NCBI RefSeq assembly: GCF_000264995.1
Contig: NW_006767450.1
Span: forward strand, 45,728 to 109,727
DNA from: Punctularia strigosozonata HHB-11173 SS5
Lineage: Eukaryota; Basidiomycota; Agaricomycetes; Corticiales; Punctulariaceae
Direction: 5' to 3'
DNA length: 64,000 bases
Shown: piece after piece, positions 1 through 64,000 of the stretch
How the letters are laid out: each line of letters begins with the position of its first letter
Position numbering within the stretch: position 1 is the stretch's first letter
The notes under the pieces: model-generated
Database searches by the model: none
The model's input: only the letters and a program-made list of their open reading frames with translations
Told to the model about the DNA's origin: nothing
Program-made: the position numbers and the translations under genes

Positions 1-32
1 GTTCGGTGTCAAGCATATAGTGTCAACAGTGC

Positions 33-180
33 CCCGCCCTCACCGTCAGCCGCACCCCGCCCGTCGCCAGCCGCGCCCCGCCCGTCGTCAATCGCCCCCC
101 GCCCTCGCCGTCAAACGTGCCCCGTCCTCTTCGTCAGTCGCGTCTGCACTCGGCATCAACCGTGCCCTGTCTTCGACAGT
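33..180. repeat. GC-rich degenerate minisatellite
   Basis: About five or six imperfect units of 21-24 bp, each combining a GCCCCGCCC-like core with a CGTCA-like segment, run head to tail and then fade into unique sequence. Long open frames across it come from the base composition and I do not read them as genes. Confidence 0.45.
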
Positions 181-717
181 CACGCCTGCACTCGTAGCTG
201 CGCACACCTTAGTTGATGCAGGGTGCGGTCATAAAGTATCGTACACTGCTTCCATCCCCTATGCCCTCTTTCGCCCAACGCCAAGCGCGAGCCGCCAACG
301 CGCTCGCGCTCGGCACAGCTTCCATCCCCCGTGCCAGCATGGAGCCACCGGTGAGGACGCCAGATGCACGCTTGTGCCGCGTCGCACAAGTTTGCCCAAC
401 ACCGGAGAACATGAGGCCTCCGGGATGCGCATGCACGATACGACCTTCGCAGCTTCCACCCCCCCGCCCTTGCCGTCTGACGCACGACACGACATCCGAT
501 TGGCACCCGCTGGCTGGCAGCACCAGCACGGAGTCACCGACCAAGACGCGAGAGGCACGCTGGTGCCGCATGGTATAACTTTGCCCACCACCCAAGACGC
601 AGGCCCCTGTGATGCGTACACACGACACGATCGGCACCCACGACCGGTTAGCAGCGCCAGCACGGAGCCTCAGAGTATGTGTTACTGGGATGTATTGTAC
701 ACAGTAATTAGCCAACA

Positions 718-787
718 CAGATGACGCTGCTGCCGGTACTGCAGGGGACGTGTCGGGAACGTCCGTTTGGGCCTGAACCGGCTCGTA
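718..787. repeat. Dispersed ~70-bp repeat, copy 1
   Basis: This segment matches 19891-19960 in the same orientation with only a handful of differences. The distal copy lies in a tentative coding exon read on the minus strand (P/V/A-rich peptide), and the same peptide flavour can be read here. It is therefore probably a fragment of that gene family. No intact gene surrounds it. Confidence 0.6.
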
Positions 788-1600
788 TCAATGCTAGTGA
801 CCAAACCTGTCGTACAATTCACAGCTATTGCCACCAGAACCTCATACACATACTGCCTGCTAACTGAGTCTCGCGTGCCTCGCACGTCTCGCGCGTCTCG
901 ACAACAAACCGCGGCATCAGCCTCAGTACCCACATACGCCTCGTACCCATACTCATACAGTATAAACTCCGGCTATATGAGAGCTGGATAGACCCCCACC
1001 TTCCTTAGCACGTGCCACCACCGTCATGACGGCTGTGTAATAAACCTATGGCAGCTCGTCCTCGATGACCGCCCTATAGCTACGTGTACGGGACGACCGC
1101 TCTACAAGGTACCTGATTACGCTGTCGCTATCAAGATCAAACTAACAGACGCGCAACGTCGAGGGAAAGTCAAGGTGATTACATTATGACGGAAACGTCA
1201 TCGCCCTATGAACACTGATCAATAGGTATCGGGCACGTATCGCACAATGTAAACGGCGACTAGAGAGCAAAACACATCTCAGTACCATTAAGTGCAGCCC
1301 GGAAACGGGCACGACGCTGTCCAGTCCTTGGCCACAAAATCCAGTAGCAGCCGAATCGCAGGGTCGCTGAAGCACGACGATAAATCGCTGCAGTATCGGG
1401 TATATGTGCAGTCCTCGTATGCGATCCAATATGATCCGATTTCTGACCACAAACTGCAGCTATGTATATGGCACGTGGAGTTTCCACAGCATGGGCAACA
1501 TGGTAACCTCGGCAAGAAACCCCAGCAAACCAGAAGTCTTCCCTTCCTTGGTCGATCCTGCCCATAACAATACACCCCAGCAACAGCCTGAGAGGCTCTG
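788..1600. other. Intergenic, no gene recognised
   Basis: Short open frames on both strands have no recognisable motif, no convincing splice chain and no repeat structure. The 181-717 stretch before the dispersed repeat is equally featureless. Confidence 0.5.
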
Positions 1601-1631
1601 ATAACACGTTAGCATGCTCGCGCTCTCTCCG

Positions 1632-2900
1632 AGATAAACTCGGGCTGGAGCATGAGGAGGGCAATCCAAGCAGCTCGATCCCGACCTCGGCCACATACTC
1701 TAGCAGCATTACGAGGAATTCGCACCGGCCGCAAACACGCCCGCGTCACTTCCTTGATAAACTCCAGCTGGAGCTTGAGGAGGGCAGACCGTGCGGCGCA
1801 ACCCCGACCTCGACCAAATACCTCAGCAACATCTCGACAAGGTTGCGGGCCGTAAGTATTAGCACGTCTGCTTTCTCTTCCTGACAAACTCCAGCTAAAC
1901 TTGGGAAGGGCGATCCACGTGGCTCGATCCCGACCTCGGCCACATACTCTAGCAGCATTACGAGGAATTCGCACCGGCCGCAAACACGCCCGCGACACTT
2001 CCTTGATAAACTCCAGCTGGAGCTTGAGGAGGGCAGACCGTGCGGCGCGACCCCGACCTCGACCAAATACCTCAGCAACATCTCGACGAAGTTGCGGGCC
2101 GTGAATACCGTTCGTCCCTGTCCTCTTTATGACAAACTCCAGCTAAAGTTGGGAAGGGCAATCCACGCGGCTCTGCCCCGGCCTTGGCCAGAAACCCCAG
2201 CAGCATTCCGAGGTTCTATGCCAGGACCGCCAGCACGCCCGCGCCGATTCCATGATAAACTCCAGCTGGAGCTTGAGGAGGGCAGACCGTGCGGCGCGAC
2301 CCCGACCTCGACCAAATACCTCAGCAACATCTCGACGAAGTTGCGGGCCGTGAATACCGTTCGTCCCTGTCCTCTTCCTGACAAACTCCAGCTAAAGTTG
2401 GGAAGGGCAATCCACGCGGCTCTGCCCCGGCCTCGGCCAGAAACCCCAGCAGCATTCCGAGGTTTTATGCCAGGACCGCCAGCACGCCCGCGCCGATTCC
2501 ATGATAAACTCCAGCTGGAGCTTGAGGAGGGCAGACCGTGCGGCGCAACCCCGACCTCGACCAAATACCTCAGCAACATCTCGACAAGGTTGCGGGCCGT
2601 AAGTATTAGCACGTCTGCTTTCTCTTCCTGACAAACTCCAGCTAAACTTGGGAAGGGCGATCCACGCGGCTCGATCCCGACCTCGGCCACATACTCTAGC
2701 AGCATTCCGAGAGGATTCATACCGGCCGCAAACACGCCCGCATCACTTCTACGACAAACTCCAGCGAGAGCTTGAGAAGGGCAGACCGTGCGGCGCGACC
2801 CCGACCTCAACCAAGTACCTCAGCAACATCTCGACGAGGTCTCGTGTCGTGGATATCAGTACGTCCACGTCGTCTTGCGGATAAACTTCTGCTAATGCAC
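1632..2900. repeat. Tandem array, ~125-bp unit, about 10 copies
   Basis: The anchor GA[TC]AAACTCC (or a close variant) recurs at about 1632, 1758, 1883, 2005, 2130, 2251, 2380, 2503, 2631, 2752 and 2879, giving spacings of 121-129 bp. Two unit types alternate: one with a GGAAGGGC[GA]ATCCACG stretch, one with a GAGGAGGGCAGACCGTGCGG stretch, so the higher-order period is about 248 bp. The middle of the array stays open on both strands for about 180-230 codons because 123 bp is a multiple of three. I recognise no protein domain, and copies at the edges are the most diverged, as expected for an array evolving by unequal exchange. Confidence 0.85.
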
Positions 2901-3357
2901 GAGGAGGATAGACCTGTCACCCGAGTCCGCCTCGGCCGGATATCATAGCAACCACCCAACATGCTTGTACGTCGATGCAATCTCAGCAATAGGTTGCATC
3001 GCATTAAATCAAACATATCTCATTGTTATTCACTCTGCGTCAGCCGATGAACTGGCAGACGGCCGTTTTTTGCCTTGCGTCGTAACTCTCGGTCTAAGTA
3101 TTGTATCACCCAGAATGTTACCGTGTCAACCCGATATCATACACTGCATGTTAATCAACATCTATGAATCTTTGATTCGACGGCATTAAGCTCATAAGAC
3201 CTTGCACCAAGTGCAGCGCGTATATCCATTAAGATGATAATACTAGGCATTTCTACATTCAAAGGCAATACGAAAACAGTCATATCACTATAGACGAGGG
3301 CGTCTGATGGTGCCGATCCTCATTATCTTTACCGGTAATCGAGATTGCAATGCGCAC
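2901..3357. other. Intergenic, nothing recognised
   Basis: AT-richer unique sequence downstream of the minus-strand gene that ends at 3358. It has no repeat, no ORF with recognisable motifs and no clear RNA gene. It probably holds the 3' untranslated region of that gene. Confidence 0.4.
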
Positions 3358-6300
3358 CTACTTGCGAGGGGGCTGGCCTTCTTTTCCCTCCTCGTCGTTC
3401 GCGGACTGGCCCGTTCCCGTTGCAGCTACTGTCAGGACCCAGCATACATCACTCGCACCTTCGGCTAGCTTTTCGCGAAGCTTCGGCTCCTCGGTGGACA
3501 AGTAAATACAGACAAGCGAAGCGACGATTGTGACGACGCCGAGGCGGCCATACTTCAGCTCGGGATATTGAGCATTCGGCGGGGGAGTACGAGAATGGGG
3601 CATAGTGGTTTTACGCCATCCGGGTTGAAGGGTCGCCCACCAGCAGAACCACCCCACTACATCCCGAGGGGTGTTGTCTGACTTCATCTTCTCAAAGTCA
3701 CGTTGCTCGCCTGTCATCCATCTCCGAATGATATCAGGGCGATTCGTGATCTTGGTACGGGTCTAGAAGGGCAAATGAGAACGATCTACTAACATCCGAT
3801 ACACGGTACTCACTTTTCGTACGATGAACTGACCTTTGGCTTCGAATACGATAAACACCTTGACCATTTGCAAAAACTCGAGGTGCGAGCCGTAGTCTTG
3901 AGAACCCATGAACCTCACCGCGGACGCGAAGTACTCCGGAAGGCTGGAGTCCGCTTCCACTTGTGCGATGAGTTCAACGATCGGGAGCGTCGTGTCCAAT
4001 TGGCAGCTCTCGGAGGCGGCAAGCTTCGTTGACGCCTTGCGGACGCGGTTGGACTTGCGAGAAGAGATAGCCGCGGGTGTAGTAGCCTTGGGATTCTGCT
4101 TAGAGTTGCTAGGAGAGGTGGCCGCCGGATGCTTGGCAGCTGCAGAGTTCACCCGTTCATTACGCTCCTCTTCGTCCAAATCGGACGGAGTAACCCCAAG
4201 TGGTGTATTATCTTCGCCACCCTCATCGCCGTCCGAGTCCAAGTCAACCATTCCATCGTTGGGTGCTGGCGACGAGCCGAGCCGTTTGCGTGGGACCCGT
4301 ACAACCGAGGGTGTTACAGCGCGAGTCGCAGCAGCTGATGACGCAACGAGAGCAGCAGCAGGAGGTGGAGATGCTGCAGCCGCGGCGGGAGGCGGAGGCG
4401 CTGCAGTCGCGACGGGAGGCGGAGGCGCTTGGGCCGCGACGGGAGGCGGAGGCGCTTGGACCGCGACGGGAGGCGGAGGCGCTTGGACCGCGACGGGAGG
4501 CGGAGGCGCTGCAGCTGCGACGGGAGGCGGAGGCGCTGCAGCCGCGACGGGAGGCGGAGGCGTTGCAGCTGCGACGGGAGGCGGAGGCGTTGCAGCTGCG
4601 ACGGGAGGCGGAGGCGCTGCAGCCGCGACGGGAGGCAGAGGTGCTGGAGGCGCGGCCGGCGCTTGGGGCGCGACGGGATGCGGAGTCGCTGCAGCTGCGA
4701 CGGGAGGCGGAGGCGCTGCAGCCGCGATAGGAGGCAGCGCAGTATCAGGAGGCAGTGCAGCGCCAGGAGGGGAAAGCTCAGAGGTGGGAGGCGGCGCCGC
4801 TGGAGACGCGACAGGAGGCGGCGCGGTGTCAGGAGGCGGCGCGGCACCGAGAGGGGAAAGCTCAGAGAATGCGTAACTTTCGGCCTGCGCAAGAAGCTCC
4901 GCATTGCGACGAGTCTTTGCTTTCTTGTGGTTGGTGGCGACATCCTGGGCCTTGCGGCGCCTTTTCGAAGGGACTGCGTTTCCTGACGAGGGTGCAAGAA
5001 CTTGTTCCGTGATAGATGCAGCTGCGGCAGCAAGGAACGCGGGGCTGAGGCCGTCTAGAGATGTCGCATCGCCAACCAGAGTCATATCCATCAAAGCGGG
5101 GTCGATCATAGAGTCGTACTCCTTTTGAAGTGCAGGAGTTGCAGGAGTTGACGTCGAATAGGTGGGCGATGTTGTTTGAGATCTCTCGAGACTCATCGCC
5201 AGACATTCATCTTTTGCTATTTACACCTTCTGTCAGATTTTGTTTTCGTCTGAAGTTACAAAGGAGTCAACTCACACCAAGTTTCATTGCAGAATTGTCG
5301 AAAATTCTCTATGTCCGCTTTGTGGTCAGAATTCCAGGACGAATAATCTATTCCTTGCTTGCATTGTCCCATAGACAAACTAAACAATGCACGTCAGCAA
5401 TGACCTAAGTATCCTCAGTTTTTTCAACTCACTGCAAAGTGTTTACGTCCCCGCCGGCACGAGGTAGACGCCCCCCGCAAGTAACACTGAAGTGCCATCC
5501 GGTCTGCTTGTGGAGGCTTTCCACAACGCGTTGCAGCGTGTGGGGTAGATTATCAAGGTACCTGAGAAAAGTTAGATGAGGAGCGGAACAAGTGACCATC
5601 GTACTCACTCTTGAACTTGCTTAGCACGGATCATATCGTCGTCGTCGTCAGGATCAATATCGATGTAGCGTTCGGCGTCGTCCTTGAGGTAACCTTTCTC
5701 ACGGTACTTGTCCACCAGTGCTCTCGTCTGGGCGTCACCCGCCTGATACTGTTCGGATGCCCATTTGTTACGAAACGACGCTTGTTTCTTCTCTGGCCAA
5801 CCGGCGTCCGTCGCTGCCTTCCATACCACATCGAACGCGGCCTTCACCTCGGGCTTATGATAGAAAAGACGTATCCAAGCATGCGGGAGCTAGTCGACAT
5901 GTCAGAAGACGGAGGGTAGTCTCACATGCTGAAACGCACCTGGGGTTTTCTCTTCTCTTTGTTCGAGAGATCGAGCGTTCGGGCGCGAACTGGAGCGGCA
6001 AGACCGGGTATAAGTGAGGCGGCAATGCGTTTTGCGTTGTTCTGGAACCAGTATGTAGCTTGCTATGAACCGAATTGGCGTCTGATCAGTATCTCGCAGC
6101 GTCACTTCAAGAGAGATATCATACCGCGAGTCGATGCGCGCGACGTTCAGCGCACGCGGCACACTTGAACGCCTTCATCACATCTCCACCGTTCTCAAGG
6201 ATCTCGTCCTCGGTAGGCATCACGGGGAACTTGCGAAGATATTGACCCCATATACGGCCGTAGAAGCCCTTCTTATCGGTGCCAGAATTCACGTAGTCGA

Positions 6301-6358
6301 TGCATAAGGTGGAGAAGAAAGCTCTCTCCTGCTCGTTGAAAACAGATGGACGGGACAT
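3358..6358 (-). CDS. Large proline-rich Agaricomycete-specific protein, 7 exons
   Basis: Exons (minus): 6358-6125, 6062-5940, 5889-5609, 5561-5433, 5379-5276, 5216-3814, 3762-3358. The six introns of 47-62 bp all have GT...AG borders and agreeing phases, giving 892 aa. The N-terminal 180 residues are charged and helical (FNEQERAFF start; a YWFQNNAKRIAAS segment right after intron 1). Next comes an acidic IDIDPDDDDD stretch, then a small globular segment containing LPHTLQRVVESLHKQTGW. The middle is low-complexity (AAPPPPVA units, about 15 copies) preceded by a basic KRRRKAQD patch that could be a nuclear signal. The C-terminus has a TNRPDIIRRWM motif and GWFCWWATLQPGWRK. From memory this architecture (W-x-FxN, TLQ...TGW, RP...W, WW-x2-LQPxWR) recurs in many unnamed mushroom proteins. 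I know no function. The frame is unbroken, so I treat it as a real gene. The start is the first ATG of exon 1; upstream exons cannot be excluded. Confidence 0.8.
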
Positions 6359-7044
6359 AGCGAAATCGTGCGCAGTGGAGTTGGGCCGAGGGCTATCGCA
6401 GTATATTGCGTTACTTTCCTTAAAGCTCAGTCAACTTATATACCTCAGCAAAATGCAGCTCTCCGCCTCCTTCGTGGCGATCCCACAACAAAATCTTGCA
6501 TCTACCGACAGAGTGGCTGTTCTTCAAGGTACGTCTCACCACATTCTCCTCCAGTACTCGGTCTGGATCTGATACAACGTCGACGATAGCTGCCATAGGA
6601 AAGAAATCGGCATGACATCGTGCGCGCCAAGCTTTGCCGGTGCCTGTCGTGTAGTTTCTACGCGATGTTTCACTGCACAGAATGGTATCAGTAAAATTTC
6701 TCCTCTTTTTTTGCTATGAGTCTCATCGCGCACGTTCCCGATGGGACACATTCCAGATGTCTTCTATAATAGGCTGTTGCACGCCTGCCCAACGATCCGC
6801 CGCCTTTCGGCATTTTCCTTGAATTTCATGATGGCGCGGTGATGTGTTTGAGGTGATACGTGACACTGATGCAGCAACACCCTCAAGGACTCGTCCAGTG
6901 GCTTGAACATCCGATGCACTGTGGTACTCGTTACCTGCCGCGAACTTGATAGTACATGACCCAGTCGCTCGTGGTTGTTCACCAAAATCATACATCGAGA
7001 GCGGAAACGACGGCCTTCGTAATCAAACTTGACCTTCCGGTGCG

Positions 7045-7320
7045 CTGCGGCATTTTCTGGAGGCAAGACACTGACCTTGCGAGGTTGATACAGGCGCCGA
7101 TGTCAACGCCCCATCTATTCGACGGCCCTTATGTCATCGGCATAGTGCGCAGGGGTTTGACGATCTGCACCGGTGCAATTTTTGCTACGCTCCGCATATT
7201 CCATATTGACTCTGCGAAGTTCGTAGTTGCATCCGCAACGTCTGCGGCAATGATCGCAGGTTGTCAGGTCCGGCAAAATGCGAATCGCGAGTATCATCGT
7301 CCATGATATTCATTCAGATT
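7045..7320. repeat. Direct repeat A, copy 1 (~275 bp)
   Basis: Begins with GCGGCATTTTC and a GGCAAGACACTGACCTTGCG stretch, and ends near a CGAATCGCGAGTATCATCG stretch. All of these recur in the same order about 414-416 bp downstream. The copies differ at roughly one base in eight by eye, so the duplication is old. Confidence 0.75.
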
Positions 7321-7459
7321 GTCTCCGCCGTGACGATACTACGGGACGTCTTTGCCACATATGTGTGTCTGTGCATTTCCTCTCTCTCTGATCTTGACAC
7401 TCGTCAACAACAGCAAGTTGAACTCGTGTTTGGCTCGATAACCCGACCATCGAGTTCGT

Positions 7460-7735
7460 TGCGGCATTTCCCGAAGGCAAGACACTGACCTTGCGAGGTT
7501 GATACAGACACCGATGTCAACGCCCCATTTCCTTGATGGCCCTTATGTCACTGGCATCGTCCACAGGGGTTTGAAGATCTGGTCCGGTGCGGTTTTTACC
7601 ATGATCCGCAAATTCCATATTAACTCTGCGAAGTTTGTAGTGACATCCGCGATGTCTAGTTAACGATTGCAGGTTGTTAGGCTCGACAACATGCGAATCG
7701 CGAGTATCATCGCCCATGGTATTCATTCGACACCA
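7460..7735. repeat. Direct repeat A, copy 2 (~275 bp)
   Basis: Second copy of the block at 7045-7320, same orientation, separated by about 140 bp of unrelated sequence. Neither copy contains a convincing gene. Confidence 0.75.
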
Positions 7736-8660
7736 TATCTTTTCCACATGTGTACGGTACATTTCGTCGCCCCGGTCACGACACCCAAGGTAATATTCTA
7801 TTACTACAGCTCCGGTGTAAAGCAGTAATACGGCCCTCCCGAGGCTCAGTATGTAACATATACTCTGCGTGTCGTCATTCATGATTAGTTCCACGGATCG
7901 TGAGGAGGTTAACCAGGAGATGCGGTGTCTTCATGCTGACGCGCCAATACAGGCCGAGTCGTCCTCGACACTCGGCCCCGCTCCTTCCTGCCGCCGATTC
8001 ACCGCTGTCAGTTTGTGGCATCATGTGATAGCGGTGACAGCGGCTTTTCGCCTTGCTTCATCCTATATCCGAGCTTCGAACTAAGTGTCTCTCGTTGTCT
8101 ATGGGAAAGATAGGTTCTTTGTCCGAGGGACATCATGCTTTCACATTCCGTCATGGCATGTATACTGTCATATACGCAAACTCGTGTCAGCGCGCGATTT
8201 GATGCGCACTTCTTCGTGCCCGAGTCATGGGTGTAGATCTCCTCGTGCTCGCTGTGATAGGGCAAGGCAGTGCTACTCGTGGTTCTTATCCCTTGCGCAT
8301 TGACACATGTTCGCCGCAATCCACAACCGCATGCCCCATCAAACGCGAGTCCCGCCTACTTGTCGTACCCTGATCCTCAGCACCCTGATCGTCCGTGAGT
8401 CGTGCCATAAGTCTAGCCTTGCAACAGGTATCTGCCCGCTGCGCGCCTTTGAAGTTAAAAGCGGCGCTCTCCTTCGTTTGCGGCCAAGTTCCTTTCCCCC
8501 CGTTTCATCGTCGCTATAACTCCTGCAACTCTCGCTCAGCTCTCGCGGTTACGCTGCAGGTGTTGCGCTCACCAGCGGTCCGTCTCGTCACAACACGTTC
8601 GCACTGTTTTCTATTGATGCCGCTTGCCGCGCTCACTGCTTGTTTTGTTGTAGGCCCCTC

Positions 8661-9190
8661 ATGGAGGAAGGAGGTTACGAGTCGCTTCTCAAGGCGACGA
8701 AAACGCTCCAAACTGAGCGCCGGGAGCAAGAGTCTACCGCATCCGCGGTACAGGCATCTCCCAGACGTTTGAACGAGGCCCAATCAGCGTTCAGGATGTT
8801 GTCTTCGCTCTGTCACCTCTGGCTTGGTACGCATATCTCTTTAGCTTTTCGACCTTGACTGACGCGTGAACAGTGACGCCTGCTCCACGCTACAGTAATT
8901 CCCCGTGGCCGTTCAGCTTCCCGCGCGCCCCTCCTCCGTCCCCATCGCCCGTATACGAGTTGCTGGACGAAGCATCTCCAATTGGTCGTTTCGCTACTTA
9001 CAGTCTTGCCCCGCCCCTCCCGCCTTCTCCGCCGCCGTCCAATCCGCCCTCGTCGAGGGGTTCCCCCACGCCATCCCCTACTTTTGCTCCGCTTCCTATG
9101 TCGGGTTTTTATCCTTTCTATCGTTCATCCTCAAACGGGCCAGGTGGCAATAATGATACGGCATCGCGCGATGCCTCGTCCTCGTCTTGA
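8661..9190 (+). CDS. Possible two-exon gene, proline/serine-rich product
   Basis: Exons 8661-8826 and 8874-9190 join in frame across a 47-bp GTACGC...CAG intron (L-V junction). The product begins MEEGGYESLLKATKTLQ, is helical and charged for about 55 residues, then becomes P/S-rich (FPRAPPPSPSPVYE, LPPSPPPSNPPSSRGSP) and ends in a serine run before TGA. A GTTTTGTTGTAG acceptor-like sequence just upstream of the ATG hints at an earlier exon. No domain is recognised. It could equally be a chance frame in GC-rich DNA, so this is tentative. Confidence 0.3.
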
Positions 9191-9589
9191 TAATATATTG
9201 CGTTGGTAATCCAGATCGGAGTTGCACGTGTCGATCCCTCCTCGGTCAGTTGGACCGTCTATTGTACGATCATCCCACTGATCATTCACACAGAGTTATG
9301 GTTGTTTTGCTGACAATCACTCGGAGCATATTTTGCCATTTCTTGCTCGTTGACATGCGATGGAGCTGCTGCGTGCCGGTGCCGGCGCCCCCGCGTTCAT
9401 GGGAAACAGCCTGTTCGAGCGCCTAATAAAAAATGTTCGCTGCGTATATACTTCGGCACTTTGTATGTTTTCTCGTCATCCCACGATTCTCGAATCTATG
9501 TATCACCTATCCGCTCAAACACAAAATGTACTGCCGCACATACATTATAACATGCCAATATTCATTACGTGTCGCATCATGCTGGTCTT

Positions 9590-10300
9590 GTGCAGGAATG
9601 GACAGTAGCGGAGAAACAAATGTGAGCACTTGATAGTCGTTCGACGTTGCGCCTCGACGGCATCGTCGACATCGTCTCCTTGCATCCCGCCACCCCATCC
9701 CTTAACCTCGTCAAGTGCAATGGGATAAGACAAGTCATATACCAACGACCCGGCAACACATGCTATGAGAGCAACCACTCGACCAACCAAACATATCTTG
9801 TTTAGCTCGTTATCGCGTCGTCTTCTGAAGCGTCCCAACGCAGATCGGAGAGTGTACGTCCATCTGTACACCTACACAGATAAAAGTAATCTAGGCAGTT
9901 ACACAGATTCCAAATCTCCTCAACAGGTATCCAGGAGTATACGCTCGAACCTCCATACATCGCGAGCAATGATTCCAATCAGTGACGCTCCGGGTCATAC
10001 ATCGATGTTGAACGCTACCACGTATCTGCTTTACTGCACTCATATTTGCGTACGGTTTCGAAGGCAGCTTGGATTCCGATACCAGGTGGTAGGCAGGACT
10101 CGGAAACGACAAGCCTCGAGCTAGTAGAGTTCCGATAGTACCTTGGCATTCACTCATCACAACGGCACCAATGTCACTGAACTCGTATCTAGTTCCCCGT
10201 GATCAGGCAGGTGTCAACGTTTTCCCCCTACGCTTACCATAGTCGATAATATGTAGATGTCATTCAACATTACCGTCAGAGGATATATCAAGGACGAACC
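9590..10300. repeat. Direct repeat B, copy 1 (~0.7 kb)
   Basis: Carries the stretches GAGCAACCACTCGACCAAC, CTCGTTATCGCGTCGTCTTC and a CACCTACACAGATAAAAGTA block. All recur in order about 907 bp downstream. The central 250 bp are about 95% identical by eye and the ends are more diverged. Confidence 0.8.
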
Positions 10301-10489
10301 TTAGAGCTATCTGAGCTGGCGGTGAGACTGATGAGATCGTGAGATTCGATTCCAGTACCATACATGCCGTATGTGTCTGCTTGAATGTCATGAACCCCGC
10401 CTTTCATCCTCATCATGCCTAGCATCACCGCCTGAAGGTCCATCCATGTAGATAACGGCTGTCTCAATGAATACGTACTCATTGGTTAC
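10301..10489. other. Spacer between direct repeats B
   Basis: Unique sequence between the two copies. Nothing recognised. Confidence 0.4.
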
Positions 10490-11205
10490 TGCACATTTTG
10501 GTGCTGGGATGGAGAATAGCGGAGGAACAGTTGCGAGCACTCATGCTTCCGACATCGTGACTTGACCACACGACGTCGCATCCCACGACCCTTTTCATCG
10601 ACCTCGTCAAGCGCAATGGGCCAATATGATACATACTCAGTTGACTCCACAATACCTCAGCAATACACGCTATGAGAGCAACCACTCGACCAACCGAACA
10701 TATCTTGTTTAGCTCGTTATCGCGTCGTCTTCTGAAGCGTACCCGATGCAGATCGGAGAGCGTACGTCCATCTGTACACCTACACAGATAAAAGTAATCT
10801 AGGCAGTTACACAGATTCCAAATCTCCTCAACAGGTGTACAGGAGTATACGCTCGAACCTCCATACATCGCGAGCGATGATTCCGATCAGTGATGCTCCG
10901 AGTCATACATCGATGTTGAATGTTACCACGTATCTGCTTTACTGCACTCATACTTGCGCTCGGTTTCGAAGGCAGCTTAGAATCCGATACCAGGTGGTAG
11001 GCAGGACTCGGAAACGACGAGCTTCGATCTAGTAAAGTTCCGGTAGTACTTCGGGATCCACTCGTCACAACGGAGCCAATATCACTGAGCTGGTATGTGA
11101 TTCCCCGCGATCAGGTAGACTTTAACGTTGTTGCTTCACGCTGGCTATGTTCGATACGTGGATGCGATTCGGCATCATCTTCAAGATCATGAATGAATTT
11201 GCGAT
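10490..11205. repeat. Direct repeat B, copy 2 (~0.7 kb)
   Basis: Second copy of 9590-10300 in the same orientation. It ends about 325 bp upstream of the KDZ transposase start, so the pair may be subterminal to that element or an independent duplication. No open frame is shared convincingly between the copies. Confidence 0.8.
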
Positions 11206-11530
11206 TAGCAAACGGTAAGATTGGCAAGACCGTGAGATTCGATCTTCGATCTCAGATGAAATCTTGATCTGACAAGCATTGCAGTGCTATCGGGGCTTCA
11301 CCGAAGCTTCACCAAGCTGTCTAAGGCGGCGTACTGTATTACCGCTCGCCTTTCTCGTTGCCTTACGATCCCGCATCACAAAATCCTCGGCTGAGAATGT
11401 GGCGTTTGCCAGACCAATGCGCCCACGTGGTCATCTCCTGTGCTCGCTGGCACAAGTTACCTTTGGCGTTCACGTTCCTCCTCACCCGCTACTATTGCTT
11501 AAGAATCCGACGTGCGCCCGCTACGTCTTT

Positions 11531-14500
11531 ATGCCCCGCAAGATCAAAATACCAAAGTTTCTTGGAAATGAACCCGCGAAAACGGCACTGGTAACTGCAA
11601 GAGACATAGAATTGAAGATATCGGCACGAACAGGACGGCTTAGCACCACCATCACACATGCCAAACGAACGCACGACGAGTTTCTCGCATCTCAGGATGA
11701 AGCTACGCCTGTTTCCATGGATCAAGATGAAAGGGGAATTGTTTCGGGGAGTGGATCGAAGGATGCGGGGACCGCCAAGAAGCAGCGTCCACAGAGGAAG
11801 TTGCCGACGAAGACGATTGGGGTGAGTGTCATGGAATCGTTGTGAGGAAATATGACGTAGCTCCATCAGTACCGTATGCGACAGTGGATTCGTGAAATGA
11901 GGTCCAAGTTCCTCGACGGATTGTTGGCCCAGGAAGCTTTGCCGGCTGATGCCATTGCTCCTTGCGGCGTTTGCTGTTCTTCAACACAACCCGGGAAGTA
12001 CCGCTGTCAGGATTGCTTGGGAGGATGCATGATGTGCAAGGATTGTATGGTGACCGACCATAGCAGCCTCCCGCTCCATCGCATTGAAGTGAGTGATTGC
12101 AAGATTCAGTCGTATAACCTAACGTATCGGACAGTACTGGGATAATGATTGCTTCTGGCCGACTTCGCTCCGCGAGCTGGGGCTTGAAATCTGCCTAGGA
12201 CACCCTCCTGGCGAGCCGTGCAGTGGAACTCACCCTGCGCACAAGTCGTTCCTTGTCTTCGACGCGAATGGCTACCATTCGGTCGATATTCGATTCTGCG
12301 TATGCTCGGCTACCCCGCCGTGGAAGCAACTACTCGATGTTGGGTGGTATCCGGCCTCTAGTCAGGACCCCCGCACGGCATTCACGTTCGCTTTTCTCGA
12401 CACATTCCACCGCATTACGCTTCAGGGCAAGATCTCGCTTCACGACTACTATCTGTCGGTCACGCACAAAACAGACAACGCTGGACTAAACAAACCAATG
12501 GTAAGTTAGGTACTTATGCTATTCACGAAGACTGATGAGCCGCCGCATCTCAGTCACGATATCATGAAGCGACATTGGCCACGAGACAATGGTCTCATCT
12601 CATGTTGCTCAAGCGGGCAGCTCGTGGACACGACCCGTTAGGTATCAGCGAGACACCAAACGGTGCCCTCGCCGTTCTATGCCCCGCATGCCCTCAACCG
12701 GGTTGGAATATTCCAGACGACTGGGATCAATGTTCCCCCGAACAAAGGTCGGCTTGCGTGTATCCGTGTGGACTTCATTAATCATTTGCATATCTATAGA
12801 TGGATATACACGTTGTTCCTCGCGCTCGATGCTTGCTTTCGTCTGAAGAACAAGGATAGGAAGATCAACGATCCGGAACTGGGCAGTGGTTGGGGATACT
12901 GTGTTGCAGAAGCTCCATACCAGGAACATCTCAAGTCGTACGTCGAGGTCGAGGAGGTGAAACTTCAGCGATTGCTCTACAGTTGTATATCGAATACGAA
13001 CTGATCCTTCCCATAGACTACAGCTCCGTGCGACTCGACGTTCAATGCGATCAAACACATGAACTCGACGAATTCCAAGCCCGGTGTTATGTCTGTGAGC
13101 GGCGTCGGCGCCGTTAAATGCGCAAGACATGCGTTGTCCGGCCTAACGGAGTCGCCGATCTACAGAAAGGAGAGAAGTACGTATTTCTCCGTCCTATCCC
13201 AAAGAGACACGCTGAACACTTCCAGGTACGTGTCCATGGATTACATTCTGTGGTCCACGCTTCTTCTCGTCGGCTGCATGCTTCCGATCGCTATCAGCTA
13301 TGACATCGCATGCCAATGGAAACAGAACCTTTGGAAACGACATGCCACCCTCCCCACCACTTTTGCGGTGCTTGGGGGACTTGGCATACGATTTTTTATT
13401 CCGAGCATGCATATCCGCGATCACACATTACTTTGCCAGACAGAATTGAACTTCCTTCTTCATGAAAATACGGGCCTCACGCATGGTGAAACGATAGAGC
13501 AGGAGTGGGCCCATATCGGCGGCATTGCTACCATGACGCGGGACATGGGTCCCGCGGCACGTCACCATACGCTCAACGACCATTGGGGATCTTGGAACTT
13601 TAGGAAGACCGTCGGTTTGGGTAAGCTTACGGACACCTAGTGATTCAGATACTAATCAATCGTAGGCACGGCGATGTACAAGTCTTTGCTCTCTACGTTG
13701 CTAGAGTGTTCACGGCACCAGCGTATCTACGAAGAATATACCGCCCGATTCAGCCCAGCTCTCGTCTGTCAATGGGAGGCTATGATTCATCAATGGGAGC
13801 TTGACCACAAGAAACCAAATCCATACGACGAACCCGAACAAGGCGAGGATAGTTTTTTGTCAAAAGTTTGTTCTCTGAACTGATACAAATACAGCCATCA
13901 ACGTCGGTCAACTGCGGAAAGCGCTCGCCGAACAGGATGCGCAAGAGGCTAGTATGAGGATTCCTTCGCTGCATCCGACGTCCGCGAATGCGTTTATTCG
14001 ACAGGGCTTCCTTCTACGCGATCAACAGTGGGTTGCTCTTGAAGCGTGTACGACTTGGATTGATCTGTCCATTTGTTGCAGATGGAACATTCGTTATCAG
14101 GCACAGCAAATGAAGGCGAATGCTACGGACACGGCGATGTCTACGCTACAGGAGCGCCGCACAGCACTCTATCGGAGTATTCAGAACTGGTATGACGTTC
14201 AGGATTCCTACATGCCGGCAGCCATCACGCGCCGTTCCCCTCGGCGTGCAGAAAGCGGCGAAGAGTTCGAAGCGACCATTCGGGCCGAAAATCTGGTGAT
14301 ACTGATGCCGTCTGATATCGCCCTTCCTGAGCTCCGTAACTCCGGGTGTGTCGGCGACGTGATTGACAAGGAGAGACAGTACGTCACTGCACGGATGAAG
14401 GACGGCCTAGTCAACGTCCGACACTTTCTATGCATTAGAACTGCTGCTCGGCGGAAAATGAAGCATTCGTTAGGAGGTAAGGAAGCCTGACCACATATTA

Positions 14501-15568
14501 CGATCCTTGCTCACGAATCGTCAGGCCAGAAAGAAGGAACACGGTCTAAAACGCTTCTCGGGTCAGTCTCAAAGAAGTTACAGCAAGCTGTCAACGTCTA
14601 CCAGACATCGTACACGGCCGTCAAGATTCTGGACCCAACAGGCGACTGGACGAAGCACTACCATTACCTGTCTGACGACGACGTCCGCGGCCCTTTTCGC
14701 GACGATCAGCCGGATGAAGCGGAACGGAGGAGGACGCCGTCGTGGATCTGGACCGTCCCTGGTACCCAGAAGAGATCTGCCGAGACTGACGACCGTGATG
14801 CCGACGAACATATGCGGGGCGAATGGGCAAGGCAACGGGCGCGATCACGAAGATGCGCGGAGGAAGTCGTGTTGCTCGTGGAGGAGATGCGACGTGTGTT
14901 GACGTTTCTCCGCGCGAAGGCGGCATGGTGGGAGAAACGGCGGGAGCTACGGGTTGTAGAAGATCGCGTTATGCGCGGACTTGACGCTTACGCTTGCCGT
15001 CAAGCACGCATACTTACCAAACTTGGCACAGTGTTCGCGTTACAATGGCTACCATTGCTCAAGATTTCCAACCTTGGAGGCGACTGGATACCAGAGTTTG
15101 ACATCAGAAATAGTCCGCTATCTGGTGTCCCAGCCGGTAAGCGCTCCTCTCTAGTGTATGTGATGACCTTCCCAACGGGAAATGTAGCAGCCGCCACCGG
15201 TGAGTTCAGCGAGCACTATTTTCAGAACGTAAAATCTGACAGGAATCTAGATTTATCGTCTGCGGCCTCTTCAACTACCGATATGCCGCGGCCAATCACC
15301 GCAGCACAGACTTCTACCAGCCTTGGGTCAGCTGTCGACAAAACATCCGCTGAACACGCACCATTCGAACGTCAGCCATCTGTTCAATATATTGATATCC
15401 GCCGCTAATAATGTACCTTTCTTAGCGTATGCCGCGCGTGGGTCAGAAGACACCGATAACGTGAACGATGAATTCGATTCGGATCCAGAAGATGAAGATA
15501 GTCACGAGAGCGAAGCAGAAGATGAAGAAATTCCAAAGTGGGCGCGTATCGACGACGACATGCAATAA
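11531..15568 (+). pseudogene. KDZ (Kyakuja-Dileera-Zisupton) DNA transposase, one frame break
   Basis: A chain of at least a dozen exons separated by 39-60 bp GT...AG introns (for example 11531-11821, 11861-12088, 12135-12500, 12554-12747, 12800-12956, 13017-13176, 13226-13620, 13666-13851, 13895-14027, 14082-14476, 14525-15136). The N-terminal region has the CxC2-type cysteine cluster of KDZ proteins (CGVCCSSTQPGKYRCQDC, then C-x2-C and an HSSLPLHRIE end). The core shows the family hallmarks VDIRFCVC, QLLDVGWYPA, PNGVADLQKGE, SYDIACQW (a catalytic Asp region) and LTHGETIEQEW. The final exon (about 15425-15568) is strongly acidic and ends MQ. Near 13130 the frame carrying VSGVGAVKCARH and that carrying PNGVADLQKGE are one base out of register, so this copy is probably inactive unless the assembly is wrong. 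The last two or three splice junctions are uncertain. Terminal inverted repeats were not located. Confidence 0.88.
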
Positions 15569-15728
15569 CGCAGCGCGTCTCCATAGTTCTCCTTGTTTGC
15601 CTTAGGAAATAAACAACCATTTCCGTCTGTCCTGTGAACGAAGCATTGCACGATGCAATGCTCAGACGTGTAAATAATCCTGCGTGCTCAACCATCACCC
15701 CGGTGTGTTTTACTTCCTACCCTCCCTA

Positions 15729-16292
15729 ATGGCTCAACCGTCTTGTCACTGCATTGAGAAATCCAGAGAACGCGGATCTGATGGGCGTAAGCTCGCCTTG
15801 AGCACGATGATCAAGCAGGAGCCATGCTTAGATGCGCACTGGGAAGCGATAAAGGTAAGAGGCTACGTCTATACTCGAGCAACTTGATTCTCATGAACGC
15901 ACGCAACATGAATGTAGGAGCGCATTTGTAAGTTGGCGTTCGAAATGCTGGCTATCGGCCGCATTTATGACGATCAACCAACGTTCGCCACCGCTTTGGT
16001 CGTCTGCACGGTACGTTGTTGCAATGATAAGTACACTTTACCTCCGATGCTGACGAATACCCAGGTCGCTAACGATGAAGACTGGCAGTTCTTATGGGAC
16101 TACGTCGACTTCTGGCCGCTTCGCATATACCTTCGGTTTCTTCTCTCTGCCTACGCGCGTCCCGCAGAGCCGGTCGGTATCGCCTTGAAGCTCAGGAAGA
16201 CATTCGATGATTATCGTGTGCATCATGAGTCTGCCACTGCATCAACTGCATCCATACATAGTGACGACGGCACCGATTCTCTCGAAAGCTAA
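15729..16292 (+). CDS. Small three-exon gene of unknown function
   Basis: Exons 15729-15854, 15918-16010 and 16065-16292 join in phase 0 across introns of 63 bp (GTAAGA...TAG) and 54 bp (GTACGT...CAG). The product is about 148 aa: a cysteine-containing start (MAQPSCHCIEK), a helical middle (ICKLAFEMLAIGRIYDD), an aromatic segment (DEDWQFLWDYVDFWPLRIYL) and a Ser/Thr/Asp-rich tail. No domain is recognised. It starts 160 bp after the KDZ stop codon on the same strand, so it could be an accessory frame of that element or an independent host gene. The codon pattern and clean splice sites argue for a real gene. Confidence 0.5.
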
Positions 16293-18000
16293 GTCTACAA
16301 ACGATGTTCTGAGGTATGTCCTCCCGGACACTTCTCTGCTCCAGATGTTTACGAAAACGAATGACGCGATTTCGGCAGTCTCTGCGCGAGTGCCCTCCCT
16401 GCGGTTCTCTCTGCTTGCCGCACAGAGCAAACTTGTCCCACTCGAATCCCTTGATCATGCTGTACTCCACTGCCTTGCGTATCTCAGGTAGAAACATTTT
16501 TATCGTAAATTATCGCAACATACACACACGAAACGAACTCGTAATTGCGCATCGTACAGGATCGGGCAAGCGGACAATTCCTCGGTATGTAACGTGTGAT
16601 TGCTCCTATCCACTGGAATGCACCATGTTGGATTGCTACGTGTGCCGAAGTCTGATGACGGCCCATTCATTCCATCTTGCCACCGAGTCCAACCTTACAG
16701 GACTCCTCTCCCAACGCCAGTCATACGCGCACACACGTAGTTGGTTTCAGATACCTGAGAAAAGCGAACATACGTCAGATAAGCCATGTGAAAGCTGAGA
16801 ATGAACGTACCAGAACATCTATGCGAGGCCCGTCGTATCCTTCCGGCCGCACCTTTTGCAACCTTGCGAGTTCGATCACCGGCACGGTTGGAGTCTCGAC
16901 TTGCATCAGCTACATGTACACCCATGTAAGTACCTGACATTGAGAGCCCTAATGCCAGCAACTGTCCCACTAACCTCCAACCGCAGATGAAACACCATGA
17001 TGTCTGCTCCACGTGGGGGCCGATGGTTCTACATGATGCTGGAGCTCATATCGTGAGGTATTTCCTGGTCATGCGGTACGGAGAGACAAATCGTACCCTC
17101 CGAAAGTCATGTCGATTGCGTCGTACGTGCGTAACTAGAAGAGATAGCACCGAAGTCGGAAGCAAGAAATTAATGACGTACCAACGCACAGGTTGCTACA
17201 CTTCCGGGTAGCGCAGAGGAAGAGCACCCTGTTTCCATTGTATGTTCAAAGACAACTTGACACGTATTAGTCTGAGTACGTACCAGAAATCCCCCAGCGT
17301 CCGCCTCCGCTCCCTGCCAGCACGTTAACATCCGTCATCAAAGCTTTCTCCGGCCGCAGCAAATTTCCTCAATCATTGCTGACCCTGGATGTCGAGTGTA
17401 GGTCTTGACGGCAGGTAAGGTGAAGTGAATGAGAGTCAGAGGGGATGAGGATAACCATTCGAGAGTCGCTGGGGTCGTTGGAGGCCAGGAGGCCCGAGGT
17501 GTCCCGAAGCGGAATCGGTCACGTGATCGGCGATAAGGATCCGCGACTCGCGCTCAGACGGGTTCCTCGCCGTCTGCCGCGCTGCCGATCGGCTTTTCAT
17601 CAAGTATATTGAAACCCAGCGGTGAGCCCTTCCCCTTCTGTTGTGAGCAATGCTTGATATGTTGTAGACTAAATACTACTCACAATGGCAATAAAAAATC
17701 GTCCGTCGTCTGGCATTCGAGTAACGGTCAAGCCTCAGCCCAAGGTTAGCATTCATCTTTTGTACTCTAGCAATTGCTAAGCGTACATGTCAGTAATGAG
17801 AGTGGTGATAGCGGAGTCTGAAGTGTTCGACGAGTTGCCGGATCGGGATAGAGAGTGCGTGCGAGTTGGAATGTGAAGTACCTGTGCCGCATGTCATGCC
17901 GTGGCCGAGTATCAGCGGAGTGCTGCCGTTCAATGCATGACCTCGTTCCTGAGATCTAACTCGATAGAATAGCCGATCCACATCGAATCAGAGAGTCCAC
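16293..18000. other. Intergenic, no confident gene
   Basis: One splice-like junction (GTAAGT at 16926 to CAG near 16986) joins two short open frames, but no domain or start could be justified. An isolated tRNA A-box-like string occurs at 17209-17226 without a matching cloverleaf. Nothing else is visible. Confidence 0.35.
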
Positions 18001-18049
18001 CCTACCTACCTACCTACCTACCTACCTACCTACCTACCTACCTACCTAC
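18001..18049. repeat. (CCTA)n microsatellite, ~12 units
   Basis: An uninterrupted run of the tetranucleotide CCTA over about 49 bp. It does not match the fungal telomere unit and lies in an internal position. Confidence 0.97.
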
Positions 18050-18299
18050 GAACAGCCGCAATACGCCCTCGCGGCGATCATACCGATCACAACTATACGA
18101 ACTCAGTAACAACGCAATCAAACCTACCGGAGCATTGCATTGAAAATGTGCGCTCGCGATCACGAAACCGAACAGGGATAACGACGGTGTAAGGTGCTTG
18201 GGGTGTTTCCTTGGAGCAACCGTTGCGAACAACAAGTCGTCTGGATGAGTTGCAGTTTTTAACGAAGTATGTGTGCGAGACAACGGAAATGACGTACCC

Positions 18300-19330
18300 G
18301 ATCGCGGATGTAATAATTGTACGGGAGCGGTGGCTGTATAAACGCAGCTGGAATATGTGAATGAAGCGGCGTCCGGACATCATCAACAAATCCCTGCAGC
18401 GCGTGCACGTGCTAGCGAATATGCACAGGGAACAATGTGTGCGGTTCCACTTGAATCGAGCGTGTCGGCGCAGTGCAGACGTAGCTGGGATATTTGACGC
18501 AGCGAACGCTGCGTATGCGCAGTAGCTCCTAATAGCAAATGCGGCACTTAACAGGGTAAATACGAAGATTAGCTGGATGTGTGCAACCCCATAGATTGGA
18601 CGAGTCAGCAAAGTGTAAAGGTAGTTGAGGTATTTGACAAAACGACGGTAGCGCATGCGCAGCAGGTCCTGAAAGCCAATGCAGTGCTTACCAGGGTATG
18701 TACGAAGGAAGCGAGTGCTGTGCGTGCGCAGCAGGTCCTCGTAGTGGATGTGTTGCTTACCGGGATATGTCCTCAGACGCGGTGGGCATATGTGGGCCCC
18801 ATTCAGGTCGAGCAAGGCGGCAACAGTGTAGAGGTAGCTGGGATATATGACCAAGCGAGGGCTACCGGTGCGCGTCAGGTCCTCGTAGCAGATGCGGTGC
18901 TTACCGGGATATGTTCTTGGACGCGGTGGGTGTATGCGGCCCCATTCCGCGTGAGCGAGGCGGCGGCAGTGTAGACGTAGCTGGGGTGCGTAGAGAAGCA
19001 AACGGAGCGCGTACGCGGCGATGCGGTGCGGCCCTTACCGGAGTATATGTGACGAGCCAATTGATATATGTGGATCCATTGAGGTCGAGCGAGGCCGCGG
19101 CAGTGTAGAGGTAGCTGGAGTATATGAGCGAGCGAGCGCTACCGGTGCGCGTCAGGTCCTCGTAGCAGATGCGGTGCTTACTGGGATATGTTCTCCGACG
19201 CGGTGGGTGTATGCGGCCCCATTCCGCATGAGTGAGGCGGCGGCAGTGTAGGCATAGCTGGGATATGTGACGAAGTGACCGCTGAGCGTGCATTGCAGAT
19301 CCTCGTAGCGATGCTGTGCTTGCCAATCTT
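18300..19330. repeat. Tandem array, ~140-bp unit, about 6-7 copies
   Basis: The anchor GTAG[CT]TG[GA]G (or a variant) recurs near 18340, 18477, 18610, 18833, 18976, 19110 and 19252, followed by GCGCAGCAGGTCCT/GCGTCAGGTCCT, then GCGGTGCTTACCGGGATATG and GGCGGCAGTGTAG. The four right-hand copies are closest to each other (spacings 143, 134 and 142 bp) and the left copies decay. The minus strand stays open for 302 codons (18093-19001) with a recurring RTYPGKHRI-YEDL-RT theme. I recognise no domain and treat that frame as part of the repeat unless expression is shown. The sequence is unrelated to the 1.6-2.9 kb array. Confidence 0.8.
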
Positions 19331-19637
19331 TGCTGAAGTGTGTTGATGAGATTGCAGAGAAGGTGGCTGCCTGTGCATGCTCTTTATTTGGTGGCAGTGC
19401 ATCACGGTCAGGAGCAACCAACGCTACTTGGTGCAATATATAGTCGAGGCTGTTGCTGCGCTTGCCTGCGGGTGCTGCAGTATATAGCACAAGTGTGATA
19501 TCACGCGCATTGCCACGGTCTCCTTTGACTGTGTCGACAGTGCAGATTTTGCTGTGTTTTATAGTTGAGGTAGACAACTGCGTTTTCTACATGACACTTT
19601 TGTGGCAACTGCTGGGATACTTCTATTGAAACAGTCA

Positions 19638-20192
19638 CTAGGGCTGCTCGTATAGTGCCGGGTCTTCGATCGCAGATACATCGACGGCAACGGTGCCCTC
19701 CGCTACATTTGCAAGTCGTTGAGTGTTATCCGCATGTGATGTTCACAATGACAAACCTTGAGCAGACATTGTTGCCCTCAATGTGCGAGGGCTGTTCATT
19801 GCTTGTGTGTCGATGGACGGGGTCTCATCACCGGTCATTGGCAAGAGCTTCAAGGTGTGGACCGACAAGTTGACTTCGCCCTGAGCCGACGCAGATGACG
19901 CTCCTGCCGGCACTGCAGGGGGCATGTCGGGAACGCCTGTTTGGGCCTGAACCGGCTCGGATGGTGCGGGGTCTTCGATCGCGGACATATCAATGGCAAC
20001 GGTGCCCTCCGCTGCATTCGCAAGTCGTTGAGCGTTATCCGCATGCCATGTCCACTACAACGTACCTTTGGATGCCTCCAACAACCCCGTGTGCGGTGAT
20101 GACTTGCGTGCATGTGTAACACGCCTCACCAACTTTCGGCCAGGAGGTGGAGCTTACTTGCGACCTCCTGTCTCGTTAGACTTCGAAGACAT
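19638..20192 (-). CDS. Possible small gene with duplicated intron-exon block
   Basis: On the minus strand an ATG (20192) opens MSSKSNETGG. Further exons can be read as LVRRVTHARKSSPHTG then, after a GTACGT...CAG intron (20065 to about 20014), EGTVAIDMSAIEDPAPSEPV. After a second intron (19756 to about 19703) the reading is EGTVAVDVSAIEDPALYEQP and a stop at 19638. The intron plus the start of the following exon is a duplication of one segment, so the two exon starts are near-identical. The junction after exon 1 is unclear (only a 25-bp GT...AG candidate). No domain is recognised. Part of the coding stretch recurs at 718-787. Confidence 0.35.
19652..19756. repeat. Local duplication, copy 1
   Basis: About 105 bp matching 19962-20065 in the same orientation with scattered differences (GGTCTTCGATCGC, GGCAACGGTGCCCTCCGCT and AAGTCGTTGAG shared). 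Confidence 0.85.
19891..19960. repeat. Dispersed ~70-bp repeat, copy 2
   Basis: Partner of 718-787, same orientation, about 19.2 kb away. Confidence 0.6.
19962..20065. repeat. Local duplication, copy 2
   Basis: Partner of 19652-19756, offset about 310 bp. Its right end coincides with the candidate intron donor of the tentative minus-strand gene. Confidence 0.85.
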
Positions 20193-20544
20193 CGTATTCG
20201 AGTCCAGAAGGCTGTTGGGCACATTAGAGGTCCCGTGAATCAATGAATATGCAATGACTTACCTTCGAACGATGCAGCAGTGAGTCAAAGAGAGTGGCAA
20301 ATCGGTGAAACAGGAGTGAAAAGATGAAAAGCCGGTGACCTCCGAATGCGGGTGTGCCGCCGCAGTCATCGCCTCTCGACCCTCAGGAGCCTCCTTGGTG
20401 TTCATCATGGACTTCGGGCTGCCGGATCTTGACGAGATCGTTGAATACAGGCCCGTCACATTGCTGAACCCATCGCGTGAGTGGAAAGTCAGACATAACC
20501 CAGTCGACACACTCACCAGTTTTGCAGTCTTCATACATGGGCCA
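20193..20544. other. Intergenic / 5' flank
   Basis: Lies between the tentative minus-strand gene and the plus-strand transposase-like gene. The frame upstream of 20545 is open, so an earlier start or exon for the latter is possible. No other feature seen. Confidence 0.35.
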
Positions 20545-23500
20545 ATGAACACATTTACATGCACAATCTGCCCCTCACAGCGTCAGCCAATGAACCTGGC
20601 AAAGGCACAACGACACGAATATACAGACGAACACACCTGTGCTGTTCGTGCCCGCGATACCCCTATCTTGACCTCCAGCCCCTTTCATAGCGCCGTCGAT
20701 CCGCAAGATGACTGGACACAAGCTCTTGAGTCAACACTCTCGCCAAGTTATACCCTGCATTCGTTGGATCCACAGGAGCCTGCCATCAACAATCAGCTTC
20801 TTGACGAAACTGATCCCTGGCTGTCCTCAACCAACCATCTTCTGTTACCAGACTCCCCATGATGCGACCATTGGACGGGGCCGATAGGTGATGCAGAGTC
20901 GATTCCTGGATCCCCTCCTTCTGTTCATGGACCAGCACTCGACTCAGATCCTCCAGACACCATTTACGATGACTGGGGTGGCAGCCTAGCATCGTCAAAA
21001 CCTGTTCTGTTGCGAAAGCGTGATATCTTACCAGAGTCCATCGCCGATGAGGTTGAGGAAGAAAATCCATGGCTGGAGGATCAGACCGGTTGGCCAGCCG
21101 CTGTCAATGACTTGGATGATGACGATGAACCACTTCCCGCGGGCATAGATGCAGAGTATGATGATGAGCGATACTGGCCATGGGCGGGTCGTGGAGTGAG
21201 TGAATAGAAAAGGTTAGACAAAAGCATAGCTAACCTCGTGCGCATCAGGCCTGTACAATGGATATCATGTCGGCATTTCCTCGTGCTTCAATATCCGAAT
21301 CCGGCCTGGAGGGTGCGAAATGGTTTGCGGAAAAAAATGGTGCAACCCGAATCCCTTCAGTCAAGCGGGTGAAGAGATATCGCCGAGACATCCAGCGAGT
21401 AGCCGGCATCAATCCTCAGATGCACCAAGGCAATCTTGGGCACTTGTACGTCGTCGAAGACCTGGAAAGAATCATCCAACACGTGAGTCATACGGCTGCA
21501 TTCATGAGATCTCTGTATAACCAAACAGCGGCGTTTTGAAAGGAGTTTGCAAACCCATGCATTGCCAAGGAGATCCAGCGCTATCCGGAGGATGCTGGTG
21601 TTCTTCGTCGAGAGTGTTGACAGGGGGACAAATGGAGACACGAAGTTAACGCAAACCGTGCAGCACCAATGGCTCGTGATCCTATTTCCGGGAGGGATTA
21701 TTATGTCGATGAGCTCGCGCTTGTCACAAACGGGCTCTCAGACGGATCACTTGTCTATATCCGACGTTGGTTTTCCCGAAAAAACACCTTATGGGCGGAA
21801 GTCAGCGACGTCTTCAATGGATCGGATCCCGGACACTTCATTGTCGATATTGCGGACAACAAACGAGAGGTTCCGCTCACCTCGTTCCTCCTCTCAGTAG
21901 ATGAACTTGACTCCCCGGAGGTGTGTGCCCGTTATGGCCTCTATCAACCTGTCAAAATTGAAGGTGAGAAACATGTTCAGTCCTGGTCAACGTTCCAGTC
22001 ATTGAACTTCAGGTAGGGACTCTGCTTCGCGACGAAAATGGCTGTTATCGCACCGTTCCATGCGACATCCCGTTGCGTAATAATTGGCGTGTTAAAGCAG
22101 CCGGTCGACGGGTCCACAGTCTACCTTTGTGGCTATACTGCGATGATACATCAGGCAATGTTTCAAAAAAATGGAACAAGCACAATTCTGTGCTACTCAC
22201 CTTTGCCGGTTTACCAAGACGTAAAATTCAGAACCTCTCGAACATCCACTTTCTTTCGACATCGAACATCGCGCCACCGCTTGAGATGATGGAATACATT
22301 ATCTTTACGATCCAGAAAGGTGGCGAGGATGGGATACCGGTCTGGGATTGTTTGTTAGATGAAGAGATCCTGTTAGTTCCGTGGGTACTTGCCTTTCAAG
22401 GGGATAATCCGATGGCGAGCGAGTTTGCGTCGCACATTGGCATGAAGGGCAAGTATTTCTGCCGGATATGTCATGCCTTCGGATCCGATTCGAGCCAGCG
22501 GCCTCCCGGACATGCTGGCGAGCTGCAGAGGCTGGAAGACTTCCTTAAGGTATGAGATCGTATCAATAATTGGTATACTGCCTGACGTACCCATGACAAT
22601 AGCCTGGCGTACCGCGAAGCAAGGCAGAGACGATCCGAAACCTGGAGGCGCAACTCAAGAGAGTTCTTGAAGGTGCTCCAAGTGCCGTCAATCATATGGC
22701 GACCGAGACAGGAACGAAAGACAAATATCTACAGCATTTCATCGATCAGCTCTCGGAAAAGTGTCGCAAGATCAAAGATGATTTAAAGAACAGTTCACGG
22801 GGCGAGAGAATGTCCACGGACACCGAGATTGCCTCCGCCTTGCAGGCCATGCGTCACAGTCTTCCTGCTAATCTCTTCAACCCTGCGTTGATGGTTGACG
22901 GTGCGTCCTAACACGTTAGCAGCTCTGTAAAGCACTGCTGATATTAGACTCCACAGATTTTGACCCACATGCGGACTCACCAGTCGAACTACTCCACGTC
23001 GTTCTTCTCGGTGTCGTGAAATATTGGTGGCGCGATGCTGTCTCCCGGCAGGATTCCGAAGGCCGCAAAAAACTGATAGCAAGAATCAATAGCGTGGACT
23101 CAGGGGGACTCAGCATCAAACCTCCAGAAGGTCATATCTTGGTTCATTATGCTGGATCGCTAGTGGGGCGCGACTTCCGGGTGATATTGGAAATGGCTCC
23201 TTTTATTCTGATCAATATGATTCCAAAGCGTGCATATGAGGCTTGGTTATCCCTCGTTCGGCTTGCGCCGCTGCTCTATCAACCAGAAATTAGTGATATC
23301 GATAAATACATGGCGAGTTCACCTGTCAAAAGATTGAGGCTCGCAGAAGCTTACCAGAAAAACTACAGGCGAACTTGGAGGACGCCATTCTCGACTTCCT
23401 TGCATCGACGGCACTTTGGAATCCACAATGGTTCAATAAACCAAAGTTCCACCTCTTCGTTCACATTCCTGTTCACATCCGGCGTTTCGGCCCTGCGATC

Positions 23501-25046
23501 ATCTATGCAACCGAAGGATTTGAATCTTACAACGCAGTCATCCGTCAGCGCAGTGTTCATTCGAACCGTCACGCACCAAGCCTAGACATCGCGAACGCAC
23601 TCAGTAATACCCACGCAGTGAGGCACTTGGTTCTTGGGGGATATGTTGAAGCCCAAAATTGTGGTGCAATTGTCCGCCAGCAGGCAGGACCTGCCGTCCT
23701 CGAGCTTATCAGCGACGCTCAATTTTGCCGTTTGATGAACTTGTCCGATGACAAGTATGGACAAACTTGTACGTCCCTAGAGAACTTGTCAGTGATCTGG
23801 ATCTAAGACTGTGATTGCAGGTACCTATCGTCCAATGCCGCGCAATGAACAGGATGGATTAGCCCACATATGGCCACAGATCGAAGCGATCATTCGTCTG
23901 CCACGCAACGAGCTCATTCGGGGGACGACTCTCCATATTGCAAATGGGGACGTACTTCATCGTCACAAGTTCTTGGTCTATCGCATTCGGAGCGACTACT
24001 CTCTGGGCCGGATCGAAGAAATCTTAATCAGTAACAATCAAGGAGTCGTTCTGGGAGTTCTCGTCAAGCCATGGACAGTCGGCGAGATAGTTATGCCATA
24101 CCGAATGCCCCGCATCATGGAGAGCGTATCTGACCTCATATTCCTGCGAAAGGAGGTACGCAGCAGCCTGGGTCTTGCATTTGCTTAGTCTCATGAAATC
24201 TTGCAGATGATCATTGGCGCGGTGCACGTACATCATAACTGCAGTATGCACGGCTGTGAAATACGTCAGATTCGGCCAGTCATCCAGGAGCGAAGACTGA
24301 CCAACAAACTTACACATGGAATCGACCACTCGACATCACCCGATGACCTTGTACTGAACACTGCACTACTGCGCAATTCAGAGGCAATCGCGTGCATACA
24401 TGCACGAGTGCGATATCCTTGCCTTGATCGATCAAGTGCAGCAGAGACAGCACTAGAATTACAGCATCAGGCCGCTGCAGAAGCTGCACAGGTCATTAAA
24501 GAGAGGGAAGCGGAGGCAGCTGCGAAGAAATTAGACGTACAACGGAAGAAGCAAGAGGCGAGGCAGCGCAAAGACGAGGCGGCCCAAAAGAAGCTCGAGG
24601 CGCAGCAGCGAAAAGAGGATATGCGGAGGCAGAAAGAAGAGGCGCAGAGACGCAAGGATGAGATGCGGAGGTGGAAGGAAGCCGAAAAAGAGAAATCCAA
24701 GCGGCGCAAAGAGGAAGAGAATCAGCGGCGCAGGGAGCAAAGCCAGCCAAAGCGATCAAGTATGACGGACGACAGCTCTATGATCACCAACGCCCACGTC
24801 TCCTTGTCGATGCCATTGCCTGCCACATTTCCGTCCCTGCATGCCCAAACTATGCCACCCGACATGCTTGAACCTCGGACACCATCGCGCCCACACAAAC
24901 GTGCTCGAACACAGCCGGCAACATCGATTCCAGTTGGTGGCCCTGCTCACATGTCTGCGACGAGTTCGACGGCTGCAAGTATGGTCGCAAGCGCACGATT
25001 TGATCCATCATATCCTGGCAGCATGGCCAACCAACACAGAGAGTAA
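20545..25046 (+). pseudogene. Transposase-like gene (CACTA/Tnp2-like suspected), 9 exons, two in-frame TGA
   Basis: Exons 20545-21195, 21249-21482, 21543-21963, 22017-22549, 22603-22900, 22957-23316, 23358-23768, 23821-24155 and 24207-25046 join with consistent phases over eight introns of 41-60 bp; about 1,360 codons. The N-terminus has a C-x2-C...H-x5-H finger (FTCTICP ... RHEYTDEH). Later segments include GLPRRKIQNLSNIHFLST, a zinc-ribbon-like KGKYFCRICHAFG, SPVELLHVVLLGVVKYWWRD, and KPKFHLFVHIPVHIRRFGPA followed by ATEGFESYNAVIRQRSVHSN. The tail is a highly charged coiled coil (KEAR/KEEAQRRKDE repeats) with a KRARTQP end. From memory this layout is common in multicopy mushroom elements and resembles CACTA-type transposases; the exact superfamily is inference. 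TGA codons at 20860-20862 and 21618-21620 interrupt otherwise continuous frame, and both could be CGA changed by C-to-T. The copy is probably inactive. Confidence 0.68.
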
Positions 25047-25605
25047 TCAGGCCCGGGATCGACGTGCAGAGGTCCTTGGAACTGAAGAGCGAGAGCGGCG
25101 TTGACCATGAACAGCGCACATCCTCGGAGGCTTCACCCTTTGACCATCACAAATTTGGGCTTTGGTCTCCCACCTCGCCTCGTGTTCCCGGTGTGAACGG
25201 GCATTCCGGAACAGCGCCTTCCCGCAGGCATTTCTTCTCATGAACATCCTGTTCTCGCTTTGACTTTGACGTCTCCTCTCGTCCCTGACAACTCGATGGA
25301 TCATTGTGCGGACTTGACTCGTGTATCTGACACCTTGCTCTGTTATTTGACTTCATACTTGCGACATATATTGGCCCACTCAGAAGCATCGCTTGCAGTT
25401 TGTACGTTACCAGATTATCTTCTCTCAATTGACCATGAAGGAGCACGAATATCTTTTGCTCGATAGCCCACGCTGTGGATTTGAGACGTGTCGCGCTGAC
25501 AGACACGTGAATCACGTTACCATGTTGAACAGCTGAGTTGGCACAAGTTGAACCGCGACTCTGCACCAGTTTCATCTCCAACGTCTTGCCAGCACACTTA
25601 CGGAC
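25047..25605. other. Spacer between two plus-strand genes
   Basis: No gene. It holds the 3' flank of the transposase-like gene and the promoter region of the next gene. No repeats or hairpins of note. Confidence 0.4.
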
Positions 25606-27302
25606 ATGCAAACCACGCAATCTGAGCACGCAAGCCACTCTTCATCGCCTCGATACTCCCCATATTTACATCCGGCTCAACGCGTACGCCGGACTCCAAG
25701 CCCCACTTATCGTCTTTCCCTGTCGGAGACTCCTTCCCTGCATTCAAGAACTAACGAACCCTTCAGTTCCACGCAATCTTCGGTTTCCTCAGGAAGAATA
25801 GGTGATAATCCGGCTGGGTTTCCTGCCAGATCCGCCGACGCTGGTACCCTGAGCCGGTCTGTGTCCGTAGACTCCCTCGCCGCCGAAACTCGGGATCACA
25901 ACTTGGCATCAGACAGTCGCATCGCTATGCGTCAGGGGATGCCTGAGCTACCTCCTATCGCCCCTGGTTACATGCATATGAGGTCCACGGCTAATCCGCA
26001 GACTCCGGCGACCGTCACGACACGCCCACAGCCGCACTTCAACTATGGGCCTCAAGCGCCATATGACATGTCCTTTTCTTACATGCCATCTTCAGGTGGC
26101 CATGGAAATGAGTTACCACAAGTCCGCACGTCGATTACGGCTGCTACGACCGACCGGATCCTGGACTCATTTGGGCTCATGGGGTCGTCTCGTGAAGACG
26201 TCCACCATTTTGTGCAGGCAAGTGCTCTTTCCTGTGTTGAATGTTATCCTTACTCATCTGGGATGTGTACAGGCCGACTATGACACGCGGATGATCATGT
26301 TATTCGCGCGCATGGTCCGAAACGAGTGTTCGGTGAAAGAAATAAATTCAGCGATGGCAAAGATTGACAGCCGGCTGAGCCAGCTGGATGTCTACATGGA
26401 GCGTGCGTACCAGTTGGCGCCGAATCAGCAAGTGCGTACATTTGAGGTTACGAGACACTCCTGATTGACACGTGTTGTCTCCAGCGGACGCTGAAGAACT
26501 ACATCAAACACAACATGATACGCCCGCTTGGTACATACAAGAAGATCTCGAAGAACATGGAGGTGAGCATTACGTGGATGTCACTCCTAGTCAATGCTCA
26601 CCACGACGGATAGCCGAAGATCATCAAATATGCCGAAAAGCTTAAGATCCCGGAATACGCGAAATCCCCCGGCATACGCACACACGTCAACGAATTCCTG
26701 AATCACCAGACAACGCAGATCAAAGCCGCGTTTCACAAGAAGGTGTGTCTATTATGTCCTGCTAGACGAGTCTACTACAACTCATTATAGATAATCGCCC
26801 GCGTCGAGAAAGGACACGCTCTCGATGCCTACGTCAAGGACGTTATCCTTCCCTGGCATATGTCTCCGAGACCGGTGGTGGCACCTCGTTCGATCATGGC
26901 TCGTGTTGCGTTGCTGGTAAGCCCATCACGGATTTCTCCATGACTCGAATACTGACAGTCAGTACAGTCTGATATTGCTGAGCAGAAGCGCAAGAAGCTG
27001 ATCAAAGACTTCTGGAGCGCCGTGGAAACGAAACTGCGGGAGCTCGAAGCGAAGCATGGAACGAACAAACAGTCGGATGAATGGAAACAGTACGTCAGAT
27101 AGCCAGCTCTTCGCGATGTTTACTCGATGTCCAAAACAGATGCGACGAGGAGTACATTGCGGCCGATCAAGCCAAGTATAAGAACACCGTTGATGCCGAG
27201 TTCTACAACATGGATTTCGACGGCGAAACGGACCAAGCCTTCGATTTTGACACGAACGGCGCGGACGATGAGGCATTCGGGCTCGATGTAACCGTCAATT
27301 AG
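25606..27302 (+). CDS. Seven-exon gene, 462-aa protein of unknown function
   Basis: Exons 25606-26217, 26273-26431, 26485-26562, 26614-26742, 26791-26916, 26968-27089 and 27140-27302, with all phases agreeing. Intron 1 has a non-standard GC...AG border (CAG|GCAAGT donor), the usual context of GC introns. Residues 1-170 are Ser/Pro-rich and disordered (SSPRYSPYLHPAQRVRR). From about 185 on, the protein is helical: ADYDTRMIMLFARMV, a DSRLSQLDVYMERAYQLAP helix, RTLKNYIKHNMIRPLG, then many basic helices (KKIIARVEKGHALDAYVKD). The end is acidic (DFDGETDQAFDFDTNGADDE). It may bind DNA or partner with the upstream transposase-like protein, since a similar basic-helix protein next to such transposases is familiar to me in mushroom genomes; that is inference. 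The frame is fully open, unlike its neighbour. Confidence 0.75.
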
Positions 27303-27883
27303 ACATATTATACCTATGCTACATCATATGTACAGTTCAATACATTGCGAGAAGGAAAAATCGTGTCCATAACAAAACCGATGGCGTCCACAGCAGAGAG
27401 AACGTGGAAACGACCTACCGGATATGTCTATTGACCTCGATAGCCGAATTATGGATTCCACAGGGCAGCCAGGATGGTTTCTTGTGCTCCGGTGATGGAT
27501 TGCCACTGCGCGCCAATCCCGTGGAATACGGCTGAATCATGCGTGTGGAAATGACGCTGCACTGATAAACGTGGTTTCCACCGTCATCTTGTCTGGCCGT
27601 GTAGTTAAAGGGGCGCCATATGGTACTGGGCGCCCGCTTTGTCATAAGTGTTGCCCGCGTCCAATAGGACGCGGTGGTAAGTGATTGCATCAAGCCGCTT
27701 TGAGCGGCTGACTAATTACTTAAGGGTAAGTCTATTCTACCCTTACATTCTCCAAGCGCCGTCGTTTCTGGAGCCATCAGATTGACGGCTCCTCCATCCG
27801 CGGGTCTCTCAATGTAATCTCCACGGGACAACCACTTACTCATCTGTATCTTATACGCACCGGCTAGTGCTACTCGACAGAAT
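27303..27883. other. Intergenic with two small hairpins
   Basis: Contains perfect inverted repeats at 27693-27709 (AGCCGC/GCGGCT, 5-base loop) and 27721-27745 (TAAGGGTA/TACCCTTA, 9-base loop). They sit between the end of one plus-strand gene and the start of the next. No gene recognised. Confidence 0.5.
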
Positions 27884-30800
27884 ATGTCTTGGACAACATC
27901 CGCACGACTGAGTCGTGGTCGGTTTGGTGTTGCCATCGCAGGCTCCACGGGTAGATTAGGTACGTCAACGCCTTGCACCTCGTGGTACAGTCAGAGGGCT
28001 GATGTAGGCAGGCAGCGTCGTCGCGTCCACATTCCTCTCGGAATACAAGTCGTTCTTTCGCGTGGTATGCCTCACTCGCAATGAAACGTCGCCCAACGCG
28101 CGCGCGCTCGCGTCTCAAGGCGCGGAAGTGAAGGAGATTCTTCAGTGGACCGAAGAAGGCCTCAAATCAGCGTTGCAAGACGTCGACATCCTCGTCAGTG
28201 CGCTGAGCGGAAGCGCATCTGGTGGGGAGAAGGAGGTACTCCTGAGATCGGCACTGGCCGCTGGGGTTCAAGTCTACTTCCCAAGCGAGTACGGAGTGTA
28301 AGTGTCCTCAGACCTCTTTGCACCATCGAATCGCTCACGGTGATTGTGGATAGCGACCATCGGGCGAACGATTTCCCGGGGTTTGACCACGAAGACTGGC
28401 TCGCCAAGCGCGCGCACGCTGAGCACGCTCGCGAACTCGCTGCAGGGAAGATGAAGGTCGTAGTTGTCTTCACAGGGTGGTTTCTCGAGCTCGGGCTTGC
28501 GGTGCGTGGCGATCATGGAGTGATCCGCTCCTAGACCGAGGGAGCACAGTGTGACGCGAGCAAAGCCTGATTAGGCTAAGGTGCGTTCACACGGTTAGGT
28601 TCTCGAGCGGCACAAAAGCAGAGAGTCACAGATCTCGTATTTGAGCACTCGAGTAAGGTAGAATAGGGTACCAAAAGGTGAGCTCCAGACGACGAGGTAG
28701 CTTGACTTTATACCCTCGTCGTCGTCAGATGGAGCATGTGGTAGTAGAATGATAATCAAAAGGGGTAACGGCGCGCCGCGCCGACTGCTCGAAAAGGAAA
28801 GATAGCCTCGGTCCGACCCCCGGGAGAACCGGCACGTTACATCCGCCCTCCCAAAGTGGGAACCGCTTTGACCAAAAAGGAAAAACCCCGACGCTCCTTC
28901 AGCGCGCCTCGCGCTCCTTCATCTTGCGCTTCTCGTTACGCTTCTCCTCGCCGATCATGACGCCCCTCGCAGTCTTCAGTAGGGCGTAAGCGATGACCTT
29001 GCTATTCGCTCCACCGAGCCCGAGTAGATCCTCCACTCCGCCCGCTAGAGTCCCTCCTCCCGCTGATGATCCCGCGGTAACAGCCTTGACCGCCTTCTCC
29101 TCACCCACGGGCGTCTTCTTCGACCCCTCAGCCTCCGATGCCACCATGGGGGCTTTAGTCTTCTTCTTCTTCTTCTTCCTGCTGCCCTCGCCAGTGCCTT
29201 CGTCAGCCGGCCTCTTATCTGCCCCCGCCTTCGGCTTATCGACGGTCCCTCCACCGCTCATCGCTCCCAGGTCACGACGCCGAGTCTCGATAGCGTCAAG
29301 GACCTTCTGTGGGAATAGGATCGACCGCGGCGATGGTCCATCGCACTCCAGACTGAAACCTTGATCTTGACGGATGTCCTCGTCGACCAGACACAGCGAC
29401 GCAGTCTTCGGATCGACGAGACTGTACAGCGTCGTACGGAGCTCGCGATAGCCCGGCGGGAGCGAGCCGAGCTCAAACGAGAATGTACCATCGCGCATCG
29501 AGTCGTCAGCCTCCAGGTACGATTCGACGACATCGAGCTTGTACCGGGTGAAAGGACAGCCGACCACAGGGCGGGGAAAGTTGTCGACGACGAAGGTGAG
29601 ATCGCGCGTGTCGAACACGATCCCTCTGTAGACGTCGATGAAGCGGTCAGCGTCGTCGACGTCTTGGGCCATCGGTGGGTGAATAGAGTTCTGAGTATGC
29701 GATTGGTGCAGGTGAGCAATAAAGTGACTTTCGGCGGACTGATCACCCTTGCAGAGTGCTTCCTTATATGTGCGCCCTCCGGGGCATCCGTTGTCCCAGT
29801 CGCCAGTGATCATTATCACCCCGGCGAAGATCTGCGGATCATCAACCGCGATCCGCCCGGTTCCTTCAGGTAGGTCAGCTGCGGTGTTCACGCCCTGTTC
29901 GTCTAGATACAGCTTCAGCTGTTCAAGGCCGTCTACTTTGTCGAACGGAAGCCAGGTAACGTCTCCAGCCTTCCATTTAATCTCGAACACCGACGCTAAC
30001 CCTTTCCCTTTATGCGCTAGGATCTTATCCACGGCCCATTCGGACCTGTCTTCGCCGAAGTCAGCGACCTGCGTTTCCGACCGCCCAGGGAACAATCGAT
30101 CGTCATTCGCCACATGGACACGTAACAGGGATGAGTGAAACACGGGATGCACACCGCGCTGTATCAATCGCGACGGGAGATCCACCCGATATGAATTGTT
30201 ACCGAAGTCCTTAGAAATATGGTATGGGCCAATAAACTTAGGTATGAGTTTTCGAGCCCGTCCCTTTGGGAAGCTGATGTTCTTAGTCGATATATAGACC
30301 ATATCGCCAACCACGAACGGCGCCGGTCTGCGATGTCGGTTGGCTAGTCTAGTCTGTTTAACTCGGGCCTCTAGTATCGCATCATGGGCAGCCATGATGG
30401 CAGATTTCATTCGCTGCGCGAATACGCGCACCCCCGGATACTCAGGCGTTGACGGTTGGTCCCATATCAATGAACGTGGCATGCGACCCGTGTCTAGGAA
30501 AAACGGTGCGTACCCTGTGCTTTCAGACCGAGCCGAGTTGATAGCGAACTCGATCCCAGGCAATTTAGATACCCAGTCCTTCTGATCTGGGCTTACGCAC
30601 GCCCGGATCATTTGGGTTATCGTCCTATTGGCCCGTTCGGTTGATCCATCGCTTTCCGGATGGTAAGCGCTCGACATGGACAATTTAACTCCTAACATCT
30701 TGTTTAGATGCTGCCAAAATGTACTGGTAAATAGGACATCGCGGTCGCTCACAATACACCGCGGTAACCCATGCAGCCTATAGATCTCCGCGAAGATGAG

Positions 30801-33800
30801 CTCGGCAATATCCTTCGCTCGGTAGTCTTGCCTACTGGGCACTAAATGGACGCGCCCCGAGAGTAAGTCAATTATCACCGTAATCTCGTCATACGAGGCA
30901 TCCCGATCCTTAGAGACAGGTAGTGGTCCGACGAAATCGATTCCGATAGCCTCCCAAGGCTGAGCGGGCACCGGCAGTGGGTTCAGCAGCCCATATGGCT
31001 TCTGGTTATTAGGTTTACTCCGACGACAGGTCACACAGGTTTCGCAGAATGCGCGTACGTCAGGGACCATCGACTTCCACCAGACAGCACTTCGAATATA
31101 CGCTACTGTCTTCGAGGGTCCAAGGTGAGCTAGCGTCGAGTGCGCACGCGCGATGATCATTTCTCGCACCCGACGCGCCCCTATCATGCAGTCTGGTACG
31201 CATAATAGTTTAGTGCCGCCGTCCTTTAGGTACAGTACTCCGTCTTCAAGTATGAAGTTTTTATACTGCCCGGGAGCCTCGAGTATCAGTTTGAAGAATG
31301 GATCCTCTCCATATCGCCCACGAAGACTATCAGGTATCGCATTTCCGTCCTCGTATTCACAAACTACATCGATGAACAAAGGCGGTATCGGCTCTTGGAC
31401 AGGATCTGTCACTTCTACCGGATCACCATCAATACTGGATTGATCGGCGCTCGCCTCAATTACCGGCTCTTTGTTGCCCAACCCGCCCTCCTGACGCTGT
31501 TCAGGGACGATCAGCGTCACCTTTTTGATGCGTTTGGCGAATTCCTTCGCCGTTTCAGGACGTCCGGTATCGGCGGACTCGAGCTGGTTACGCGACCGCG
31601 CCCGTGGTCGTGTCGCCGCCTTCGGCACTGGTATACCAAGGGGCCGCGGAGGCGGCCGCAGCGCTGGCTCAAGCGTCAACGGCGGCTTTGGCAACCGGGG
31701 ACGCAAGGTGGCCATGCGCGCTTCCAGGCCCGTCAAAATCGCCATATCGCGATCACCACGAGGTGGGTGATCTTCGTCGTTCTGCACCATCTCAGCTCGA
31801 GTCCGTACCAGGCCCGGCTCGTCTGCCGCATAGATGCGAGAAAGGGCATCCGCAAGTTCATTCTCCAGCCCCGGTACGTATTCAATTCGGAAATTGAATT
31901 CAGACAGCTTTTCCAGCCAACGCGCCTGACGACCCGTCAGGTTCTTTTGGTTCATGAAGTGAATCAAGCCTTTATGATCGGTATACCACGTAAACGCCAC
32001 GCCCAGTAACAATTCGCGATACCTCAGCATGGTTTCAAGGCCCGCAAGCAATTCGATTTCATGTACGGCATAGTTCTGCTGTGCAGCTGACAACTTCGCG
32101 GAATAGAACACAACGACCGCCGCATTCCTCCAATCAGGCCCCTGAAGGATGCAACCACCTACACCGGTCAAACACCCATCAGTGACGACATGGACCGGGG
32201 AAGCGTCAGGGCCGTACCTCATGGCAACACGATTAACGTCGCGGTGAGCACAAACTATTTCCCGAATCTCATCAAACGCCCGCTGTTCCGTAGGGCCCCA
32301 GCGGTACACCACATTGTCGCCGGTGAGGCGGTTGAGAACATCCATCGGGATCCGAATGCCGGCGCATCCGTCTGCGAGATATCCCACAGCGCCTAGAAAT
32401 CCCCGCAGCAAGTCCCGGTTCGTCGGCACATTCCATGTCCGGATCCGCTCTACCTTGACAGGGTCAAGCCGGATCCCCTTGTGCGACACAATCTGCCCCA
32501 AGAGTTTAATCTCGTCCGCTAAAAAATGCATCTTCTTCTCAGATAAGTAAAATTCATTTTCGCGCAGAATGTCGATGACTAATTTGACGCATCTAACGTG
32601 CTCCTCCAAGTCGTTGGAGTGCACTATCAGGTCATCCAGGTAAATTTCGAGCCAGGACCCGATGAAGGGCGAAAACAAGTCGGTCATTACCGCCATGAAC
32701 GTCGCGATTGCATTGCAATCACCCTGCTGTAGGACATGACTAACCATCGTCCCGTCAGGCGTTGCCATCAAGGTATACTTCACGTCCTCTGGCTCTACGC
32801 GTACCTGCTCATACGCGCCCTCCAGATCCATCGCCGTGAAATAGCGGCTGGCCGCCACTCGACGCCGAATGCCATCCTGGTCCGGCAAGGGTGACGACAT
32901 CTTTTCAGTGTTGTCGTTCCTGGCACGTAAGTCGACGGTGTTCCGCATGCCCCCCGAAGGTTTACTCAGGAACATAATAGGTGATGCGTTGATCCCGCTG
33001 GCGTACTCCCAGCGACCGGATTTCAAGAAGATGTCTCGCTTCGCGTTCCACTGCTCACGGAAGCCTTCCGGACACCGCGAGGCGCGAAAAGGATATCGTT
33101 TATCCTTGTCAATTATAGGGATGCGGTGGTTCACCCGCCGCAAAGGAGGTAATGTAGTCTCCGCTGCCTTCTGATACAACGGCGTCGCGTACTCGTGCAA
33201 CGCCTTCCGGATCTCGTCGATAGACCGTTCTTGGATCTTCGCCGCCCGAGACGCGAGTAGGCCTACATCGTCCCCTGACTGCAATTCAACAGGCTGTTCA
33301 CACCCGACGATAACTCGAGCAGGGTTCAGCCCGACCATGACCTTGTGCTGCCAGAAGAACGGCGTGCCCAGGATCAAGTCGTAGCCGTCAATGTTCATAA
33401 TGTCAAAGGTGCGCTGACTTGATATTCGTGCATAACGAAATGAAACTGTGGTCGAATAATTGACCTTGGTTTTAGACCCTTGCGCCGCAAGTTGGACGGT
33501 GAGTTGCGTGTCGAGAGGTGCGCGAGCAACCTTCAGTTGTTCCGCCAGCGTGGAGGACATGAAGTCCCCAAGCGACCCGGAATCAAGTAACGCCCGACAA
33601 TCGTGCCCATTCACCGCGACCGTGATAACGACTGGTCGCGGTATTTTGCGACTGACCGACTTGACCCGCGCCGCGTTCCGTTGCAACGCTGGGAAACTTC
33701 CGGCCGGCGGCTGCTTCACGCGAGCCACGCTGACGCTCATGTTGCGATCGTCTAGGTTCACCCCAACGCTTGCAGCATGATACCATAAAGTATTATCGGC

Positions 33801-36800
33801 TCCGACGGTGTACACCACACCATCGACCTCAAACACACCTTCCGCCGGAGCGTCCCCATCGGAATCATCCGATGGGATGTTGAACCGTGTTCCAGGCGGG
33901 TAGTCCCCGTCCTCCGACTCAGAGTCCGGTGACCCGTCCTCACGACGTAAGTCATTATCATCAACGTCTTCCAACTCGACGGCGCCCCAATTCCACTCAC
34001 TGAAGAAGTCAGCGGTGTCCATCCAAAGTTCATCGCGTTCGAATCGCCGCACCAAATCGACAAATTCAAGCATCCGGACACGATACCAGTTCACAAAGTC
34101 GAAGCCACGACGCATCAGGAGCTCGTTCGGTACTTCGATCGATATGTCGAGGTATGGTTCACGCATTATCCACGGCGTGCGGCCATCCTCAGACAAAATC
34201 ATATAGGCATCGATGGCAAACTCTTCTGTCCAAATCTCCCACAAATGCGGTAACCGACTGATGCGCGCCTCGATGAGCTGTCCCATACGGTTGGCTATTG
34301 GGTCGCCGAACCTCGAGGACCCTTCAACAAAAGCGTCGCGCTCAAGGCGGTGATTGCGCACGGCCTCCGGACATTCAAAGGTATCATCATCTGCCTGTCG
34401 TTCATACACCTCACAAGTTTGACGAGCACGGTGAGTGATTCCGCGCGTTACCAAGTAGTCTACGACCCATCGCTGCCATCGACGACGGTACCTCCGGTAC
34501 CAATCATGCGGTGATCGGGCCACAACATAACGCTCTACGGGAGGCGGAGGATTTCCCAGCATGTCCAATCCGTCATCTCGAGCGACGGCGGTGTCGCCTT
34601 CGTCTACTTGTGGTACATCGATATTACCCTCCAGCCTCCAGCGAACAGAGCCACAATGTAGCTCTTCCAACACTTCGGGCTCTTCGACCCTTTCAAGGTC
34701 GTCGTCCTCGCCGTCCAATTCCGACTCAGCGAAATGTACGGCGTAACTCGTCTTAGACCCAGGTGCGTGGCCCTTGGAGTCGCTCTTGACCTGTTGCCCG
34801 GCCGGGCAATTACGGCTCATATGTCCGGCCTTATGGCACTTGAAGCACAAATTGTTCTCCAAGTGTTCTTTCATCTGTTCTCGCGATAGCGGTGAGTCCC
34901 GCTTCTGTACGCCGTCTCTTCGTTTCGTGGACTCGTTGACAGACCCGCTGGCTTGGGCGCCCGTCGTTCCCATCCGCGTAGTGTATCCTCCGCGAGCAGC
35001 CTTGGCCCCTTCCTGGCGCCCTTGATTGCCGCCGGACACGCCTCCGCCGCGACCGTTACGAGGGCTCTTCGCTGACGTCGAGCCACCCACATGCAGGCTA
35101 TTATTGATTGCCCGCTCAGCGATCAAAGCGCCCTCAAGAACTTCGCCATACGAGTTAATGTCAGGGTGCAGACGATCCAGGTAGAGTTGTCGGCTAATGT
35201 CGTCATTTAATCCCTGCCAAAACCGATGGATGAACTGACGCTCCGAAATTTCGTCGCCTAGGTCATCCCGGAATCCCTCCATAGTTGCTGCATATACCTT
35301 CACAGAGGACCCGAGTTGTCTCCAGGCGTGCCAACGGTTCTGGATGGCGTTCATGAAGCCGTCCGGAAAGCAGTAGTTAAAAAGTTCATTGAAGAACTCA
35401 CGAACATCCCAATCTTCGGGTCGCTTTACGACACGCTTGAAAAACTGCTGTGCGTCTTTCTCTAGAAAGTGTCCTATCTTAGACACATGTCTTTCCCTGA
35501 CGATCAACCCGTCTATCAGGTACTCTACGGACTGCTCGACATATCGTTGGAATGCATCAAGGTCATCCCGTCCGTCATATGCCTTCGGCGCCTCGGGTTT
35601 AATGTTCGGTTTCACCATGGAAGCCCCAGCCCGCTCCAGTATCCGCATCGCATCATTAAGCTGCCTCAGCTTTCGTTCGAGAGTCTGGCCCAACGAACTA
35701 TTGGGTGAAATGAATTGAGAAGGGGGTGCCACCGAGGTGCGAACCTTACGGCTCCCAGAAGTCATAGCGCTGACTGACGAAATGACAGGCTGGGATGTAC
35801 TCATCCCGTGTATACCAGCACGCCCTCCATCCTCGTGCATGATATCCCTGCCCTGGAACCCGACACGAGGGATCGAGCCGACATCAGCCCGTCGAGGATC
35901 ATTCCCCGCATCGTGCTGATCCCGTGGACGCTCTTGGCGCAGTGCAGCGATCTCAGAGGCCTGAGATTCAACAACACCCGTTAGTCGGTCGATTCTGTCC
36001 AAAACGTCGTCGAGACGACGCTCAGCCTTCACTCTCGCGTCCTCAGATTCCTTTCGGGACCGCTCAGCCTCAATGCGGGCCCGACTGGCAGTATCGCGTT
36101 CCCTCCGGGCCTCACGGACTTCTCGATCGCAGGTCTCTTTATACAGTGTTGCCGAGTCGCGGGCTCGAGCCATAATGTCCTCAAGCGGTTCATTCGAAGA
36201 CGGCACCGACGATTCGCTCCTGGCCGGTAATCCCTTCGATCTCCGATCATCAGGCCCGGTCTTCAGAGAATCGAGCGCCGCACGCTGGGCGCCAACATCG
36301 ATCTCTGCTTCTTCAAGCCCCATGTATCGGAGGAACTCAGGTACGTCAGCCTTTGCCGGTCCCGGCTTACTATCGCTGATTGCAGATACCTCACGCTCCT
36401 CCCTTTTACTCTTATCAACAGGGGTAGGCGTCTCGGGTTCGGCCTCCAGCTCAGTATCAGTGCCGAACGGGCTGGATAGAGAGGCCCGCCGTTTGCCTTT
36501 AGCCTTCTTAGGCGTCATAGGCACTTCGGGTACCTCAGGTGAGTTATACTCAATGTCTTCGTCGTCCTTGGTTACCAAGGACGTGTCCTGAAGACTAGCC
36601 AACGACGCGAAACTGTTATCATTGCTAACGATCGTACGTTTAGACAGGACGGGAGACGCACTACGGCGCCTCCTCGGTACTCTGGACCAAGACTCGGTGC
36701 CGTCACTCGACGGCCCGCCGAACCCTCCAATAACAAAAGGCATCAGATCCCGCGACTCATCCTTGAGTACCCCAGGCGTCTGAGCCATCATCGTCCCCGC

Positions 36801-38065
36801 CCCACGCGATGCTTCGCGCGACGGTTGCGTATCGGTAGGGACATCATCACGACGTCCCACCCCCGATTCAGCCCCTAGGCCAGATGCGCGAGCACCGGCC
36901 ATCGATGGGGATCCTCCGACATCCGACGCGAGGTCAGATGCTACCGGAAGACGAGCATCAGGGGGACCGCGAGCTACCGCTCCGGTCCATCCATCAGCTG
37001 GAGCACCCGATGGGCGTTCGGCGTCAAGGACGCCGTCAGCCCGTCGGTCACGACGGACCCACTGGCCCGTCGTTTCATCCCTAGACACTGGCATGATGTC
37101 GAGGGTACACGCGATAACTTGAGGTAGTATTGCTCGTAGTCGTCGCGTCCGATGTAAGGGCGTACCTGGGTGATCAGACCAGGTAGTTACCTATTCAAAG
37201 GAGTTAGCGACTAAAAGCGGTTAAAGAATACTCACTGAAATCCTCTCTCAAAAATATGTGACGCGAGCAAAGCCTGATTAGGCTAAGGTGCGTTCACACG
37301 GTTAGGTTCTCGAGCGGCACAAAAGCAGAGAGTCACAGATCTCGTATTTGAGCACTCGAGTAAGGTAGAATAGGGTACCAAAAGGTGAGCTCCAGACGAC
37401 GAGGTAGCTTGACTTTATACCCTCGTCGTCGTCAGATGGAGCATGTGGTAGTAGAATGATAATCAAAAGGGGTAACGGCGCGCCGCGCCGACTGCTCGAA
37501 AAGGAAAGATAGCCTCGGTCCGACCCCCGGGAGAACCGGCACGTTACACACAGACCGACGACACGTCCTAGCCATTAGCCGGATTCGACATTCCAAACCG
37601 CCTCCTCACGCCCGTCGGCCCGTCAAGCCAGCGGGTCTCCTTCACGTCTCAGGCCGACGTCGCGCGCGCGCTCGCCGAACTCTCCCTCCTCGCATCCCAG
37701 CCTTCCTCAGCGTCCAAAGTCCCAGACCACGTTCGGATCGCGGGGTCGACCGCCAGCTTTGAGGACGTCGCCCGCTGGTGTGGAGGAGAGGTACGGATCC
37801 AGAGCCTGGACCTCGCGCGGGAGAAGGCGGAGCTGAGCAAGAGGTATTTGGCCGATCGGAGTCTTCCTCCCGCGGGACATCTGCGGTGCGCGTCATCTCC
37901 TACGATTTCGTAACAAAATGCTCATCGTCGATCTACAGGATCCTGATGGGCGAAGGGAAGCTGGACTGGTCGTCCTCAAACGAGAACGAGTTGGTGAACC
38001 CCGATCAATCCGTATGGAAGTGGAAGACCGTTAAGACGCAGGTGGAGGAGATACTGAAGTCGTGA
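27884..38065 (+). CDS. NmrA-like / isoflavone-reductase-like NAD(P)-binding protein, intron 3 carries an LTR element
   Basis: Exons 27884-27959, 28012-28297, 28354-28501, 37572-37843 and 37939-38065 join in phase and encode 302 aa, the usual size for this family. The N-terminal FGVAIAGSTGRLG is the Rossmann GxxGxxG-type loop for NAD(P). Further family features are VVCLTRNE after strand 2, DVDILVSALSG, AGVQVYFPSEYGV, FTGWFLELGLAPLAGFDIPN and RVSFTSQADVARALAEL. The C-terminal exon reads MGEGKLDWSSSNENELVNP. Such proteins are cytosolic reductases or redox sensors; the substrate cannot be told. Intron 3 (28502-37571) would be 66 bp without the insertion but now holds a 9.0 kb retrotransposon in the opposite orientation. 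The coding exons are undamaged, so function depends on whether the enlarged intron is still spliced. The gene converges on the HAD hydrolase gene 123 bp downstream. Confidence 0.9.
28545..28549. repeat. Target-site duplication CACAG, left copy
   Basis: CACAG directly precedes the TGTGACG end of the left LTR and recurs directly after the right LTR. Confidence 0.95.
28550..28841 (-). repeat. LTR (3' LTR of the element)
   Basis: 292 bp, begins TGTGACGCG and ends CGTTACA on the plus strand. No difference from 37257-37548 was found by direct comparison. Confidence 0.97.
28899..37094 (-). CDS. Gag-Pol polyprotein of the Ty3/Gypsy element
   Basis: 2,731 codons in one frame. The order along the protein is: a disordered, charged first 380 residues; a coiled coil; a Gag capsid-like region (around residues 500-680); a CCHC zinc knuckle (CFKCHKAGHMSRNC, about 748); a retropepsin motif (LLDSGSLGD, about 1168); reverse transcriptase with YLDD (about 1481); RNase H (VTDGCLTG and YTDHKGL, about 1635-1705); integrase with an HHCC finger and D,D,E core (about 1985-2150); and a chromodomain-like segment (EWAVDKILAHKGKG...VTWLPFDK, about 2350-2395). 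About 330 further residues follow, including a lysine-rich run that could serve nuclear import. Gag and Pol are fused in a single frame, as in several fungal Ty3/Gypsy lineages. The first ATG is 162 bp from the 5' LTR. Confidence 0.95.
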   Translation of the reverse strand: MPVSRDETTGQWVRRDRRADGVLDAERPSGAPADGWTGAVARGPPDARLPVASDLASDVGGSPSMAGARASGLGAESGVGRRDDVPTDTQPSREASRGAGTMMAQTPGVLKDESRDLMPFVIGGFGGPSSDGTESWSRVPRRRRSASPVLSKRTIVSNDNSFASLASLQDTSLVTKDDEDIEYNSPEVPEVPMTPKKAKGKRRASLSSPFGTDTELEAEPETPTPVDKSKREEREVSAISDSKPGPAKADVPEFLRYMGLEEAEIDVGAQRAALDSLKTGPDDRRSKGLPARSESSVPSSNEPLEDIMARARDSATLYKETCDREVREARRERDTASRARIEAERSRKESEDARVKAERRLDDVLDRIDRLTGVVESQASEIAALRQERPRDQHDAGNDPRRADVGSIPRVGFQGRDIMHEDGGRAGIHGMSTSQPVISSVSAMTSGSRKVRTSVAPPSQFISPNSSLGQTLERKLRQLNDAMRILERAGASMVKPNIKPEAPKAYDGRDDLDAFQRYVEQSVEYLIDGLIVRERHVSKIGHFLEKDAQQFFKRVVKRPEDWDVREFFNELFNYCFPDGFMNAIQNRWHAWRQLGSSVKVYAATMEGFRDDLGDEISERQFIHRFWQGLNDDISRQLYLDRLHPDINSYGEVLEGALIAERAINNSLHVGGSTSAKSPRNGRGGGVSGGNQGRQEGAKAARGGYTTRMGTTGAQASGSVNESTKRRDGVQKRDSPLSREQMKEHLENNLCFKCHKAGHMSRNCPAGQQVKSDSKGHAPGSKTSYAVHFAESELDGEDDDLERVEEPEVLEELHCGSVRWRLEGNIDVPQVDEGDTAVARDDGLDMLGNPPPPVERYVVARSPHDWYRRYRRRWQRWVVDYLVTRGITHRARQTCEVYERQADDDTFECPEAVRNHRLERDAFVEGSSRFGDPIANRMGQLIEARISRLPHLWEIWTEEFAIDAYMILSEDGRTPWIMREPYLDISIEVPNELLMRRGFDFVNWYRVRMLEFVDLVRRFERDELWMDTADFFSEWNWGAVELEDVDDNDLRREDGSPDSESEDGDYPPGTRFNIPSDDSDGDAPAEGVFEVDGVVYTVGADNTLWYHAASVGVNLDDRNMSVSVARVKQPPAGSFPALQRNAARVKSVSRKIPRPVVITVAVNGHDCRALLDSGSLGDFMSSTLAEQLKVARAPLDTQLTVQLAAQGSKTKVNYSTTVSFRYARISSQRTFDIMNIDGYDLILGTPFFWQHKVMVGLNPARVIVGCEQPVELQSGDDVGLLASRAAKIQERSIDEIRKALHEYATPLYQKAAETTLPPLRRVNHRIPIIDKDKRYPFRASRCPEGFREQWNAKRDIFLKSGRWEYASGINASPIMFLSKPSGGMRNTVDLRARNDNTEKMSSPLPDQDGIRRRVAASRYFTAMDLEGAYEQVRVEPEDVKYTLMATPDGTMVSHVLQQGDCNAIATFMAVMTDLFSPFIGSWLEIYLDDLIVHSNDLEEHVRCVKLVIDILRENEFYLSEKKMHFLADEIKLLGQIVSHKGIRLDPVKVERIRTWNVPTNRDLLRGFLGAVGYLADGCAGIRIPMDVLNRLTGDNVVYRWGPTEQRAFDEIREIVCAHRDVNRVAMRYGPDASPVHVVTDGCLTGVGGCILQGPDWRNAAVVVFYSAKLSAAQQNYAVHEIELLAGLETMLRYRELLLGVAFTWYTDHKGLIHFMNQKNLTGRQARWLEKLSEFNFRIEYVPGLENELADALSRIYAADEPGLVRTRAEMVQNDEDHPPRGDRDMAILTGLEARMATLRPRLPKPPLTLEPALRPPPRPLGIPVPKAATRPRARSRNQLESADTGRPETAKEFAKRIKKVTLIVPEQRQEGGLGNKEPVIEASADQSSIDGDPVEVTDPVQEPIPPLFIDVVCEYEDGNAIPDSLRGRYGEDPFFKLILEAPGQYKNFILEDGVLYLKDGGTKLLCVPDCMIGARRVREMIIARAHSTLAHLGPSKTVAYIRSAVWWKSMVPDVRAFCETCVTCRRSKPNNQKPYGLLNPLPVPAQPWEAIGIDFVGPLPVSKDRDASYDEITVIIDLLSGRVHLVPSRQDYRAKDIAELIFAEIYRLHGLPRCIVSDRDVLFTSTFWQHLNKMLGVKLSMSSAYHPESDGSTERANRTITQMIRACVSPDQKDWVSKLPGIEFAINSARSESTGYAPFFLDTGRMPRSLIWDQPSTPEYPGVRVFAQRMKSAIMAAHDAILEARVKQTRLANRHRRPAPFVVGDMVYISTKNISFPKGRARKLIPKFIGPYHISKDFGNNSYRVDLPSRLIQRGVHPVFHSSLLRVHVANDDRLFPGRSETQVADFGEDRSEWAVDKILAHKGKGLASVFEIKWKAGDVTWLPFDKVDGLEQLKLYLDEQGVNTAADLPEGTGRIAVDDPQIFAGVIMITGDWDNGCPGGRTYKEALCKGDQSAESHFIAHLHQSHTQNSIHPPMAQDVDDADRFIDVYRGIVFDTRDLTFVVDNFPRPVVGCPFTRYKLDVVESYLEADDSMRDGTFSFELGSLPPGYRELRTTLYSLVDPKTASLCLVDEDIRQDQGFSLECDGPSPRSILFPQKVLDAIETRRRDLGAMSGGGTVDKPKAGADKRPADEGTGEGSRKKKKKKTKAPMVASEAEGSKKTPVGEEKAVKAVTAGSSAGGGTLAGGVEDLLGLGGANSKVIAYALLKTARGVMIGEEKRNEKRKMKEREAR
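37257..37548 (-). repeat. LTR (5' LTR of the element)
   Basis: 292 bp, identical to the copy at 28550-28841. Confidence 0.97.
37549..37553. repeat. Target-site duplication CACAG, right copy
   Basis: Matches 28545-28549. The remaining 18 bases to 37571 are the tail of the original host intron, ending CCTAG. Confidence 0.95.
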
Positions 38066-38188
38066 CCAACTCCCCTTAGTGTATCGATATTTCACGGGTT
38101 CGCGCCATGTACAGTACAACAAATTCTATATCTATTCTTCCAGTCATCTAGTGCAACATTCGCGCGTCTCACACAACCAACAACCTCC

Positions 38189-39359
38189 TCACAAGCGTGA
38201 ATGCGCCTCGCGGTCAAGTAGCAAACTGTCCACCCAGCTCGCGAAGCTGTCCTGCACTTCGTCGGGAGGTACCGCATCTTCCCTAGTTTCGTCTCCGGGC
38301 CTATACTTGCCGGTTTTCACTACAAAATCGGCTCAGATCTCCTTACCGCACCACGGTCGACAACGCGAAGTAGCTTACCGAGGACCCTCCACAAGCCGAG
38401 CTCCAGCGCACCCTCCCCGAGGTCCGCGGCCACGTCGTCGCCGATGACGGCGATCCTCCCTGCGTCGCCTCCTGCACATTGGGGATATCAGAGCCCGTGG
38501 ACCGTGGTGGTCGATGGGATTGCTCGCGTACCGTCCAGGTTCATGCTGCCGATGACGCTCTCAAAAAACGCCTTCGTCGACTTACCGACCACCTCCGCCT
38601 TGGCGCCGCTCGCGTCCTCGAGCGCTGCGACAAAAGGCCCAGGGCCCAGGGACAGCTGCTTATCGGGCGTCCGGACGTATTTGGCCTTATGCGTAGCGAG
38701 GAATGCGATGTTCGGTTTCGAGGTCGAGGTCGAGGCAGAGGCAGAGGCAGAGGCAGAAGAAGGCTGGCCTTCCTCGCCGATTAGGACGCGGAAGGCGGTG
38801 GTGAGGTTATCGTAGGTGAACATTGCCGGTGCGAGGCCAACAACGACGGCATCGTATGGTGTGTTCGGGTCGGAGGAGGGAAGGTTGGCAGAACATTCTT
38901 CGGCTGCTGAAGGCGAGAGGAGGAAGTATGGTCTGCGATGGGGTGTCAACGATCCGTGTTTCCGGGCCGCATCAGAGATAGAACTGCCCGTAGTTCACGC
39001 AAGGCATGCACGGAAAGACGATTCGAGCACGAAAGTATACCTCACCTATGAAGTCCTCTCGCCTCGATCATCCTCTTGACCGCACCGAGGCTCGTCCACA
39101 CCTCCTCCTCTCCTCCTTCTTTGCCTTCTGGCCCGACGACAACCTTGGACTTTACACCGAAACCCATCGCGCGTAGCTTGCGCACGAGGTCGGCCGTGCT
39201 CTCCTTGCTCGTGTTGCTGCAGAACCGGAAGGGGACGCGCGCCTCGCGCAGGCGCTGGAGGGCCGCGACGGCGCCGGGGAGCGCGGAGGTGCCGATGTGC
39301 AGCGTTCCCGAGAGGTCGATGAGGACAGCGCGAATCGCTGGACGGGAGACCATCGGCAT
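38189..39359 (-). CDS. HAD-superfamily hydrolase, HDHD2/LHPP-like
   Basis: Exons (minus) 39359-39046, 38932-38532, 38459-38379 and 38319-38189, phases agreeing, 308 aa. HAD motif I is DLSGTLH (Asp15), the serine-containing form typical of HDHD2 proteins. Motif II is FRFCSNTSKES. A lysine after VVGKSTKAFFES fits motif III, and IGDDVAADLGEGA is motif IV. The end VKTGKYRPGDE matches the family C-terminus. The protein is a predicted cytosolic Mg-dependent phosphatase; the substrate is unknown. It is about 50 residues longer than animal HDHD2, mostly from a Ser/Ala-rich insert (SASASASASTSTSK) and a loop in the cap region. Intron 1 (113 bp) is longer than its neighbours. A second ATG two codons downstream could also serve as start. 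Convergent with the NmrA-like gene. Confidence 0.9.
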
Positions 39360-39726
39360 AACAGAGAGAGAGATAGTGGTCCAAGATTCGGGGGTGCGGT
39401 TATCCGATGATTATTGGCTGGTTACTATGTACATGGCGGAGAGGAGACTGGATCCATTGCTACCAAGGGACGCTCCCTTGCGATTTGCGGCCTGCGTCAT
39501 CTCATACGGGATCCGTGTTACTGTAGTTCGTAGGCAAGTAAATCAATCCAAGGCTGAAGCCTAGAAAGCGCCGACGATGAACATACTGGCAGGAGGGAAC
39601 ACGTGCTGACCGAGTGTCCTGGCCTTGCACAGCGACCACGACGGACTGCACATAATAATACTTTGCGGACAATTCACTGAATACACGGTTACCACTGACC
39701 TCGAAGGAAACGAAGGCGCCCGATCG
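39360..39726. other. Intergenic, nothing recognised
   Basis: 5' flank of the minus-strand hydrolase gene. No gene or repeat was seen before the BTB remnant. Confidence 0.4.
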
Positions 39727-39850
39727 TTCACGGAAATGGACCCCTGCAAGGGTTTATGGTACAAGAACGGTAGCATCGTGCTCCCCGACATGCTTGCGAT
39801 TTTTTCCCTCATGCTAACATCGATGTCCTCTATGGTTGTCTACTCGTCTT
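39727..39850 (+). pseudogene. BTB/POZ gene remnant
   Basis: The frame reads FTEMDPCKGLWYKNGSIVL, matching the start of the BTB domain of the neighbouring genes. It then jumps straight to sequence matching DMLA-(I/L)-S-P-(E/D)-A-N-(I/V)-D-P-(L/M)-Y-GC, losing about 25 codons and the frame. Only the first exon portion survives. It lies about 260 bp upstream of an intact copy. Confidence 0.8.
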
Positions 39851-40113
39851 CAGCTTTACATCGGTTTAGGCGGCGTGGTAAGCGATAGACCCGCACGAAT
39901 ATGGCAATCCTTAACTCAAAGCGAACCAGGTTGCAGCACCGGCCCAAGCTATATCCAAATGCTGTCGCCGATACCAAGTATAGGTGTTTCTCGATGTACT
40001 TGCACGTGGTGATCTTCAAGCTATTCGGAATCGAAAAGGCGGCCTGGAGGAGCTATCGTCCTCATCTTATCTCACCCCTCCCCCATCTCCTGCCGATACT
40101 AATTCCAAGAACC

Positions 40114-41122
40114 ATGGCCAACACCCCGAATACCAGCACCGGCGTTGAGGATATAGAAACATCAACCTCGTTAACCGAGCTCACTCGTTGCGAAGGTCTA
40201 TGGTATGAGGACGGCAGCATTGTGCTCGCATCCGAAGGGGTTGGCTTCCGGGTCTATCGGATGCTCCTAGCTCAAAACTCATCTGTCTTTGCGAATATGC
40301 TCGCCATGTCTTCGCCCGAGAGTAACATTGATCCCTCGTACGACTGCCCAATTGTTCACATGCCGGACTCTGCCGCCCAACTGCGTTATCTTCTCCTGGC
40401 ACTTCACGACGTTAGGTACGATTCCCGATCCATGCCATATCATGCGAGCGGATGCCCATACCGATCCCAGAGCCACTGAACGCTTGAAACGCGCGCCGTT
40501 CATGGAGACGATAGCCGTCGCCTCGTTGGCGGCGAAGTACGAAATTGGCCACCTTCTCGACAGCGCGGTGGAGCGCTTCGCATCCATGTATCCCACGTCA
40601 TTCAACAAATGGGTAACCACACGTGGAACCCCCGTGACTCCTGTGCTAAAGCCAGGCCAACATCATGCCGCACTGCAGTTGGCGCATCAGCTGCAGATGA
40701 GCCATCTGGTGCCCGTGATACTCCTCGCAATGTGCTACGGAGGCGTCCGCAGCATCTTGAGAAGCGGCCTGCCACCTCACGACCTAGAGGTGTTGCTCCT
40801 GGGCTTTACAAAGCTGCAGGTGATGCAACGAACCCATACCTTCCGATGGTTGTATCGGCCGGTGGTGAGATGCACTGCTCCTGCTTCGTGCAACCGCAGG
40901 AGAGCGGAGATGTCCTTGCTCATGGAAAAGATGTTCAGTTGCGACAAGCTCTACGTCTTTGATCTATCGCTGGAGCAATTCAGCGTGCCGCTGTCTGAGG
41001 TGTTGTGTGACCGGTGTGTCACGGATGCTTTCAGGACTCAAAAGGCTGGACTGGAAAGTGCTTGGGAGGACTTGCCCTCCGTTTTTGGCATGGAAACGTG
41101 GCATAAGCTGGGGGCCAAGTGA
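40114..41122 (+). CDS. BTB/POZ protein 1 of the cluster
   Basis: Exons 40114-40415 and 40471-41122 (intron GTACGA...CAG, 55 bp, phase 2), 317 aa. Exon 1 is the BTB/POZ fold: a CEGLWYEDGSIVLASEGVGF strand-turn, VYRMLLAQNSSVFANML, then SAAQLRYLLLALHD. Exon 2 continues with the helical MAAKY-like motif (VASLAAKYEIGHL) and a C-terminal half found in every copy here. That half has a C-x5-C pair (CTAPASC), a C-x2-C pair (CDRC) and AWEDLPSVFG. BTB domains make protein contacts, often as cullin-3 adaptors or transcription regulators; no DNA-binding motif is seen. The start was chosen because exon 1 is then 302 bp, as in copies 2 and 3; an in-frame ATG also exists at 39901. Confidence 0.88.
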
Positions 41123-42095
41123 ACCAGTCACGATGAGGGATGAGAGTCATGGTATGAATATATGTCATTCCGAGTGTTTCCAAGTTCTGAGATTCATCAT
41201 CTCTAGGGACGCTTTTCCATGACAATTGAATCGCGCACTCAAGTAGAAGGTAGAGGTCATTCATCCGAAAGTGGATTGCTGTGTTGTGGTTAGTGCATCG
41301 GCACACTTGTTTACTTTCTTATACTTCTTGTATTCTGCCTATCCCTATTCCTCGCCTCGTTCGGGCTCGTAGGTCCTGCATGATTGCTGCAGGCTGCAAT
41401 GCGTACAAAGACTGCTGCCTTTCCCATCATTATATCATGCTCAACCATCATGGGCTATGTCATCTACATGCAATGGACTGAAGGAACGCCTTTGACACGC
41501 CTTCAAACAGGGTTCACAAAGTGCCTAGCTCGAACTTCATTGGCGATTTCCCCCTACCTCACAGTTCATTGGCGATTTTCCGCGGAGCCCATTGAGGCCC
41601 GGTGTGTATACAATATCTTCCGGACATTGCCCTAACTTAACCGGCTGGAAGGTACGTGATCGTGCGTGGAACTAGTTCCCCGCAAATGCCACCTAAACTC
41701 TTTGGGACGAGCTGCGCCGGCCCCCGGGTATGAACCATCTGCCTGCTATTTATGGTTGGCGCGCGGCCTCGACGCAACCCGTGGGCTAGATTTCAGTTTT
41801 GTCAGAATCACGTACCGGAAAATTGAGTTATCTGACAGATTCGTCGCGTCGTAGCAGCAGCCACTTCAGAGCTATGCCGTTCGTGTTTTAGGCAAAGGCA
41901 TGAGGGTTGGATATGGCGCGCTTTCTTGAAGTAATAATCTACGTGATTTTGGCCATAGATACTTGGTTTTTGTACAGGGAGTAATAAAATATGTGCTTTG
42001 TAGCTCTGGCTGTGCAGGAAAGACCAACCCTTATCTCGTCGTGTCTCCCGCACTTCGCCGTATTGATCACTCACTACTCCCTTGTGCTAAACACC
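41123..42095. other. Intergenic between BTB copies 1 and 2
   Basis: Unique sequence without recognisable genes. A short LTRLQ-type frame near 41500 has no support. Confidence 0.4.
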
Positions 42096-43102
42096 ATGAG
42101 CACATCCAACATCCGGCCTCGATCCCACCAGATCGAACCGAAATCGAAACCATCGGCACAGTTGACTCGGTGCGATGAGTTGTGGTACGAGGACGGCAGC
42201 ATCATCCTCGCCGCAGAAGGGATAGGGTTCAAGGTCTATCGCATGCTGCTAGCTCAACACTCTGCCGTATTCGCCGATATGCTCGCGCTCTCGGAACCGA
42301 GCGCGAATATCGATCCTCTACACGGTTGTCCGCTCGTGCACATGCCGGACTCGGCGGAAGAGCTACGTTACCTGTTACTTGCTATCCATGACATCGAGTA
42401 TGTCCTGCTCAACCCGATCTCCCTCCATGTTATACTCAAACCTACACCTGACGTCGACGTAGCCCAGCAGCATACTTAAAGCGCGCGTCATTCGCTGGAG
42501 TGCTTGCCGTCGCAGCTCTGTCCGCGAAGTACGATATCGCAGCCCTCCAAGACTGCTCAGCACGGCGTCTCGAATACTGGTATCCTTCCGACATCCTCCG
42601 GTGGAATTCGACGATTAGTAGTCGCTCAAAGTTAACGAGTGCAGACCACGCCAAATCGCTCAGGGTGGCACGAAAACTCTCCCTTGACCCCTCCGTTCGC
42701 GTGATGATGATGTTCGCGCTGTGCGAAATGGGTATCAAGGCGATTGCTAGCGCAAACTTGGAGCCTGATGACTTGGAAGACGTGATGGGTGGATTTGTCA
42801 AGCTGCAGGTCGTTCGGCGCATACGCTCATTCAGTTGGCTATGCGGTCTTCCGAAGGATTGTCCGAACTGGCGTGCGTGTAGCGCCGTGAAGGCAATGCT
42901 CTTCAAAAACTTGGTGGATCTCGATCCAACCACGCACAAACTCGATCTCTACAGCTCTACCACCGAAGAAGATTTATCGCAGCACATGCCGCAGGGTCGT
43001 GATCTGTGCTCCAACTGCACCGAAAGCGCCCTCGACTGCATAAGAACAGGATCGTTCGATATCTGGGGAGATATCTTGACAGCGTTCGATCATCATGTCT
43101 AA
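42096..43102 (+). CDS. BTB/POZ protein 2
   Basis: Exons 42096-42397 and 42463-43102, 313 aa, intron 65 bp (GTATGT...TAG) at the same site and phase as copy 1. The BTB segment (CDELWYEDGSIILAAEGIGF) is intact. The second half is the most diverged of the set (ISSRSKLTSADHAKSLR; a FVKLQVVRRIRSFSWL core) but keeps CPNWRAC (C-x5-C), CSNC (C-x2-C) and IWGDILTAF. A strong DNA hairpin lies about 90 bp past its stop codon. Confidence 0.87.
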
Positions 43103-43191
43103 TGTGCGCTAATTTCCTGACTCACCGTCTGTGCTTTGCGTATACTTACTGTACTTTGCAGTGCCAGGCGTGGACTTACAATTCGCCCTCC

Positions 43192-43250
43192 GAGCTTTGT
43201 AGGAGTATTGGACTCCGATACTCTAGAAGTCCGATACTCCTACAGAGCTC
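43192..43250. repeat. Inverted repeat, 22-bp arms, 15-base loop
   Basis: GAGCTTTGTAGGAGTATTGG... at 43192-43213 pairs with 43229-43250 with two mismatches. It is a single strong stem between BTB copies 2 and 3, in the 3' flank of copy 2. It may act in transcript end formation or be the footprint of a small mobile element. Confidence 0.85.
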
Positions 43251-43534
43251 ACGCACCATCCGTTTGTTTCCTATTAATGGGAGAGCGACCGTCGTGGTAC
43301 AAAGCGGGTCGTGTACGATGAGGGAGAACCTGTTTCGAATTTCATCGTCCCGATGTAGCCGGTACGTATTGAGGACGTGCGTCGACTACTGGATCGAGTG
43401 ACTGTGCAGACTTATCATATAAGAACTCGTTATACTCGCTGTGAGTAATACGTGTGGACGATCGACTCATGCCCGATATCACCGGACACATCTCCTTCCC
43501 GCGACTATGTCAGCGCCCCATCCCCGTGTTCCCG

Positions 43535-44513
43535 ATGCCGTTTGGCGGAGTAAACGACAGCATGTCTGAAGTCCGCGATACTGAGATGGTGTCGCCTCAC
43601 CTCGCTCGCTGCGAAGAACTTTGGTACTTGGATGGTAGCATCGTACTCGCTGCTGAAGGGGTCGCGTTCAAGGTCTACCGCATGCTGCTGGCTCAACACT
43701 CGTCCGTTTTCGCAGACATGCTGGCCATCTCCCATCCGGACGCAAACGTCGACCCGTTGTACGATTGTCCACTCGTACATATGCCAGACTCTGCTGAAGA
43801 CCTGCGATGCCTCCTCCTGGCCATTCACGATATCAAGTGCGCCCACTCTCATTCCCTCTATCGTACCCCGATTCTCACTCTAACCTCTGGAATGACGTAG
43901 CTCGGGAGAACGTTTAGACAATGCACCCTTTGCAGAAGCTGCGGCGGTCGCGTCCCTAGCTGCCAAATATGACATCCCCCGCCTCCGCGACCGCGCCCTG
44001 CAGCGCTTCGACAGCTGGTTCCCCGGCTCTCTTCACAAGTGGAACGTGCGCCCGACGCTGGCCCCCACGGACTACGTCAAAGCCCTCCGCATTGCGAGAC
44101 AACTCCAGCGCTCATGCACCCTTCCGTTGATCATGCTCGCGCTCTGCGATCGCGGGCTGGACGCGATCCTCTCCGCTGGGCTCGAACCAAACGACCTTCG
44201 CATTGCGCTGCACGGGTTCGTCACCCTGCAGGGATTGCAGCGCACGCACCCGTTTCGGTGGATCTATCGCGTCTCGGCGGCGTGCGCGAGCGTGCGGGAG
44301 TGCGGGGAGCAGAAGGCGCGGCTGTCGCGGACGATCGAGGAGGCGTTCATCAAGATCGACAAACTGTGCCTGTTCGAGCACGGCTTCTCCCGCGCGGCGT
44401 TGGAGCACGTCGGGCTCTGTCTCGGGTGCATCGACGATGCGATGATCACGGACAAGACCGGACGACAGCGCGCTTGGGAGGAGGTCCCAGCTGCGTTCAA
44501 TGGGCTGACATGA
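43535..44513 (+). CDS. BTB/POZ protein 3
   Basis: Exons 43535-43836 and 43901-44513, 304 aa, intron 64 bp (GTGCGC...TAG). The BTB part includes CEELWYLDGSIVLAAEGVAF and SAEDLRCLLLAIHD. Exon 2 has ASLAAKYDIPRLRDRALQRF, CASVREC, CLGC and AWEEVPAAF. Exon 2 is visibly more GC-rich than in copies 1 and 2. An in-frame ATG at 43454 would add 27 residues and one at 43562 would remove nine; 43535 gives the exon length shared with copies 1 and 2. Confidence 0.88.
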
Positions 44514-45343
44514 TTGAGGATCGCCTGCAAGATCGAGAGGTTAGTTGCGTACGTATACGGGCCCATTATCATACGCGTTCAAGCCTACTCACTCTGATCT
44601 GTCCAACAGATTGTCTTCAAATTGCCGAACCTTCATGCTGGTGCGACTGACTTGTCTCTTCCACATTATCTGCCATGCCCACGTCCTATCTCCAGAATGC
44701 GACAGCCAAGGGCAAAAAAGGTCGTGTGGTTGAAACGGCATACCGTGATTTCGATCAACTCTTGCCCGAGTGTCGTCCGGGAGGCACCGCAATGAACACG
44801 ACGGGGTGATTATGCCACTCTTGAGCGAATTTGATGTCACGCATAAGTCCCGTCTGGCTCCGTGAGACATGGTACAAGCCGTACTTTGGCGATTGTATGT
44901 AAGTAGGCGTTGTCAAACACGCGCAATTGTCAGGTATAGGATTGACGATACGGTATTGGCGGGTTTTGTGCTAGGATCATCTTGTTTTTCCGATCTCGAT
45001 GCCTCAGAAAGCCTGCCAGCCCAGAATTCTGAGCCACGAGTAGTCTCAGGTCATCTTGTTCTGAGATTTACAGCCGCAGAGGCGAAGGCAGATGTTGGCG
45101 AAGAATTATGTATGAACGCGATGACGCTTCCATGTCACCTTGTGCGACTTCCGCACATACCGAAGCAAAATGATTCGAGACGTTGCTGGACGGATTGGTG
45201 CGGTAGAAATGATATCGTTGGTACAGCAAGGATGTGGGGTCGGCGGTGGCAGAGCGGCAAGATGCGTACAGAGTCTACAGACGCGCCTGCCTCTTGCTTC
45301 TACGACGAGTCACGACATCGCCGTCGACCGTTCTGCTTGCACC
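44514..45343. other. Intergenic between BTB copies 3 and 4
   Basis: No gene recognised on either strand. Copy 4 has an open frame upstream of its chosen start without family similarity. Confidence 0.4.
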
Positions 45344-46346
45344 ATGGATGCCGGAGCATCCCGGCCTGACGGCGAGCTGATTCATTCCGAGAAGCTCTGG
45401 TACGACGACGGCAACGTCGTGCTGGCATCGGAAAGCGTTGGCTTCAAGGTCTATCGCGGGCTGCTGGCCCAGCACTCCGCAGTGTTTGCGGACATGTTCG
45501 CGGTTTGCGATCACGATACCAACATCGATCCACGTTACGGTTGTCCGCTCGTCTATATGCCGGATCCAGCGGAGGATCTGGAGCGCTTACTGTCGGCCAT
45601 ATTTCATGGCACGGGGTGAGTCGAGTCACACCCGTCCTTGTGAAGATAAAACAGTCCTAATACTTCTGAATCGCTCCAGCCTCGAAGATCACGGACCGTT
45701 GCCCGAAACCATCTCTATTCTCTCGCTGTCGATCAAGTACGACATCAACCGTCTCCGTGATCGTGCCATGCGACGCTTTGAAGATTATTATCCTGCCGAT
45801 TTTGATTCATACGTCTCGTCAATACCCTCCTGCCATCTAGACGGTTCGCCTGCAGACCATGCCCGTGCTATGGCGCTAGCACGGACGCTTGGGCTATCTA
45901 CCATTGTCCCCGTGACTATGCTCGCGCTGTGCGAGTACGGCATCGAAGGCATTCTGCAGGCCAATCTGGAGCCCGATGATTTGCTTGTCACCTTGAGAGG
46001 TCACCAGAAGCTTCACACCATACAGCGTACGTGCTCGCTCCGGTGGGCCTGCACCGGCTGCGAAGCCCCGAAGACGTGCGCATACATGCAATGGACGTTG
46101 AGTAAGGTGTTGGAGGATCAGTTCGAGAGTCGGGGGTTAGCATATTTACTCCGCGATCGCTTGGCACCTCCGTTCGCTCCATGCGAAACTTGCATGGGAT
46201 GCTCCACCCCAATTTGGGAGAACGAAGAGACGAATCGTAGGAACGCATGGGACTGCGTGCCAACGGTCTTCGGCTTCCGGTCATGGGAAGAGTTACAACG
46301 CGAAGAAACCATGGTTTGTCTGAACACTGGGCTTGCTATTCTCTGA
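45344..46346 (+). CDS. BTB/POZ protein 4
   Basis: Exons 45344-45615 and 45680-46346, 312 aa, intron 64 bp (GTGAGT...CAG). Its N-terminus is ten residues shorter than copies 1-3 (MDAGASRPDGELIHSEKLWY). The exon junction reads FHGTG|LEDHG in place of IHD(V/I)(R/K). It shares DMFAVCDHDTNIDPRYGCP and ERLLSAIF with the broken copy at 53.6-54.5 kb on the other strand, so those two form a subfamily. It keeps CEAPKTC (C-x5-C), CETC (C-x2-C) and AWDCVPTVFG. Confidence 0.87.
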
Positions 46347-47335
46347 GTCAATAGCTGAGCGCTGACCCCTCGCGTCCCCTCAACAGAATAAACGTGCAAA
46401 ACGGAAAATGCTGTAAACGGAGTTCCGAGGCCCTTTGTCTTGCGTTCTTGTCACCACCGACTTTTATCATGGACTCGTTGCACGTCCCTTCCCGTTCCCG
46501 ATACCATATTAGGCCCTCGTCTTCGTCTCACATGGCACGGGATAGACGTGGATCGGTCCAGCACGGAAGAACCGACGAGTCCATCTCGGGCTATGCCTTG
46601 TCTTATCGTCGCAACGATAGTGGTCGTTGGCTTTGCAGTACCTGGGGAGAACCATCACGGCTCGGAACTCTCTTGCAGAGTTTGTCCCCTCCACGATTGG
46701 GGAAGGATGCACGAGGGACGAAAAGGCGTCGCCATCATAGTCCATCAGCTGTGAACGGCATCAATATTTCATGCCCTAAAAACAACTCACTGCTTCACTG
46801 TCATCTCATAGCCTTGGTAGAAAGAATGGCAATGGTCTGCACGGATCAGTGCACAGCGATCGCGGTCCACCGCCGCCGGTTATTGTGCCTCGAAGCGGTA
46901 CACAGCAAGGTGGAAAGATTCAGTAGTTGTACGCAATCTGGAACCGTGAGCGCTCTCGATGCGCGGCATTGTTGCATGTCGACGAACGCGCGCAGTGCTG
47001 GAGCCAGGTTCGGAGCGTGAGCGGGCCGTCCGCACCGCGATTGAGCACGATCGACGATAGTAAAACATTTCCCGTAGTTAACGTCTGCACGTCCCACTCT
47101 TGAACCCGCACGACGACAAGAAACGCAGCAGCCAACCTCATCGTCAAGCAGTACAGCAAAAAGCGCGGGAGACAAAACAAGGGGGACACGCGGCGCAGGC
47201 GAGACAGCACGAGCACCGCCATGGCCCACCGACGCCGCCTACCTGTTGCCCCGTGCAACCCGACACGGGCTGCGATCACCTAGCGCCTCAAATACCTCCT
47301 CCATCTTCTGGTCCGCCCTCGTACACTTATCAGCT
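46347..47335. other. Intergenic
   Basis: A 208-codon plus-strand frame (46394-47020) lacks motifs, has no homologue among the neighbours and is probably chance. The last 200 bp are presumably the promoter of the protease gene. Confidence 0.4.
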
Positions 47336-49171
47336 ATGCTCCCTCTCATCCCGCTCGGACTCGTGCTCGCCGTGCTCGACGTCGTGTGCGCCATCCACGT
47401 CCCGATACACGTTACGCGCAAACCCGGGGCGGCGAGCCCAAGGAAACGAGCGCGGACGCTGGAGGGACGAGCCAGCGTGGCGGTCAACGACGTGCGCGAT
47501 GTGGAATACACGGGTAACATCACTCTTGGAGGGACGGCAAAGACGGTGCTGCTGGACACGGGCAGGTGAGTTTCGCGATGTTTGCGTGAACTTGTGCTGG
47601 TGTCTTATGGTTTCGTGTCCCCCGTAGTGCCGATCTGTGGGTGGTAGGAAGCGTACCGGGAACGAAGGACTTGGGGAAGAGCGCGACGATCAGCTACGCC
47701 ATTGGGTCTGCGAGCGGTGCGTCGTCACACGACACCTCATGTCATATGCCATTGCTGAGCATGGATGTGTTCTCCAGGCGATATCAACGCCGCATCTTTC
47801 CAGTTTGATAACTTTACCGTTGACGATCAGGCATACAGTGAGTGCTGTACCTCAGCTCGTTCGTGTCTTGCTACTAAGAGAAACCTCCCAAGTCCTCGTA
47901 CAAGACGCGTCCAATATCGGCCTTAACGACGGCATCCAGGGCCTCATGGGCCTCGGGCCCAACTCCAACTCCGTCGTCGCCAGCAAATTCAAAAACCTGA
48001 CCGGCGCTTCCCCACTCTCGCGGATCTTCTCCCAAAACAAGACCTCGTCGAACTACATCTCTCTCCTCCTCACGCGCGAGAACAACACCGGGGACGCCTT
48101 CACCTCCGGGCAGCTCACGATCTCGTCCCCAGTGCCGGGTTACGAGAACATCACGTCGCAGCCGAAGCTGTCCGTGGACAAAGTCAAGCTCTCCGCCGAC
48201 CAGCACTTCCAGGTGCTCACGGACTCGAACGGCATCATCGGTCCCGACGGGAACGCGCTCGACGTCTCGTCGATCGTGCCCGGCGTACACGACGGCAAGC
48301 TTGTTGCCGTATTCGACTCCGGGTTCTCGCTCCCTCAAGTGCCGCGCAAGGTATCGGACGCGATCTACGGCCGCGTGCAAGGGGCCAAGTACGACACCGA
48401 CAATGAGTGGTGGACGATCCCTTGCGACCAGTACCTAAACATCTCCTTCAAGTTCGGTGGCGTCACCTACCCCATCCACCCGCTCGACCTCAACTCGGAT
48501 TCGTCCGACCTCCGCGCCGGTGCCACCAACTGCGTCGGACCCGTACGTGTGCCCCCTCTTCCATCTTTTTTTTTCTTCTTTGCAATACTTCTTTCGTTCT
48601 CATCCCCGCTCTTCTTCCACAGTTCCAACCGATCGGCTCCGGCGCGTTCTCCATCATCGGCGACTACGACATGATCCTCGGCATGGGCTTCCTCCGCAAC
48701 ACCTACTCCCTCTTCGACTTCGGCGACTTCGTCTCCACCTCCTCCAACGACCGCTCGGACCCCTTCGTCCAGCTCCTCCCCATCACCGACCCGTCCACCG
48801 CCAAAGCCGACTTCGTCCGCGTCCGCCTCGGCGGCACCGACACGACCTCCTCCTCCTCCAAAACCCTCCTCCCCGCCTCGCAGCAGTCGCACTCGCCGCT
48901 CGCCCCCGGCGAGCGCTCGGCCCAGCTCAAGGAGCGCATCCTCTCGCACTGGTACCTCATCCTCATCGGCGCGATCGCCATCGTCGCCCTCGCGCTCGGC
49001 TGCGGCGTCTGGTGCTGCTGCTGCCGCGGACGCCGGCGCGGCGGCGCGCGCGCGGTCGGTTTCCGGGGCGTGAGCGTCCTCCCCGGCGCGCGCGGCGCGT
49101 ACAAGCCGCTGCACGACCCCGCGACCGGAGCGATGCACATGGCGCCCATGGGCGTCTCCGGGCGCGTCTGA
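47336..49171 (+). CDS. Pepsin-like aspartic protease (family A1), C-terminally membrane-anchored
   Basis: Exons 47336-47565, 47628-47716, 47778-47837, 47881-48542 and 48623-49171; introns 62, 61, 43 and 80 bp; 529 aa. A hydrophobic N-terminal signal (MLPLIPLGLVLAVLDVVCA) precedes a short basic propeptide (RKRARTLEG). The first catalytic loop is LLDTGSADLWV (Asp74, split by intron 1). The second is AVFDSGFSLPQ (Asp272), where Phe follows DSG instead of the usual Thr or Ser. The C-terminal lobe ends with SIIGDYDMILGMGFLRNTYSLFD. A Ser/Thr-rich stalk follows, then a transmembrane helix (about residues 457-478) and a CCCC-RGRRRGG cytosolic start. This points to a cell-surface protease with its catalytic domain outside, like yapsin-type or basidiomycete membrane A1 proteases. 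It converges on the GH3 gene with 196 bp between stop codons. Confidence 0.93.
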
Positions 49172-49367
49172 GATAAAAATGATATTGCTCCGTGTCTGCA
49201 CCCCCCCCCCTCTCGCGTCACACTCGTCGTTTGCACAATCTCTGTCTGTCTGTTCCAGAGGACGCTATCGCATTAGCTCTCTATTTATTCCCACACGTCA
49301 TCGCAATATATCAATATACACCGTGTTAAAAAACACTTTTTTTCTTTTCTTTCGTGGGCTGGCGCGA

Positions 49368-52300
49368 TCACGCTACGATTAGAGTCGCGTTCGCGAACGT
49401 CTCGAGCGCGTTGCCGACTTTGATTATGAACGCGCCGGGTTCCACCGCCCACTTGTTGTTCACGGTCCAGACCGCGAGCTGCTCCGACTTGACGGGAATA
49501 CGGACCGTCTCCGAGCCTCCGGCCTTGACGTCCACCTTGGCGAACCCGACGAGCTGCTGCACGGGCGTCACCGTGGAGCTGATCACGTCCGTCATGTACA
49601 CCTGCCCGTCGCGCGCACCAGGGGCGAATCAGAAACAGAACGGAGGGGAATCAGGGCCTTTGTTTTTTTGGGGGGGTAAAACCGCGTGCGTACCTGGACG
49701 ACCTCCTTCCCGTCCACCTTGCCCGTGTTGTGCACGGTGACGGTGACGTCAAAGTCCTCGTTCGTGCCGATCGTCGACTTCGACAACGTCAGCCCCGTGC
49801 TGTAACCGTTCAACATCCCGTGTCATCAGTGTTTTCCCGGGTGATCTACGAGATCGTTTTTTTTTCGGAATCTGACGCACTAGTTGAACGTCGTGTAGCT
49901 CAGCCCGTGTCCGAACCCCCACAGCGGCGCGGGGCTGTCGAGCACGTACTGGTGCCCGAACGCCAGCGTCCCGTTGTCCGTGATCCGGCCCGGGTCGAGC
50001 GGGCGCGCGGCCTTGAGGTAGTTGTAGAAGATCGGCGTCGTGCCGACGTCGCGCGGGAACGAGACGGGCAGCTTTCCGGACGGGTTCGCGTCCCCGAAGA
50101 GCACCTCGGCGAGCGCGAGCCCGCCGAGCTCGCCCGGGTAAAACTGCTGCACGACCGCGTCGGCGTCTTTATTTTTTTGCGCGCGCGCCACGTAACGGTT
50201 AAAAAAAAAAAAGGGGGGGGGGAGGTAAATCAGCGTTTTTTCGAGTGGGAGGGGCGGAGAGCGGAGGAGGGGTCGATTTACGCACTCTCCTGTATCCACG
50301 GCTCGGCGAGCGGTTTACCGCTGACGAACACGACCACCGTCGGCTTGCCCGTGCCCTTGACGGCCTGCACGAGCGCGCGCTGCGCGCCGACCAAGCCGAG
50401 ATCGCTCAGATCGACGTGCTCGCCCGTCGTCGCGTTCGTGCCCGGCGTCCAGAGCAGCGTCTGGTCGAGCGACCACGTCCCGACCACGACCACCGCGACG
50501 TCCGCGCCTCGCGCCGCGTCCACCGCGTCCGCGAACCCGCCGCGGTCGTCCGACCACAGCTCGCAGCCCTCGGCGTAGGCGAGCTCGACGGAGCTGTCGT
50601 TCGCGAGGAGCCGCCGCAGGCCGGCGAGGGGCGAGATGCCGTTGTGGGAGGCGTTGAAGAAGACGTAGTCGCCGAAGGAGACGCGGTCGGCCTGGGGGCC
50701 GATGAGCGCGAGCCGGAGGGGCGAGGTCTTGGAGAGGGGCAGGGTGCCGTTCCGGTTCTCGAGCAGGACGATCTGCTCTCGCTCCATCTGGTGCAGGAGC
50801 GCGCGCGTCGCGGACGTGCGGAGCGTCGCGTTGTAGTCCGCGTACGGATACGGATCTGCCCCCGACGTCAGGTTTCGAAAAGACGGGTGGAGCGTCGGCC
50901 CGAGGGGGGGACGACGCACTTTCGAAGAGGCCCATCATGAATTTGATGCGCAGGATGGTCGCGACGGTGTCGTCCACGTACTTGACGTCGACGGTGCCGT
51001 TCCGAACCGAGTCGGGCAGGGTGAGGAAGGTGTACGTGCCGCCGCCCATCTCGCCCGAGATATTCTCGACGACGATCTTGGCCGACGTCGCGCGGTCGGG
51101 GGCGACGAAGTGGAGGTCGTAGAGCATGTCGACCGAGCCCGCGTCAGCGGTGACGTAGTGCTTGTATCCCCATTCGTTCCGTAGCTGGGACCAAAAAAAA
51201 ACGGGATAAAAGAAGAGAGGTATGAGGAGGAGGATGGGAAGGCAATGGAAGGAGAGAACACGCACGATGTCGACCTGCAGGTGCGAGTTGGCGATGGCGG
51301 GTATGCCGTCGTAGGACGAGTAAGCAGTCATGATCGTCAGTGCGTCGACACACGCGCGCTTGAAAGGCGGGAGGTACATCGTCCGCAGCTCGCGCTCGCC
51401 ACCGTGCACGGGCGCGATGTTCCTATCCAACAACAAAAAAAGAAAAAAAATCAGAAAAGGACGGCCAGTGGGAAAGGGAGAGGGTATAACGCACAGACCG
51501 CCCTCCGGGGAGCCGAACGCGGCAAAGTGCTTGCAGGTCGCGGCCATGCGCGCCGTCGCGGTGTGCGAGACGTTGCGGCGGGTGCCGGACTGGATCCCGG
51601 ACACATACGCGTGGCCCATCTCGCCCGTCCTAGCATCGGACCCTCAGTTCCCAGTAGGGGGGTAAAAAGGGGACAGAAAAACGGGGGGGGGTGGGCGGCG
51701 GGGGGNNNNNNNNNNNNNNNNNNNNNNNNNNNNNNNNNNNNNNNNNNNNNNNNNNNNNNNNNNNNNNNNNNNNNNNNNNNNNNNNNNNNNNNNNNNNNNN
51801 NNNNNNNNNNNNNNNNNNNNNNNNNNNNNNNNNNNNNNNNNNNNNNNNNNNNNNNNNNNNNNNNNNNNNNNNNNNNNNNNNNNNNNNNNNNNNNNNNNNN
51901 NNNNNNNNNNNNNNNNNNNNNNNNNNNNNNNNNNNNNNNNNNNNNNNNNNNNNNNNNNNNNNNNNNNNNNNNNNNNNNNNNNNNNNNNNNNNNNNNNNNN
52001 NNNNNNNNNNNNNNNNNNNNNNNNNNNNNNNNNNNNNNNNGGGGGGGTGGCGCGGGGGGGGCAGCTCACAGGAACGGGTCCTCGCCGTAGTTCTCCTCGA
52101 CGCGTCCCCACCGGAGCTCGCGCGAGAGGTCGAGCACTGGCGCGAAGATGTGGGTGATCCCGAGCCCCTCCGCCTCGTCCGAGATGCTCGCGGCCGCTTT
52201 TTGTAGGAGATCGGTGTTCCAGGAGGCGGCGAGACCGAGGGGCGAGGGCCAAGTCGTGCCGTTGTCGGTAAAGCCGTGCAGGCCCTCCGAGTCGACGAGG

Positions 52301-52905
52301 GCGGGGATGCCGAGCGTGGTGTTGTGCATGAGGTAGTCTTGCGCGGTCTGGATGGCGAAGACGAGCTGTGTGAAGAGGGGATTGAGGCCGGGTTTGCGAT
52401 GCACCACCCCCCACCGGAAGGGAGAGAAGGAGAGGATGCGGACCTTGTTCCATGGAGTGAGGTAGCCGGCCCAGATGCTGCCCGCCTTGGTGGCGAGCGA
52501 GTCGACGAGGCCGGTCGCGTTGAAGACGAGGGTGTCGTCGAGCGGGTCGGTCATGTTCATCCAGCCGCCGATGTCTCCCTGAATCCTGACGACGCACCAT
52601 ATTCGGTATATTGCTTGTCAGAGTTACGCGAGGACCGGGTACACGCACAGCTGGGCGACCTTCTCTTCAATCGTCATGCGGGGAAGCAGATCCGCGATTC
52701 GGTCCTCGATCGCCGCGTTCGGGTTCTTGTACGTCGGCATCGAGCCATCCTTGTTCGTCCCCCGGGCGTGCAAAGGAAAGTGGGCGTTGCGCGGGATGCC
52801 CCAGTGTTCGTGCGCGCGGTCATCCAGGACGGAAGAGGCGACGACGAGGGAGGACGCGGAGACGAAGAGGCCAAAGCCGACTAGTACCCGAGAGAGCGAA
52901 GGCAT
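49368..52905 (-). CDS. Secreted GH3 family glycoside hydrolase (beta-glucosidase/beta-xylosidase type)
   Basis: Exons (minus) 52905-52649, 52585-52444, 52365-52070, 51629-51495, 51422-51266, 51184-50920, 50855-50286, 50166-49881, 49799-49694 and 49601-49368; phases agree throughout; 815 aa. Signal peptide MPSLSRVLVGFGLFVSASSL; KVAQLIQGDIGGW start of the TIM barrel; GIPALVDSEGLHGF; FAPVLDLSRELRWGRVEENYGEDPFL; KHFAAFGSPEGG. The nucleophile region is YVTADAGSVDMLYD (Asp343 expected). The second domain has VLLENRNGTLPL and VVVVGTWSLDQT, then FYPGELGGLALAEVLFG, GFGHGLSYTTFNY and a fibronectin-III-like end. It acts outside the cell on plant-wall oligosaccharides. Specificity is not decidable by eye; TADAG is nearer to some xylosidases than to the SDWG of many glucosidases. 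The sequence gap (51706-52040) lies in intron 3, because the exons on both sides abut in the family alignment. Confidence 0.94.
51706..52040. other. Assembly gap, 335 N
   Basis: A run of N flanked on both sides by poly-G. It lies inside GH3 intron 3 (51630-52069), whose known ends are C-rich on the gene strand. Confidence 0.99.
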
Positions 52906-52969
52906 CGTCGCGAGTCCGTCAGTCTCCAGAACGCGAGCGCGCGCAGGAGACGGTTAGCGTCCGAAGGCC

Positions 52970-52976
52970 TTATAAA
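52970..52976 (-). promoter_or_regulatory. Probable TATA box of the GH3 gene
   Basis: CTTTATA on the minus strand, about 65 bp upstream of the ATG, in otherwise GC-rich sequence. Confidence 0.55.
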
Positions 52977-53579
52977 GCTCGCCCGGTCGCTGTCCCTAGC
53001 GCGCGTTCGCGCAATGCGTCCGAGGCGTCGGATATGGCCCCGAGCACGCGCTGGTTCTGATCCAAACGGCGTCGGCGTACACATGACCGAGTCCAGTCAT
53101 GCTCATCGAAGAAATAAACAAAGGCCATTGGCGGACGAAGGCGACGTCGCGGACCGGGCGGCGTTGAGGAGGAGGTTCGTGACGCGCAAGAGCGAAGAAA
53201 AGCCGTCCCGAGGATTCGCCGAGATGGCCGGGCCTGGTGGCTGTGCTACGGAGAGTCGACGTTTGCTGCGACATACATGTACAGGGGACACCCGCATCTG
53301 CATATGTACATGTACGCACAAGAGCCCCGGTGGAGAACCCACTTGGATACAACTTGTCGCTTTCATCACTCTCTCGGACCGTTTACCCCCTTCTTCGGAC
53401 CGTCCCACCAGTTGGCCTCTGAAGACCTCGATCTTGATGGCGCATGCGAGCAACCACAAGTTCTACACAATGGATAGGAAGGGCATCAGTGCGTCGGAAT
53501 GTATCTGATACCCACTCGTCCGACCTCAGCTTAACATCTCATTGTCCAGCTCCTTCCAAGGTGGCACACTTCGTTCCAT
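52977..53579. other. Intergenic, GH3 upstream region
   Basis: No gene recognised. Short frames on both strands lack motifs. Presumed promoter of GH3 and 3' flank of the broken BTB copy. Confidence 0.4.
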
Positions 53580-54528
53580 GCACTCCTACGGCCCTCTTCT
53601 TGACTCTTCAACGCGTCGGCGACGCATTCTTCGCAGAAGCCCATCTTCCTCTTCGAAGTCTTCTGAACCTGATTGTCGAACAGGAACAAGACGGTCTCGC
53701 TCAAGCGTTTTTCTCCTTTGGCCCCATCCGCGCCCGTTTAGCCGCCGCGCATGCAGCTGGTAACGTGCATGCCGGCGAAGGACCAGGATAGGCCCATCGG
53801 AATGGAGTGCGTTGCGCTGTACGCCTTGGAGTCCCGCGAATCCTCTTGAGAATAACAAGAAGATCGTCGGACCCCAAATTTTGCCCGAAGGTTGTTTTTC
53901 TATCCCGGATTGGCAAAGCGCGAGCACGGTCGCTGGGACTACGGCGTTCGGCCGCAGGCTCCGCGTCACCGTCAAAGCACGCGCATGATCTGCGGGTGAC
54001 TCTCTCATCCGCACGTTCTCGTCTAGAGCGACGGTCGAGGAACGCCACGAGAGGCGGCTCTCCGCATCGACGCGGAGACGTTTGGTTCCATATTTGCTCG
54101 ATAATGAAAGGATAGAGAGTGTGCGCGCCAAGGTCGCCACTTCGCACAAGGCTTCAGGAATCGCCCATTCATCGTTTCCATTCGTGACTTCAGAGTGACC
54201 ATTGGATCTGAAGGTCGAGTTTTCGACGGCACCTTGAATCGAAGATGGCTGATAGTAATTGTTGTAGGTGCTCCGCTAGGTCGGTCATATGGACGATCGG
54301 GCATCCGTAGCGAGCATCGGTGTTCGAATCATGATCGCAAACCTCGAACATGTCCGCAGACACCGTGGAGTGCTTCGCTAATAGCATACGTTAGACCCTG
54401 AATCCTATGCCTTCCGATGCGAGCACGATGCTGCCGTCGCTGTACCACAGCTCTTCGCAGCGTGTCAGGTGCCCGGGCGATGGTGAGGATGCGCCTGGCT
54501 CGATGCTTTGTTCGTGAGTTGCTCCCAT
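53580..54528 (-). pseudogene. Broken BTB/POZ copy, relative of copy 4
   Basis: Reads MGATHEQSIEPGASSPSPGH then CEELWYSDGSIVLASEGIGF with an in-frame TAA where the family has Tyr (VYRMLLA), then LLAKHSTVSADMFEVCDHDS and IVHMTDLAEHLQQLLSAIF. Past the intron position the family helices (ILSLSSKYGTKRLR) and a CTLPAAC pair can be found, but in shifting frames. At least one stop and two or more frameshifts are visible. It shares CDHD-N-D-RYGCP with copy 4, so it descends from that subtype and was duplicated in inverse orientation. Confidence 0.85.
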
Positions 54529-54979
54529 GGTGCTAAATAGTCGACACGGCGGTTGTAGGAGAACAGATGCAGGCTGTCGGAAATGAATGGGCAGGGCGAC
54601 AAGTGAGTACCCCGATGTCCACCTGCATACCACGTGTATACGTTGGTAATATCATGAGTATAGCAGGGATGCGGAATTCATAACAGGAGTCCAGGACAGC
54701 ATTCGTCACATGGAAGCTACGAATAAATACAGATCCTATACCAAGGCACCTGAGTCCTGAGCATGGATATCCCTCGTGCATGTAGAGAACGGGTGATTGT
54801 AATACTCTGAGCTTATACTTTGCATTTGGCTAGTCCCATCTTCTGGATCATGAGACACTCGTGCTGGACGTGGAGCTGGAAGAGGACGCGTGAGCTTGTA
54901 CCTACAAAGGACTCTCCAACGAGAACAAAATTGTTCACATAATTCGTGAGATGCCCCGAGAGCATTGTAGCGTGCCTTG
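54529..54979. other. Intergenic, nothing recognised
   Basis: Flank between two minus-strand BTB copies. No further gene. Confidence 0.4.
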
Positions 54980-55958
54980 CTACAGCTCGTCCCAGGGCGG
55001 CAAGTCAAACGCAGCTGGCAAATCGTTCCAAACGATCTGACGCCCGGCGTTGTGCTTATCCGTCGCATCCGCGCCACAGGCCTCGCAAAAGCCGACGGTG
55101 AGAATGCTGGAGGACTCGGTGTAGGGGATGCCGAGTAGGACCAGTCTCCCGTTGCGGTTCAGCTCCTCCAGCTTCTCGAACATGGCCGCCTTCAGCGCCC
55201 CGCACGCGTGGTCAGATGTGCACGACGGCTGTCGCTGATACAGCCACGCGTCGATGCGCGTCCTGTGGAAGCTCTGAAGTCGCGAATGACCCATGAGGAG
55301 CGCGAGCAGGTCATCGGAGTCCAGGCCGCATTGCAGGATCTGGCGGATCCCGCGGCAGCACATGGTGAGCATGATGACGGGAATGGCGGCGTTCAGACGG
55401 AGCTGTCGGGCCAAGCTGAGCGCCGCGCAATGCTGCGCGCACGTCAGCTCGACCCGGTTCCGCGCCGCGGTCCAGTCATCGAGAGAGAGAGGGTAAAATT
55501 CGGCGAAACGCTGCGCGGCGCGATCGGGTGGGGAATGTCGTACTTGGCCGCCAACGAGGCGATGGCGACGATCTCCTCGAAAGGCGCGTTGTTAACGTGT
55601 TCAATGCTCCCTCTATGATGTGAAGTGAGAACATGAGCTCGGGACGGAACGATGCAGGGGAACGTGAAACGCACCTGACGTCGTGGATGGCCAGCAGCAG
55701 GTACTTAAGCTGCTCGGCCGAGTCGGGCATGTGAATCAACGGGCATCCGTAGAAGGGATCCACGTTGGCATCGGGAGTCGAGACGGCGAGCATGTCCGCG
55801 AATACGGACGAGTGCTGGGCGAGTAACATGCGGTAGATCTTGAAGCCGATCCCTTCCGCCGCGAGCACGATGCTCCCGTCGTCGTACCACAGCCCCTCGC
55901 AAAGCTCTAGCTCTGCGGACGGCTTGGATTCGTTGTGTAGAAAGCGGGTAGAATCCAT
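54980..55958 (-). pseudogene. BTB/POZ copy 5 with one frameshift
   Basis: Exon 1 55958-55675 (MDSTRFLHNESKPSAELELC, complete BTB fold), intron 62 bp, exon 2 55612-54980. Exon 2 starts well (APFEEIVAIASLAAKYDIPH). Near 55525 the frame changes where other copies read LRDRA; the length difference suits loss of about four bases. The remainder is open and typical: ARQLRLNAAIPVIMLTMCCR, CTSDHAC (C-x5-C), CEAC (C-x2-C) and VWNDLPAAFDLPPWDEL. With a single lesion this is either a very young pseudogene or a sequence error. Confidence 0.85.
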
Positions 55959-56464
55959 GCGATCTGGGCCTGATACGCCAGGATGGTGGTGAACCACAAC
56001 CAGCATATATACCGAGCGTCAACGCAAATCACGCGTCGTTACGTAGGCGCCTATCCAGTTCATGAGCGATAATCTGAACGATATAGCCCATGTCCATGAT
56101 GATCCATGCGATGGCGATGGACACCGGATGGTTCGTGCATGATTTGACATCCAAACAACGACCATCTCCGTGGTTTTTGATCGTTGTATTCAACTTCGAC
56201 GAAACTATGAACCCAATGCGTCACCGCTGGACGTTGGATTGACAGAAGCAGAGGTTTGGAAGCTGGATCATAAACCATACAAAGCATTCAGGTAAACCGA
56301 CGAAAGCACAGATCTAAAGATGACACGTCATGTTAGGCTAAGCAGCGGACAGCTTACGTGTAATTCAGGGTAACAGTACCTTAACAGCTACACGCAGTCC
56401 ATAGCCACAAGCAAGTGATACCTGTCACAGCAGAAAAACACATTTCTTTTGTTTGTAGCCCATC
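55959..56464. other. Intergenic between BTB copies 5 and 6
   Basis: No gene or repeat recognised. Contains the promoter of copy 5 on the minus strand. Confidence 0.4.
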
Positions 56465-57441
56465 CTACTGCGCCCCTGAGTCACTGAACACGGCAGGGAT
56501 CCGATCCCATATAGCCTTGCTCCTCGTTTCGTGAGCCACGACTGCGTGCTCTGTACATACATCGCAAAGGCCAGCGTCCCACATCTCGTCCTCGTCCGGC
56601 GTGGGCGTGAAGAGACGTAGCTTGGAGTCCGAGTCCATCGACCGTTCCATCGCATCCGCCAAATTATCCCTCGCAGACGCGCACAGCTCCTTGGTCTGAC
56701 AGAGGCGCGGGCCGCGAAAGAGCCACCGGTACGTGTTCTTCCTCTGCAGATTCTGCAACTTCGACAGGCCACGCAGCACAATGAGCAGATCGTCGGGTTC
56801 GAGCTCGGCTTGCAGGATCCGTTCGACGCCCTCCTGGCAGAGCGCGAGCATCATGAACGGCACGAGTACGGGCTTCTGGAGCTGGCGGGCAAGGTCGATA
56901 ACCGTGCGGTGCTCCGCGGGCGACAGCGGCGGGCGCAAGATATGCTTCCACGATATGATGACTTGGGGGTACCAGCGGTCGAGGCGGGCAACGATGCGGT
57001 CACGCAGGCGCGGGATGTCGTACTTGATCGCCAGATACGCAACAGCGGCGAACTCCTTGAACGGCGCCCGGTCGATGCGTTCTCCGAAGCTACACAAAAG
57101 GATCCGCGCCAATCCCGTCAGACTTCGCGGCGGCGGGATCATAAGAGGGAGGCCATACAGACGCACCTGACGTCGTGGATGGTCAGCAGCAAGTAACGAA
57201 GGTCTTCGGCCGGGTCCGAGAGGTGCACGAGCGGGCAACCGTACATGGGATCGACATTGGCCTCCGGGGATGAGAGCGCGAGCATGTCGGCGAACACGGA
57301 TGAGTGCTGGGCCAGGATCATCCGATAGACCTTGAACCCCATTCCTTCTGCGGCGAGTATGATGCTGCCGTCCTCGTACCACAGATCCTCGCAGCGAGAC
57401 AGTTGAACCGAAGACGAGTCGTTGTTGACCGGGAGGCCCAT
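56465..57441 (-). CDS. BTB/POZ protein 6
   Basis: Exons 57441-57167 and 57089-56465, 299 aa, intron 77 bp (GTGCGT...TAG), the longest intron of the family. BTB segment CEDLWYEDGSIILAAEGMGF and AEDLRYLLLTIHDVR. Exon 2 has AYLAIKYDIPRLRDRIVARL, CQTKELC (C-x5-C), CDVC (C-x2-C) and IWDRIPAVF. The start MGLPVNNDSS follows the length pattern of the other copies; the upstream frame is open but unconserved. Its upstream region carries a short tandem duplication (57616-57746). Confidence 0.88.
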
Positions 57442-57615
57442 GGTGTTCTTGGGGCAACAGGCAGTGGGGATAGGGGCAAAAGCTTGGTATCTGCAGAACG
57501 CATGCACATAGATCAGGTCTCGGCTATTGCCGGGCCGACAATAGCCGCGCACAAGTGGCTTGCAAACGCTCGCGTCGCACCCTGTAACTACTCTGGTGCG
57601 CTCCGTCGAACCCAA

Positions 57616-57746
57616 AGAGAGTAGCCTTACTATAACACATACAAGAATGCTACGAGATCTGCTATGGGCAACCCCTGTCCAATATGAGCCAGAGAGTAGC
57701 CTTACTATAACGCATACGAGAATGCTATGATGTCCAATATGAGCCT
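57616..57746. repeat. Imperfect ~75-bp tandem duplication upstream of BTB 6
   Basis: AGAGAGTAGCCTTACTATAAC followed by a GAATGCTA... stretch occurs at about 57617 and again at about 57690. TGTCCAATATGAGCC closes both copies (about 57677 and 57731). The second copy lacks about 20 bases. Confidence 0.85.
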
Positions 57747-57792
57747 CACACTCCACGCGCAGCTCGAACAGAAGGGCTCATGATCAGTTCCA

Positions 57793-58815
57793 TTACTCAG
57801 AATCTGAGTCGCCGCCGCTGTCATTCAGTAGTTCAGCCCAAGTCGGCAAACCGAAGATACTAGGCAACTCCTCCCATGCATGCTGGCGTCCGTGTTTCTG
57901 CGCCACAATCGCGTCTCCGAGGCACTGTCCGCATATGCCGAGCTCTGCCAAATGGTCTTCCGAGTAACCCTTCCCGAGCGCGTAATGCGTGTCGGTCTGG
58001 AACGTGTACTCCAACGCACTCAACATCCACCCCTTGTCGGCGCTGCACTCCCCGGGTGACGTGCATCCTGACGACAGACGATAAAGCCATCGGTAGACGT
58101 ACGCCCTCTGCATGTTCTGTAGCTTTGAGAATCCGAGAAGAAGAGTCGACAGGTCTTCAGGTTCCGGCGCACACGACAGTATGCCACGGATGCCGTGGTC
58201 ACAGATCGCGAGCATGATAACCGGGAAGGTCGAGGCCAGATCGAGCTTGCGGGCTAATCGCAGCGCTGAGTAATGATTCTCAGCCGTAAGGCTGGAAGGC
58301 TGATCATGCACGATGGTCCAGCGATCAAGGGTGGTGGGGTAGAAGGAGACGAAGCGTTCCAGAGCGCGATCCCGAAGGTGGGGGATGTCGTATTTGGCTG
58401 CCAACGACGCGACGGAGATAGTTTCTTCGTGAGACGCGTGGTTTAGCCGTTGGTTGACCCTAAGGGCGGAAGTGAGAAATAGGGGCCGGCCCCAGGATTT
58501 CCATGGCGCATGTTGAACCTACCTGATGTCATGAATCGCAAGGAGAAAAAGACGCAGGTCGTCGACGGGATCCGGCATATGCACGAGGGGACAACCATGG
58601 ACGAGATCGTGGTTCGTTTCTGGTGACGATATGGCGAGCATATCCGCGAACACTGACGAATGTTGCGCCAGCAGCATGCGATAGACTTTGAATCCGACAT
58701 CTTGAGCAACGAGAATGATAGTCCCATCCTCGTACCACAGTTCTTCGCAACGTCTGAACAAGGCCCATTCCCCATCAGATGGAGAATGGACCTTGTTGAC
58801 TTGGGATGGTTCCAT
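57793..58815 (-). CDS. BTB/POZ protein 7
   Basis: Exons 58815-58523 and 58459-57793, 319 aa, intron 63 bp (GTAGGT...TAG). N-terminus MEPSQVNKVHSPSDG, BTB strand CEELWYEDGTIILVAQDVGF, LRLFLLAIHDIR. Exon 2: VASLAAKYDIPHLRDRALER, CTSPGEC (C-x5-C), CGQC (C-x2-C), AWEELPSIFGLPTWAELL and an acidic Ser/Asp tail. Exon 2 most resembles copy 1 (RAYVYRWLYR versus HTFRWLYR). Confidence 0.88.
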
Positions 58816-60478
58816 TCGCGTCGACAGTGTGGTGGGTAAAGAAAGGTAGCGCTATTGAATGTGAAGTAGAGATGCTGTTTCCTAGGAAGAGTCCTCCGGA
58901 TTGATCACTCCGATCGTCGCAGGAGGTGTTCAGCCAAAGCCAGCAGGCTGCAGCGATTCACTCGCGCGCTGAAGGGCGTTCAATGTGTAGGACGTAACTC
59001 ATCTTTCAAACTCGGAATACTCACCCACGCCTTCATGTCTTTCAGCTCCATCTGTTTCCCAGGAGGGGGCCCATGAATGGAAATCGGACTTCGGCGAGCC
59101 CACCCCTATCTCGGGCTGTTCTCCAGAGAGATGATCATTTCTCTCCATGCCCGATGACATGCGTCTCGGTGTATTTCTTTCGACAGCAAGTCGGCCGCCT
59201 CTTGGACGGTTGCGCTTATCGCGACGTCCCACGGAGGCGGGACCGGCTCTCCCGCGCAGCTATATTCGGAAGCGAGCCGGTTGAGCTGCTTAGTTCGAAG
59301 TCGGCACGAGGTAACGTAAATATCTCTTCGTTCGTTCAGGTACTTACGCGGCATCCAGCTGGATCCCATCGCTTCGAACATCACTGAGGTGCTTTCGATG
59401 GCAGAGACCCGCCGCCGGGTTTCGCCACATCCGATCTCCCTGTCAACCTTTGCTTGCACAAACTGGTGCACCGAATGGGATTCATATGGTCGGGCTTTTC
59501 CATACGTCGTAGGGCGCGCTGTAGCCCTGAAGCCGAAGGGTCGCCGACGTCTGAAGCAGGATTTGACGCCTTCCCATTCTCCTGCGCAGGACGATTCCGA
59601 GCCGCACTCCTCCCGCTCTGCGTTCCCAGAGTTTAAAAGCGTCCCTGCTTCCAACAATGCAGACGTCGGAACTTCCATTCGTAAGTATATGACGTAGGTA
59701 CCGGTGTCGCGCACACACATTCTCTTCGGTGTTGTCGGGTCGCGCCTCAACTTGGCAGCCTTCGCGATGGGCAGATTCTCGCTATCGCGGTCTTGTAACA
59801 GATAACGGTGCCCCAAAGCCAGCCAGCCACCATTGCCAGCACCATCTATGTACCTTGTCAAACTCAAACGCAATGCCCCCCCCCCCGACGGCACCCAGAT
59901 CCACTACACACACCGTCACAGCAGGACGATCGACCACGACATACAAGTACGCCCTTCGCTCGATATCCCGCGCCGAGTACCCCCCGGACAAGGTCTCCTC
60001 GGAGAGAGAGAACTGCTACACCAAAGTGGTCGCAATTCCGGGCGTTGTCTGATGGGACGCCACGGATCCCCCCCGGTGCGTCTCAGAAGACCGTATCGGT
60101 GCGGACAGCCGATCTCGCAGTGCACAGCACAGTTTTGTTTTGCTTCCGGCGCTGACGGAGTCGCCACGGAAAAAATCGCAACTATAATTATCTCACCACG
60201 AGCACGACAATGCACGTTCATCCGAAGCCAGACCAAGTTTAGGTTACATCCTCGCGTCGCTGACGATAATACGCCATCTCGCGCAGCAGCATAAAATCTG
60301 AGAGAGAGACTTTTTTTTTTTCGCCCTGCCCTTCCCCGCGTCCACTGCGCGCGTGCGCAAACACCCATCGGATATAGTCTAAAGTAATCTGTAATTTGTA
60401 CTCCACCAGCCCTCCTCCCCCCCCCCCCACTACACACACACTTCGGACAGTATCCCCACATCAAAAGCAATTCGTCCC
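58816..60478. other. Intergenic, unresolved open frames
   Basis: A 262-codon minus-strand frame (59106-59894) contains a perfect-looking GTAAGTAC donor and an AAGCAG acceptor 62 bp later, but splicing there breaks the frame, so I cannot support a model. A plus-strand frame (59389-59697) overlaps it. No domain on either strand. Poly-C and poly-T runs occur at about 59875-59885, 60309-60320 and 60418-60429. Confidence 0.35.
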
Positions 60479-61448
60479 TTATCCGCATGTATCGTCACCC
60501 ACCCACGCATTGGAATATCGCCAGACAATGGAGTGCAACCGCGCCCGCCCTGTGTCCGTTGGGCAAAAAAAAAAAAAAACTGCGGGATCAGACGAACGGG
60601 GCTCCGACTCGACGTGTCTCTAAACTCAGCTCACCGATCGCGATGCGGGCGTAGGGCTCCTCGATCGTCAGGGTGTGCCCGGACCGCCCGTATCCCTCCC
60701 GTTCGGGCGGCTTGAGGTCGTAGTGCGCGATGATGTAGTTGTGCGCCATGCCGACGCACTGTTTTTTTCGCCAGGAAAAAAGCGTTCGTGTCAGTCGAGA
60801 TGCCAGTGAGCTGTGAAGAAAGGCGCGGTTGATACGCACGGCCCACTCGTGGTTGCCCACGTTTTCGACGGTGCGGTGGCACCACCTGTACTCCTGCCCG
60901 TCCGACGCCATAAACTTGCGATTCAGCGAGCTTGCGAACAACGAAACGAAACGAAATACGCGGTGAGCTCTGGAAGAAACCGGGGCCGAACGGACTCGAG
61001 GGGGGTATTGTCCTCACCTGCCAAACACGGACACCTTGCGGAGGTACTTTGAGATCGGCATTATCGCCGCCGTCTGCGCCTGATGGGAGGGGTGGTGGGA
61101 GTGCGGGAAGGTGACGGTGCCGAGCGTCGCGTTCGCGCCGAAGGCGATCACGACGGACGGGTTGCAGTGCACGACGTGCAGCAGGTGCCCGCGGCGGCGG
61201 GACCAGCGCTGGCCCATGTTGTGGATCATGACCGTGCGCTCGAACGCGTTCGGGTTGCTCGGCGGTGGGGGTGGCGAGGAGGAGGAGGACGACGACAACG
61301 ACGACGACGAGGATGACGATGAAGAGGAGGCGGGGAGAGGAGAGGAGGAGATGCGGAGGAAGAGCCTGTCGTAGATGTCGTCGAAGTGGGTCTTGGTCGG
61401 GTGCCCGGATTGGTCTTCGAGCACGAGGGAGAGTTTGGTGGCAGACAT
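60479..61448 (-). CDS. DUF6593-like small cytosolic protein, 4 exons
   Basis: Exons 61448-61018, 60930-60840, 60758-60635 and 60549-60479; introns 87, 81 and 85 bp; 238 aa. Residues 1-60 include a Ser run and PPPPP (disordered). The rest is the beta-rich fold familiar from basidiomycete DUF6593 proteins: FERTVMIHNMGQRWSRRRGH, VVIAFGANATLGTVTF, KFMASDGQEYRWCHRTVEN, CVGMAHNYIIAHYDLKPP and HTLTIEEPYARIAI. Most relatives end in a hydrophobic ASLTIMRHI-like strand. Here the last exon, as spliced, reads RARLHSIVWRYSNAW, so either this copy has lost that end or the last junction is wrong. Function is unknown for the family. The end of the gene is the least certain part. Confidence 0.72.
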
Positions 61449-61607
61449 TGGCGGAAGGGGCGGAGGAAAGGCCCCCCGAACGATGCGAGATGAAGACGGA
61501 GGACGAGGGATTCCCGTTGCCCGGGAACGAGGGGGAGGAGGTAGTAACCGAAGGGGGCGTGCGTGCGTGCGTGCGGCCGTGCGCTGGAACGAAAAGAGTG
61601 AGGTGAG

Positions 61608-61618
61608 CTCTATATATA
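61608..61618 (-). promoter_or_regulatory. Possible TATA box of the DUF6593-like gene
   Basis: TATATATA within a GTATATATAGAG stretch on the minus strand, about 160 bp upstream of the ATG and flanked by GC-rich sequence. Confidence 0.4.
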
Positions 61619-63003
61619 CGGGCGCCTTCGAGTACCTGCGTGGTAGCGTCGCCCGATTCCGACGCGATATTGCATATCGCTGTGCGCCGCTTCTTCGCGC
61701 GCACGAAGAACCTGTTCCTTCCCCACAATCTGCCGTATTTGGGTAAGCGCCCCGCACTGGCGCGCTTCCCGGCGACCATGCATCTTGCCGGAGGCACGAC
61801 CGTGGGGGGGCTTCGGAACCGTGTCGAGACTCACTTGCACCCCATCAAAGAGAGAGCCGCATGAAGAGGCCTTCGTCATACATTCGTCCGTGTGCTATCG
61901 CTTGGCCGGTGGCGCGGGCTCCGATCGACGCCGACCGATATCGGCAGAGGTCAAACGAGAGAGATCACCGTATCCCGACATGCCCTCTTGCTCGATTCGC
62001 TGCGCCGATGCTGTGGAACGACGTGTCATAACGACATGGCACCTGATGCGGACGATCAAAATGCAAAAGACGAGGGGCGGCGTGCTGCTGCGGCTCAGTA
62101 GATTGCGAACCCTGTCATCTCGAATCTCGATGCGCCTTGTCGCTGCGTAGCGCCTCTGTGGTAAGTTCGAGAGAGACAGCGATGATCATGGGGCAACCGG
62201 GTGGCTTATCCCGGCCAGACAGTGTGAGAAGAGGGGGGGGGGGACGTGTCAGACTTGGTCGCAGTCGGACATTGGGGTGATGCGACACGTCGGGGGCTAT
62301 ACCTGAGACGGGAAGAGGAGTTGCACAGTGAATGGGGAGGAACGCGTCCTGTTCCGGATTCGCGGTGCTTCGCGCAGGTCGAAGTCGAAGCCTTGGGGGG
62401 GCGAGCGGCGCTGCCCCGGCGCGCAGACCCATCGAATCTGGGCAATCCGATGTGACAGCGACGTAGCGGGGCGGGGGATCGCTCTCAGTCCGCCGACAGC
62501 CATCGTCCAGCCAAGCTGCCCGTGGCCACGATGAGTATTGCAGTAACAATGATTCTGGCGCAGTTGAAGTTCTTCGGTACGTGCCTTCGCTACTTCCCAC
62601 AAGCGGCATGCCCGACGTTTTGCACGTTCCTTGTTCCTGGGACCGTGACCACAGGGGAAACGATCCCTCCGACGTCGAGTCCTCGACCTCCTGCTCCTTC
62701 AGAGCCGTCTGTACCATGGAAAACCCACTCTCATGCACGCACACACCCACATCCACGCGGACCTCTCGCCGACTGCGAATAAACATAGAGCGGGATCCCG
62801 CAAGGAACGGATTCACAGCCCTATCTTCGAGACTGTGAAGAGCAGAACGGCTTCGCACGAGTGCGTCTGACCGAGCCCCCGTTCGTTACGCCGAGAGGAT
62901 CTGAGGGCTCGTCCCGAGAGACGCGGGCACCAGCTGACCTTTGCAGAGATGCTTGTGGCGTTGATGCAAAAAAACGAGCCCATACCATGTGCGGGGTTCC
63001 GAG
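61619..63003. other. Intergenic, no gene recognised
   Basis: Long open frames (for example 62115-62858 minus) are low-complexity arginine/proline/serine translations of GC-rich DNA without motifs or splice support. Confidence 0.4.
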
Positions 63004-63253
63004 TACTGTAATTTTACGACCTTAGGTTCGGTCCGCCCCCGGGGGGACAGGGGACAGCTGCAAGTTCGGGCCCGTGGGAAGTTCGCAAACTGACTGTAGT
63101 CAGTGTGCAATATTCTCACAGTAGGAAATACAATTCCCACGGTCAGTTCAAGGCCTGGATATTGGTGGTGGGACAGGGGACAACATGGGAAATTAGGTTC
63201 AGTTCAGGTTGCCAGGGGACAGGGGACGAACCTAAGGTCGTAAAATTACAGTA
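63004..63253. mobile_element. MITE-like element with perfect 25-bp terminal inverted repeats and TA duplication
   Basis: CTGTAATTTTACGACCTTAG... at 63006-63030 is the exact reverse complement of 63227-63251. The 246-bp unit is flanked by TA on both sides (63004-63005, 63252-63253), the target used by Tc1/mariner-type elements. Inside, GGGACAGGGGAC occurs three times, and a second nested pair (CGTGGGAA/TTCCCACG) lies near the centre. No coding capacity, so it would depend on a transposase elsewhere. Confidence 0.9.
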
Positions 63254-63424
63254 CATAGGTCGCGCGTCGCCCTGCGGAAGTAACGTTGGCGTTCTGGCGG
63301 TCGAGACCTGCCGAAAGACGAGGGTCAGAAGCAAATCAGCCCGGAGCTAAAGGCGTCGACGAACGTGGAGGCCAGTCCCACAGCAACACATTCACTGCCA
63401 GGGTTCCGCATTACGAATGAGGTT

Positions 63425-63656
63425 TGGATTACTTTTTCTACAAAAATCCGTATTTTATATAGAATGGCTGGTTCAGATGTGGTTGAGACATAAAATACAA
63501 ACATACTCTCAACGGAATGATATATCCTTATAAAGCAGGTTACCTGCCATATAAGTATATATTACTTGTGCAAACTATCTTTGTATTGAATGTAACAATC
63601 ACATTTGAACCAGCCATTTGATATGAAATATAGATTTCCGTAGAAAAAGTAATCCA
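63425..63656. mobile_element. AT-rich MITE-like element, ~57-bp imperfect inverted ends
   Basis: TGGATTACTTTTTCTAC opens the unit and its reverse complement GTAGAAAAAGTAATCCA closes it. The pairing continues inward through ATGGCTGGTTCA/TGAACCAGCCAT to about 57 bp with several mismatches. The 232-bp unit is much richer in A+T than its surroundings. No clear target duplication was found. It lies 172 bp from the other inverted-repeat element. Confidence 0.85.
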
Positions 63657-64000
63657 GACTTATTTCGTCAACGCTCTTCCCACGCTCATTTGCTTGCTTG
63701 CGAATCACCCGCACCGAATCTGCTACATAACGGCTTGATACTGCTCGTCTGGTATTCTCCTGGGAATCGTATTCGACTTCGTACTGGCTCCCTGGCTCAA
63801 GTTATGGCCCGTAAATCAGACGACCCAGGCCGCACCGCACCGTTTTCCAACGCAAGCGAGGTTCGGACCGCGACCGTTTGCCATCCTCGCCCTGGGCTCA
63901 GCAAACGGGGCGTGTCCACGTCTCTGGGAGTTATAATGGAATGAAACCCACTCCGAGATGAAACAACCCCCGAGGAACCGACCCCAGTTACGAAATGAAC
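63657..64000. other. Window end, no gene recognised
   Basis: An 84-codon plus-strand frame (63690-63944) has no recognisable motif. Confidence 0.35.

Follow-up and report, generated by a model that had tools for sequence, protein, structure and literature searches.

Relatives of one BTB/POZ gene family flank two convergent enzyme genes, with opposite orientations on the two sides, in Punctularia strigosozonata HHB-11173 SS5, raising the question of how such a mirror layout arose and whether, as an earlier note on this DNA had proposed, it reflects duplication with inversion. The window analyzed is a stretch of 64,000 nucleotides of contig NW_006767450.1, and positions below are those of the window unless another genomic place is named.

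Layout of the BTB/POZ locus

Searching the window with the six intact proteins (tblastn) revealed eight two-exon BTB copies and one exon-1 remnant between 39.69 and 58.82 kb. The nine copies counted previously are therefore present as nine elements, the ninth being an exon-1 remnant only. Two-exon gene models were built by hand from the sequence, and a copy is called intact here when its open frames and splice sites can be read from the sequence. Copies c1 to c4 lie on the plus strand to the left of the convergent aspartic protease and glycoside hydrolase family 3 (GH3) genes, and c5 to c8 on the minus strand to the right. Six are predicted to be intact, namely, c1 (317 aa; 40114..41122, exons 40114-40415 and 40471-41122), c2 (313 aa; 42096..43102, exons 42096-42397 and 42463-43102), c3 (295 aa; 43562..44513, exons 43562-43836 and 43901-44513), and c4 (312 aa; 45344..46346, exons 45344-45615 and 45680-46346), all plus, together with c7 (299 aa; 56465..57441, exons 57441-57167 and 57089-56465) and c8 (319 aa; 57793..58815, exons 58815-58523 and 58459-57793), both minus. 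The orientation reported earlier, with four intact genes on the left and, on the right, c7 and c8 intact and c5 and c6 broken, was thus borne out. Full segregation of the strands by side is found in 2 of the 70 orders possible for four plus and four minus genes (hand count) and is mildly unusual as a chance outcome.

Three of the nine elements of the window are decaying, each at a different stage. The heavily decayed c5 (53567..54528, minus; exon 1 at 54528-54233; tblastn and reading) carries an in-frame stop in exon 1, and its exon 2 changes frame several times; c6 (54983..55958, minus; exon 1 at 55958-55675; tblastn and reading) has one frame break near 55525, early in exon 2, and is open elsewhere. 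The remnant c9 (39691..39848, plus), found with c1, c2, and c7 as tblastn queries (E 1e-5 to 3e-3), is an exon 1 with an internal deletion.

Some 84 kb left of the cluster is a tenth, intact copy, c0 (C18:1816-835, minus). When the whole genome was searched with c7, c4, and c8, the top 17 places, c0 included, were all on the contig of the cluster, and the next-best place, at C7:1745 kb, was at most 47% identical. The BTB profile matches the genome 29 times, in some cases twice within one gene, and the genome contains three cullin loci.

The shared intron extends beyond the locus

All seven long copies (c1 to c4 and c6 to c8; hand-built models) carry a phase-2 GT-AG intron of 55 to 77 bp at a homologous codon, and in c5 plausible donor and acceptor sites at the corresponding position delimit some 80 bp, with alternative AGs possible. 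The claim that all nine elements share this intron was too wide, since c9 is an exon-1 remnant showing none; it held for seven and probably holds for c5. A phase-2 intron also interrupts the modeled paralogues at C7:1745 kb and C7:716 kb at this site, and the paralogue at C5:779 kb breaks there too, as judged by eye only. Because distant paralogues have it too, the shared intron is no evidence of local duplication, and a locus-specific intron as a mark of such duplication is ruled out.

Left and right copies interleave in the trees

Trees were computed with three outgroups (two from C7, one from C5) after dropping columns less than 50% occupied, which kept 97 + 212 columns; genome matches at C1 (four loci), C2 (two), C3, and C21, as well as c9, stayed outside. 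The grouping that the earlier note had named as speaking against its proposal, left copies together and right copies together, was rejected on the concatenated exons, both for a left-only clade (AU 0.0002) and for a right-only clade (AU 0.001). Two separate arm-specific expansions are thus rejected by AU on the concatenated data; with exon 2 alone, left monophyly was not rejected (AU 0.111) and right monophyly only just (AU 0.0494). Leaving out c4 and c5, so that three genes remained per side, gave AU values of 0.088 for the left, 0.052 for the right, and 0.0167 for both jointly; the single sides are borderline, and the two together are rejected.

The pair c4 and c5 was strongly supported in the concatenated tree (SH-aLRT 99.9, UFBoot 95), confirming that c4 and the broken copy at 53.6-54.5 kb belong to one subtype. 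The pair c2 and c7 was moderately supported (82/78), within-locus support was weak except for c4 and c5, and exons 1 and 2 gave partly different, weak topologies.

Both arms could stem from a single ancient event in which a three-gene (or four-gene) BTB block was duplicated in inverted orientation, an origin that we hold to be possible but rather unlikely. Under it, c1-c8, c2-c7, and c4-c5 would be the surviving mirror pairs, and c3 and c6 would be later gains or partnerless. The tree constrained to these three pairs falls short of the best tree by 1.9 lnL (AU 0.296) and ranks 2nd of the 96 three-pair left-right matchings, and the two best-supported pairs, c2-c7 (79.8%) and c4-c5 (76.8%), are also the closest left-right blastn matches longer than 100 bases. 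However, the best three-pair matching joins c1 to c6 rather than to c8, and the strict four-pair mirror fits badly by AU (0.0145 and 0.00967 in two runs), although it survives the SH test (0.168 and 0.103). This four-pair mirror ranks 3rd of 24 pairings and, since the best six all contain c4-c5, only 3rd of 6 beyond that pair; moreover, of 24 random pairings, 7 (29%, hand count) contain two or more mirror positions. The three-pair fit is compatible with an old inverted block duplication but does not prove it, and the proposal of duplication with inversion stands in part: the copies interleave and three pairs fit, but the complete four-pair mirror is disfavored.

DNA similarity follows the genes

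Between left and right, 25 of the 26 blastn matches were inverted, with coding sequence making up at least 84% of each side and introns most of the remainder. No left-right intergenic similarity was found when ten intergenic pieces were cross-compared by blastn, which weighs further against the block duplication; the only match, of 18 bases (E 0.099), joined two left pieces. The copies are 42 to 73% identical in exon 1 and 25 to 44% in exon 2, and their four-fold sites are near saturation: among the seven intact copies, identity at these sites was 0.39 in exon 1 and 0.33 in exon 2, against a random expectation of 0.28, and over 36 pairs it was 369/970 (0.38) in exon 1. The intergenic DNA and the near-saturated four-fold sites together lead us to reject a recent inverted duplication.

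The same sites bear on whether ongoing gene conversion across the center holds left and right copies alike. Exchange across the center had been read from c4 and c5, but the exon-1 four-fold identity of this pair, 16/30 compared to the mean of 0.38, is not significantly raised (one-sided P = 0.064) and does not support the claim. Higher exon-1 values were seen for c2-c7 (17/30, P = 0.029), c0-c2 (17/28, P = 0.012), and c0-c7 (14/24, P = 0.035), as conversion could produce, these being one-sided values for picked pairs, uncorrected for 36 pairs. Yet this trio is not raised as a set in exon 2 (8/29, 9/22, and 8/35) and includes c0 at a distance of 84 kb, and overall four-fold identity is near random, so that we regard conversion as very improbable.

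The center of the mirror

The central coding part of the aspartic protease lies at 47628..48671 on the plus strand (Pfam Asp, PF00026, 30.1 bits), and open frames suggest a gene from about 47.3 to 49.2 kb, with approximate outer exon ends. The GH3 gene occupies 49880..52953 on the minus strand, outer ends approximate (PF00933 and PF01915). Elsewhere in the genome, the GH3 C-terminal piece matches weakly at one place (C4, E 9e-4). A run of 335 N (51706-52040) sits at the mirror axis, inside a GH3 intron, where a wrong join could have produced the mirror orientation as an artifact, but such an error is extremely unlikely because the flanking GH3 pieces run across it on one strand and in profile order, the right piece matching positions 48-143 of the GH3 N-terminal profile and the left piece, more weakly, positions 146-180 (E 4.9e-4; 20.1 bits, below the 27-bit cut-off).

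A BTB core and a predicted helical region

Two of the six intact proteins, c7 (21.0 bits) and c8 (22.1 bits), score above the Pfam gathering cut-off of 20.5 bits for the BTB/POZ domain (PF00651); the other four reach 14.2 to 20.4 bits, with BTB as their sole match at an E value of ≤0.1. Compared with the PDB, the exon-1 profile best matched a ZBTB17/NAC1 BTB chain (E 0.02), followed by KBTBD2 (E 0.24).

The fold model of the exon-2 region is all helical (mean pLDDT 90.7). A search with this fold gave 136 matches at an E value of ≤10, none at ≤0.001, and the exon-2 profile matched no solved structure in the PDB at an E value of ≤1. None of the seven exon-2 pieces matched a BACK domain at E values up to 5 (most matches above about 0.1 being filtered out), nor did these pieces match kelch or MATH; against Pfam, one unrelated family appeared in one of seven rows (E 0.23). 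Four cysteines, C128, C134, C173, and C176 (numbering of the c3 exon-2 piece), are invariant in all seven aligned rows of the window and recur, though variably spaced, in distant paralogues within this genome. These cysteines may bind metal, and the proteins most likely act as adaptors.

A probable old family centered on the locus

Our preferred reading, which we consider probable, is that of an old, locus-centered BTB/POZ family of adaptor proteins shaped by birth and death and rearranged at least once early on. The family would have arisen by old duplication in place, and early on either part of the array would have been inverted or a block duplicated in inverted orientation, putting one set on each side of the protease and GH3 genes; the nature of this rearrangement is inferred. 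The copies have by now reached near-saturation at synonymous sites, one is found about 84 kb off, and three of the nine window elements are decaying. The conserved exon 1 would encode the BTB core for dimerization and cullin contact, and the faster-diverging, predicted all-helical exon 2, with its four invariant cysteines, the putative target-binding part.

We counted against so general a statement of birth and death that a single inverted block duplication would neatly explain both the strand segregation and the three-pair fit. The number of intact proteins above the BTB cut-off and the weak within-locus tree support outside c4 and c5 were also counted against the preferred reading, as were the partly differing topologies of the two exons and the failure of exon 2 by itself to reject left monophyly. 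A more specific version, which we consider doubtful, is that an ancient three-gene inverted BTB block persists around the enzymes with its detectable non-coding similarity gone, while the helical four-cysteine, target-binding region, new to the domain libraries searched, diversifies and the BTB core is held.

Comparison with known systems

In mushroom-forming fungi, BTB/POZ genes, with which the cluster has the BTB core in common, are among the ubiquitination genes of orthogroups that are specific to fungi with complex multicellularity (PMC8893723), and one is tabulated for conserved fruiting-body expression (PMC4082614). BTB/POZ genes are also abundant in arbuscular mycorrhizal fungi (PMC7550596), and the available part of PMC6605638 yielded nothing on fungal BTB genes. 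A literature search, with most subscription journals outside its coverage, returned nothing on the subfamily, the cysteine set, or the layout.

The cluster illustrates clearly how a BTB array undergoes birth and death, with intact, lightly broken, and decayed copies adjoining and one subtype common to both arms. Its wider value lies in the exon-2 region, which has a fold predicted with high confidence and no Pfam or solved-structure match in our searches, and which could define a domain for an adaptor group; to our knowledge, such a group is mostly unstudied.

Palindromic inverted gene arrays combine opposite gene orientation around a spacer with conversion from arm to arm. The genes of the cluster likewise point in opposite directions across a spacer, but its arms are near synonymous saturation, with no detected shared intergenic sequence. 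BTB-BACK adaptors of CUL3 ligases, of the kelch or SPOP type, have an N-terminal BTB core with a helical region behind it. While the cluster proteins differ from these adaptors in having no BACK, kelch, or MATH match, they share with them the order of an N-terminal BTB core and a (here predicted) helical region, in a genome that encodes cullins.

Layout of the BTB locus

Searches with tblastn and hand-built gene models placed eight BTB copies and one remnant at 39.69-58.82 kb of the window, which spans 45728-109727 on contig C18 of the genome searched (33.6 Mb, 32 contigs). The content and structure of the genes suggest a basidiomycete fungus. The left arm, on the plus strand, consists of an exon-1 remnant (c9) followed by c1 to c4, all four intact as predicted (295 to 317 aa). 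The right arm, on the minus strand, comprises c5, in which a stop codon interrupts the frame of exon 1 and exon 2 changes frame several times; c6, whose frame is broken early in exon 2, the rest being open as far as the stop; and the intact c7 and c8 (299 and 319 aa). Convergent genes for an aspartic protease (PF00026) and a GH3 enzyme (PF00933, PF01915) separate the arms, and the GH3 intron at the mirror axis contains 335 N (51706-52040). The mirror layout described in the earlier note is real.

Immediately left of the cluster, a single minus-strand open frame of 2763 aa (28902-37190) matches gag, protease, RT, RNase H and integrase region, pointing to a Ty3/gypsy-type retrotransposon. Minus-strand open frames also occupy the left border (38491-39410), with a HAD-like hydrolase match (PF13344) at 39045-39410 and no match for the frame at 38491-38994 in the domain search.

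Pairing of left and right copies

The exons of nine copies and three outgroups were aligned as protein, keeping 97 columns for exon 1 and 212 for exon 2; identity among the nine was 42 to 73% and 25 to 44%, respectively. The concatenated tree paired c4 with c5 (SH-aLRT 99.9, UFBoot 95), c2 with c7 (82/78) and c1 with c6 (81/69), and was weakly supported elsewhere. Separate left-only and right-only groups, the pattern that the earlier note had opposed to an inverted duplication, were rejected on the concatenated exons (AU 0.0002 and 0.001; jointly, 4e-6), but on exon 2 alone left-monophyly was not rejected (AU 0.111) and right-monophyly only barely (AU 0.0494).

The strict mirror of four pairs (c1-c8, c2-c7, c3-c6 and c4-c5) gave AU 0.0145 and SH 0.168 on the concatenated exons, AU 0.0264 on exon 1 and AU 0.032 on exon 2. 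It ranked third among 24 left-right pairings, the best six of which all contained c4-c5, and fourth among 105 when within-side pairs were permitted (fast mode). A second test set gave AU 0.00967 and SH 0.103 for all four pairs, AU 0.0559 for c3-c6 alone and AU 0.296 for the other three together; these three ranked second among 96 three-pair matchings, behind c1-c6, c2-c7 and c4-c5. By hand count, 7 of 24 random pairings hold at least two mirror positions, and by that count the pattern beyond c4+c5 is therefore not significant. The mirror, real as a layout, is partly real as a genealogy: c4+c5 is well supported, three mirror pairs are compatible with the data, and all four are disfavoured by AU but not by SH.

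Age of the arms

Four-fold degenerate sites of the seven intact copies were identical in 229 of 582 comparisons in exon 1 and 237 of 721 in exon 2, against a random expectation of 0.28 from base composition; after correction, distances came to about 1.4 for exon 1 (nine copies) and 2.0 for exon 2. Within 39-60 kb we found 20 inverted repeats, 17 between BTB copies (two involving c9) and three in the protease/GH3 region. Left-right blastn matches were inverted in 25 of 26 cases; in these 25, coding sequence made up at least 84% of either side and introns most of the remainder. Mutual comparison of ten intergenic pieces detected no similarity between the arms, the sole match (18 bases, E 0.099) joining two left-side pieces. 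With four-fold identity near random and no left-right intergenic match, a recent inverted duplication is unsupported. These sequence comparisons indicate that the arms are old and that their sharing, as far as detected, is limited to what selection kept.

Exchange across the centre, proposed for c4 and c5, was not supported either (16/30 identical four-fold sites in exon 1 versus a mean of 0.38; p 0.064). Exon-1 identity was nominally raised for c2-c7 (p 0.029), c0-c2 (p 0.012) and c0-c7 (p 0.035), picked from 36 pairs and uncorrected. This nominal excess in c2 (42096-42397), c7 (57167-57441) and c0, a copy outside the window (stretch L037), may hint at old conversion or common codon use in the trio.

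Shared intron and relatives in the genome

The intron said to be shared by nine copies was confirmed in all seven long ones (phase 2, 55 to 77 bp, homologous codon; hand gene models); c5 has a plausible remnant and c9 is not assessable. In the models of two distant paralogues, C7:1745 kb and C7:716 kb, the intron has an identical site and phase, and the C5:779 kb paralogue breaks, by eye, at the same place. As judged from these models, the intron predates the copies of this locus; it is uninformative on the locus's origin because distant paralogues also have an intron at the same site.

Genome searches with c7, c4 and c8 scored best candidates only, so that counts are lower bounds; the top 17 places all lay on C18. 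These included c0 (C18:1816-835, minus strand; L037 835-1816), an intact gene of 310 aa that shares the intron and lies close to the beginning of the contig, some 84 kb to the left of c1. The next-best relative was C7:1745 kb (41 to 47% identity over exon 1). A general BTB search returned at least 29 matches genome-wide, some genes being matched twice. A second small set of related BTB genes, of mixed orientation, lies at C1:4396-4406 kb (L028, L031, L033), two of them with the cysteine tail.

The locus is most likely an old BTB array that underwent one or more early rearrangements and is today subject to birth-and-death evolution.

Encoded proteins

Exon 1 encodes the BTB core, which passed the Pfam cut-off in two of six proteins. 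For exon 2, the c3 piece (43901-44513) had an all-helical predicted fold (mean pLDDT 90.7, pTM 0.84; alignment of seven window rows), and four cysteines, CX5C plus CX2C, were invariant in these rows, forming a putative metal site. A more relaxed pattern for the tail, in which two spaced cysteines precede CX2C and W..[LIVM]P..F, occurred in six of eight window copies (all but c2 and c5) and in c0, as well as in C1, C5 and C7 paralogues. Searches detected no relative of the exon-2 region in Pfam, among PDB sequences or, at E <= 0.001, among PDB folds. According to a passage of PMC8893723, orthogroups found only in complex multicellular fungi contain ubiquitination genes that include BTB/POZ proteins, in line with the wider BTB group acting as adaptors. 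For the genes described here such a role is putative.
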